The notes under the pieces were generated by a model, which saw nothing but the letters and a program-made list of their open reading frames with translations, was not told where the DNA came from and made no database searches. This document shows, in pieces, positions 1 to 36,916 of a stretch of DNA of 36,916 nt. This DNA comes from Candidatus Latescibacterota bacterium (lineage in GTDB: Bacteria > Krumholzibacteriota > Krumholzibacteriia > Krumholzibacteriales > Krumholzibacteriaceae), in NCBI GenBank assembly GCA_019038625.1, contig JAHOYU010000175.1, positions 1 through 36,916 of the forward strand. Reading direction: 5' to 3'. How positions within the stretch are numbered: position 1 is the first letter of the stretch; every line of letters begins with the position of its first letter. Position numbers and translations under genes: made by a program.

Positions 1-296
1 ACTACGGCCCGTTGGCTGTCGGAATAGACGCGTCCGAGCTGTTCCTTTATTATTCGGGCGGCCTGTACACTGATCCGGCCAGCGCTGCCGAGTTGAACCA
101 TGTCGTGGTCCTTGTCGGCTGGGATTCTCAGGGTTGGATAATAAAGAATTCATGGGGGACCGGCTGGGGAGAAGACGGATACGGTCATATCGCCTTCGGC
201 GCTATCATGCAGCATAGCTACGTCTTCGCCTGCGTCTCCACTCCAGTCAGTGTGGAAAAGAGCACCTGGGGTTCGCTCAAGCAATTGGGGCGCTGA
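1..296 (+). CDS. Papain-family (C1A) cysteine protease, C-terminal part
   Basis: This is the 3' end of a gene that begins before the window; the open frame runs in from base 3 (YGPLAVGIDAS...). The sequence shows the papain-family catalytic histidine region (LNHVVVLVGW) and the asparagine region (IIKNSWGTGWGEDGYG), so two of the three catalytic residues are visible; the cysteine lies off the window. Papain-like enzymes hydrolyse peptide bonds, and in bacteria of this style they are usually exported. The last residues, STWGSLKQLGR, resemble the C-terminus of the exported protein at 35973-36614, so the end looks natural even though a truncated IS3 transposase abuts the TGA stop at 294-296. Family assignment is firm; substrate and export are inferred. 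Confidence 0.85.
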   Translation, partial: YGPLAVGIDASELFLYYSGGLYTDPASAAELNHVVVLVGWDSQGWIIKNSWGTGWGEDGYGHIAFGAIMQHSYVFACVSTPVSVEKSTWGSLKQLGR

Positions 297-851
297 CGCT
301 GGAAGTCCACGCCAGCTCTTTATACGCTCAAGAACACGTACTATTCGTTCTCCTGACAGTGATGTATCTATCTCGATATCCAAGATCTCTCTTACTCCTT
401 CATCAAGCACATTAAAGGTCCTGAACCGGCGACCTATATAAAGCGTGTCGTGCATAAATTCTATCGACCAGACAGCGTTGGGCTCAGCAGGCACCTCAAG
501 AGTCTCATGGGTTCGCACAGGTAGCCGCTTCTTTGTCTTGCGCCGTTGGTTCAGGCCTAGCTCCTTGTATACCCGGTATATCCGCTTGTGATTCCACCGG
601 TGGCCATCCAGCCTGATCCGATCAAAACACTTCCAGAACCCCCAGCGTATGTTGTCTTCCATAAGCTCCTGAAGTGCATCTATCACTTCTCGATCTCTTG
701 CCAGCTTATCTACCAACGGCCGGTACCAGGCTGAACGTGATTGTCCTACCGCCCCGCATGCTTTTCGTATAGACAGTTTCTTCTCCGCCACCAGATACTC
801 TGCCACTTCTCGCCTCTTTGGTAGCGTAAGCTCCCATACACATACTGACAA
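297..851 (-). pseudogene. IS3-family transposase OrfB, 3'-truncated remnant
   Basis: Reading leftward from 851 (TTG), the protein has the helix-turn-helix region of IS3-type OrfB (KLSIRKACGAVGQSRSAWYR), a helical linker with KRIYRVYKELGL, and the start of the DDE integrase core (VWSIEFMHDTLYIGRRFRTF). Homology stops after ERIKSWRGLPA, just where the second catalytic Asp segment (DNGPEF-like) should follow; the open frame continues to 150 but that part is antisense to the protease. Two thirds of the catalytic core is therefore missing and the element cannot transpose by itself. No OrfA is visible upstream. The first catalytic residue is Glu (WSIEF) where Asp is usual. Confidence 0.85.
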
Positions 852-1124
852 GCAATTTTCACTTCAGCTCAGGGGGGCAATAATCCCGTCCATTACCTTT
901 GAATAGGAACTGATTTACTTACTAATATTTCATTGAAGATTGTCATCGTATGAAAATGTACAATTATCCTTTTGGAGAATAACCAAGTTATTTAGTTGCA
1001 CTAAAATTGGGGGAAGTCCCCCTATCTGATCACCTACTAACTATTTCGTGAGGACATGACTCCAAATCACACGAACATTATAACATTACAAATATTCATT
1101 TCGATCAATATTTACAGACGTTCA
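852..1124. other. Non-coding remnant between IS3 fragment and operon end
   Basis: I see no gene in this stretch. It should contain OrfA of the IS3 element if that were intact, but no OrfA-like frame is present, so the element's left part is also deleted. The only structure is a G5/C5 hairpin at 1009-1022. It may be a terminator for the minus-strand operon or what is left of the IS terminal repeat, since GGGGAAGTCC also occurs in the inverted repeats at 34462-34486 and 35601-35625. Confidence 0.5.
1001..1022 (-). terminator. Candidate rho-independent terminator of the 12-gene operon
   Basis: On the minus strand GGGGG-ACTT-CCCCC forms a 5-bp GC stem with a 4-nt loop, followed by AATTTTAG. It lies about 100 nt beyond the stop of the last operon gene (1125). 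The U-run is short, so termination would be weak. The same bases could instead be an IS3 terminal repeat. Confidence 0.35.
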
Positions 1125-2156
1125 TCAGTTAAATATCGACTCAATGATATTCTCCACGAGATTTCCAGGATCGATATTTGGCCGTAGTATTATCCCGAGG
1201 TTCCCGGTGAATACTCCAACTAATCCAATAAGTGAAAAGTAGAATGCTTTCCTTGGAAGGATAATAATAAGTATTGTGTAAATAATCACCCAACCCAGCA
1301 TAATGCCAAAAGCACGCAAGATCGCTATCTTTTTAGCGGAATAGTATTTTTTATTTAAAATTAGTCCTTCCTTAATACTGTTTATTCTCACTTTTCTCAA
1401 AGCTGCCAGCATTTTAAATCCTTTCCGCATCTCCATCCCCGTTAATCCAAAAGGCACAAGCACTAGATAACAGACAGGTATTATGACAACAACGAATATT
1501 ACAAGAGACAGAATTAGACCAAAGATAGAACCAAGTATATTCTTAAAGGATATAACCGTCTTTAACTTACTCTTTATTTTTATAAATATTGGAACTGAAG
1601 GATCGAGGCTGTCGAGAATAGGAATATCGGCCGTCACCGCTTCAGTTTTTGAAAAGCTCATTGCTACATACCCATAATTGCTTGCTCTTTTGTAACGTGC
1701 TCGACAATAGAATCCTTTTTCGTTCACTCCATATATACGTTCTATGGTTGAGTATGGAAAATGATTATTCACTCTCCTTTCCTCCTTGAGTTCCCCCATA
1801 CCGACAAACATATTTCGATCACTATCAGCAAATTTTTCAAGGTCAATATTTAAACCTGATTTATATGCGTAAAGTCCGAGACTAATTAACTGGTCCGGTG
1901 ACGTAATACTGAACCTGAAGAAAGATTCTGGATCATCCACCCTATTCAGATGCCATCCCTCAGGCATTCTGACTGAAAAGTGGTATTCTATATCTGAGAC
2001 GATACTGGAATTGGAATCGTCAAGATCAGTTCCTGGATGAAAGTACCCTTCCAGCGCCCAAATAGTAACAAAAGCTATTGAAAGAATAATGAGGAAGTAA
2101 ATCAGAGCAGATAACCAGTCTATAGATTTAAATAATGTTTTTATCTTCAAATCCAT
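1125..2156 (-). CDS. Polytopic membrane protein with extracytoplasmic domain, unknown function
   Basis: This 343-aa protein has one membrane segment near residues 15-36, a soluble region of about 150 residues, and three further hydrophobic segments near 207-235, 282-302 and 304-325. The soluble part (FSVRMPEGWHLNRVDDPESFFRFSI and onward, near residues 57-190) has the feel of PsbP/DcrB-like domains, which often start with a PxGW motif, but that is only a suggestion. The ATG at 2156 is preceded by GAGGAG at an 8-nt spacing. It is the last gene of the minus-strand operon, 43 bp after the 129-aa gene, and is visibly more AT-rich than the upstream operon genes, so it may be a later addition. No enzyme motif is seen. 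Confidence 0.75.
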   Translation of the reverse strand: MDLKIKTLFKSIDWLSALIYFLIILSIAFVTIWALEGYFHPGTDLDDSNSSIVSDIEYHFSVRMPEGWHLNRVDDPESFFRFSITSPDQLISLGLYAYKSGLNIDLEKFADSDRNMFVGMGELKEERRVNNHFPYSTIERIYGVNEKGFYCRARYKRASNYGYVAMSFSKTEAVTADIPILDSLDPSVPIFIKIKSKLKTVISFKNILGSIFGLILSLVIFVVVIIPVCYLVLVPFGLTGMEMRKGFKMLAALRKVRINSIKEGLILNKKYYSAKKIAILRAFGIMLGWVIIYTILIIILPRKAFYFSLIGLVGVFTGNLGIILRPNIDPGNLVENIIESIFN

Positions 2157-2199
2157 ACAAGTTACTCCTCAATTTATTACTGATCGCCTTGAAGTGCTG

Positions 2200-2589
2200 C
2201 TAGAAGATTCTTATCGATTCGAGTACCAGCATTACGGCTTCAGTACCAAATCCGATTACTTTATCTATGATCTTTTTCATGGATGGATCATCCATCATTT
2301 CCGCGAAAAGTTTTTCCTGTTCTTTGGCCCACAGCTCCGGATCCTGTATTGAATTTACTTCATCGATCCTGTTATTCCAGTATTCCGCTTTTGACTTGAG
2401 TTGATGCACATCGTATCTAGTCAGCTCGGTATCGAAATCAAGCAGGTTGATCATAATGTTTGCCATCGGATTTTCAGTCTGCCCAATTATCTCAGAAAGG
2501 TAAAGAGTTTCTACGAAGTAATACCAGCTACCGTATATCGACGCGCAAAGAGTGGCTCCGGCGACAAGTATTATGACTATTTTTTTCAC
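2200..2589 (-). CDS. Small signal-anchored protein, unknown
   Basis: This 129-aa protein starts at GTG (2589-2587) with GAGGGA just upstream. It has a hydrophobic N-terminus (residues 4-20, IVIILVAGATLCASIYG) that is a signal peptide or membrane anchor. The rest is a charged helical region ending in a second mildly hydrophobic helix (VIGFGTEAVMLVLESIRIF). I do not recognise a family. It follows the beta-helix gene by 13 bp and precedes the last operon gene by 43 bp, so co-transcription is likely. Like the next gene it is AT-rich. Confidence 0.65.
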   Translation of the reverse strand: MKKIVIILVAGATLCASIYGSWYYFVETLYLSEIIGQTENPMANIMINLLDFDTELTRYDVHQLKSKAEYWNNRIDEVNSIQDPELWAKEQEKLFAEMMDDPSMKKIIDKVIGFGTEAVMLVLESIRIF

Positions 2590-2602
2590 TTATCCCTCAC
2601 AT

Positions 2603-4744
2603 TCAGCTTATCAATCTTCCAGATAACTTAGCCAAAGTTTTCCAGACCCAGGGCAATTTCGTCTTGTTGTCTATGATTTTTGTCTTTGACTGTCTTGCGA
2701 GGCTGATCGACCTTCCCGAATCGGTAAAGGAACATCTGCTGAATCCGGCATTACTCCACATCCCTATCCTGACTGCCTTTTTCCTGTTGTCCGAAAACTT
2801 ACAATCCGACAGATCGATAGATACTCCTCCGAATACTTTTATACCTGGACCGAGATTTCCTTTGAATCCCCCTGTCTGTACGGACATGTCGAGGTGTCCT
2901 ATTCCAAGTATTCCTTCGAGATGATTATTTTCGAATTTAGTCCCCCTGATACTGACTGCCCCGGGCTTTCCTTCATCCTGTTTTCCGACCAGAGTCACTC
3001 CCGGTCCCATGTTGTTATTTATTTCGTTTTCTTTGAATGAAACTGATTCTACTTCGTCCATATATATTCCGCACAACCCGTTACCCAGAATCGTCGATTC
3101 ATTGATTTCCAGCTCCCTGACACCCACAGCCCACATCCCACACCTGTAGTTCTTTTCCATTATTATTCCCTGCAATATTATCTCGGACAATGGACCAGCA
3201 AGGATCCCGCTTTCTCTGCAGTTCCTCGCGGCAGTGCTTTTCAGTTTTGCTTTGGAGCCCTTACCCAGAATCAGACCATTCCCTCCGGGTCCGTCAACGA
3301 TGCAATTGATGATATCCGCCGTTCCTCCATCCACCACTCTGATTCCAGCAGCATTCCCACGGAAAAATTTACATGCCTCCAATCTGACTGCTTCATCAAC
3401 TCTTCCAACAACGAATTGATCGGCCCCTGAGTCCGAGATTTCCACATCTTTATACAAACCCGTGGCTGAGTTCTGGAGCAGGATTCCAGAACCCCGTGAA
3501 TCCCTTATCTTTGTATTTGACACCGTCGGTCTCGCACCAGACATGACATAGATACCGACACCGCATCCATCCAATTTACAGTCATCGATATTGGATGCTG
3601 ATCCATCGATAACTATTATTCCCGCTCCTGAAATGTCTTTTATCTTGTTATTTTCCAGAGTTATGCCCGAATCTCCGGAAACCTGAATACCGTTTCCTTT
3701 GCCATCAGCTATAGTACATCTTATCATTTCTGTCCCCGGGCAATCCTCAATTCGGCAGGCTACCGATCCAGAATCTATCATTTTACTATCCGACAACAAC
3801 AGTTTTCCTTTAGACGCAATTACCTGCTCTATTCCACCCACAAAGGACGAATTCGAGACCGAACATTCCCCGCCAATGATCTCCAGATGGGAAGCACTTC
3901 TCCCCCTGAGTTTGATCTCGTCCAGACTCAGATGGTCCGGAGCCTCCAAATTGATGGATCTCGTACAGCCATCGACATCAACTTTTCTTATTCCCCCATG
4001 CGATCCACTTGATTCCAATCCTATAGCAAATCCAGAGATTTTCAGACTGGATAGTTCAAGTGCATTCTCGGCAACGCCTATTATGCCCGTCCCCCTGGGT
4101 TTAAAGAGTTCCGTGTTTTTCTGTTTGCCTTCCTGACCGGCCACTACACCATTAATGCTTGTTTGCGATACAGTTAAGCTCGCACCACGCTCACATTTTA
4201 TTCCATAATCTCCCGGTTGGCTGATAGACGATCCGGTCAATATGAACATCGCTTTTTCTTGAATATTTATCCCAAGCCCTTTCCTGCAGTCAAAACGGCA
4301 CCCATCCATTTTCAAACATCCGGTGTGGATGTCAACGAGAGGAAATCCGCCTTCGTCCAGGCCCCGAAACACACTGATATCGTTTAGGACAACATCCTCA
4401 CTGAAAACCTTTATTGCCGGAGACGAAACAGTCTCGAGGAATACCTCTCCTCCTCCACCATCTGCTTTTTTCAGGGTTATTGGCTTATCGATTATAACCG
4501 GTTCCCTGTATCTCCCTGGTGGTATCTCAATAATCCCGCCAGGTTTCACTGCAAGTACCGCGTCACGTATGTTCTCTATACCGGAATCCGACCCCAGGAG
4601 AACACTATCCAGATAGTTGAGATGTGCCCCGGCCTCTTCCTCCGTCTGGACCAAAGGAGTGTCGCATGACCTGTAGCAGACAAAACCGTTAGCTGCCGCG
4701 TTTTCGTCTAGCCATTTTCTTCTGCATGCCGGACAGATATACAT
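2603..4744 (-). CDS. Zinc-ribbon and right-handed beta-helix protein
   Basis: The start is placed at ATG 4744, which has AAGGA six bases upstream and follows the previous stop by one base; in-frame TTG 4765 and ATG 4762 would overlap that gene. The protein is about 713 aa. The first 30 residues hold CPAC...CYRSC, a CxxC/CxxxC pair that looks like a zinc ribbon. The remainder is a series of about 20-25-residue repeats (for example NGIQVSGDSGITLENNKIKD, SGILLQNSATGLYKDVEISD) typical of parallel beta-helix proteins of the pectate-lyase/NosD fold. There is no signal peptide, so it is probably cytoplasmic, unlike most beta-helix enzymes. No catalytic signature is seen. A scaffold or binding role in the operon's complex is inferred. 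Confidence 0.8.
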   Translation of the reverse strand: MYICPACRRKWLDENAAANGFVCYRSCDTPLVQTEEEAGAHLNYLDSVLLGSDSGIENIRDAVLAVKPGGIIEIPPGRYREPVIIDKPITLKKADGGGGEVFLETVSSPAIKVFSEDVVLNDISVFRGLDEGGFPLVDIHTGCLKMDGCRFDCRKGLGINIQEKAMFILTGSSISQPGDYGIKCERGASLTVSQTSINGVVAGQEGKQKNTELFKPRGTGIIGVAENALELSSLKISGFAIGLESSGSHGGIRKVDVDGCTRSINLEAPDHLSLDEIKLRGRSASHLEIIGGECSVSNSSFVGGIEQVIASKGKLLLSDSKMIDSGSVACRIEDCPGTEMIRCTIADGKGNGIQVSGDSGITLENNKIKDISGAGIIVIDGSASNIDDCKLDGCGVGIYVMSGARPTVSNTKIRDSRGSGILLQNSATGLYKDVEISDSGADQFVVGRVDEAVRLEACKFFRGNAAGIRVVDGGTADIINCIVDGPGGNGLILGKGSKAKLKSTAARNCRESGILAGPLSEIILQGIIMEKNYRCGMWAVGVRELEINESTILGNGLCGIYMDEVESVSFKENEINNNMGPGVTLVGKQDEGKPGAVSIRGTKFENNHLEGILGIGHLDMSVQTGGFKGNLGPGIKVFGGVSIDLSDCKFSDNRKKAVRIGMWSNAGFSRCSFTDSGRSISLARQSKTKIIDNKTKLPWVWKTLAKLSGRLIS

Positions 4745-4745
4745 A

Positions 4746-5387
4746 TTATTCCTTGATTTCATCAAGGTTGCTTTGTGATCGTCTTAACTTCAGATTTATT
4801 CTTCTGGCGACTTCACTGAACAAGTCATCCCCAAGATCCAGCGCCGGATCAACCACTATATCCGTATCGCTCGGTTCCGAAACCGTGAAAATCGCTTTTC
4901 CCTGGATAACCGGTGTTTTCCCAAGTTTGTGCATGTTGATCACCGTCCCAGGTGCCGGTTTTCGTACCTGTAATCTCTCCTGCCCGGACATGATATTGTA
5001 TTCTTCACCCCTCATATTATCTTCCTCTTCCTGATCATGATAGGTCACACCAGAAAGATCCGGTCCGGAGTTTTTCCATCCTGCTCGTTTTACTTCGCGG
5101 ATAGAGCTTATCTGTCTATATGCCCGTCCTTTTTCAGTCTTTTTTTCAATAATTGTTTCAACAACTTCTTCTGTCACTTCGTTTATTTCCGCGCTTTCGA
5201 TTTCCTCGATTTCTACGGGATCATCTACGTCCCCTACTACAACCTCATCCTCTTCAATCGGAACCTGAAGCATTGTATCGTCTACCTCAATTCCCTGGTC
5301 ATCTGAGACCACATCAGGTTCTCCCCGGCTTCTTTTTCGAGTCTTAACTCTGCTGATCGCATCCTTTATCCAATTTATTATCTTCAT
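4746..5387 (-). CDS. Acidic, largely disordered protein, unknown
   Basis: This 213-aa protein begins with an amphipathic basic stretch (MKIINWIKDAISRVKTRKRS), continues as a long acidic low-complexity region (residues about 25-85, many E, D and V), and ends in a more ordered region. No signal peptide or membrane segment is present. Its ATG overlaps the previous stop by 4 bp (ATGA at 5384-5387), which suggests translational coupling. The basic N-terminal helix could bind membrane or an acidic partner. The architecture suggests an adaptor or linker subunit; I cannot name a family. Confidence 0.65.
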   Translation of the reverse strand: MKIINWIKDAISRVKTRKRSRGEPDVVSDDQGIEVDDTMLQVPIEEDEVVVGDVDDPVEIEEIESAEINEVTEEVVETIIEKKTEKGRAYRQISSIREVKRAGWKNSGPDLSGVTYHDQEEEDNMRGEEYNIMSGQERLQVRKPAPGTVINMHKLGKTPVIQGKAIFTVSEPSDTDIVVDPALDLGDDLFSEVARRINLKLRRSQSNLDEIKE

Positions 5388-7081
5388 GCTGTTTGTCCGC
5401 CATTTTCCACAGTATTTTTTTCATGTCTCGAATCGAATTCCCCTTCCAACCCGAGCACAGATATCATTTTTGATTCTTTCCCATCGATTCTACGATCGGA
5501 AAACACCATGGCCTGGACAAGCATCTGCCCGAGTGAAGAGATGCCAATACCAGAATTGGCAAAACATCCATTACTGAGTGGGTCGAAGGTGTCGCGCCTG
5601 CGCCGAAAAACAGTCTCGGGCCGGTACCTTATCCAGGATGAGATGTACTCCTCGATAGAAGTGATATTATCCTGGCGATTAAGCAGTTCTTTGACTCCGT
5701 TTCCAATTGCAGCAGGCTCTCTTTTCATCCAATCCTTTTCGCCCATTTCGAGAACCAGCTCCGAGAGTTCCTCTTCGCCTATAACAAGACATAGCTCGTA
5801 ACTTTTACAGAATTCTCTTATCACTGAATTGTGTCGTTTCCCTATTCGGCCTGACACAGTGGCGGACAGATACATTATCTCCAGCAGGTCCCTTACGATA
5901 TCTAGAGGTTCCGGTCCGGTCCAGGTCATCTCAAGATTTTCTTCCTGTTCTTCCTTCGATACGATGAAACTCCTGTCCGAGAGTTTAAGTCGTGAATCCC
6001 TGAATCGTAGCGCTCCAGCGTGATTACCAGCGGGGAGATAATGGTACTGTGATATCTTATTGAACGAAAACAAGGTCGAGAATACTCGTCCTGCGGCCTT
6101 ACCTTTACCAACGGCTCTCAGATCCTGGCATGCAAAATCTACTGGCTCAGATGGATCTATCTGCGGAAGTGGAGTAAGTCCATCCAGAAATAGATCGGGG
6201 ACTGGTGATGTTTTCGGATGCCTCGATTCTTCCTCCAGTGCCAGGATCTCTTCAAGTGTTTTGACCCGGAGCTTACGAAAAACAAGGATAAGAATGATCC
6301 ATATCACGATTAATGATCCGGATATTATCAGATGAGTGTTCCTGTCGATCGGGATCCGGGAAGACAGTTCAAAAAGAGGCCTGATTGAATCAGATAGTGC
6401 TAGCAGAGAAGTCGATGCCAGGACTGTCATTAGAATAATACTGAGATTCCCGAAAAGGATCTTACTCGTTCCTTTTCGGAAAATCGCTGCTCTATACCCT
6501 TTTAATCGGGTAAACAACTTCGCCGATCTCTTCCAGAAAAGCCACTCCCTGTACCGGTCTATCGAATAAATAATGTTTGCGAGAGAAAGAGTCACAGAAT
6601 ACCAGAGGAGAACCAGGAGCATCATCGCAGTTCTCACGGAGAGAAAAACAAGACTGTCCGATATGACCTGCAGAACCTTCCGGATGAAACTCTCAGTGTA
6701 TCTGAATATCGTCCAATCGGGAAATTCATCGACTTTCAGCAACTCTATCGAGTTGTTGAGAAGCAAGGCAGCCTTCTCCGGAGTCAGGAAATAAAAATAG
6801 ACCGCGGATGATATGGCAATTATTGAAAAGACGAGCGGGATCAGAGGATCGGAAGGGATATTGTCGATACTCGTAAATCTACGCGGCAAAAACAGCCTGG
6901 ATAGATGCAGGATACTGCCGACCGGCGGCAAAAGCCTGCGTATCAGGCGAAGAGGCTTATCTCGCAAGAATCGCCTTAATGGTGCCACCGAAATGCTGTA
7001 TCCTGGTTCTATTACGGATGACGCGGACGGCAATCCTGTTTCAGTACTTTTGGACATTCCTGTCATAGTAGGTGTCATCAA
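5384..7081 (-). CDS. Four-segment membrane protein, possible TerB-like C-terminal region
   Basis: This 565-aa protein has a basic N-terminus, hydrophobic segments near residues 81-100, 150-172, 211-230 and 251-268, then about 290 cytoplasmic residues. Two stretches in the soluble part, YLSATVSGRIGKRHNSVIREF and LVQAMVFSDRRIDGKESKMI, resemble the helix-(A/D)G-x-I-helix pattern of TerB-like domains (usual pattern ADGxIDxxE). The resemblance is weak and the acidic metal-site residues are mostly missing, so I treat it as a hint only. ATGA overlaps tie it to both neighbours (7078-7081 and 5384-5387). It is likely a membrane subunit of the operon-encoded complex. Confidence 0.7.
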   Translation of the reverse strand: MMTPTMTGMSKSTETGLPSASSVIEPGYSISVAPLRRFLRDKPLRLIRRLLPPVGSILHLSRLFLPRRFTSIDNIPSDPLIPLVFSIIAISSAVYFYFLTPEKAALLLNNSIELLKVDEFPDWTIFRYTESFIRKVLQVISDSLVFLSVRTAMMLLVLLWYSVTLSLANIIYSIDRYREWLFWKRSAKLFTRLKGYRAAIFRKGTSKILFGNLSIILMTVLASTSLLALSDSIRPLFELSSRIPIDRNTHLIISGSLIVIWIILILVFRKLRVKTLEEILALEEESRHPKTSPVPDLFLDGLTPLPQIDPSEPVDFACQDLRAVGKGKAAGRVFSTLFSFNKISQYHYLPAGNHAGALRFRDSRLKLSDRSFIVSKEEQEENLEMTWTGPEPLDIVRDLLEIMYLSATVSGRIGKRHNSVIREFCKSYELCLVIGEEELSELVLEMGEKDWMKREPAAIGNGVKELLNRQDNITSIEEYISSWIRYRPETVFRRRRDTFDPLSNGCFANSGIGISSLGQMLVQAMVFSDRRIDGKESKMISVLGLEGEFDSRHEKNTVENGGQTA

Positions 7082-9216
7082 TCAGACTCTGCTTTTCCTG
7101 ACGAATTACCCAACTTGATACCAAAACGCTTTTCATAATACTTTCTGTGAGCCTCGACAGTAAGCATGGGTATTGCCTCCCTGATGACATTATCCCGCCC
7201 GGGAAGGTCGGCTTTCCTCAATGTCTCGAAAAGTCCGGCCAGTCTATCCAGATTCATAGACCCGTTACCTTTCAGATCATTAATCAGATTATCGACTCTT
7301 CTGCGCCATTCCATGTCGCGTCTCTTGCTGGGAAATCTGCGCATTACAAGAACTATCCAGTCCGATCTGATTCCCGGGTTCAATTCGTCTGAATATCTAT
7401 CAAGGATACCGCTCTGCCCAAGTCCTGCCGCTGCCAGTTCCAGTATCGGCGTACAATCCTCTTCATAATATGTACTCATTGCATCCGTGGAGAGCCATGA
7501 TCCGAACACTTCCTCCAGCAATTCTTTATTGTCCTGCTCCACGGAGACTTCCATAAGCGAATGATAGGTGTTGTGTCGATCCTTTCCAGGATTCATGGAA
7601 AACAATTCGGACAACGAGCCTTCCTTGTCTACATCGAACAGCTTGGTCACGAAACGTGCTTTGAGGTAGCTCCTGTCCTCTCTGTCATCTACTCGCGAAA
7701 GCAGACCTCTCGCCTCATCTATCCTACTCTGGGCGACATAGTCATGCAGTTCTGATGTAAGCCGTTCCCGAAGCCAATGGTGTCTCAGTCGCCCGAGGTC
7801 CATCTCCAGCCTCTTCGGAAGCGAATTGAGATCTTCCTGCCAATCCTCAACAGGGATATTCTTCGATGCACCGCAGGCTGACAACACCATAGAGGCTTCC
7901 AGCCCAAATTCCATGAATTCTGGATACCTTGATCGCATTTCTTCGAGAGATGGGACCATCATGCCGAGAAAAAGTAATCCCCGGTTACTCCATATAGTCA
8001 CGGTTCCACGGCTGACCAGTTCGTCCGAAAAATTTTCCGGTATCGGCTCTTCTCCCACGGCACCGAGAACAATTGAAAGCTGCAGGCTCTCACCGCAAAA
8101 ACTCCCGTTGTCATAGATGATATTGGGACGTACCCCGACTATAAGATCTCCTACCCGCCTCCAGCAATTGGGAATGCCCTGGATTGCCCTACCCGCTAGA
8201 GAATCGAGAAGTGTGCCGATATCAGGATCCAGAGGCAGATTATTCTCCATAGAAGCTGGACTACGCACTATGTTCCTGAGTCTTAAAAATAGATCGCTCA
8301 GTCGCTTAATGTCGTCTGGCGCGGTCTGGGACCAGTCATTGATGGTAATCTCTGTCATGTCTGAAGACAACGACATGTCCCAATCGTCGTCCAGAGCTTC
8401 AGCCTTGATGCTCTTGGATACATATGGTGCTAAAACCAGCTTCAGATCTTTCATATTGTATGTCGGATATCCTGACAACAATTGCATCGGTGGTTCCACG
8501 GGCACGCTTATCTCTATCCTCGGCACTGTGACCTCGCGGAAAAATCCTGCTTCTTCCTGGATACCTGCTATTTCAGCACGTGCGATAGCAATGCTGGCGA
8601 AACTGATGGAATCGCTTTTTTTCTGGCTGTCAAACCAGGCCCCGAATGTCTGCAGGAGGGCTTGCACTGTTGCAAGCATACTTCTCCAGCCTCTATATAT
8701 CTCCTCGTCAGTCCGCAATGTAGCCCTTATTTCGTCCAGGACCGTTCCCCTGCCGAAGAATTCATCCGGCACGACCTTATCTTTTGGAAGTTCTGTCGTA
8801 TCAACAGCCGGCTCATCAGCTTCTCCTTCGGCAATAACATCAGTCGGTTCGTTTTCCATTATCAGGGCAAATAGTTTTGCCGATATCATCCTGAAAATGG
8901 AATCGCTATTTTCTTTGCCGGCATTGATATTATTCCAGTCATTTATCAGCCCTTGATCGTCATTCTCGTTCAGGATACTGGAAAGAGATTCCCTATCGAT
9001 TCCGAAAATCTCCTGAAGCTCAGGAGAAAAACGATCTACAAAGCCGCGTATCATGTCACGAGACGTTTCGTATTCCTTCGGAGCCTGCTGTCCGCTTTTC
9101 TTCCTGAATATCTTTCTCTCGATCGATCCTACGGCGTCCTTGCCGAACACTGAATCGTATCCTACTTTCCCAAGGTCGGATTCCCATTCGTTTATCAGAA
9201 TTCTTAATTGAGGCAT
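7078..9216 (-). CDS. Large soluble helical protein, unknown
   Basis: This is a 712-aa protein with no signal peptide and no membrane segment. The first 150 residues are helical and charged, the middle (about 230-440) contains mixed alpha/beta segments (VTVPRIEISVPVEPP, GTVTIWSNRGLLFLGMMVP), and the last 250 residues are a run of helices with spacing like TPR or HEAT repeats (RIDEARGLLSRVDDREDRSY, KELLEEVFGSWLS). I recognise no catalytic motif. It follows the pseudo-helicase gene by 13 bp and overlaps the next gene by 4 bp. A cytoplasmic scaffold or effector of the system is the likely role, by context only. Confidence 0.7.
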   Translation of the reverse strand: MPQLRILINEWESDLGKVGYDSVFGKDAVGSIERKIFRKKSGQQAPKEYETSRDMIRGFVDRFSPELQEIFGIDRESLSSILNENDDQGLINDWNNINAGKENSDSIFRMISAKLFALIMENEPTDVIAEGEADEPAVDTTELPKDKVVPDEFFGRGTVLDEIRATLRTDEEIYRGWRSMLATVQALLQTFGAWFDSQKKSDSISFASIAIARAEIAGIQEEAGFFREVTVPRIEISVPVEPPMQLLSGYPTYNMKDLKLVLAPYVSKSIKAEALDDDWDMSLSSDMTEITINDWSQTAPDDIKRLSDLFLRLRNIVRSPASMENNLPLDPDIGTLLDSLAGRAIQGIPNCWRRVGDLIVGVRPNIIYDNGSFCGESLQLSIVLGAVGEEPIPENFSDELVSRGTVTIWSNRGLLFLGMMVPSLEEMRSRYPEFMEFGLEASMVLSACGASKNIPVEDWQEDLNSLPKRLEMDLGRLRHHWLRERLTSELHDYVAQSRIDEARGLLSRVDDREDRSYLKARFVTKLFDVDKEGSLSELFSMNPGKDRHNTYHSLMEVSVEQDNKELLEEVFGSWLSTDAMSTYYEEDCTPILELAAAGLGQSGILDRYSDELNPGIRSDWIVLVMRRFPSKRRDMEWRRRVDNLINDLKGNGSMNLDRLAGLFETLRKADLPGRDNVIREAIPMLTVEAHRKYYEKRFGIKLGNSSGKAESD

Positions 9217-9229
9217 GCTCCTCCTCTTT

Positions 9230-12200
9230 TTACTTGCCCTTTCCGGGCCTTCCTATCCTGTTAGCATCAGCGTATACTTTTGACATCAGTTCACTTTTTG
9301 GATCCGACCATTCAGACCCGTCAGCTTCGGTGTCCGATGAATATTCTGTCACCTCTTTACCGAGAGCTGTCTCTATTCCTTCCATTGTCTCCTCATCTTC
9401 TGATCCGTCTATCCAGAGATTACAGCCGAAATCCAGGGGTTCTTCATCCGCTTCCGGATCCCTTGCGAGGACCACCTTCTTGAAATACTCCACAACGCGA
9501 TCGGCTATAGTGATATCCATTTCCGGAGACGGATCCGGAGGAAGATGGTCAAACTTCCCAAGTCTGGGGAAAAAACAATCCTGAATCCTGTACCACTCGG
9601 CTCCCTCTTCGTGCATAGATACAATCAAGGCTGCGATCTTCCTGATAAGGACGGGCTCTATCATGTTACAGACACCCAACCCTCCCGGCACATTATCTAT
9701 TATGGTCACATCATAATAAAGGTTCTCTGCCACTCCCCTGCTAAAAGGCTTAAAGCAGTTATGTGTCACATCAATTACATCCTCTGTATCGAGGCATACC
9801 ATCTTGAGATAACGCTTCAGGACGTGAGCAATAAGATGAGCCGATTCGGAATCGAGACCAGGGAAAAACAGGACCGAAGCATCTACTTCCATCTCTGAAG
9901 TGATCTGGCCTTCTATGCCATACAATGATTCTTCGATAAGATCCTGACCCCTCCAGGTCCTGTACCCGAGGATGACTTCTTTTATTTTCATCCTTGTCCT
10001 GTAGATTCCTATTCCCTCTTCAGAAAAGATATGATCACTCGCCAGAGTGATGTCTTTATTCTCGAGAATGAATATCTGCCTTATCTTCAGGGTTCGTAGA
10101 TCTTCAGGTTCCGGATAACATTCAAGGACACCCTTGATCGGCAATCCTTTTACTCTTACTCGTTCTCCATTAAGTGAGAAGATCCTTCCCGGCCACAGAA
10201 TCGAAAGTTGCCGCTGAGGGTCTATTTTTCTTCGAATCCCCAGTTCTATACAACGCACTTCGATCGGCGGAATATCATGATCCGGATCATCGACAGCCCC
10301 GTCAACCGTCCGGGTGACTGGGATGGCATACCCTGTATCGCGCCTGTAAGAAAAGGTTTTCCCATAAACAGGGTCATTAATTATCTGTACAGGTTGTTCT
10401 TCCTTGCCTTTACATTCCGCCTTCAAACTGATCAACAGATCCTCGAGGGCTCTTTTCCCGAAAAGTTCCGCGATTCGGTCTACAGGTTGTGGTTTTTCAA
10501 GGATCAGTCGCGTCATCTGTTTACGATTAAGGATAGGATTATCGATGCCTGGCAATAGAACAGGTGACACCTGATTGTGTCTGTACTGCAGGAATTCTCC
10601 TAAATGGTCATGCAGCCATTGCTCGAAGCCGTCTCTCGGAGGCATCATGAAACAGATATGATGTCCCGTGGTGCATGCTCTCGATAGTTCCCGTATCTCC
10701 GAGACCTGGGTAAAGAATGTTTCCGGAAGAAGCCTGACCAGGCTTACGACTACTGATTCTTCTGCGAATTCTTCCGCTCTGGTGGTCCAGCGCGCCAGGT
10801 CAAGACTGTCAAGATTCGCTTTTGCTCTCGGCCCTATGCTCAGGTAGAACTTCTCATATCCCGCATCCGCCATACCGCTACCAAACCGTGTCAACAGGTC
10901 AAGGTCGTCCTTGAAATTGAGGCTGTCCCGCCCCCTGTTGCCCATTGTCATCAGATCTATCCTTGAACCGCCCGCATAACCAAGTGGTAATTCGACAAAT
11001 TCGCGGCTTAGAAGCCTGTTAAAAGACCTCTGGTCCTCCCGAGCACCGTCGAGAACCGAGACCATGACAGGAAGGTCCGCTGGTTGCTTACCAGCGAGTG
11101 ATGTCATTCTCTTTATAATGAACGGTATCTCAGCCTTTATGAGGGGCGACGACTCATCAGTCTCAAATATTATCGCCAGATCCATTCTTGTCCAGAATAG
11201 CGACAACCGGTTCTCATGGTCGGCGATCCTGTCAAATGAACCGAGATCGGCAACCAGAATATCTATTTTATCAGCCGTACCCTTTACTTCGAAGAGGTGT
11301 TCGCTCCCCGCATATTCTATGTTGAAACATTGCACTGCGGGATAATGGTTACTGAACGCTTCAAGTCTTCGGATAAGCTTTGCCGCCTGATCGGCATTCC
11401 TCACCAGTATAAGAGAGCTTCCACCGCGAAATGCTGCTTCTATAGAGCACAGGATACCAACGACCTCACGACCCGACCCTCTTGGGCCATTGACAACAAG
11501 GGACAGCTTTTCTGATAAAAGCTTTTCCAGCGCATGGCAAAGGAATGCTTCAATATCACGTCTACCGAAGAGCTCGAGGCTGTCCTTCATTCGATCGGAA
11601 AGTTCTGCATCAGGAACCGGCACGGCATTTCCAGCATTCTGATGGATGGTCTCCCTGTACTTTATCGCGGAGTCATCTCCCCCGGTTCCCAGATATCTTT
11701 TGTCTGAAAGAAATTCTGGAAGTTTTTCAACTTCAATTTTCCGGCCCGTCTTCATGGGAGAACGGGTAAAATCGATACGGCTGCCCCAGACGGGTGCAAA
11801 CATCCGAGGCAATACAACCGGGAACAGGTGGGCCGCTGCCAGAAATGCAGGCGGAAGATAAAGACTGAAAAATATCGCCAGCAGGTCGGAAACAAGCAGA
11901 AACAGCACATAGACAGGTACCAGTATCACAAGCCATTTCTTTGTGCTGCCATCGAGACGATTATAATTCACGAAGCACAACACTCTCCACGTGCGCCTTG
12001 CGATGCGGGACCGCCTTGAGAAAGGTTCGACGTGGAGCCAGTCCAGATTGAAGATACGGTAGACCTGGCGCGGTAGAATAACGAGTAAAATACCTCCCAG
12101 TATCGTATACAACACCATTGGCAGAAAGAAACTCCTCGAACCAAATAAGAATCTGCTAATGGGTTCCGGAATCGGTCCAGCAGGTGTTCTCTGGAGCAGA

Positions 12201-12787
12201 AGACTCAGCGGGTCTGCACCCACAGCCCGTTCTATGAAGAGCGAGATTACAGCATATATCACGGCCACTATGATGAGGGATATGACAAGCAACGGAGCGT
12301 CATGAACCGCAATCTGCCACATCCCCTCTTTATCTCTGAGACCGGCCGAAGAAAATCTTTTATCAGTTTCAGAGTCATTATCTTCAATGTTGTTATCCTG
12401 ATTCAGGGGTTGTCCGTTTCCTGATCCGATCCCGGTCACTTCTTCAATATCACGGTCGATCTCAGCATTTTCGGGATTATCGTCTTCCTCTATTATTACA
12501 CCCGGTTCTTCATCCTTATCAGGTTCCGCGGAGGAACCGCTCTTCCCTTCAAAGTCAGATCCGATGTCTCCATACCTGGCGTTCAAAGATGGGAACTCAT
12601 CCAACAACAGATCGATATCCTGCTCCTGTTCGATTCTCAATCGTCGTCCGAGATAAAACAGGTACGTACCAATCGCAAAAAGGATGAAAATATATACGGG
12701 AAACACCCAGAGGACGGCAGCAGCCTGCAATGCTTCACCTATTTCATTCAGGCCGTTACCAAATATTTCGTTCAGAAGGTTATTCAT
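9230..12787 (-). CDS. Membrane-anchored DUF1998 helicase-like protein with degenerate ATPase motifs
   Basis: This 1185-aa protein has hydrophobic segments near residues 23-46, 165-187, 220-240 and 286-328, with an acidic linker (80-150) between the first two. Residues about 400-620 follow the order of an SF2 helicase first RecA domain: GPRGSGRE (434-441) where Walker A GxxGxGK[ST] is expected, a motif-Ia-like SLILVRNADQAAKLI, DILVADLGSF, and DLAIIFETDE where a DExH Walker B should sit. The Walker A Lys is Arg and the acidic box is not intact, so ATP hydrolysis is unlikely. The C-terminal part matches DUF1998 of YprA/MrfA-like helicases (LWPGRIFSLNGERVRVKG; IIDNVPGGLG near 1032-1038) but lacks the usual cysteine cluster. 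A membrane-bound helicase relative is very unusual; it probably serves as a nucleotide or nucleic-acid sensor or a scaffold. Confidence 0.7.
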   Translation of the reverse strand: MNNLLNEIFGNGLNEIGEALQAAAVLWVFPVYIFILFAIGTYLFYLGRRLRIEQEQDIDLLLDEFPSLNARYGDIGSDFEGKSGSSAEPDKDEEPGVIIEEDDNPENAEIDRDIEEVTGIGSGNGQPLNQDNNIEDNDSETDKRFSSAGLRDKEGMWQIAVHDAPLLVISLIIVAVIYAVISLFIERAVGADPLSLLLQRTPAGPIPEPISRFLFGSRSFFLPMVLYTILGGILLVILPRQVYRIFNLDWLHVEPFSRRSRIARRTWRVLCFVNYNRLDGSTKKWLVILVPVYVLFLLVSDLLAIFFSLYLPPAFLAAAHLFPVVLPRMFAPVWGSRIDFTRSPMKTGRKIEVEKLPEFLSDKRYLGTGGDDSAIKYRETIHQNAGNAVPVPDAELSDRMKDSLELFGRRDIEAFLCHALEKLLSEKLSLVVNGPRGSGREVVGILCSIEAAFRGGSSLILVRNADQAAKLIRRLEAFSNHYPAVQCFNIEYAGSEHLFEVKGTADKIDILVADLGSFDRIADHENRLSLFWTRMDLAIIFETDESSPLIKAEIPFIIKRMTSLAGKQPADLPVMVSVLDGAREDQRSFNRLLSREFVELPLGYAGGSRIDLMTMGNRGRDSLNFKDDLDLLTRFGSGMADAGYEKFYLSIGPRAKANLDSLDLARWTTRAEEFAEESVVVSLVRLLPETFFTQVSEIRELSRACTTGHHICFMMPPRDGFEQWLHDHLGEFLQYRHNQVSPVLLPGIDNPILNRKQMTRLILEKPQPVDRIAELFGKRALEDLLISLKAECKGKEEQPVQIINDPVYGKTFSYRRDTGYAIPVTRTVDGAVDDPDHDIPPIEVRCIELGIRRKIDPQRQLSILWPGRIFSLNGERVRVKGLPIKGVLECYPEPEDLRTLKIRQIFILENKDITLASDHIFSEEGIGIYRTRMKIKEVILGYRTWRGQDLIEESLYGIEGQITSEMEVDASVLFFPGLDSESAHLIAHVLKRYLKMVCLDTEDVIDVTHNCFKPFSRGVAENLYYDVTIIDNVPGGLGVCNMIEPVLIRKIAALIVSMHEEGAEWYRIQDCFFPRLGKFDHLPPDPSPEMDITIADRVVEYFKKVVLARDPEADEEPLDFGCNLWIDGSEDEETMEGIETALGKEVTEYSSDTEADGSEWSDPKSELMSKVYADANRIGRPGKGK

Positions 12788-12789
12788 TT

Positions 12790-15420
12790 TCAGACTCTTA
12801 ATTCATCCCATGGCTTAATGTCTTCGAATGTTTCGTCACTGCTCTTAATCCATTCTTCCATAAAATCGTCTATCTCATCGTTGCTGTGGTCCGGGTACAT
12901 GTATCGCAGAATCGATTGAATACTGATGTCACGAATGATCCGCAAACCCCAGATATGGTCCTTTTCGCTGGATATAATCTTCTTGAATGATGCCATCGCC
13001 CTGCTCTCCAGAGTCTGAATAAAACTCAAAGCTTCCTGGGGACATACGAGAAATATCTTCGTATCCTCGATGAGCTTGTCCTGTTCCTGCGATGTCAGAA
13101 AGTGAAATATCTGGCCGTGAGAAAGTCTGTCCGACAGTCCTGTAAGGAATTTTCCAAGTGAAAGTAAGAGTTTTTCCTCTTGAGATGGAAGCGAAAAGAC
13201 ACTGCAATCTTTGAAGAAGGGTATCTCCCTTTCCGCCTCTGACAGGACACGGTCGAAATCCGCCACTTCATTGAGGAATGAATCAACACCATCACGGCAC
13301 AACCTGTACGCGACATTCTGGGCTGATATCCTGATCGAAAGACTCTTGTTGATCTGGATGGCAAACTGTTCTGCATCCTGAGGATCGACGAGATAATCGT
13401 TGAAATAAAGATTCCTCTCGACCTCCAGTTCCCTGTCTTCATGCAGCATTTTCAGTTTATCTTCGATTCTTTCCAGGACTTTTGCGGCTGTTTCCCGGGC
13501 TTTTCTAACCCTGATCTCCACAAATTTCAATAACCCCTGGATCAGGCTCAACGATCCCAGCTCCTCATGCTTATACCACCATGAGCCGGTCTTTCTAGCC
13601 ATCAGTGAGCCGGCTGCGGGGAAAACTCCCATATAGTCAACTCCGCCTACTAATTCAGGAGCATCATCCTCCATCACTTCTTCCATGATCCTGCTTGATT
13701 CCGATGGCGTCGTATCAAGATATTTCTTGAGCCGGCGCCTGGTGTACAAATGGTACAGGCCCAGCAAGGGAAAACAGATTATGAATGAGACTATCAGAAG
13801 GGCTGGAAACAGCATGGGATGCTCATTAAAACTCTCCAGCAATCTCGCCCCCTCTGTAGAAGGATCGACGAATGTCTTCCAGAGCCTGAAAATTGCCAGT
13901 AGTTGTAGAGTTGAAAACACGGCCATAAGCGGGATCCAGATCCTGAAAGCGTAGCCCGGGATATAATTCCAGATCTGTCCCCTCAACCGGGCCCACATGT
14001 CGCGCACGATAGCAAATCTCCATCTTCTTTGAGGCAGTTTTTCCTCTTCGGAATCAAGCAGTCTTCGCGCCTGACGGATTATAGTTTCCTCGCACGTCCT
14101 GAGGGCCGCACAAAATGTATTCAGTGAATAACCAGCCTTTCCCGTTTCGAGGAGATCGACAAGCTCGTTATCAAGCATTCCCATGATGCGTTTGAGTTCG
14201 CTGTTGCATATATCTCTGAGTAACCGGGCCTTTTTATGAAAGTCCAAAGCGACGTCCTGCCCCGGAGGAGGGTAACAACTGTCGATCAGGTGTTCGAGCC
14301 ATTTCCGGTCGAAATACCTCTCCAGAGTTTCCGGGGGATACCGATACGGTTCCAGAGGGAAGGTCTGGCCTGAAGCAAAGATCTCGAAAAGTCTTTCTTC
14401 AAGAGCAGGAGTAGTGGCGCTGATCCTTCCCTTGTAATGAAAAAGCATTTCGTGGATCGTGTCTCTGTATCTTTCTCTGCCTGTGACATTACGCAGAGTA
14501 TTGGAATCTATTATCTCGTCCTGTATAATTCTGGAAATCCCCAGAATTTCAGCCTGCTGGGCCGGCTGCCCTACATTTCTTCCTTCGGGAACCCTGGCCA
14601 TCTGGCTATACAGATCTTCGACTATCAGCGAGAGTGCTTTCTGATGGAAATATTTTCTTGTGAATTGAATAGTCGCCAGACTCAATACACAGAAGAAATC
14701 CTCTCCGTATTTCGAAAAATTAAGCAGTAGACGAAATTCAGAATCAGCCCGGATTCCTCCCCTGGTACAGAGACCGATAAAGTGTGATGTGATACCTACG
14801 ATCTCAACATCGTTAAGCTGAATATTGTTCGTAAATCCATCATACAGGAAGAACCTCGGTATGGCGGGTCGCCCCTCTTTCTGAAGATTCGTATGCCAGG
14901 CCTCGATGTTTGCCAACTGGCGAGCGATGATCTTTCGGCTCGGCTCGCGGGGCATGTTTACCGACAGGGCAACTGGATGAATAAAAAGACGCGCGTTGCA
15001 CAAGTCATCCCTGAAACTGAATATTGACGAGTATCTTTCGTGAGCGAGCCGCTCGATAAATGGTAGTACAAGAGGAAGGTAGAACCTGAAATCCTCATCG
15101 CGCCAGGCCCCGCAGACGAAAACGTCGAGATAATAAGAGTATCCGAAATTCTTTACCGGCCTGTCACCGAGAAGCTTTTCAAAAGCTGTCGCAATGTTTT
15201 CCAGGAGTTTGTTCTCGCTGCTCGACCACAATCTGTCGGGCGAACGATCGATTTTACCTGATCTTTTCGTACAATGGCTCAGTACGATGAATGTCGAGGA
15301 ATCTTCACGATTGATATCCTCTGAACTTCCCTCTCCGTACTCGTCGAGATAGTGTTGAGCCACCTGCTCACCCATCTCGCCGATTCCCAGAATTATCGAC
15401 TGGCACTTGAGGATCTTCAA
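12790..15420 (-). CDS. Membrane-anchored divergent tubulin-like protein (pseudo-GTPase candidate)
   Basis: This is an 876-aa protein. Its first 260 residues line up by eye, segment by segment, with the Tubulin_2 protein encoded two genes upstream: SIILGIGEMGEQVAQHY against the GLGGAGGQ loop, YLDVFVCGAWRDEDFRFYLP against the GGTGSG segment, FFLYDGFTNNIQLNDVEIVG against the FIYVIDTNPDVFIDNWKVS strand, and a matching helix after it. The tubulin signature GGTGSG is replaced by GAWRDED, so GTP binding is probably lost. Two membrane segments lie near residues 491-511 and 537-557, followed by about 300 soluble, partly coiled residues. The ATG overlaps the previous stop by 4 bp. Membrane tethering of the tubulin-like filament is the inferred role. 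Confidence 0.6.
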   Translation of the reverse strand: MKILKCQSIILGIGEMGEQVAQHYLDEYGEGSSEDINREDSSTFIVLSHCTKRSGKIDRSPDRLWSSSENKLLENIATAFEKLLGDRPVKNFGYSYYLDVFVCGAWRDEDFRFYLPLVLPFIERLAHERYSSIFSFRDDLCNARLFIHPVALSVNMPREPSRKIIARQLANIEAWHTNLQKEGRPAIPRFFLYDGFTNNIQLNDVEIVGITSHFIGLCTRGGIRADSEFRLLLNFSKYGEDFFCVLSLATIQFTRKYFHQKALSLIVEDLYSQMARVPEGRNVGQPAQQAEILGISRIIQDEIIDSNTLRNVTGRERYRDTIHEMLFHYKGRISATTPALEERLFEIFASGQTFPLEPYRYPPETLERYFDRKWLEHLIDSCYPPPGQDVALDFHKKARLLRDICNSELKRIMGMLDNELVDLLETGKAGYSLNTFCAALRTCEETIIRQARRLLDSEEEKLPQRRWRFAIVRDMWARLRGQIWNYIPGYAFRIWIPLMAVFSTLQLLAIFRLWKTFVDPSTEGARLLESFNEHPMLFPALLIVSFIICFPLLGLYHLYTRRRLKKYLDTTPSESSRIMEEVMEDDAPELVGGVDYMGVFPAAGSLMARKTGSWWYKHEELGSLSLIQGLLKFVEIRVRKARETAAKVLERIEDKLKMLHEDRELEVERNLYFNDYLVDPQDAEQFAIQINKSLSIRISAQNVAYRLCRDGVDSFLNEVADFDRVLSEAEREIPFFKDCSVFSLPSQEEKLLLSLGKFLTGLSDRLSHGQIFHFLTSQEQDKLIEDTKIFLVCPQEALSFIQTLESRAMASFKKIISSEKDHIWGLRIIRDISIQSILRYMYPDHSNDEIDDFMEEWIKSSDETFEDIKPWDELRV

Positions 15421-16406
15421 TTCTCACCGCCGTTTTCACTCAAGCCCAGCCATCTCATTACGAATTCGGGCATCTTCCCGGAGATATCTGCTCTGTCGGG
15501 CGCTGTCCTGCGTGCGAGAGAATCGAAGTATTTATCCAACACCTGAGGTCTGTTTTTTACCGTTTTCCCATACTTTTTCATGAATCCTTTTCGTGGATCT
15601 GCCCCTGTATCACCAGGTTCGGGCCACGCGGGCAAGGGATCGTTGAGCACTCTTTTAAACGATTCATAGTAGATCCCACTGATGGTAAAGTCGCTCAGTG
15701 TCCTTGCAACCCCTATAGACAGCCACTGGTTCCCCGCGTGAAATACCGTCTCTTCGGAGGGTACTTTCAACCGCGCGGGGCTCATGGCACGTCGAACCTC
15801 TTCAGGATACTCCTCACCCGGTGTAACCGGCGGGATCCTCTCCCACGATGCTGTGTCGTCCGACTCGACCTTGCTTTTTTTGTCCTCTGGTTGATATATC
15901 CCCAGTGTACGACAACACTCCGGCCATCTCGACAATCGTTGAAGGGGTTCCTCGAGCTTGTCGTTCAGAATCCAGACAGTTTCCGCCATCCTGACAATCA
16001 TCTCCTGAGAATAGAAGCCTCCTGGATTATCAAGCACGAACAGGGTCCCCGAAGCATCAGCCCTGCCTACGACCCGCAGTTCCAGGTCACGGAGGCCGCC
16101 GTATATCCTTGCCTCAGTCAGGAGCCTGGTCTCGTATTCTACATTCATGCTGTAAACATCTGGAAGGTAAGCGACTATCAACCATTCTCCCTCATAAGAA
16201 TGGCTGGCCTGTACCGCTTCGAAATCGGAACAGTCTACGATAATAACGCCACGCCCGTTCCTTCCCTTGCCAGCACCGGGAACTGGAAAACTCTTATGGG
16301 AAGCATAATGGTCCATCCATACTCTTCGCCCGGAAGAACTGACAAGTTCAGCCGTCTCGGGCCAGTGCCGCCCCAGGAATACAATCTGCCGGTTTTCTTC
16401 TTTCAT
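15417..16406 (-). CDS. Soluble protein between the two tubulin-like genes, unknown
   Basis: This is a 329-aa protein without signal peptide or membrane segment. The N-terminal 150 residues alternate strands and helices (RQIVFLGRHWPETAELV, GRGVIIVDCSDFEAV, GEWLIVAYLPD, GTLFVLDNPGGF), which suggests a Rossmann-like alpha/beta domain, and the C-terminal third is helical and basic. No nucleotide-binding loop is evident. It starts 12 bp after the Tubulin_2 gene and overlaps the next by 4 bp (ATGA, 15417-15420). This tight position suggests it contacts one or both tubulin-like proteins. Family not recognised. Confidence 0.65.
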   Translation of the reverse strand: MKEENRQIVFLGRHWPETAELVSSSGRRVWMDHYASHKSFPVPGAGKGRNGRGVIIVDCSDFEAVQASHSYEGEWLIVAYLPDVYSMNVEYETRLLTEARIYGGLRDLELRVVGRADASGTLFVLDNPGGFYSQEMIVRMAETVWILNDKLEEPLQRLSRWPECCRTLGIYQPEDKKSKVESDDTASWERIPPVTPGEEYPEEVRRAMSPARLKVPSEETVFHAGNQWLSIGVARTLSDFTISGIYYESFKRVLNDPLPAWPEPGDTGADPRKGFMKKYGKTVKNRPQVLDKYFDSLARRTAPDRADISGKMPEFVMRWLGLSENGGEN

Positions 16407-16418
16407 ACCGATTCCAGA

Positions 16419-19400
16419 CTAACTTTTCTTTCCAAGACCACTATCATAAGATTGGCGATGTTTTTCTTTTCTTTTTGTCTCAAGGATCTTTTTCTTCTCG
16501 CACTCCATATATTCCTGAAGGAGATCGGCCAGCTCCTTTATCTCAGTATCGTCTTCCTCGTTCCCCCATACATCGCCTGACAGCAGCGACAGACAGAATT
16601 CCCTCTGCTTTTCGATCTCATCGAGATCAAGAGCACTTGACGATCCGAACGTCTTCTCCATCAATTCATGCGCACTGTGAGCCTTCATCATCGCCTGGAT
16701 AGCTTCTCTCGCGGACTGCCCGAGAAGAATATCTTCTCCTATGTTGCCCAGTTTGCCTGAAGGAACCACGAATCCCCTGTCGTCATCACGGATGATATGC
16801 CCTTCTTTATAAAGGGTGTACCAGTATGAGAAGAATTTGCAGCTCTCCTCGTTGATCATGCTACTCGAGACGAGAGCCTCTTCAGGATCGAGAGATAGGG
16901 GCAGCTTGCTTTCATCGATGCCCGGATCACCCATTTCCCAGTTTCTATCTATATGAAGGGGATACTGGCGGCCGTGCTGAGGTCTCGTCCAGTCCCTCTC
17001 TCCGAGTCTGGTGTTGTAAGCCTCCTTCATCGTGGTTACCAGGTTTCTGAATACAAAGAGTGGAACACCGAGCACCGCGCGGTAGAAAATAGCCATTTTC
17101 CCGTTATCGGAATAATCCTTATCAACAAATTCAGGACTTACTCTTCTTACCAGGTGAGGAAAATCAAGCGATTGCACATCAGGCTTCGGATCAGGATACA
17201 GATCATGGTCATAACACACGAGTGATTGCTTGCACGAATACTCTGTTACTTCCATATCCTCCATATCGATATTGGCCATAATCGCGCTTCGCCTGACACA
17301 TGTAGATATCTTGGTTTCGAGATAGTTCCTCATGAATCTCTGCATCTCGACATCAAGTTCGCGCTGAGAACGATTGAGAAGTTTTTTCTCGGTACTGTAG
17401 ACAATATCGATCCAGTTCTCCTCACAGTCCTCCAGTCTTCCCATCGCTCTGAGCCGCCCTCTGAATTTAAGCTGTGCTTCGGCCATAAGAGCCTGCTGCA
17501 GATTCAGCCCCCTTTTTTCTTTTCCTTCCTTGTACGTGCCGACGATCCTCGGCCTCAGGGCTTCTTTGACGTTTTCCGTGAATACGATCCGGATCCGGTC
17601 GACCTGGTCCCTGACGGTCGTCAGGTTGGGATCGCTGAAAACGCTTGCGATCGTCTTATGTACCTCTCTGGTCCTTATTTTCACACTTTCCTTGACGAAC
17701 ACGTTGTAGTATTCATTCCACATCCGAGCACCGTCAAAGCCCTGTAAAGCCTCGATATCGTTGTAATACTGTTCGGCCTGTGTATCACCCCCAGGATTCT
17801 TCTGGAATTCGCTGGCCTGCCTGGCAAGTTCCTTTATCTCTTTATCGGCCTGTGTGCTGAACATGCGGAATGTCTCGCCCAGTTCAGTGAAGATCTCGAG
17901 CAACTTCGCGTGAAGATCGTGATAGAACTGCAGAAATACGAGGGTCGAATACCGGGTAGATATGGTGTTGATCCACATATCCAGTCTCTCGACTGATTGG
18001 CTGAAGTCTTCGGCACCACTTCCCCGTGTGACTTCTGATATCCATTCGTGCCACTTTGTCTTCGAGGCTTCTCGAAGTTCTTCATCGCCCCTGATTACTG
18101 CTATCGATTCGTTAAGAGCCTGTTCGCTATTATCGAGCCTGTTCTGTTCCAGGACTTTCCTCAAAATAGTGCAGACTGAATCACTGAGTTTGATGTTGGC
18201 GATTATGAACAGCCTCTGCATATGAAACGGCGTTCTTTCGTGAGCGAGGAAGTCGGTAATAAAACTCCTCTTTAATGTGTCGTCCATCATATTAGTCTTC
18301 TGACGGACTTTCTCCCTCGCGCTGTGCAGGTCTCTTCGATTCAACTTTATGTTCGCATCGAAGATATCCTGCATGTCCTCCCAACTCTCCTCCTTCGCGC
18401 TCTCCCCGCGAGTGGTCCTGTGATGCTGCAACTGAACGGCCCTTGCGGTATCTTCGAAAAACAGTGAACTGAGCCTGTCCCAGAAACGCCGGAAAGTGCC
18501 TGTAGACAGATAATTCAGGCCTTCCCGTTCTTCGATAAGCAACGTACTCTCCAGTACATCACCGAATTTATTATAAGCGAAGAAGAATGGTTCGAGCTTG
18601 GCCAGGTACTGGCGCGACACCTTGCCACCGCCGGGCTGCGATCCGCTATCCCCGGATTCATCGCCTTCGAATACATCCATATTCTCAGGTGAGATGTCTT
18701 CCGGAAGAATCAGCTTGTACAGCAGGCTCTTGCTTTCCTCGTCCATCGGTTTTGTGGCCAGATCATCGACCGAGTTCTGCAACCCCTTGAGATTCAGAGA
18801 TTTCGCATACCCTGCCTTTTTCAATTCGTTGAGATACTTATTGCCTCCGTGGCTGTCCTGACGGTCATGCATATATTCCACGAATTTTTCGTCATAGAGG
18901 CGATCCTGTTCCTTGCTGTCCAGTCCTTCGAGATCATCAAGCTTAGGGATATAATCCTTTTTACCTGAAGGAAGCATAAGAAACAGTCTTGCAGAAAGAT
19001 GTTCCTGGATCACGTCGGCGGTCTTCCTCATCGAACAGTATTCGAGAAGGTCGTTATCGGGAAGAACCAGAACGGAGCAACCGTAACTCCCATAGAACGT
19101 ACTGTAAAGTCCTCTAGCGAGCCGCTTCTGGTTCTTTTCGTAATTGTCGTAGTCGCTGTTCCTGTGAGCGAATATCGGCGAGAACAGCTGTAGATAAATT
19201 GCGTCTGCAACCGATACCTTCCAGTTATCGATAAAAACGTCCGGATTGGTATCTATAACATAGATGAAATCAAACGGACTTTCGGTTATCTCGGTATCTG
19301 AAATAAATGGATGATAGACAAACGATCTCCTGTTCCTGGCATCACGAAGGTCAGAGAAGACCTTGAGATGCATCAGGTGCTCGTCCTCTTTCATGGCGCT

Positions 19401-20075
19401 GTATCCGTTGGCCATGATGTCTCCTCTCTGCCTCATGTTCCGGATTTTTGGCAGAACGAGAGTGGAGAGCATCGATATGCCGGTTATATTGGCCGACCAT
19501 CCGAAGTTATTGATCAGGTTTCGAATGATCGCAGCAAACATCAGGTGGGCACCCGAACCAGTGCCTCCCGCCACAGTATAGTACATGAAGACGTTGAACT
19601 TCTTTACTTCATAGGACAGCATCGTGTTCTGCATGTCGATGGTCGAGAGGATAGCTGACTCGAGCCGCTTGATCAGGTCGGTCGATTCGAGGCTGTTGTA
19701 GAGGCTCACCCTGCTCTCTATCCTTATCTGGCCGGCTCCCGCGCCCTGCGAAGAACGGAAGTTATACCAGTCGTGAATCCACTGATCGACCCTTGGATCG
19801 GGATCAGGTTTGCTCGCCCCACCTCGTCCGAGTTTATCCTTGACCCAGAGCCCCTTGTCGAACCCGCTTATGGCATAACGGTGCGCCTGGGGTACGTGCC
19901 TGCACCCATCCAGATCAGCCTTGTCTGTATCGATAACGAAGAACTGCATCGTCTTCTGAAGCAGTTCCCAGTCATCCCTGTCTCCCAGAATGGAAGCTAT
20001 CCGGTTGACGATCTGCCCGCCGGCTCCACCCAGACCGATGAACAGTGTCGGTGGATGTTTACGATCATTAATCAT
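16419..20075 (-). CDS. Tubulin_2 family (FtsZ/tubulin-like) GTPase, very long form
   Basis: The protein is about 1218 aa from ATG 20075, which has GGGAG nine bases upstream; ATG 20096 overlaps the vWA stop (ATGA) and is the alternative. The N-terminus shows PPTLFIGLGGAGGQIVNRI, the first nucleotide loop of tubulin-like GTPases, then SSQGAGAGQIR, which is typical of Pfam Tubulin_2 (PF13809), and AGGTGSGAHLMFAAIIRNL (GGTGSG near residues 170-175), the tubulin/FtsZ signature that contacts GTP phosphates. FIYVIDTNPDVF fits a later core strand. After about 400 residues of tubulin core come 800 residues of helices, much longer than FtsZ. Such proteins are expected to bind GTP and perhaps polymerise in the cytoplasm. 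It follows a vWA lipoprotein, a pairing reported for some bacterial FtsZ-like families linked to membrane remodelling. Confidence 0.88.
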   Translation of the reverse strand: MINDRKHPPTLFIGLGGAGGQIVNRIASILGDRDDWELLQKTMQFFVIDTDKADLDGCRHVPQAHRYAISGFDKGLWVKDKLGRGGASKPDPDPRVDQWIHDWYNFRSSQGAGAGQIRIESRVSLYNSLESTDLIKRLESAILSTIDMQNTMLSYEVKKFNVFMYYTVAGGTGSGAHLMFAAIIRNLINNFGWSANITGISMLSTLVLPKIRNMRQRGDIMANGYSAMKEDEHLMHLKVFSDLRDARNRRSFVYHPFISDTEITESPFDFIYVIDTNPDVFIDNWKVSVADAIYLQLFSPIFAHRNSDYDNYEKNQKRLARGLYSTFYGSYGCSVLVLPDNDLLEYCSMRKTADVIQEHLSARLFLMLPSGKKDYIPKLDDLEGLDSKEQDRLYDEKFVEYMHDRQDSHGGNKYLNELKKAGYAKSLNLKGLQNSVDDLATKPMDEESKSLLYKLILPEDISPENMDVFEGDESGDSGSQPGGGKVSRQYLAKLEPFFFAYNKFGDVLESTLLIEEREGLNYLSTGTFRRFWDRLSSLFFEDTARAVQLQHHRTTRGESAKEESWEDMQDIFDANIKLNRRDLHSAREKVRQKTNMMDDTLKRSFITDFLAHERTPFHMQRLFIIANIKLSDSVCTILRKVLEQNRLDNSEQALNESIAVIRGDEELREASKTKWHEWISEVTRGSGAEDFSQSVERLDMWINTISTRYSTLVFLQFYHDLHAKLLEIFTELGETFRMFSTQADKEIKELARQASEFQKNPGGDTQAEQYYNDIEALQGFDGARMWNEYYNVFVKESVKIRTREVHKTIASVFSDPNLTTVRDQVDRIRIVFTENVKEALRPRIVGTYKEGKEKRGLNLQQALMAEAQLKFRGRLRAMGRLEDCEENWIDIVYSTEKKLLNRSQRELDVEMQRFMRNYLETKISTCVRRSAIMANIDMEDMEVTEYSCKQSLVCYDHDLYPDPKPDVQSLDFPHLVRRVSPEFVDKDYSDNGKMAIFYRAVLGVPLFVFRNLVTTMKEAYNTRLGERDWTRPQHGRQYPLHIDRNWEMGDPGIDESKLPLSLDPEEALVSSSMINEESCKFFSYWYTLYKEGHIIRDDDRGFVVPSGKLGNIGEDILLGQSAREAIQAMMKAHSAHELMEKTFGSSSALDLDEIEKQREFCLSLLSGDVWGNEEDDTEIKELADLLQEYMECEKKKILETKRKEKHRQSYDSGLGKKS

Positions 20076-20092
20076 AATCTTTTTCTCCCTGA

Positions 20093-22474
20093 TCATTTGA
20101 GCCTGATAACAAAACGACCTTCTTCTATCTCACCTGGGACCGGATAACTGATAGAACCGCGTACCGGTACAAGCTTGTTCTTGTCAGAGGGAGCTTCCTT
20201 GCCCGTCACTCTGTGCAGATCACCCAGCCTGATCAGTATCTTTCCGCCCGACCGGAAAAAACCAACGTTGGTATTTCCGACCTTGGCCTTGAAAGGCCTG
20301 GCGAACGGTCCTGTAGGGAATCCAAGGACTGATTGGATCAACCGGCCCAGTTTGCTTCCGAAACTCGAATCCAGATATTTGTTTTGAGTTTTCTTTCCTT
20401 TCCTCTTGTTAGTAAAGGATTTTACCATCGTCAACGGATATAAAAACAGAAGTGCCTTTAGATAGGAAGAGAGCAAGCCTTCACCTGGACGCGGACTGTG
20501 ATATCGCCTGAGGGCCCTCTTCGGCTTATATGAGATCTTCCGTGTACTGTAACCAAACACGTAATGTAAAGGACGATAGATGAAGAAAAGGAAGATCCAC
20601 AGATAGATCAGCCACTGCAGCCAGAAATGACTGGTCCTCCATGCCCAACCGAGCTCCTGGATCTCGGCTTTCACGCCGATCTCCTTGTCTCCCTTTATCT
20701 TTCCTGCATTTGAAGGATATATGATCGGTACTACAAGTCTCTTTCCAAGCTTTCTAGCGTCACGATTGATATCGAGATAGAAATCAGCCTTATAATCTTC
20801 GTCTATGACGAAACGCTTTCTATGGCGCCGGTCGGTCAGTCGGATTCGATATTCGTCATAAAGTTTTTCTTCATCGAGCTTGAATACCACTCCCCTGAGA
20901 GCCGGATCGGTACCTTTGAATCTCACAACAGCTTTATTCTTCCTCCAGTTCTCAGCATAAGGAAGTTTAAGCAATTTACTCACGCATCGACACCACCAGT
21001 AATACATACCGTCGGCAAAAGGAATGACTTCTCCAAAATCAGCGTCGTTGTTGACCCTCAGAATGACTCCGTCCTTGCCTCCGAACTTAACGTTGATTGT
21101 CCGGTTGAGCCACATGCTGTTACCGGCCGAGCAGACAAGGTCGTGAAATAAGGTGTCCTTCGGCGTAATTTCCATCTCGAATCCGTATCGCTCATCTGGC
21201 CTGTCCTCGAGGGATGTCTCCACGTAATTAAGGGAGTACTTAAACTCTCCCTCACTGAAAAATTCAGGATCCTTGATCGGCTCCCCGCTGCTGTCTACCA
21301 GACGTCCCCGGACCAGGTTGGGAGCATTCATCAGACCCCTTTTCGGGTACTTGCCGTATATCTGTAAATAAACATCGTAATTCTGGATCAGAAGGGCTGA
21401 CGCATCCTCTAGCCCTTCCAGCTTGAAATCCCATGAACCAGGATTCGGATCGTTGACATGAATGATCTGGTAAGGCCCCAGATGCTCTGTCCTGTCCATT
21501 CGAACATAGCCCGACCCTCCTAATTGACTGGACAGCTTGCTTCCTTCCGGGTCCTCGAAGGAAACGGACAGCTGATCCCCCTTATCGGGGATGAAGAGAA
21601 CAAATTCCTTAACATACTTGTTAATATTTACTGAAGTCTTGCCCTGCAGCGGGCAGGGCTCTACCCTGGTTTCCAGTATCTTTCCGAAAACTTCGGCGAA
21701 TTTTCCCACAAGGTCCTCGGGTCGCCCGGCCTTGAGTATCGTTCCCCCCGTCGCCTCAGCCAGAGGAAGAAGATGGTCTATCCTCGTAGCATCACCGAGA
21801 GCCACACCGTAGAAAACTATATTATTCTTTTTAAGGACATCCCGGTACTTGAGAAGATTCTCCTTCTCTCGCCTGTGTATCTCTTCCATCCAGGAATTCG
21901 TGCGTTTTCCACCCCGGTCAGTGTTTCCGTCTGTAAAAAGTATCAGATAGCGTTTCGCCTCAACAGGTTCCATCGACGAAAGATTCTTGACTGCCCTGTA
22001 GATCGGCTCCTCGAACACGGTGATCTGCGAATAATATTCAAGACTCTTTACCCAGTCCTTCAGTTCACCATTACCGGACGGATCGTTCCTTAATGGCCCT
22101 ATCTGGTCTGCCGTCGATGACTTCCAGCCTGCACAACTGGCATTGATTACATCGGTTGCCAGCTTGTCCGAGCTGACGACACCCGGATTAGGAAAGCTCG
22201 TTATGTAAAGTTGATCCATATCGCTGAGCATATCGATGAAGACAAGAGACGAGAAAAGCATCATCTTCTGCTTGTCATTCCTTTTCATGCTTCCCGAGCT
22301 ATCGAGGACCAGGGCGAGGTTCCTTTGCAGCGGAGGAGCACCCTTGGACCATGTGATCTCATCGTCAGGGATCTTATCCTTTTTGAACTTGGCTGCAAAA
22401 TCACCTATGGTGTCACAGCCAATAAGAGACAAAATTCCTGCAAACAGAATCAAAACAACGAACGATCGTTTCAT
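20093..22474 (-). CDS. vWA-domain lipoprotein with C-terminal membrane segment
   Basis: This is a 793-aa protein. The N-terminus is a lipoprotein signal (FAGILSLIGC, lipobox cysteine at residue 20). A von Willebrand factor A domain follows, with an intact MIDAS motif DSSGS (58-62) and the strand LILFTDGNTD, so it can bind a metal ion and a protein ligand. Residues about 280-600 are beta-rich and look like linked Ig-type segments. One strong membrane segment (WLQWLIYLWIFLFFIY, about 615-640) is followed by a basic region of about 150 residues predicted to be cytoplasmic. This topology would put the vWA domain outside the inner membrane and a tail inside, able to reach the Tubulin_2 protein encoded immediately downstream with overlapping genes. 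It follows the M48 gene by 16 bp. Confidence 0.88.
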   Translation of the reverse strand: MKRSFVVLILFAGILSLIGCDTIGDFAAKFKKDKIPDDEITWSKGAPPLQRNLALVLDSSGSMKRNDKQKMMLFSSLVFIDMLSDMDQLYITSFPNPGVVSSDKLATDVINASCAGWKSSTADQIGPLRNDPSGNGELKDWVKSLEYYSQITVFEEPIYRAVKNLSSMEPVEAKRYLILFTDGNTDRGGKRTNSWMEEIHRREKENLLKYRDVLKKNNIVFYGVALGDATRIDHLLPLAEATGGTILKAGRPEDLVGKFAEVFGKILETRVEPCPLQGKTSVNINKYVKEFVLFIPDKGDQLSVSFEDPEGSKLSSQLGGSGYVRMDRTEHLGPYQIIHVNDPNPGSWDFKLEGLEDASALLIQNYDVYLQIYGKYPKRGLMNAPNLVRGRLVDSSGEPIKDPEFFSEGEFKYSLNYVETSLEDRPDERYGFEMEITPKDTLFHDLVCSAGNSMWLNRTINVKFGGKDGVILRVNNDADFGEVIPFADGMYYWWCRCVSKLLKLPYAENWRKNKAVVRFKGTDPALRGVVFKLDEEKLYDEYRIRLTDRRHRKRFVIDEDYKADFYLDINRDARKLGKRLVVPIIYPSNAGKIKGDKEIGVKAEIQELGWAWRTSHFWLQWLIYLWIFLFFIYRPLHYVFGYSTRKISYKPKRALRRYHSPRPGEGLLSSYLKALLFLYPLTMVKSFTNKRKGKKTQNKYLDSSFGSKLGRLIQSVLGFPTGPFARPFKAKVGNTNVGFFRSGGKILIRLGDLHRVTGKEAPSDKNKLVPVRGSISYPVPGEIEEGRFVIRLK

Positions 22475-22490
22475 AATCTCTCCCGCATTA

Positions 22491-23612
22491 TCATTTTACG
22501 CGAACATCCTGCATTCCCAGGCGTGCGAGCCTCTGCCAGCGTCGCATCGAATTAGGATGAGACTGCTCGAGTTCCGATAAAAACGTAACAATATCTCCGA
22601 TAACTGTATTTGATTCGAGGGATCGACTGTGGGCGACGACAGTAGCGAACAGGTCATAACGGCGCGGGAACCCGCTTTTTCCGAGACTCACGCGCATATC
22701 CTCAAGTTTCATCAGGGATGTTATAAGACCTGAGGCGCTACCGCTGAGAATAACCCCGTAATCATCAGCCAGATATTCGGCAAGCTGGGATTCCCAGTAC
22801 AGCAAAGCCCTGGGCAGCCATAACGGCATACTTATCATGTTGATTATAAGTCTGATAACGAAGCTGAACCCTGAAAAGACAAAGCGTAATATCCCTAACG
22901 GTAATCGCTCAAGATACATGAACACAGTCTTAATAATTCGATTGATCATTTGCACGGGCCAGAACAGGTAGTGAAGTATTTTAGTGACTTCCGAGAACAT
23001 ACAGGTGACGATATAGTCGTTTTCAACGATATGTCCTGTCTCGTGAGCAAGGATCGAACGCAGCTGGGGCAGGCTCATCTCCTGAAGAACATCGAGAGCA
23101 AAGACGATCCTGGCCCTGTCCAGGTTGCCATATGTTATGACATTGGATTTAATCCTGTCAGTGTAATATACGTCCGCATGTTTATCGATAAGCCCCTGCC
23201 TCATCCATAGTCTCAGATCAGATCCGAGAGTGTGCAACTTTCTGTTACAGTCCGCGTTTATCGAAGGTTCTCCCTCACCCTCCGGAAGCTTCACCCTTAC
23301 ATCAAGGTCCCGATCATATATCCTCGGAAGGGAAAAATATGTGAGCAACCCCGGGACAACAGCCGCCATGATGACTATCAGCAGAAGCGTACCGATGATC
23401 TCGAGAGGTATCATCTGGCTGAAATCGAAGATCTTCAGCGGTACGTTGACGATGACTATGACAGAGGCAACAAACGATGTGACTATGATCAGGATCGTCA
23501 GGACTATAAGGAATATTGCCAGCTTTTTACCAAGAACAAGGGGCAGACTGTGACTCCGCAGAAGTTCGACAAGTTCAACCCTCGAAAGACTTGTCCTGAT
23601 ACCAGTAAACAA
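22491..23612 (-). CDS. M48-family (HtpX/Ste24-like) membrane zinc metalloprotease
   Basis: This is a 373-aa protein starting at TTG 23612, with AGGGA six to seven bases upstream. It has two hydrophobic segments at about residues 31-56 and 67-95, then the M48 zinc motif LAHETGHIVENDY (HETGH 190-194), a further hydrophobic region (about 212-270), and the third zinc ligand in EYLADDYG (E279, D283), the usual ExxxD of M48 enzymes. All catalytic residues are present, so it should be an active membrane peptidase, with length close to the family norm. As first gene of the operon it may process or turn over the membrane subunits encoded downstream, as HtpX does for membrane proteins; that part is inference. 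Confidence 0.9.
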   Translation of the reverse strand: MFTGIRTSLSRVELVELLRSHSLPLVLGKKLAIFLIVLTILIIVTSFVASVIVIVNVPLKIFDFSQMIPLEIIGTLLLIVIMAAVVPGLLTYFSLPRIYDRDLDVRVKLPEGEGEPSINADCNRKLHTLGSDLRLWMRQGLIDKHADVYYTDRIKSNVITYGNLDRARIVFALDVLQEMSLPQLRSILAHETGHIVENDYIVTCMFSEVTKILHYLFWPVQMINRIIKTVFMYLERLPLGILRFVFSGFSFVIRLIINMISMPLWLPRALLYWESQLAEYLADDYGVILSGSASGLITSLMKLEDMRVSLGKSGFPRRYDLFATVVAHSRSLESNTVIGDIVTFLSELEQSHPNSMRRWQRLARLGMQDVRVK

Positions 23613-23663
23613 ATTAAATCCCTGGGAATGAGCCTATAATGTTTTGAGAGAAAACCGTAGACG

Positions 23664-23692
23664 AGCATACTAAAAATGATATTACATTTCAA
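23664..23692 (-). promoter_or_regulatory. Candidate sigma-70 promoter of the 12-gene operon
   Basis: On the minus strand TTGAAA (23692-23687) and TATGCT (23669-23664) are separated by 17 bp. This lies about 50 bp upstream of the M48 start and in the only sizeable gap ahead of the operon. Each box matches the consensus partly, so it is a candidate only. Confidence 0.35.
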
Positions 23693-23765
23693 GAAATATT
23701 TTTCCGGCCGCACAAATATACTACAACAAACAAGGTATGAAGAAATTACCATGTAGTTATTCGAT

Positions 23766-26744
23766 CTAAATCACATTACTGAAATCAGGTCTCTTGTATG
23801 AAAGAAAGATGAGTCCATCCCCTTCCCTAAGGCGCGTAAATCTACTGTCGGACAGATCCCTGGGATTCAGGATAAATTCCCCACCCCTGACAATACCGAT
23901 AAGCAGGGAAGGATTTGCCGGATTCCTTTTGTACAGAAAATGTCTGTAAAGATCGACAAACGATTTCTCGAGTATATCATTTCGCATATTATCGGCCATT
24001 TCTGCCCAGGGAGAAATGTATATCTCGTTGCTGTCATCGTCATAATCGAGAAGTTCATTGAAGACATCTGAGATCTGTGGATACATGCAGCTCTGCGCAA
24101 GTATTCCCATGGTAAAATCGTCCCTTGAGATTATTTCACTCGCTCCGGCACCGATCAATACTTCCTGTTTCCTGTGATTCAATGCTTCTATCAGAATATT
24201 TGGCCCCGGGTCTGTACTACCGAATTCTTCAGCAATAAGACGCTTCAGCGAAAGAACTGTCAGAGTATTTGCTCCATCAGCATCGCATGCAGTGGCTTGT
24301 GCAAGAACGATAACCGACTTGGATTTGTGGGCTCCAATCTTTTTAAGCACATTCTTGTTAGTCGAACGTCCCGAAAGAAATGTCACGTTTTCTTTAAAGG
24401 CATGCTTTTTTATATAAGCCCTGTCGTCTACTACTTCTTCCGAAAGTACAATAATACTTATACTTCTTGCCGGCGAACAGACATCATGAAGTTCCTCGAC
24501 AATCTTTTCACCGACCAGGCTCCAGTTGCAGATCAGAATCTGATCTTCTCCCGGTTCCTGCGGCTGACATTCTCTCCGTGATCCAAATCCAATCTTATTC
24601 TTTTCAGAGTCATTCATGCTACGCGAAGGGCTCTTATGCATTCCCCCTTTGAATAGCTTGCCGGGCTCAGGCTTCTCATAAGCCATCAAAATCAACGAAT
24701 CATCTTCGTCAAATCCTTTGAATGACCTGGTTCCCACAATCTCCTGCCCCCGAGGGTTGAGAACGACTTCCGATCCCTTTTTTACACCTACCAGAATCGC
24801 AGGATTCTCTTCTGAACGTGTGCCTACGATTCTCTCCGCAACTTCCAGGTAACTTTTTCCTACAATTTCTGAGTGCCTTATGTCTTTTTCGAATTCACTG
24901 ACTGGAACGACATAGAATTCGTTGTTATCGCTACTGTAATCCAGCAGTTCCTCGTAGATTTTTGTCATTCCAGGGAATATGGCACTTTGAGCAAGCGTGC
25001 CGATGGTAAAATCCTCTCCGCAAATCATAGTATCAGCTCCGGCGTCGTCAAGCATCTCACGATATCTTGAGTCTACCACTTCCACCATCAGTCTGGGATC
25101 AGCTCCCTCAGATTTTTCATTCTCCAGAAGCTTTTTCAACGCTAACAGCACCTGGGCAGAGGCACCATCCGGATCATTTTCATCATCGTTTGCCAGGATA
25201 ATCACCGAGGAAGCCTTAAGCACTCCTGCCTTACGTAAAGTAGTAGTTCTATTAGGATCACCAGAGACAAGATGTACCCGATTTTTGTATTTCTCTGTAA
25301 TTCCCATGAACTTCTCAGGTTCTTCGGTAATGATCCCAACATCCGTGTTCCTGAGCGGAGATATCGGACTGAATAACTCTTTTAAAATCCTTTCTCCTCT
25401 TACACTCCAGTTGCACAATATCACATGGTTCTTGAAGCCCTGCATGTCGACTTCCTTTCTCATCTTATTCTGCGTAAATATGGATGCAACTTCAGCTGTA
25501 ACAAACGCGATAGTACCGATTCCTGTGGCTAAAACCAGAAACGCCACCGTCCGTCCAGCCAGCGTTATTGGATTCATATCTTCGAGTCCGCTCAAGAAAT
25601 ATGTAGCAATTGACCAGAAAGATTCCCCTATTGACCCAAAGTGTTCATTAATAGCGCTCTCAAAAGAAAACATAAGATATGCGCTGGCAACCCAGACGAT
25701 CAGGAAGAAAATTTGCGCTCGAACGAGCCTTATATAGGCCAGACTATTGGCTCTCGGATGTCTTGTGAGCATAAGAATAACTACCAGTACGAAGATAACA
25801 ATCAACACTAAAGTCATCTGAATCTTTACTAAATGCCTTATAAATAGCGATGTTTCTTCATAATAAATGTTCGCGCCTTCATGCAGTTCTACAGGAAGAT
25901 GCTTCACAGCAAAATCCAGGTTCAGTTGTTGCCTTACATGATCAGGGAGACAGTCTCTATTATCGAAAAGTGACCTGGTTATCTTATTGACCAAATTTGA
26001 AGACAATTCATATCTGCATATCAGGATAGCTTCAGCTCCTACCGTAAAGACTGGTTCGGCCTGTCCCAGGTATGCATTTGCGGGAATAATCATCTGCCTC
26101 AACGAGGGCTGCTCTTTGTGTACTTTCTCAAGAATATTGGAACCAAGGCTTAGAATTTCAAATCGATCATCTCCGTTAAGCAATCTTGACACAGAACTTT
26201 CAACAAAGGGAGATGACACAAAGAATGCAGCATCTATTTCCAGATTTCTAAGGGCAGTCACACATTCATTAACTGAGAGTGTATGACATTCTACAGCATC
26301 CATTATGCCCGCAGTGATCATGACTGCCTGGGCAACAAAAAAAGTTCCGCTTCCCTCAGGCCCAATACTGATTCTTCTTCCACTAAGAGCAACGGGATCA
26401 ACGATATGTTGGTCTTTTCGAACTATTATATGCAGTGGCTCAGAGTACAAAGCGGTCACTGCTGTGACACGATTTCTCAGAAAAGGATATTTTCGATGAT
26501 GCAACGCAGCATAATGCAGATCATTGGACTGCACGATCCCAAAATCCGCAAGGCCTTCATAAACACGTTCCAGATTCTGCATTGAACCATCACTGTATAT
26601 GATTTCAAATTCTATTTCCGGGTATTCCGCTGATACGGCAGAATCTATGGCGGATGCTACGCTTTGATAAGTGCCCTGCCGGCCACCTGTCGTAAAGATA
26701 TGACTATCTGAAGAGATGAGACAAAACAAAAGGAACCACATCAT
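23766..26744 (-). CDS. TAXI-type solute-binding domain fused to ion channel and two RCK/TrkA modules
   Basis: This is a 992-aa protein. A short signal sequence (MMWFLLFCLISSDS) leads into a TAXI/TRAP-type periplasmic binding domain (IFTTGGRQGTYQSVASAID, about 15-300). Membrane segments lie near 305-327 and 340-362, then a pore loop (ESFWSIATYFLSGLEDMNP) and an inner helix (about 393-425, GRTVAFLVLATGIGTIAFV). The K+ filter TVGYGD is replaced by FLSGLED, so it is probably not K+-selective. Two Rossmann RCK/TrkA-N domains follow (HVILCNWSVRGERILKEL and ILICNWSLVGEKIVEEL), each with its own TrkA-C-like region, the arrangement of Castor/Pollux-type channels. I infer a ligand-gated cation channel in the inner membrane, analogous in layout to bacterial GluR0. 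It ends 150 bp before the M48 operon on the same strand. Confidence 0.85.
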   Translation of the reverse strand: MMWFLLFCLISSDSHIFTTGGRQGTYQSVASAIDSAVSAEYPEIEFEIIYSDGSMQNLERVYEGLADFGIVQSNDLHYAALHHRKYPFLRNRVTAVTALYSEPLHIIVRKDQHIVDPVALSGRRISIGPEGSGTFFVAQAVMITAGIMDAVECHTLSVNECVTALRNLEIDAAFFVSSPFVESSVSRLLNGDDRFEILSLGSNILEKVHKEQPSLRQMIIPANAYLGQAEPVFTVGAEAILICRYELSSNLVNKITRSLFDNRDCLPDHVRQQLNLDFAVKHLPVELHEGANIYYEETSLFIRHLVKIQMTLVLIVIFVLVVILMLTRHPRANSLAYIRLVRAQIFFLIVWVASAYLMFSFESAINEHFGSIGESFWSIATYFLSGLEDMNPITLAGRTVAFLVLATGIGTIAFVTAEVASIFTQNKMRKEVDMQGFKNHVILCNWSVRGERILKELFSPISPLRNTDVGIITEEPEKFMGITEKYKNRVHLVSGDPNRTTTLRKAGVLKASSVIILANDDENDPDGASAQVLLALKKLLENEKSEGADPRLMVEVVDSRYREMLDDAGADTMICGEDFTIGTLAQSAIFPGMTKIYEELLDYSSDNNEFYVVPVSEFEKDIRHSEIVGKSYLEVAERIVGTRSEENPAILVGVKKGSEVVLNPRGQEIVGTRSFKGFDEDDSLILMAYEKPEPGKLFKGGMHKSPSRSMNDSEKNKIGFGSRRECQPQEPGEDQILICNWSLVGEKIVEELHDVCSPARSISIIVLSEEVVDDRAYIKKHAFKENVTFLSGRSTNKNVLKKIGAHKSKSVIVLAQATACDADGANTLTVLSLKRLIAEEFGSTDPGPNILIEALNHRKQEVLIGAGASEIISRDDFTMGILAQSCMYPQISDVFNELLDYDDDSNEIYISPWAEMADNMRNDILEKSFVDLYRHFLYKRNPANPSLLIGIVRGGEFILNPRDLSDSRFTRLREGDGLIFLSYKRPDFSNVI

Positions 26745-26793
26745 AAAAATCTTGCCTTTTTACGATCACGCCGTTCAATCAGTGACTTACAGC

Positions 26794-26973
26794 CTACTTA
26801 TCATATAGATACGCTTCGGCCTTTCTCATTGCCTCTCCAGCACTCGATGCCTTGCCGGCCTTTGACCATCCAGCATAGGAGACGTAAACTTCGCCTCCAC
26901 CCTGAATCCATTTTACCTCAAAAGACTTGTTGGTCTTGCCAGACTTCACCCTACCTATAATCTCTGCAGACAT
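26794..26973 (-). CDS. 59-aa conserved-looking small protein
   Basis: This short frame runs from ATG 26973 (GGCGGAG immediately upstream, a good ribosome binding site) to TAG 26796-26794. The product is basic, with a strand-rich first half (AEIIGRVKSGKTNKSFEVKW, GEVYVSYAGWSKAGKA) and a C-terminal helix (SSAGEAMRKAEAYLYDK). There is no signal or membrane segment. It sits 49 bp upstream of the channel gene on the same strand and is probably co-transcribed with it. I do not recognise a family. The good binding site and regular secondary-structure pattern argue that it is real. Confidence 0.65.
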   Translation of the reverse strand: MSAEIIGRVKSGKTNKSFEVKWIQGGGEVYVSYAGWSKAGKASSAGEAMRKAEAYLYDK

Positions 26974-27119
26974 ATTCTCCGCCTATTAATAATGGATAAG
27001 AAAAAAGTCGCCCCCAAAATACTTCCTGTTCTCTATTGCAAGTGATCAGGGGGAGTCTATACCCCTCGCAGATATTATTCAAGAACGAATGTACAGTGTC
27101 CTCGTCTTTCGAATCAATT

Positions 27120-28064
27120 TCAATACGAATACTGATCTATAGCGACACCTTCACTATTCAACAACAAAGCTTCATCGCTATCATTATTCCAGATGTTCTC
27201 ATGCGACAAATAGTAACAACCTGGGGGTTCATTTACTCCAAGATCTCCGCTATACAGCTTCAAGAGCATATTTGCTTCAAGATAAGTATTTTTCGGAATA
27301 ACTAATTCGATCCCTGACTTATCGACGACAACCCACAAAGATACATCAACGGTACTATCCGTAGCATTTGAGATAATCACATGCTCGGATTTTTTGTGAT
27401 TGTGAATGTAAGCTATATGCACTGTCCCTGCTTTCACTGCCCAAAGCCCGACCCTTTTTGTTATCGCCTCCTCTTGAAGCTGCATGAACTCATCATAGTG
27501 AAAATGGTACTTTCTTGGAAATATCCTGCAATAACCATCTTCAAGCATTTCTCTATTCAGCATCGAATCATTATCGTAGTATACATAGGCCAACAATCTA
27601 CAAAACACATCCCTTGGTCTCTCCCCTATTTCCAGTTCCACAACCTTCCCTTTAATTTGCGTTGCCGCATATTCTCTGGATCTATAAGAAAAATATTCTT
27701 TATTATTCAATTCAGGAGCATCGACTCCCAACAGTCGCACTGTCTCCTGCTCGTTCATTCCGGGAACCGGGCGGTACAAAGATACGATATATGTATCACC
27801 ATCTATCACATCTTCAACCAATACTTCGATCCTACTATTGGGTTCTTTATTCTCACCGTTTTTGTCGTCAGGAGACAAATCGATTATCGAAGTATCTTCA
27901 ACAATGGCATAAGTGCCATTGTCATATAGCAAGACGCCATTACCATTCTTTGCTATGGCATATCCGACTACTTGTTGCTGATCCTTTTCATTATTACAGG
28001 CAACATCACATGCACAAGAAAAAGCAAGCAGCACTATAACTATAATTCTTATTACAGGTTTCAT
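27120..28064 (-). CDS. Thermonuclease (SNase) and lamin-tail domain lipoprotein
   Basis: I place the start at ATG 28064; an upstream in-frame ATG (28205) would add 47 residues ahead of a clear signal peptide (IIVIVLLAFSCACDVAC, lipoprotein type) and would run over the -10 box of a promoter. After a linker (about 30-80) comes a staphylococcal-nuclease domain: VIDGDTYIV, VRLLGVDAPE and RDVFCRLLAYVYYD carry the equivalents of the catalytic Arg, Asp, Glu and Arg. The C-terminal 100 residues (HVIISNATDSTVDVSLWVVV, IPKNTYLEANMLL, DSDEALLLNSEGVAID) match a lamin-tail (LTD) domain, a partner often found on exported nucleases. Predicted role: Ca-dependent nucleic-acid degradation at the cell envelope, for nutrient use or defence. 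Transcribed divergently from the TetR gene. Confidence 0.88.
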   Translation of the reverse strand: MKPVIRIIVIVLLAFSCACDVACNNEKDQQQVVGYAIAKNGNGVLLYDNGTYAIVEDTSIIDLSPDDKNGENKEPNSRIEVLVEDVIDGDTYIVSLYRPVPGMNEQETVRLLGVDAPELNNKEYFSYRSREYAATQIKGKVVELEIGERPRDVFCRLLAYVYYDNDSMLNREMLEDGYCRIFPRKYHFHYDEFMQLQEEAITKRVGLWAVKAGTVHIAYIHNHKKSEHVIISNATDSTVDVSLWVVVDKSGIELVIPKNTYLEANMLLKLYSGDLGVNEPPGCYYLSHENIWNNDSDEALLLNSEGVAIDQYSY

Positions 28065-28194
28065 ATGATGTTCAGCGGTCTGACTCAATTGTCGCAACCC
28101 CCCATATAGATAGCTTTTACCGCCAGATGACACCAGGTCCCCCCTGAATGTGTCCAGATTACCGAGTGCATCAACCTTGCGAAGCGTGCACGAA

Positions 28195-28224
28195 AGCATA
28201 TCCAATCCCTATAATTCAAGTCAA
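28195..28224 (-). promoter_or_regulatory. Candidate promoter of the nuclease gene
   Basis: On the minus strand TTGACT (28224-28219) is 18 bp from TATGCT (28200-28195). This leaves a leader of about 125 nt before ATG 28064 and supports that start over the one at 28205. Confidence 0.35.
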
Positions 28225-28254
28225 CCAACGTTTTGGGACTAGAGGATCCTAGAG

Positions 28255-28281
28255 CTTAAGACAAAGCCCTTGTCTTTTAAG
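28255..28281. repeat. Imperfect inverted repeat in the divergent intergenic region
   Basis: CTTAAGACAA (28255-28264) is mirrored by TTGTCTTTTAAG (28270-28281), a 10-bp stem with a two-base bulge and a 5-nt loop. It lies between the two divergent promoters, so it could be a regulator site or a transcript hairpin. Confidence 0.4.
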
Positions 28282-28323
28282 AAACTATATTTGAGAATTA
28301 TACTCCAACAGCAACAGTGCTTA

Positions 28324-28332
28324 TGCTATAAT
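28324..28332 (+). promoter_or_regulatory. Extended -10 promoter for the TetR gene
   Basis: TGC-TATAAT is a full consensus extended -10 element (TGnTATAAT) about 88 bp upstream of the TetR start. No good -35 is seen, which extended -10 promoters can tolerate. Confidence 0.5.
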
Positions 28333-28370
28333 TTCTGACATAAAGTCATTGTGTCCGAAGATCGATCATT

Positions 28371-28383
28371 ATTGTGTCACAAT
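28371..28383. promoter_or_regulatory. Perfect palindrome, candidate TetR operator
   Basis: ATTGTG-T-CACAAT is a 13-bp perfect palindrome 36 bp upstream of the TetR start codon and downstream of its -10 box. A half-site, ATTGTGTC, occurs 22 bp earlier (28349-28356). The position suits autorepression by the TetR protein. Confidence 0.45.
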
Positions 28384-28419
28384 TTGGGAATTGCAAATTA
28401 CTTTTTTGGTGTATAAAAC

Positions 28420-28995
28420 ATGGGAAGTAATTCATTCAATATTAACGATTATTTAGAAGATTTAAGGTCGTTGTTTCTGGAATCAGGATACCATCGCTCC
28501 TCTTTCAGAAAAATCACCAAATGCATCGGGGTTTCTGAAAGAACTCTTTACGTAGAAATCGGCAAAAAAAAGGATTTGCTCAAAGTACTTATTGATTATG
28601 AATACACTATCTGGAAGTCATTGATAGATCAATCGGCAAACCAGGGCATTCCCCCTAAAGAGGTTCTGATCGATTTCATTGATAGATTAGAAAGAACCCA
28701 ATTACACTCCAAAACTCCAAGTGGATCTCTTTTTTGCAACCTTACTGGAGAACTTGGCGAAGATGACCGTGATATACTTAGACTCATTGCCGACAAATAC
28801 AATCAGATTGTTCAAGACCTTGCTCATATTATCGACGGATTCCTTTCACCCCAGCCCAGGATCTCCTCTAGAGAACTTGCACTATACATCCTGTCGACTA
28901 TCGAGGGATGCATGATACTCGCAAAAGCCGATAACGATTTCTGGGAAATGAAAAACGGATTCAACAATATCCGACAACTCATATCAACAATATAA
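28420..28995 (+). CDS. TetR/AcrR-family transcriptional regulator
   Basis: This is a 191-aa protein of normal TetR length. Residues about 10-60 form the DNA-binding domain: GYHRSSFRKITKCIGVSERT followed by LYVEIGKKKDLLKVLIDYE, matching the TetR_N helix-turn-helix and the LYxxF-x-KxxLL signature, although the usual Phe is replaced by Ile. The C-terminal two thirds is helical and carries the ligand pocket in this family. It would repress its own gene and perhaps the divergent nuclease gene or distant targets; a palindrome in its leader is a possible operator. The gene is AT-rich and followed at once by an IS256 fragment, so the locus has been rearranged. Ligand unknown. Confidence 0.9.
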   Translation: MGSNSFNINDYLEDLRSLFLESGYHRSSFRKITKCIGVSERTLYVEIGKKKDLLKVLIDYEYTIWKSLIDQSANQGIPPKEVLIDFIDRLERTQLHSKTPSGSLFCNLTGELGEDDRDILRLIADKYNQIVQDLAHIIDGFLSPQPRISSRELALYILSTIEGCMILAKADNDFWEMKNGFNNIRQLISTI

Positions 28996-29049
28996 TCCAA
29001 CAAATATGCCAGAAAGTTCTACTTTCGTGTGGTCCTAATTTTAGGTGAG

Positions 29050-29292
29050 CTTACGATCCCTGAAGGACTCACAGTGTTCAAATTGCCAACAAGTCATCGA
29101 CGAAGACTCCGGACCACAAACTGCGTGGAAAGAGTGAACGAGGAGATAAAGAGACGAGCAAGAGTCGCAAGGTTGTTCCCGAATGAAGAATCGCTTCTTC
29201 GGCTGGTCAGTGCTGTGTTATCGGAAATGAGCGAGGAATGGGAGGCAGGGGAAACGTACATCAACATGAAAGTCGAGTGGCCTGTCGAATAG
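29050..29292 (+). pseudogene. IS256-family transposase, C-terminal fragment
   Basis: The frame encodes FKLPTSHRRRLRTTNCVERV, then NEEIKRRARVARLFPNEESL and LRLVSAVLSEMSEEWEAGE, the conserved C-terminal end of mutator/IS256 transposases (Transposase_mut). About four fifths of the protein, including the first catalytic residues, is missing, and there is no start codon or ribosome site of its own. The 5' edge lies about 50 bp after the TetR stop. No terminal repeats were found on either side. Confidence 0.88.
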
Positions 29293-29440
29293 TCAATTTA
29301 CAGAAAAGATGTTGCTTGATCGATTACCAGAAGTGTCCATTAATTAAATGCTTGAAACTGTCTCACTTCAGTTGGCAGGATACACTTCTTCATTGTTTCT
29401 ATGAACGCAACTTATTTAGCAGTTATTTCTATAATTATTC

Positions 29441-29470
29441 TTGACATATCATAATTATATCTGTTACTAT
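29441..29470 (+). promoter_or_regulatory. Promoter of the three-gene exported-protein operon
   Basis: A perfect TTGACA (29441-29446) is 18 bp from TACTAT (29465-29470). It is about 90 bp upstream of the GTG at 29562, in an AT-rich stretch of 270 bp that holds no gene. Confidence 0.5.
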
Positions 29471-29561
29471 GTATTTCTCTCAAACAGCGGTGCATGTCAT
29501 ATAATTAAGAATTGCTGATGCTTATCAGCCATGATGTCTTTCTCATTTCGGGAGGTTATAG

Positions 29562-30188
29562 GTGAGTTGTCATCTTCGTAACGTTTTGCTGGTCATTATG
29601 TTCTTGCTATTCACTAGCGGGATTGCTCATCCACAAAACAATGACCCTACATCTGAAATACCAAAAATTATAAACAATGCTCTGAGGGTTAATTGTCCCA
29701 ATAATAATTATGCAGTTAATGTTCAACAGAGATTGTATAATGACTCTAATTTGAATATATCCCGAAGACCTGACATTTCCTTTCGAGCTAAGTACAGTCC
29801 TGACAAGGGACTTAAACTTGGGAAGATATCTAACAATGGTTCTAATGCAGATATTGATTCTCCAAGGATAATGGTAGATTTAAGTACTTATTTGAAATCT
29901 ATGAGAACATATAGCAACAGGACAATCAACGAAGAAACTGATGGTAACCAATCTTATTATGTAATTCAAGGCGGAACTCCCAACAAAGAACAAGAGTGCA
30001 TTATTTGGATAAACAAGGATAGTTACGCAATTAAGAGAGTGATTTTATTTTTAAGCAGTCGTCAATTCGCAAGGATTGACGTTGAAAGTTCTCAATTAAA
30101 GACTTTCTGGCTTCCCGATAAAATTAGTATGAAAAGTCCGGAAAATGAAACAACAGCAGAATTGTTATTTACCGATTATAGTTTGTAA
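29562..30188 (+). CDS. Exported protein with LolA-like/outer-membrane-sorting fold, tentative
   Basis: The start is GTG 29562, with GGAGG six bases upstream. This 208-aa protein has a signal peptide (NVLLVIMFLLFTSGIAHPQ). The second half shows alternating strands in the pattern SYYVIQGG...ECIIWINKDSYAIKRVILF...FWLPDKISMKSPEN...AELLFTDYSL. This resembles the C-terminal sheet of LolA/LppX-like proteins, which carry lipid or lipoproteins across the periplasm (motifs of the type WIDxxTxxPxK and LPxxxxxxN). The match is by pattern only. It is the first of three genes encoding exported proteins; the next starts 52 bp downstream. Confidence 0.6.
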   Translation: MSCHLRNVLLVIMFLLFTSGIAHPQNNDPTSEIPKIINNALRVNCPNNNYAVNVQQRLYNDSNLNISRRPDISFRAKYSPDKGLKLGKISNNGSNADIDSPRIMVDLSTYLKSMRTYSNRTINEETDGNQSYYVIQGGTPNKEQECIIWINKDSYAIKRVILFLSSRQFARIDVESSQLKTFWLPDKISMKSPENETTAELLFTDYSL

Positions 30189-30240
30189 AAACGATTGAAT
30201 GCATATTGACTCCAGATCAATTTCTTTAGGAGGGGGTAAA

Positions 30241-33200
30241 GTGGCTAGAAATTACAGTAGTATAAAGATCTTCATTAGTATCTTATTTTTGTTATTGATT
30301 CCATCTCTTGTATGCTCAGCCCAAATTTCTCAAACACATGGCACCTTACAGAAAAGTATCGACGCCGGTTCATGGGGATATGACACAGGGCCTCTTGGTG
30401 GTGAACTGGCAGGTATTGGTTTTTACGTAAGAGCTGCTATTGGAGTCGGTGGTAACGTTCTGTCCGTGGAAGAAAGTGGACAAGTCAGAATAGAAACTAG
30501 CGATGAAGAGATGTGGTTCTCTGGATCGAGTGGTCACATAAGTCAGAATTTCGGTGCCGAAGCAGGAGTCCAGGCATGGCTCGTAATCTTGGGAACCCAA
30601 TATCAGATTGCAATTCCATATGTAGGTTATCGGGATTTCATGTTGAGTGATGATGTATATTTTACGCCTTATTCTCTTGGGCAGTCACAGATACTGCAGG
30701 CATCAGTTCCAAGGCAGGAGTTGATTTGTGCGGGCATAGGAATTCCCTGGGTTGCTTCAGGAGAAATCTGTCTTGATGGTGATGCCGGTAATCGCTTCTC
30801 CTTAAGAGGCTCTCGCATATCGACATCCGAAGGAAATATCTATTCTAATTATGAACATATCGACACGGATCTCGATTGTGGCTCGTTTTCAGTGAGCAAT
30901 ATTCGTAAAACCTGGAGTTTCAGTGGGACTGCAACTTTTTCATTCTATGCTGTTTTTCAGATTACAATTTTCGGAATTCAGTATGAATATCCAATAAATA
31001 TTATAAGAGATTACGCTTTACCTTTAGATCAATGGATTTCTGGTTCTTTTGTAACTGACCCGGCCCGATCTGTTACCTTCACCGTTCCCTGCCAGACGCT
31101 GTCTGTATATAAGTCAGGCGAGGGAAGAGCCGAAATTGATGGAATAGTCAGGAATCTTCCGTGGTCTGGTTCTTTCGTTAGGGATAAAAGAATTTGTTTG
31201 GAAGCACTTCCGTCAAACTGCTATGAGTTTGATCATTGGTCAGGGTCACTTTCCAGTACTTCGAGGGTTGTCTGTTTAGATATGAATACGAATAGAAGCC
31301 TCACTGCAAACTTCGATTTCAAGGAAGTAGGCTCCCCCAATATCAGCGGATTGCCCGGCGATGTCTGCGGCGGGGATCGATATTCGTTGAATGCTTCGAC
31401 CTCAGGGGCAACAAGCTATAGTTGGACCTCGTCCTGCGGAGGCAGTTTCAACTCTCCATCTTCGGCTAGTACCTATTGGACCGCTCCCGAAGGCTATTCG
31501 GGCCAGTGCCGGATATCAGTCACAGCGTCGAATTCCTGTGACTCCAATTCTGACGACGCAAATACCTATATAGATCAAGAACCAGGCACTCCCAGCATTT
31601 CCGGAATTAACGAGACTTGCGGGGACGATGTCGTCCAATTCAGTGCTAGTTGTTCCGGTGATCCGACATCTTGGAACTGGTCCTCAAGCTGTGGAGGGAC
31701 TTTTAGCAACCCTCACAGCAGTTCGACAAACTGGACCGCACCTGTCAGTTTCGAAGGATCCTGCACGATAAGGGTCACTGCAATCAACGATTGCGGAGAG
31801 TCAACCGCCGGAACGAAATCAATTACGGTCACACAGGAGCCAAGAGAGGTCACAATTGTCGGACCTACCTCCGTTTGCGGAGGTAGCCAGTCCCAATATT
31901 CAGTGAACGCCTCTGGCTCTCCAACAAGCTTCAGTTGGTCCTCAAGCTGTGGGGGGACATTCACCAATCCGAATGGAAGTACAACATTCTGGACTCCACC
32001 ATCAGGTTATGAGGGATCTTGTCAGATATCAGTATTGGCGAGCAACGATTGTGGCTCTTCTAGCAGTAGCCTGCCTATCACGGTAGGTCAGGGCCCGGGT
32101 ACTCCGATAATTTCCGGCCCTTCAGAAGCTTGCGGAGGTACGGGCATCCAGTTAACAGCAACTTCCACAGGTAATCCCGAAGATTGGAGTTGGTCGTCGA
32201 GTTGTGGTGGTAGCTTCTCTCCGACGAATAGCAATATCACGACCTGGACGCCACCACCTACCATCAACTATGGAGATGTTTGCCAGATATCAGTAAGGGC
32301 GAGTAACGAGTGCGGTACATCCGATAAAGGATCTAAATCAATCACCGTTAATAAAGCCCCTGGAACACTTACTGTTACATTGAATAAATATGAATGCTGT
32401 ACGAATGACCCCGTTCTAATCAGTTGGATAGCTATTCCAACTTCTACAAGCTATCGGCTTTACGCAAATGGAGTCGAGGTGATCCCTGGACCCGGCTTGA
32501 GTACATCATTCACCGTTCATCCTGCCGTTACAACGGCCTACACAGTATCGGCCTGCAATGATAATTGTGGATGCGGGGATGAAAGCACTCCGGCACAGGT
32601 AACTGTACATGATACTCCGGATATCCCTTCGAACCTGAGCGTGTCGCCTAATCCATATGATTGTATCAATCCTCCTCCTTCTCTACAGATAAACTGGGCT
32701 TCCATACAGGACGCTTCAGGTTACCAACTATACATCGACGGCATTCCGGAAGGAGGCGTTGTTAGTGCAAACAACACCTCCGTAAGTCCCCCCCAGACTG
32801 GGCGGTATACGATATCTTCAATCAACGATTGCGGTGAAAGCGACCCATCTCAACCGGTTGATGTGAACGCTATAGGAGCGCCTGATCCTCCAGATCAACT
32901 ATCAACTTCGGAAGATACAATATGTATCGGTTCCCAGGTTATTGTCAGTTGGGCAGCGGTTCAGGGCGCATCCAGCTATAAGCTGTTTGCAGACGGAGAA
33001 GAGATTACACCAGGACCTAGTAGTAATACTTCTCTGGTCTTGATACCGGATAAGAGCACTGAATATACGGTTTCTTCCTGCAGTGATAACTGCGGCTGCA
33101 GCAATCCAAGTGATGCTTGCAGCGTAATCGTCATGACTGCACCTGAGAAACCATCCAATCTCGGCGTCACGCCCAACCCATATGATTGCGACTCAACTTT

Positions 33201-33615
33201 GACTGTCAGTTGGGATGCAATCAGTTCCGCTACTGGATACCAGCTGTACATAAACAATTCACCGTTTAATTCGGTCCTTACGACTCCTTATACGTACATA
33301 CATCCTCCCAGGGCCGGCAACTATAGTGTTGCTGCTATCAACGATTGTGGAGAAAGTGTGAGAAGCGATGTGGTCGTTGTTATCTCAGACTGTAACGAAT
33401 GCATACTTCCGGAGCAGACTGTGATCATAGATCATTTCCTCCTCGTTACAACGATGACACCCGAGCAGATGGACTGCATCGACTTGATGGGAAACAGTAA
33501 CGGCTATTGCGATATTGGTGATCTGAGATTCCTGATAATCAACGATTTCCTTTCCGTAGAATATCAGGAATATCTTGAGATCATGCGCATCAATAGAGAA
33601 GAGAATATCGATTAA
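30241..33615 (+). CDS. Large modular exported protein with Ig/PKD-like and FN3-like repeats and dockerin-like end
   Basis: I choose GTG 30241 because AGGAGG lies seven bases upstream (30228-30233) and the signal peptide (IFISILFLLLIPSLVCSA) then starts correctly; the in-frame ATG at 30199 lacks a site. The protein is about 1124 aa. After the signal comes a unique beta-rich region (to about nt 31080), then a 'bacterial repeat' segment (FDHWSGSLSS...LTANFDF), four Cys-rich Ig/PKD-like repeats (31330-32349), four FN3-like repeats (32350-33388), and a C-terminal dockerin-like segment (DLMGNSNGYCDIGDLRFLI). Cysteine pairs recur in every repeat and suggest disulphides. It is probably a surface or secreted adhesin or scaffold. 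The dockerin-like end has one calcium-loop-like motif rather than two. Confidence 0.85.
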   Translation: MARNYSSIKIFISILFLLLIPSLVCSAQISQTHGTLQKSIDAGSWGYDTGPLGGELAGIGFYVRAAIGVGGNVLSVEESGQVRIETSDEEMWFSGSSGHISQNFGAEAGVQAWLVILGTQYQIAIPYVGYRDFMLSDDVYFTPYSLGQSQILQASVPRQELICAGIGIPWVASGEICLDGDAGNRFSLRGSRISTSEGNIYSNYEHIDTDLDCGSFSVSNIRKTWSFSGTATFSFYAVFQITIFGIQYEYPINIIRDYALPLDQWISGSFVTDPARSVTFTVPCQTLSVYKSGEGRAEIDGIVRNLPWSGSFVRDKRICLEALPSNCYEFDHWSGSLSSTSRVVCLDMNTNRSLTANFDFKEVGSPNISGLPGDVCGGDRYSLNASTSGATSYSWTSSCGGSFNSPSSASTYWTAPEGYSGQCRISVTASNSCDSNSDDANTYIDQEPGTPSISGINETCGDDVVQFSASCSGDPTSWNWSSSCGGTFSNPHSSSTNWTAPVSFEGSCTIRVTAINDCGESTAGTKSITVTQEPREVTIVGPTSVCGGSQSQYSVNASGSPTSFSWSSSCGGTFTNPNGSTTFWTPPSGYEGSCQISVLASNDCGSSSSSLPITVGQGPGTPIISGPSEACGGTGIQLTATSTGNPEDWSWSSSCGGSFSPTNSNITTWTPPPTINYGDVCQISVRASNECGTSDKGSKSITVNKAPGTLTVTLNKYECCTNDPVLISWIAIPTSTSYRLYANGVEVIPGPGLSTSFTVHPAVTTAYTVSACNDNCGCGDESTPAQVTVHDTPDIPSNLSVSPNPYDCINPPPSLQINWASIQDASGYQLYIDGIPEGGVVSANNTSVSPPQTGRYTISSINDCGESDPSQPVDVNAIGAPDPPDQLSTSEDTICIGSQVIVSWAAVQGASSYKLFADGEEITPGPSSNTSLVLIPDKSTEYTVSSCSDNCGCSNPSDACSVIVMTAPEKPSNLGVTPNPYDCDSTLTVSWDAISSATGYQLYINNSPFNSVLTTPYTYIHPPRAGNYSVAAINDCGESVRSDVVVVISDCNECILPEQTVIIDHFLLVTTMTPEQMDCIDLMGNSNGYCDIGDLRFLIINDFLSVEYQEYLEIMRINREENID
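31330..32349 (+). repeat. Four tandem Cys-rich Ig/PKD-like repeats
   Basis: Each unit of about 85 residues contains W-[ST]-SSCGG-[ST]-F, then W-T-[AP]-P, then C-x-I-x-V-x-A-x-N-x-C. The DNA is also similar: 31679-31701 and 31937-31959 differ at one base. This suggests recent duplication or gene conversion. Confidence 0.85.
32350..33388 (+). repeat. Four FN3-like repeats in an alternating A-B-A-B pattern
   Basis: Units 1 and 3 share YTVS-(A/S)-C-x-DNCGC, units 2 and 4 share PNPYDC, GYQLYI and INDCGES. The pattern indicates that a two-domain block was duplicated as one unit. Confidence 0.8.
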
Positions 33616-33651
33616 TAAAGAATATGTAATCCTTTAGATATAGGAGGAATT

Positions 33652-34116
33652 ATGAAGTCGAAGAGGATCCCGATAGTAAATATGATAATAGCCGCTTTGC
33701 TCGTATCAGCAAATCTATATACTGGTTGCATTTGGGGTGATGACGATGACGAGAAAGCGAATCCAGGTTTGGTCGAGTTGATACTTGTGGACTCTTCTGG
33801 AAATACAATAAGCTCACCGTCGATTGGAGCAATTCTAATTGAGTTGAACGGGGTTTCCATCGACGAAAACGAAACGAACATCAGCAACTCTGAACTTCTT
33901 GTTTCAGAGATTGCATCTGTACCAAATTACTCTAATAAATACAGAATGCTTGTTATTAAAGACGGGGATGACTGCTCTGATGACATGATCGGAAACGTCT
34001 ATCTCCACAATAAGAACAAAATATCGAACTTGTCGTTCGTGATACATGATGTTTATTCTGGAGAGAATCAAAATCTGGACGTAGCTGATTACACAGTATC
34101 TCTTGTTACTGAATAG
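33652..34116 (+). CDS. Small lipoprotein, unknown
   Basis: This 154-aa protein has ATG 33652 and AGGAGG upstream (ATATAGGAGGAATTATG). Its signal ends in a lipobox (ANLYTGC), followed by an acidic tether (IWGDDDDEKANPG) and a beta-rich domain (LVELILVDSSGNTISSPSIG, IGAILIELNGVSIDENETN). The tether after Cys should keep it in an accessible place on the membrane. It follows the modular protein by 36 bp and is the last gene of the three-gene unit. No family recognised; a role in anchoring or secreting the modular protein is possible by context. Confidence 0.75.
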   Translation: MKSKRIPIVNMIIAALLVSANLYTGCIWGDDDDEKANPGLVELILVDSSGNTISSPSIGAILIELNGVSIDENETNISNSELLVSEIASVPNYSNKYRMLVIKDGDDCSDDMIGNVYLHNKNKISNLSFVIHDVYSGENQNLDVADYTVSLVTE

Positions 34117-34318
34117 TAATATATCAAGTTGCAGACAATTACATTAATTGTTAGGCATCTAGCTGGAAAGAACTTCAAATCATTGCTTCATTTTTAAAGC
34201 CATGAGTTTTTGCGTTATATAAGGAATCCCTCGTATTCAGGAATTGTGCCTTCCCCGAGTTCAATAAGCAAGTGCAACACTTCCATCTGACCCGCTTCCG
34301 CGCTAGAATGCGTGGATT
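34117..34318. other. Non-coding stretch before the IS30 remnant
   Basis: No gene is visible. It contains a small inverted repeat, ACAATTA-CAT-TAATTGT, 20 bp after the lipoprotein stop, without a T-run, and the left end of the IS30-like remnant from 34266. Confidence 0.4.
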
Positions 34319-34390
34319 ATGTCTAAACACTACTAGCACTTGTCCAAAGAAGAGCGGGATCGCCTAGCGATTCTCAAAGGCCAAGGCCTG
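34319..34390 (+). pseudogene. IS30-family transposase N-terminal fragment with early stop
   Basis: From ATG 34319 the frame reads MSKHY-stop-HLSKEERDRLAILKGQGLSL. The second part matches the N-terminal motif of IS30 transposases (YxHLSxEERxxIxxLxxxGxSLRxIA). The TAG at 34334-34336 interrupts it, and the frame loses homology at SL, exactly where the repeat starting TGTCCCT begins. Confidence 0.7.
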
Positions 34391-34434
34391 TCCCTTCCAT
34401 TTATTCCGTCCGCCTTACAGTGTTTGCACTTACT
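34389..34434 (+). repeat. Repeat A, first of three copies
   Basis: This is a unit of about 46 bp beginning TGTCCCT and ending TTGCACTTAC. Related copies are at 35412-35456 and 35760-35804, with the same left edge but different flanking sequence. It is probably the right end of an IS30-like element. Confidence 0.7.
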
Positions 34435-34579
34435 CTGACTAATACATTATATAAATCACATTGGACTTCCCCGGGTTCTCTAGACATGTTTTAGGTTATT
34501 TAAAATCCAAAAGGAGGTGCCGATGGATACGAATAAATGCTTCCCGGAGCATATAGGATTCCCGTGACTGAATCAACAC

Positions 34580-34727
34580 CTCCCCCACGATCTTCCCCTT
34601 CAGAAAATGGTGTCCCCCTTGTGCCCCCGGCGCATATTACGCCACCAGCTCGTACATCTTAAAGAGTTAACTGTTTGATTTTTTTGAGTATACGTGGTGG
34701 GCGTTACAGGGGTCGAAAGTGTGGTAT
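34580..34727. repeat. Diverged copy of the tRNA 3' end and its downstream flank
   Basis: This stretch matches 36759-36916 with gaps: both start CTCCCCCACGAT, share CCCCTTCAGAAAATGGTG and GCCACCAGCT, and run through TTTGAGTA into TGGTGGGC. The copies are in the same orientation 2.2 kb apart. The second contains the real tRNA end; this one has decayed. Confidence 0.7.
34695..34720 (-). pseudogene. Decayed tRNA 3'-end relic
   Basis: On the plus strand TGGTGGGCGTTACAGGGGTC corresponds to the acceptor and T-arm of the tRNA at the window edge (TGGTGGGCAATACTGGACTC). The T-stem no longer pairs properly and the rest of the tRNA is absent, so it is not functional. It could be an old attachment site. 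Confidence 0.5.
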
Positions 34728-34801
34728 TCGGGGTGTTAGGATTCTCTCAACAATACCATCTCCCACACCATAACATCATGTTTTCCATATTATTTATTTA
34801 C

Positions 34802-34866
34802 AGAACAGAGCCAGATATCTGACCACCCCACCAGCATGGGTTCCCCCTGGCGCTCGATAGGGTCTG
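34802..34866. repeat. Repeat D, copy 1
   Basis: About 65 bp, including ATATCTGACC, CACCAGC and GGCGCTCGATAGGGTC, recur at 35850-35912 in the same orientation. The function is unknown. Confidence 0.7.
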
Positions 34867-34974
34867 GTAGGGTAGGGTTGGAATGTGCTGGAATCCATAT
34901 TTGTCAGGAATCACAACAATCGACATATTGCTTTTGACTTTGACGTACAGTTTTATTATTGGCGAGGGACAACC

Positions 34975-35178
34975 ATTATCAACGTCAATATGGTTAGACG
35001 CAGCATAGGTTCCGTTTCCATTGTTAAGAAGAACTGTTAAATCACTGCCTACGTTAGCCACCACCAGATCAAGATCGTTGTCTCCGTCAAGATCTCCCGA
35101 GCAGATTGAATGTGGACCATCTCCAGTTCCATAATTCACAGCTGTATAATAATAGCCGCAATATCCAATTAACATCAC
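34975..35178 (-). pseudogene. FG-GAP/VCBS repeat protein fragment
   Basis: The minus-strand frame encodes TAVNYGTGDGPHSICSGDLD, then GDNDLDLVVANVGSDLTVLL and NNGNGTYAAS. This is the FG-GAP pattern (DxDGDGxxDLxVAN...NNGDGTF) of exported beta-propeller proteins. Only about one and a half repeats remain and no signal peptide is attached; homology ends at about 34975 beside a GAGGGACAACC motif. The open frame continues to 34798 through the D repeat, but that part is not FG-GAP-like. It is a fragment of a surface protein gene typical of this kind of genome. Confidence 0.75.
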
Positions 35179-35284
35179 GGCGCTCTGCCGCGAACCTCGT
35201 CACCCGTGTCAAATCCAAGATCATCGGTCGCGGTACGTCAGCATGAACGACCAGCAAAGTCGTCGTATTGACCAGACAAGTAAT

Positions 35285-35409
35285 TTACTTAAGTTCTACG
35301 GTAGCTCCAACTTCTTCAAGTTTTGATTTAAGCTCTTCTGCTTCATCCTTGCTAATCCCCTCTTTAATAAGAACAGGAGTGGATTCAACAAGTGTTTTAG
35401 CTTCAATAA
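35285..35409 (-). pseudogene. rplL: Ribosomal protein L7/L12 C-terminal fragment
   Basis: On the minus strand the last 41 codons encode [20 protein letters not shown], then [20 protein letters not shown] and K before TAA (35287-35285). This matches the C-terminal domain end of L7/L12 (LKEAKxLVExxPxxVKExxSKEEAExxKxxLEExGAxVELK). The N-terminal dimer domain, hinge and first part of the C-terminal domain are missing, and the upstream edge abuts repeat B at GAGGGACAG. Codons are AT-rich. It cannot be the cell's working rplL, so it is a displaced partial copy, probably moved by recombination or carried by the flanking inverted-repeat element. Confidence 0.85.
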
Positions 35410-35411
35410 GC

Positions 35412-35456
35412 TGTCCCTCCCATTAATCCCATCCGCCTTAGATTACTTGCACTTAC
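35412..35456 (+). repeat. Repeat B, second copy of the TGTCCCT...CTTAC unit
   Basis: Related to repeat A and to the unit at 35760. It abuts the rplL fragment on its left. Confidence 0.7.
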
Positions 35457-35600
35457 CATAGTCCAAGCATAATATAGATCCCATGCTATTATTACTTCTA
35501 CGCACCTTCATTTCAGCGCTGAGGTCTCATCCTGCGTTATTTCCAGGGAATCGCTAAGTCCAATAGTAACAGCGCGGACGACATTTTCAGGAGGGACAGG
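35457..35600. other. Non-coding stretch between repeat B and the right inverted repeat
   Basis: No gene is recognised. A minus-strand frame ending LEITQDETSALK-stop near 35510 could be the tail of a lost gene. GGAGGGACAGG sits at 35590-35600, immediately before the inverted repeat. Confidence 0.35.
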
Positions 35601-35666
35601 TGTCTAGAGAACCAGGGGAAGTCCAGCTATGCTTGATATTATCAGGATTTCAATATTAGCCGACCC

Positions 35667-35688
35667 AGGAGTCGACTCCTCCTTTTTT
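35667..35688 (+). terminator. Candidate rho-independent terminator, orphan
   Basis: The palindrome AGGAGTCGACTCCT (35667-35680) is followed by CCTTTTTT. No intact plus-strand gene precedes it, so it may be left from a gene that has decayed. Confidence 0.45.
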
Positions 35689-35759
35689 CGGTGAAAACTT
35701 ACACCACCCTGATGAGTTATCACCTCTCAGAGCATTCTGGAAGGAGATTTCGAACCGGT

Positions 35760-35804
35760 TGTCCCTCCTATTTATTCCCCCCGCTTACAATACTTGCACT
35801 TACT
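35760..35804 (+). repeat. Repeat C, third copy of the TGTCCCT...CTTAC unit
   Basis: It has the same left edge as repeats A and B, here preceded by GAACCGGT. No transposase fragment is attached. Confidence 0.7.
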
Positions 35805-35849
35805 CAATTGTGAGGAAAATCCTATTAGAAAGGTGTTTTAATATTGTCG

Positions 35850-35912
35850 GAACACAGCCTGATATCTGACCAGCTCACCAGCTTGGGGTCCCCCCGGCGC
35901 TCGATAGGGTCG
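35850..35912. repeat. Repeat D, copy 2
   Basis: Matches 34802-34866 in the same orientation, ending GGCGCTCGATAGGGTC. It lies outside the inverted-repeat-bounded segment, whereas copy 1 lies inside. Confidence 0.7.
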
Positions 35913-35972
35913 GATCACCAATTTCCTAGTTCCATTGGTCATCGATTTTCGCTGGGATGGAATTTTATTGAA

Positions 35973-36614
35973 TTATTTTAGAGGAACTGACCTATCTGTG
36001 TCTTGAATTGATTTAATAGCTCCCCATGATGAAGATTCACTCGCTATTACATCTAGTTCAGCTTCGATTTGGAAATCAAAATAGCGATAATCCGTTGTTT
36101 CTCGTGCATATACTACTATAAGATTCAATTCTCCAGGAATGAAATGCTCATTTGTACTACGAGAATAATCATATATTGCGCAATCATCTGGGCCTGATGT
36201 TAGAGAACTTCCCAATCCTTCTTCGTTTATGTAACTTAAGGCAACGTAAGTACGTTTGGCTCTGACTGTAATCTCAGTCGTTTCAATTGGCACATGTACC
36301 CAAACTCTAATTACAATACCTGTATTGGGGAGAGCCCATTGTGTTTCCGGTGCTTCGAGGCATTCTGGTGTGGTATTACCAAAAGAAGAATTACCTATCT
36401 CCCAATTTGAATCATCATATTCAAGAGTTAGTATCTCAGGATGAGTATTGTATGGATAAAGTTCCTCATACATTCTGTATTTAATACTATCTGCTCCCCA
36501 TGGTTTTAATATTGCTAAAAATGTACTCTGTGCATAAACCAACTCTGAGAGACAAATAATGCCAATAATAATGCAAAACAGTGCATTGATTAACAATCGT
36601 TTAGCAACAAGCAT
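35973..36614 (-). CDS. Small exported protein with C-terminal SSWGAIK motif
   Basis: I place the start at ATG 36614, which has CAGGAGT upstream and begins a clear signal peptide (LLINALFCIIIGIICLSELV, cleavage near YAQS). The open frame reaches 36824 but the extra 70 codons cross a promoter and lack signal features. The mature part (about 185 aa) is beta-rich (TGIVIRVWVHVPIETTEITV, ELNLIVVYARETTDYRYFDF) and looks like a jelly-roll carbohydrate-binding type of domain, without a firm family match. Near its end is SSSWGAIKSIQD, similar to STWGSLKQLGR at the end of the protease at 1-296. Its own promoter is at 36660-36689. Confidence 0.78.
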   Translation of the reverse strand: MLVAKRLLINALFCIIIGIICLSELVYAQSTFLAILKPWGADSIKYRMYEELYPYNTHPEILTLEYDDSNWEIGNSSFGNTTPECLEAPETQWALPNTGIVIRVWVHVPIETTEITVRAKRTYVALSYINEEGLGSSLTSGPDDCAIYDYSRSTNEHFIPGELNLIVVYARETTDYRYFDFQIEAELDVIASESSSWGAIKSIQDTDRSVPLK

Positions 36615-36659
36615 CTTAATACTCCTGTCTCTTTTAGATAGATCCCCGAGTTGAAAATG

Positions 36660-36689
36660 AAAATAACAGAAACTGTCAGTCTTTGTCAA
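36660..36689 (-). promoter_or_regulatory. Promoter of the small exported protein gene
   Basis: On the minus strand a perfect TTGACA (36689-36684) is 18 bp from TATTTT (36665-36660). The start codon at 36614 lies 45 bp downstream, which supports that start. Confidence 0.5.
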
Positions 36690-36758
36690 TGTTGCCTCCT
36701 CCCTGCAACTAATCCACCCATTCTGCGATAAATCTGAATCACCCATTGCCCCCACATC

Positions 36759-36916
36759 TCCCCCACGATCCTGCCCCTTCAGAAAATGGTGCCCTGTGTG
36801 TGCCCCCGCATGCTCCTTGGACATAATAAGGCCACCAGCTTCTACTACCTAATTCCCTATCCCTTTGATTTCTTTGAGTAAAAGTGGTGGGCAATACTGG
36901 ACTCGAACCAGTGACC
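36759..36916. repeat. tRNA 3' end and downstream flank, intact copy of the 34580-34727 repeat
   Basis: It shares several conserved blocks with 34580-34727 in direct orientation. The blocks lie in the 3' flank of the tRNA as well as in the tRNA end itself. Confidence 0.7.
36885..36916 (-). tRNA. tRNA gene, 3' part only (cut by window edge)
   Basis: On the minus strand the sequence gives the end of a variable loop (GGTC), a T-arm with a perfect 5-bp stem (ACTGG/CCAGT) and loop TTCGAGT, the acceptor strand ATTGCCC, discriminator A and an encoded CCA (36887-36885). The partner 5' strand would be GGGCAAT. The anticodon lies outside the window, so the amino acid cannot be read; a Val-type acceptor stem is possible but unproven. 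Confidence 0.85.

Follow-up and report, generated by a model that had tools for sequence, protein, structure and literature searches.

Profile comparisons and a predicted structure support the assignment of PSH, a protein encoded in the stretch of DNA analysed here (the window; 36,916 nucleotides), to the YprA superfamily by descent, with a RecA1-RecA2-OB-CON-MZB domain order homologous to that of the helicase MrfA. Alignment shows that the parts that would couple ATP hydrolysis to nucleic-acid movement, namely the P-loop lysine, DExH and the stretch bearing motifs V-VI, have been lost, and we infer that PSH performs no ATP-driven translocation. From hydropathy alone, it is predicted to be an integral membrane protein.

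The PSH gene lies within a tight, co-directional gene run, with 4-base overlaps or short gaps to its neighbours, and most neighbouring genes of the run overlap by a few bases or stand 2-17 bases apart (Table 1). The order is TAXI-channel, M48 peptidase, vWA, Tubulin_2/FtsZl1, a 329-aa protein, an 876-aa protein (hereafter, the companion), PSH, a 712-aa and a 565-aa protein, and smaller genes. The Tubulin_2 and vWA genes are adjacent, overlap and belong to one predicted operon, which fulfils the criterion for an FtsZl1 operon. By tblastn, no counterpart of the 712-aa or 565-aa gene was found in the loci of PSH relatives.

Table 1. Features of the window, with residue numbers for parts of PSH
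Feature	Position	Strand	Basis or remark
TAXI-channel gene	23766-26744	minus	wider gap before the M48 peptidase gene
Membrane M48 peptidase	22491..23612	minus	PF01435, E 4.1e-16
vWA-domain protein	20093..22474	minus	PF00092, E 1.9e-6
FtsZl1 / Tubulin_2 protein, GGTGSG intact	16419..20096	minus	PF13809, E 2.2e-42
329-aa protein, unknown family	15417..16406	minus	4-base overlap with the companion gene
Companion protein, 876 aa	12790..15420	minus	predicted tubulin-like fold at about residues 1-275; predicted membrane segment near 538-556
Membrane-anchored pseudo-MrfA (PSH) gene, 1185 aa	9230..12787	minus	ATG start, single open frame
N-terminal membrane region, residues 22-335, about 5 hydrophobic segments	11783..12724	minus	Kyte-Doolittle
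Acidic loop, about residues 77-146	12350..12559	minus	sequence; low pLDDT in the model
RecA1-like domain, residues 410-582	11042..11560	minus	DEAD matches of relatives, 6ZNP profile match, pLDDT about 52-83
Walker A remnant GPRGSGRE, residues 434-441 (K->R, T->E)	11465..11488	minus	alignment
Motif II remnant DLAIIFETDES, residues 536-546	11150..11182	minus	alignment
Truncated RecA2-like region, residues 640-730	10598..10870	minus	no motif VI; motif V-VI stretch missing
OB/connector/MZB ('canopy')-like region, residues 800-1070, beta-rich	9578..10390	minus	partly covered by the MrfA profile alignment
MZB-like turn D-N-V-P-G-G-L-G, residues 1031-1038, without Cys4	9668..9703	minus	alignment
712-aa protein	7078-9216	minus	no Pfam match; co-directional with the PSH gene
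565-aa hydrophobic protein	5384-7081	minus	no Pfam match; co-directional with the PSH gene

Some other genes of the window deserve mention in their own right. At the end of the run, a gene for a 720-aa right-handed beta-helix protein (2603-4765, minus strand; PF13229, E 4.8e-55), which may begin with a zinc ribbon, might share the PSH operon. Near the contig end, an ORF (150-851, minus strand) resembles an IS3-type transposase fragment, as judged by eye only. The product of the TAXI gene resembles a ligand-gated potassium channel; in it, a TAXI/NMT1_3 solute-binding domain (E 2.2e-45) is joined to a region like the pore of an ion channel and to two RCK units of Slo/BK type (E 3e-16). In Azospirillum ramasamyi (L009), too, a TAXI gene adjoins the tubulin gene, and a reviewer of an earlier paper (PMC2875224) remarked upon a TRAP-type periplasmic protein next to FtsZl1 in Polaromonas.

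Taken alone, the window protein had no match at E<=1 in either Pfam or PADLOC, and PADLOC returned no match for any of nine operon proteins, PSH included. A phmmer search of the PDB with the single sequence gave chance matches only, and the first genome-wide scan with PSH itself found no relative. Because the lone protein matched neither Pfam nor PADLOC, its assignment to the SF2/DUF1998 helicases, made in a first-pass annotation, could not be confirmed without relatives. The family was reached via the neighbouring tubulin gene, whose GTPase part was aligned and used for a scan. Seven of the operons so obtained (L015-L021, largely Myxococcota and relatives) were at 37-45% identity, and in L017, L019 and L020 the companion is followed downstream by a homologue of the window PSH. 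A profile search of 379 genomes of the phylum Myxococcota located the family in 23, and with further searches the homologues number more than 25 in Myxococcota plus one in an Acidobacteriota genome (G703). No family member was found in a 40-genome set of another phylum or in 79 other genomes of the window's own phylum. Weak matches in that phylum (L002 and L003) were dismissed as chance; the long ORFs of these loci encode membrane-transporter-like and TPR-like proteins. In the A. ramasamyi tubulin operon, P0007 (L009:20560-23916, plus strand; 1118 aa) has N-terminal hydrophobic stretches. Its profile match to the family was only borderline (E 1e-4, prob 58), BLAST gave no significant match, and it was not accepted as a homologue; perhaps it is another, more distant lineage.

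The relatives reveal the ancestry of PSH. Pfam DEAD is matched by 17 of 21 of them (E 2e-6 to 2.8e-10), and 8 of the 21 match Pfam MZB, which is the former DUF1998 and the zinc-binding domain of MrfA. The best PDB match of the family profile was MrfA/YprA (6ZNP, E 1.4e-9). When the family was aligned by profile to nine true MrfA proteins, which came from the window genome and eight further ones, the alignment ran over 538 columns, starting ahead of RecA1 and reaching into the canopy, with an E of 1.1e-21, or 6.1e-16 when the window protein was left out; six column-shuffled controls gave E values of at least 0.21. The window PSH alone aligned to the Myxococcota relatives over 562 columns (E 1.9e-5; at least 0.12 in eight shuffles), and the gene order around it is the same as in the relatives.

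An AlphaFold model of the window PSH, built with 21 sequences, was weak overall (mean pLDDT 51.9, pTM 0.34) and fair in RecA1 and the canopy, with pLDDT mostly 75-85 over residues 860-990. Its four best PDB fold matches were all MrfA chains (E 3.6e-16 to 1.9e-11). The TM-scores were low (TMq 0.17) because the relative placement of the domains was not predicted, and, given the poor overall confidence, no surface can be read from the model. The SF2/DUF1998 assignment thus stands, carried by the DEAD and MZB matches of the relatives, the MrfA profile alignment, the 6ZNP match and the fold search, and comparison of the low-confidence predicted structure with MrfA agrees with it. MrfA/YprA (PDB 6ZNP, 6ZNQ, 6ZNS), the best PDB match both by profile and by fold, shares with PSH the RecA1 domain, a RecA2 remnant, the beta-rich canopy and the D-x-x-P-G-G-x-G turn, in the same order. 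In contrast, PSH adds a membrane bundle, is without DExH, motif VI, Cys4 and, in the window, GK[ST], and has FtsZl1 in its operon instead of MrfB.

In the window protein, the P-loop remnant reads G434-P-R-G-S-G-R440-E441, and the motif II position is occupied by A538-I-I-F-E-T-D-E545, with FETDE in place of DExH. This confirms two claims of the first-pass annotation, that Walker A ends in GRE (GSGRE) and that the DExH box is missing. All nine true MrfA controls carry SGK[ST], DE[IL]H, SAT, QxxGRxGR and CxCxxGCPxC. Motif VI (QxxGRxGR), present in nine of nine controls, is absent from the window PSH and its relatives, the stretch that bears motifs V-VI in MrfA is missing from the family in the alignment, and the zinc Cys4 (CxCxxGCxxC; again nine of nine controls) is found in no family member. 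In true MrfA, the counterpart of the MZB turn is YDxxPGGxG plus CxCxxGCPxC. With the motif V-VI stretch and Cys4 also gone, degeneration exceeds what had been claimed. In addition, motif Ib, a nucleic-acid contact, is TNPDMLH in MrfA versus ADL[EG]xF in the PSH family, a change that argues against translocation.

The same losses occur in the relatives, so the ruined ATPase motifs are a trait of the family and not a local mutation or sequencing error. The losses are not uniform. Arginine takes the place of the Walker lysine in the window PSH and in subfamily A, in each of its 14 Myxococcota members (GxGR[TS]), whereas subfamily B (L075-L083, L124-L126) keeps it, as GxGK[TS]T with hhhDD. Motif II in relatives is mostly VVxDD, with DD or variants in nearly all and DELH in one, L080. 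The first-pass question of whether K and DE are always lost thus has a divided answer: K is lost in the window PSH and in subfamily A and kept in subfamily B, and DE is lost in nearly all relatives with L080 as the exception. In the tree, the window PSH forms a long branch outside A+B (support 86-89); consequently, the lysine-to-arginine change may have occurred twice, or the window branch may be misplaced. For three close pairs of relatives, dN/dS was 0.15 (L071/L072), 0.18 (L080/L081) and 0.23 (L067/L069), indicating that the relatives are under purifying selection and are not decaying. Because the window genome keeps an intact MrfA (G000 C193, with SGKT, DEIH, QQAGRAGR and Cys4), PSH and MrfA are not substitutes for each other. 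Eight other sampled genomes also encode an intact MrfA, and seven of these eight carry the PSH family too.

Kyte-Doolittle analysis of the window PSH gave five hydropathy peaks, at residues 22-40, 167-185, 220-238, 281-299 and 292-310, and N-terminal hydrophobic segments are present by the same measure in nearly all relatives. These peaks agree with the several membrane segments claimed in the first pass. The acidic linker, which had been placed in front of the helicase region, does precede it, yet lies inside the membrane part, between the first and second hydrophobic segments. Basic stretches follow the third and the fifth of these segments, and from them we infer, by the positive-inside rule, that the large C-terminal body is cytoplasmic.

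We found the tubulin gene and/or the companion beside PSH in 24 of the 25 loci with upstream contig available; L069 and L077, which end at contig ends, were left out of this count. Both genes are present in 23 loci, usually in the order tubulin-companion-PSH. L082, on a 3.1-kb contig, has the companion only, and L068, the sole exception, has neither. In several cases, vWA genes are found upstream or downstream. The link to a tubulin-like system, proposed earlier from the window alone, is therefore backed by synteny in three phyla. PSH is not an obligatory subunit, since some FtsZl1-companion pairs occur without it (L015 and genome G080); at L015, the tubulin and companion genes are followed by a MoeA-like gene, and the genome has no PSH match.

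The companion is apparently a membrane-anchored pseudo-tubulin, a call based on sequence comparison and a model and less certain than the MrfA call for PSH. Of the PDB matches listed for its AlphaFold model (pLDDT 62.6), 49 of 50 were tubulin-superfamily chains, including CetZ, BtubA/B, TubZ and alpha/beta/gamma-tubulin; the best, CetZ 3zid, had a modest E of 4.7e-3. A profile match to FtsZl1 was weak (E 1.6e-4; shuffles at least 0.73) and collinear with the tubulin domain. The GGTGSG phosphate loop is absent in 13 of 13 companions checked, and GG[TS]GSG is present in 18 of 20 FtsZl1 proteins. By hydropathy, the companion and its relatives have one or two central hydrophobic segments. Two other candidate companions, P0009 and P0014, were not supported by profile comparison. 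Some tubulin/vWA operons of conflict systems are known to have two tubulin genes (PMC7159879).

Sequence profiles, fold and synteny support the descent of PSH from a DNA helicase of the MrfA/YprA (DUF1998) line that became fused to a membrane-spanning bundle and was recruited into an FtsZl1 (tubulin-like) operon. We infer that PSH now has no catalytic role and serves at the inner membrane as a scaffold or receptor. The FtsZl1 GTPase and the companion, as a membrane-anchored pseudo-tubulin, would both dock onto the RecA1-canopy body in the cytoplasm, contacts that are likewise inferred, and docking would fix or cap FtsZl1 assemblies at the membrane, on the inference that FtsZl1 forms polymers. 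The vWA protein may be a further partner of the complex. We regard this inferred function, that of a scaffold without catalysis, tethered to the membrane within an FtsZl1 complex, as the most likely one, though only as somewhat probable. Against it, there are no interaction, localisation or phenotype data, and operon context alone is no proof of a complex.

It is also conceivable, if unlikely, that PSH is a nucleic-acid sensor within a conflict (defence) system. Its canopy or RecA1 body would then still be able to bind DNA or RNA at the membrane, such as phage or plasmid DNA on its way into the cell, and PSH would pass the signal to the FtsZl1/vWA module. YprA-family proteins do belong to the core of the DISARM, Dpd, Druantia and ARMADA systems (PMC12458937), tubulin plus vWA operons are listed among NTP-dependent conflict systems (PMC7159879), and Thermus/Meiothermus plasmids have a tubulin-like gene close to BrxL. 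However, PSH has lost the motifs with which SF2 helicases grip nucleic acid (Ib and V-VI), the window operon has neither a PADLOC match nor a nuclease or methylase that we could find, and no PSH relatives were found in viral contigs or, by tblastn, in phages or plasmids. In the plasmid loci themselves (L010, L011 and L013), a tubulin-like gene stands with a vWA gene and a gene of unknown identity upstream of BrxL; helicase, methylase or exonuclease genes lie nearby, and the arrangement may represent a tubulin-containing defence island. At L012, on a plasmid of Azospirillum sp. TSA2s, three caspase-family and several OmpA-family genes flank the tubulin-like gene.

The state of the phosphate loop raises the question of whether PSH is instead an ATP-binding switch, in which binding, with lysine in subfamily B and arginine tolerated in subfamily A, alters the shape of the protein and controls FtsZl1 assembly without helicase activity. 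ATP binding could still be relevant in subfamily B, which retains GxGK[TS]; there, GxGK[TS]T comes with hhhDD, and even with DELH in L080. Conservation of G-x-G-R-[TS] in 14 of 14 Myxococcota subfamily A members places the loop under selection. In the window PSH, however, K->R is joined by T->E, with FETDE at the Walker B acid, and an acidic residue beside the phosphate site disfavours nucleotide binding; moreover, motif VI, which supplies the arginine finger, is absent in all family members. We consider such a switch quite unlikely. It is very improbable that the gene is a decaying pseudogene or an assembly error with locally damaged motifs, as its very long branch and the lack of a homologue in 79 other genomes of its phylum might suggest, given the intact 1185-codon frame inside a tight operon, the same motif losses in other phyla, and dN/dS well below 1 in relatives.

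We compared the scaffold proposed here with systems already described. Membrane remodelling has been the predicted role of FtsZl1 operons since 2010, with most partner genes lacking a recognisable domain. The vWA operons described by Makarova and Koonin 2010 (PMC2875224) resemble ours in having Tubulin_2 with GGTGSG, vWA and membrane proteins of unknown family; in contrast, the main text of that paper does not mention a helicase, whereas here we find a pseudo-helicase and a second, putative tubulin-fold protein. The YprA defence clades DISARM DrmA/DrmB, Dpd, Druantia, ARMADA, BRIGADE and TALON share the helicase core, and the DUF1998 Cys4 is lost in Dpd as well, but they are described as defence helicases with methylases or nucleases nearby (PMC12458937). 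That survey of about 52,000 proteins contains, in its text, no tubulin or membrane-anchored clade (PMC12458937). Unlike DISARM (DrmA/DrmB), the window operon has no PADLOC match and, by Pfam, no methylase or PLD neighbours. Utp25 is likewise a helicase-like protein that has been called a pseudohelicase, but it is a eukaryotic ribosome assembly factor without an FtsZl1 operon (PMC9539457). We found no paper in the open-access literature describing the combination of PSH, companion and FtsZl1.

With two partners of the FtsZl1 operon given an identity, as an ex-helicase and an apparent ex-tubulin, both predicted to be membrane-anchored, the system becomes testable with defined constructs. We advance only tentatively the wider reading, which falls somewhat short of an even chance, that these operons encode a multi-phylum membrane machine in which two retired enzymes, a pseudo-tubulin and a pseudo-helicase of MrfA descent, both anchored in the membrane, organise an active tubulin-like GTPase, and that a clade of YprA has accordingly been recruited to the cytoskeleton or membrane and not to nucleic acids. 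If this is true, the YprA helicases, whose other known roles are in DNA repair and phage defence, would gain a branch that seemingly does not work on nucleic acids.

Follow-up and report, generated by a model that had tools for sequence, protein, structure and literature searches.

P0001, a candidate membrane-anchored and probably GTP-less partner of the Tubulin_2 GTPase in a Latescibacterota operon

P0001, an 876-residue protein encoded in the window (the whole 36,916-nucleotide stretch of Candidatus Latescibacterota DNA that was analysed), may be anchored in the membrane as the probably GTP-less partner of its operon's Tubulin_2 GTPase, derived from a tubulin and having a tether-type role, a reading of the sequence on which our judgement is evenly balanced. 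In two other lineages (genome G381 and the bacterial family of genome G130), the pairing of a GTP-competent Tubulin_2 protein with an adjoining GTP-less Tubulin_2 relative is, as judged from profile comparisons, a real arrangement. P0001 belongs to a run of minus-strand genes that encode, in this order, an M48-type peptidase, a vWA protein, Tubulin_2, a 329-residue protein, P0001 and a membrane protein of 1185 residues, with more, unassigned genes beyond. The features of this run are the following (window coordinates).

22491-23612, minus strand: M48-type peptidase, in the gene run
20093..22474, minus strand: vWA protein with an N-terminal hydrophobic segment (PF00092, E 1.9e-6), upstream of Tubulin_2
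16419..20096, minus strand: P0002, the Tubulin_2 (FtsZl1) protein, 1225 residues (PF13809, E 2.2e-42)
15417..16406, minus strand: 329-residue protein between Tubulin_2 and P0001, with no Pfam or NCBIfam match
12790..15420, minus strand: P0001, open reading frame of 876 residues with a TTG start, operonic
15334..15399, minus strand: P0001 residues 8-29, including GIGEMGE (residues 12-18) in place of GLGGTGx
15091..15111, minus strand: GAWRDED, P0001 residues 104-110, assigned by eye to the position of GGTGSG if the domain is a tubulin
13885..13941, minus strand: first hydrophobic segment of the hairpin, P0001 residues 494-512 (Kyte-Doolittle scan)
13756..13812, minus strand: second hydrophobic segment of the hairpin, P0001 residues 537-555 (Kyte-Doolittle scan)
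9230..12787, minus strand: 1185-residue protein with hydrophobic N-terminal segments, counterpart of the membrane DEAD-box helicase of locus L080

The TTG start of P0001 shares 4 nucleotides with the stop of the gene upstream, and the next gene begins 2 nucleotides past the stop of P0001. From its amino terminus, the protein consists of an N-terminal domain, a helical middle, a two-helix membrane hairpin and a C-terminal domain. The open reading frame, the GIGEMGE and GAWRDED strings and the two membrane segments that a preliminary description of this DNA had listed were all present. The hairpin is flanked by positive charges and its loop carries a net charge of -2; the positive flanks suggest that the large N-terminal and C-terminal domains are both cytoplasmic. 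A GTP loop of the GGTGSG or GG(G)TGSG type is absent from the sequence of P0001. P0002 carries both GTP motifs, namely GLGGAG at residue 21 and the T4 loop GGTGSG at residues 177-182.

No match to P0001 was obtained in NCBIfam or PADLOC and none of significance in Pfam (two lines at E 0.2), and no relatives were found in genome contigs, viral contigs or a plasmid collection, with P0001 itself being the only protein returned from 193 genomes. Such isolation would suit a fast-evolving operon protein that has no mechanistic tie to Tubulin_2 and, for instance, partners with the membrane helicase alone. We consider this very improbable, since the place of the protein beside Tubulin_2, its size and its hairpin are kept in the syntenic operon of locus L080 (genome G553), where genes for a vWA protein, Tubulin_2, an 859-residue protein and a 1194-residue membrane DEAD protein follow one another. 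The 859-residue protein, which occupies the position after Tubulin_2 (hereafter the slot), has its hairpin at residues 488 and 540, and both its size and the position of the hairpin are like those of P0001. BLAST comparison of the two operons linked the Tubulin_2 proteins (E 1e-28), the vWA proteins (E 2e-7) and the 1185-residue protein with the DEAD protein (E 4.7e-4), the latter being encoded at L080 6591-10175 and matching DEAD with an E of 2.4e-6 and an MrfA Zn-binding domain below threshold (E 0.072). The order vWA, Tubulin_2, hairpin protein and membrane DEAD protein was thus found in the window as well as in L080, although the window has one extra gene, that of the 329-residue protein, between Tubulin_2 and P0001, which is absent from L080. 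No BLAST similarity was detected between P0001 and the L080 slot protein, and their full-length global alignment was weak, with 1.7% of shuffles reaching its score.

Tubulin ancestry of the N-terminal domain of P0001

On balance, we consider the N-terminal domain of P0001 to be probably a decayed Tubulin_2 domain. The preliminary description had proposed four segments of P0001 that match P0002 in the right order, a claim that did not hold: in pairwise alignment with the Tubulin_2 domain of P0002, the local and semi-global scores were at shuffle level (matched by 30% and 44% of shuffles, respectively), and a profile of 23 Tubulin_2 domains sees residues 8-29 only. When the first 60 residues were compared with this profile, residues 8-29 were the best segment, aligned on strand 1, loop T1 and helix 1, with a score that 2.1% of 235 controls equalled; with the register kept, a single control did so. 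For the L080 slot protein, the first 60 residues, placed on the same strand 1-T1-helix 1 elements, scored better than any of 235 controls, and those of the slot protein of locus L035 were matched in register by two of 235. A GxGxxG start is also common to other Rossmann-like folds.

Beyond the GTP loop, no signal was obtained when P0001 residues 106-290 were compared with the profile (26-32% of 175 controls were equally high). The alignment of the whole domain to Tubulin_2 was marginal (scores as high in 1.9-4.3% of 161 controls and in 1% of shuffles) and was given no weight because its traceback leaves the P0001 motifs out of register. In HHalign comparison of the first 330 residues with the 23-domain profile, 7.5% of 161 controls did better, and the profile-profile check that had been proposed for P0001 and Tubulin_2 returned an HHalign probability of just 0.3-3.5%. 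Pfam gave no match of P0001 to PF13809 at E <= 1, and the protein is kept out of this family because it neither matches the family profile nor carries the GTP loop. A match to a different Rossmann family, named in the preliminary description as evidence against a tubulin, was sought in Pfam, NCBIfam and PDB sequences, and no such family matched P0001; the PDB sequence search yielded two insignificant receptor matches for P0001 and none for P0002.

GIGEMGE lies inside the Tubulin_2-matching residues 8-29; the equivalence of GAWRDED with GGTGSG, read by eye, found no statistical support. As the loss of a GTP signature presupposes tubulin ancestry, it is at most likely for P0001. The description of P0001 as a GTP-less membrane-anchored tubulin is partly supported: the protein has the hairpin and occupies the syntenic slot, and its tubulin ancestry draws support from the N-terminal strand-loop-helix only, the rest of the domain being undetectable by sequence.

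AlphaFold modelling without relatives of P0001 residues 1-290 reached a pLDDT of 36.9 and a pTM of 0.33. With a true Tubulin_2 domain as control (P0002 residues 1-380), these values were 31.1 and 0.21, and since this control was modelled equally poorly, the failure with P0001 is uninformative on its fold. A Foldseek search with the low-confidence P0001 model (pLDDT 37) gave no match at E <= 0.001, an outcome that carries no meaning for a model of this quality. The order of strands and helices in this model was rejected as support for a tubulin, given its pLDDT and the fact that any Rossmann-like domain would fit.

GTP-less Tubulin_2 relatives in the slot of other operons

The distribution of PF13809 was patchy: in the window's phylum, three of the 80 genomes carried it, as did 17 of 387 and 19 of 386 genomes in two wider samples that mostly overlap. 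The neighbourhood survey comprised 23 loci with a full Tubulin_2 domain (the window, L006, L008-L013, L029-L040 and L080-L082, with L009 and L032 near-identical), beside which three weak-variant loci (L007, L041 and L042) were viewed. A same-strand protein of 563-1390 residues follows Tubulin_2 in 12 of the 23 loci, directly or, in the window, after one gene; three loci (L006, L036 and L040) end at a contig edge, and the remaining ones hold something else in the slot. Among ten slot proteins examined, the hairpin was present in six, those of the window, L080, L081, L038, L039 and Azospirillum (the annotated gene L008 21438-23570), and was not found in those of L030 and two Thermales loci nor, at the threshold used, in that of L035. 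None of the ten has a GGTGSG-like loop. Two of them are clear relatives of Tubulin_2.

L039 3319-7491, directly after Tubulin_2: slot protein of genome G381, a single protein (PF13809, E 7.5e-4)
L030 12444-14846, directly after Tubulin_2: slot protein of genome G130 (PF13809, E 0.028)

The PF13809 match of the L039 protein comes from a scan of all Pfam and falls short of the curated cut-off. When compared by HHalign with a profile that excluded the Tubulin_2 protein of this operon, the L039 protein reached 96.6% over 346 columns, and its reversed sequence 0.7%. It has a GLGEHG start and the hairpin, and the GTP loop is absent. The L039 protein is like P0001 in its G-x-G-E-x-G start, its hairpin and its missing GTP loop, and unlike it in its C-terminal end (residues 1243-1337), which is a transglutaminase-type domain (E 1.7e-9).

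Relatives of the L030 protein were present in 71 of the 148 genomes of G130's bacterial family. A profile built from 29 valid members out of 30 fetched loci gave an HHalign probability of 95.6% (E 1.2e-8), with 0.6% for the reversed control; the wrong-frame L057 was left out, and the result was unchanged. A Tubulin_2 gene lies directly upstream in 29 of the 30 fetched loci, the thirtieth being the wrong-frame pick, and a GTGSG-like loop was found in none of the 30. These proteins share with P0001 the missing GTP loop and the upstream Tubulin_2 gene, but differ from it in having no hairpin. Composite profiles that hold L039 and L030-family members were excluded as evidence for those same proteins.

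In place of the GTP loop, 28 of the 29 valid members of the G130 family keep the sequence TR-x-(D/E)DP-x-NV (e.g. TRVDDPLNV) or near variants, a conservation which suggests that this surface has kept a function. The same conservation would suit a tubulin-derived domain that uses the altered loop to bind a nucleotide or another ligand and that polymerises as a second subunit, with no tether or cap function. For P0001 we regard this as improbable, given the absence of a GGTGSG-like loop from all ten slot proteins examined and the fact that the G130-family proteins, having no hairpin, may work unlike P0001.

Both the L039 and the G130-family proteins are detectable with Tubulin_2 profiles, whereas P0001 is not. 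HHalign comparison of P0001 with the L030 family gave 0.07%, and neither BLAST nor global alignment of P0001 with the L039 protein was significant. As a group, the slot proteins were enriched for Tubulin_2 similarity in HHalign on 330 residues (p 0.003) and in the N-terminal 60 residues (p 0.043), but not in the whole-domain test (p 0.37-0.56). The slot proteins of L081, L038 and Azospirillum gave no tubulin signal, and the three-sequence profile of the Thermales slot proteins showed no significant similarity to Tubulin_2, one member having a z of 4.3 against shuffles. Searches within the slot proteins' own groups added no further full-length member (G381, two of ten genomes, one of them by a 73-residue piece; G177 and G553, one of seven each), and a search for related loci with P0002 gave nothing useful. 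One homologous family of slot proteins was considered and rejected, as most of them are mutually unalignable.

These results are also compatible with P0001 being a scaffold partner of Tubulin_2 at the membrane, with an N-terminal alpha/beta (Rossmann-like) domain that has no kinship to tubulin; different lineages would then have filled the slot with different, non-homologous membrane proteins. We take this to be a real possibility, though one we would not favour: the confinement of the Tubulin_2 match to the GxGxxG stretch of P0001, with the remainder failing, the several slot proteins without detectable tubulin signal and the failure of HHalign to connect P0001 with either of the proven GTP-less relatives all agree with it, whereas it leaves aside that proven Tubulin_2 relatives fill the same slot in two lineages, that the N-termini of P0001, its L080 counterpart and the L035 protein match in register and that no other family matched P0001.

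Possible role at the membrane and relation to known systems

If P0001 is a tubulin-derived partner with a tether-type role, its N-terminal domain most likely derives from a copy of Tubulin_2 that shed the GTP loop. The two-helix hairpin would cross the membrane and return, and both large domains would lie in the cytoplasm. P0001 would dock on Tubulin_2 without binding GTP, the hairpin would place this contact at the membrane, and Tubulin_2 protomers or filament ends would be held there, as by a tether or cap, beside the DEAD-type membrane protein and the vWA protein. In FtsZ and tubulin, GTP is located between successive subunits, so that a subunit lacking a GTP site would have a single face for contact with the active protein and would terminate or anchor a filament.

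More speculatively, and less likely than not, many Tubulin_2 (FtsZl1) systems might be two-subunit tubulins in which one subunit binds GTP and the other, a dedicated one, is GTP-less and in most lineages carries a hairpin, P0001 being a highly diverged case. If this were true, a protein of the same family would build the polymer onto the membrane or end it there. The presence of the GTP-less family in almost half of the genomes searched in G130's family makes the idea testable in other bacteria, whatever P0001 proves to be, and a pair of the P0001 type would give a clean two-protein system for asking how a relative caps or tethers a tubulin polymer.

FtsA, SepF and ZipA are membrane tethers of FtsZ, and the role proposed for P0001 would be analogous to theirs, keeping a tubulin-type polymer attached to the membrane; none of the three is known to be a tubulin relative. 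Misato/DML1 and other relatives of tubulin are presumed to have no GTP site and not to be GTPases. Misato/DML1 differs from P0001 in that it is eukaryotic, is not membrane-anchored and has no operon pairing with an active tubulin.

In the portions of their paper drawn on here, Makarova and Koonin (2010; PMC2875224) described FtsZl1 operons with vWA, kinase, GTPase and OmpA proteins, proposed membrane remodelling and characterized the remaining neighbours as lineage-specific and without recognisable domains. As in those systems, Tubulin_2 in the window operon is accompanied by a vWA protein and further membrane proteins. According to the same portions, T6-H7 elements are not identifiable in FtsZl1/Tubulin_2 and filament formation is uncertain, and the route of these proteins to the membrane is not stated (PMC2875224); a GTP-less tubulin subunit anchored in the membrane would provide such a link. 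A 2023 review of the family, in the part consulted, sets Tubulin_2 proteins apart as divergent (PMC9871819). A GTP-less Tubulin_2 partner beside FtsZl1 is not mentioned in those portions of the main text of PMC2875224, and we found no report of one in the open-licence literature as far as it was accessible, supplements aside.

Neighbourhood observations

Within the gene run, the 329-residue protein (15417-16406) shows by eye a strand-helix-strand order and could be another decayed alpha/beta domain; its HHalign comparison with the Tubulin_2 profile gave nothing. The nucleotide loop of the protein at 9230-12787 looks degenerate by eye, and a membrane-anchored helicase relative adjoining a tubulin is an odd pairing. 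A 720-residue right-handed beta-helix protein (2603-4765, minus strand; E 5e-55) lies at the far end of the run, and a protein with SNase and lamin-tail domains (27120-28205, minus strand) on its opposite side.

In a 992-residue protein encoded at 23766-26744 (minus strand), a TAXI/NMT1-type solute-binding domain (E 2e-45) is joined to two RCK-type domains and an ion-channel segment. The Tubulin_2 operon of Azospirillum is also adjoined by a gene for a TAXI-family TRAP binding protein (L008 15301-16590), and a reviewer's comment in PMC2875224 refers to a TRAP periplasmic component adjoining FtsZl1 in Polaromonas. TAXI-type proteins near the Tubulin_2/FtsZl1 genes of the window, Azospirillum and Polaromonas are possibly a recurrent partner. 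At the end of the window, an integrase-type (rve) gene is present (150-851, minus strand), and Tubulin_2 was absent from the other species of the genus and from 18 other genomes of the family that were searched; taken together, these two observations indicate that the operon may have been acquired horizontally.

In the weak-variant loci L007 (8994-14076, genome G031), L041 and L042, a tubulin-like protein of 488-556 residues, short and with a weak match, is directly followed by a protein of 1092-1139 residues. The one in L007 resembles by eye an actin/Hsp70-type ATPase (DFGTSNT), which would make a pair of tubulin-like and actin-like genes. Finally, on plasmids of Meiothermus, Allomeiothermus and Thermus (L009, L010 and L012), genes for a vWA protein, Tubulin_2, a protein of about 680 residues and brxL occur together, and their location amid helicase, DNA methyltransferase and Swt1-HEPN genes gives these modules a defence-like neighbourhood.
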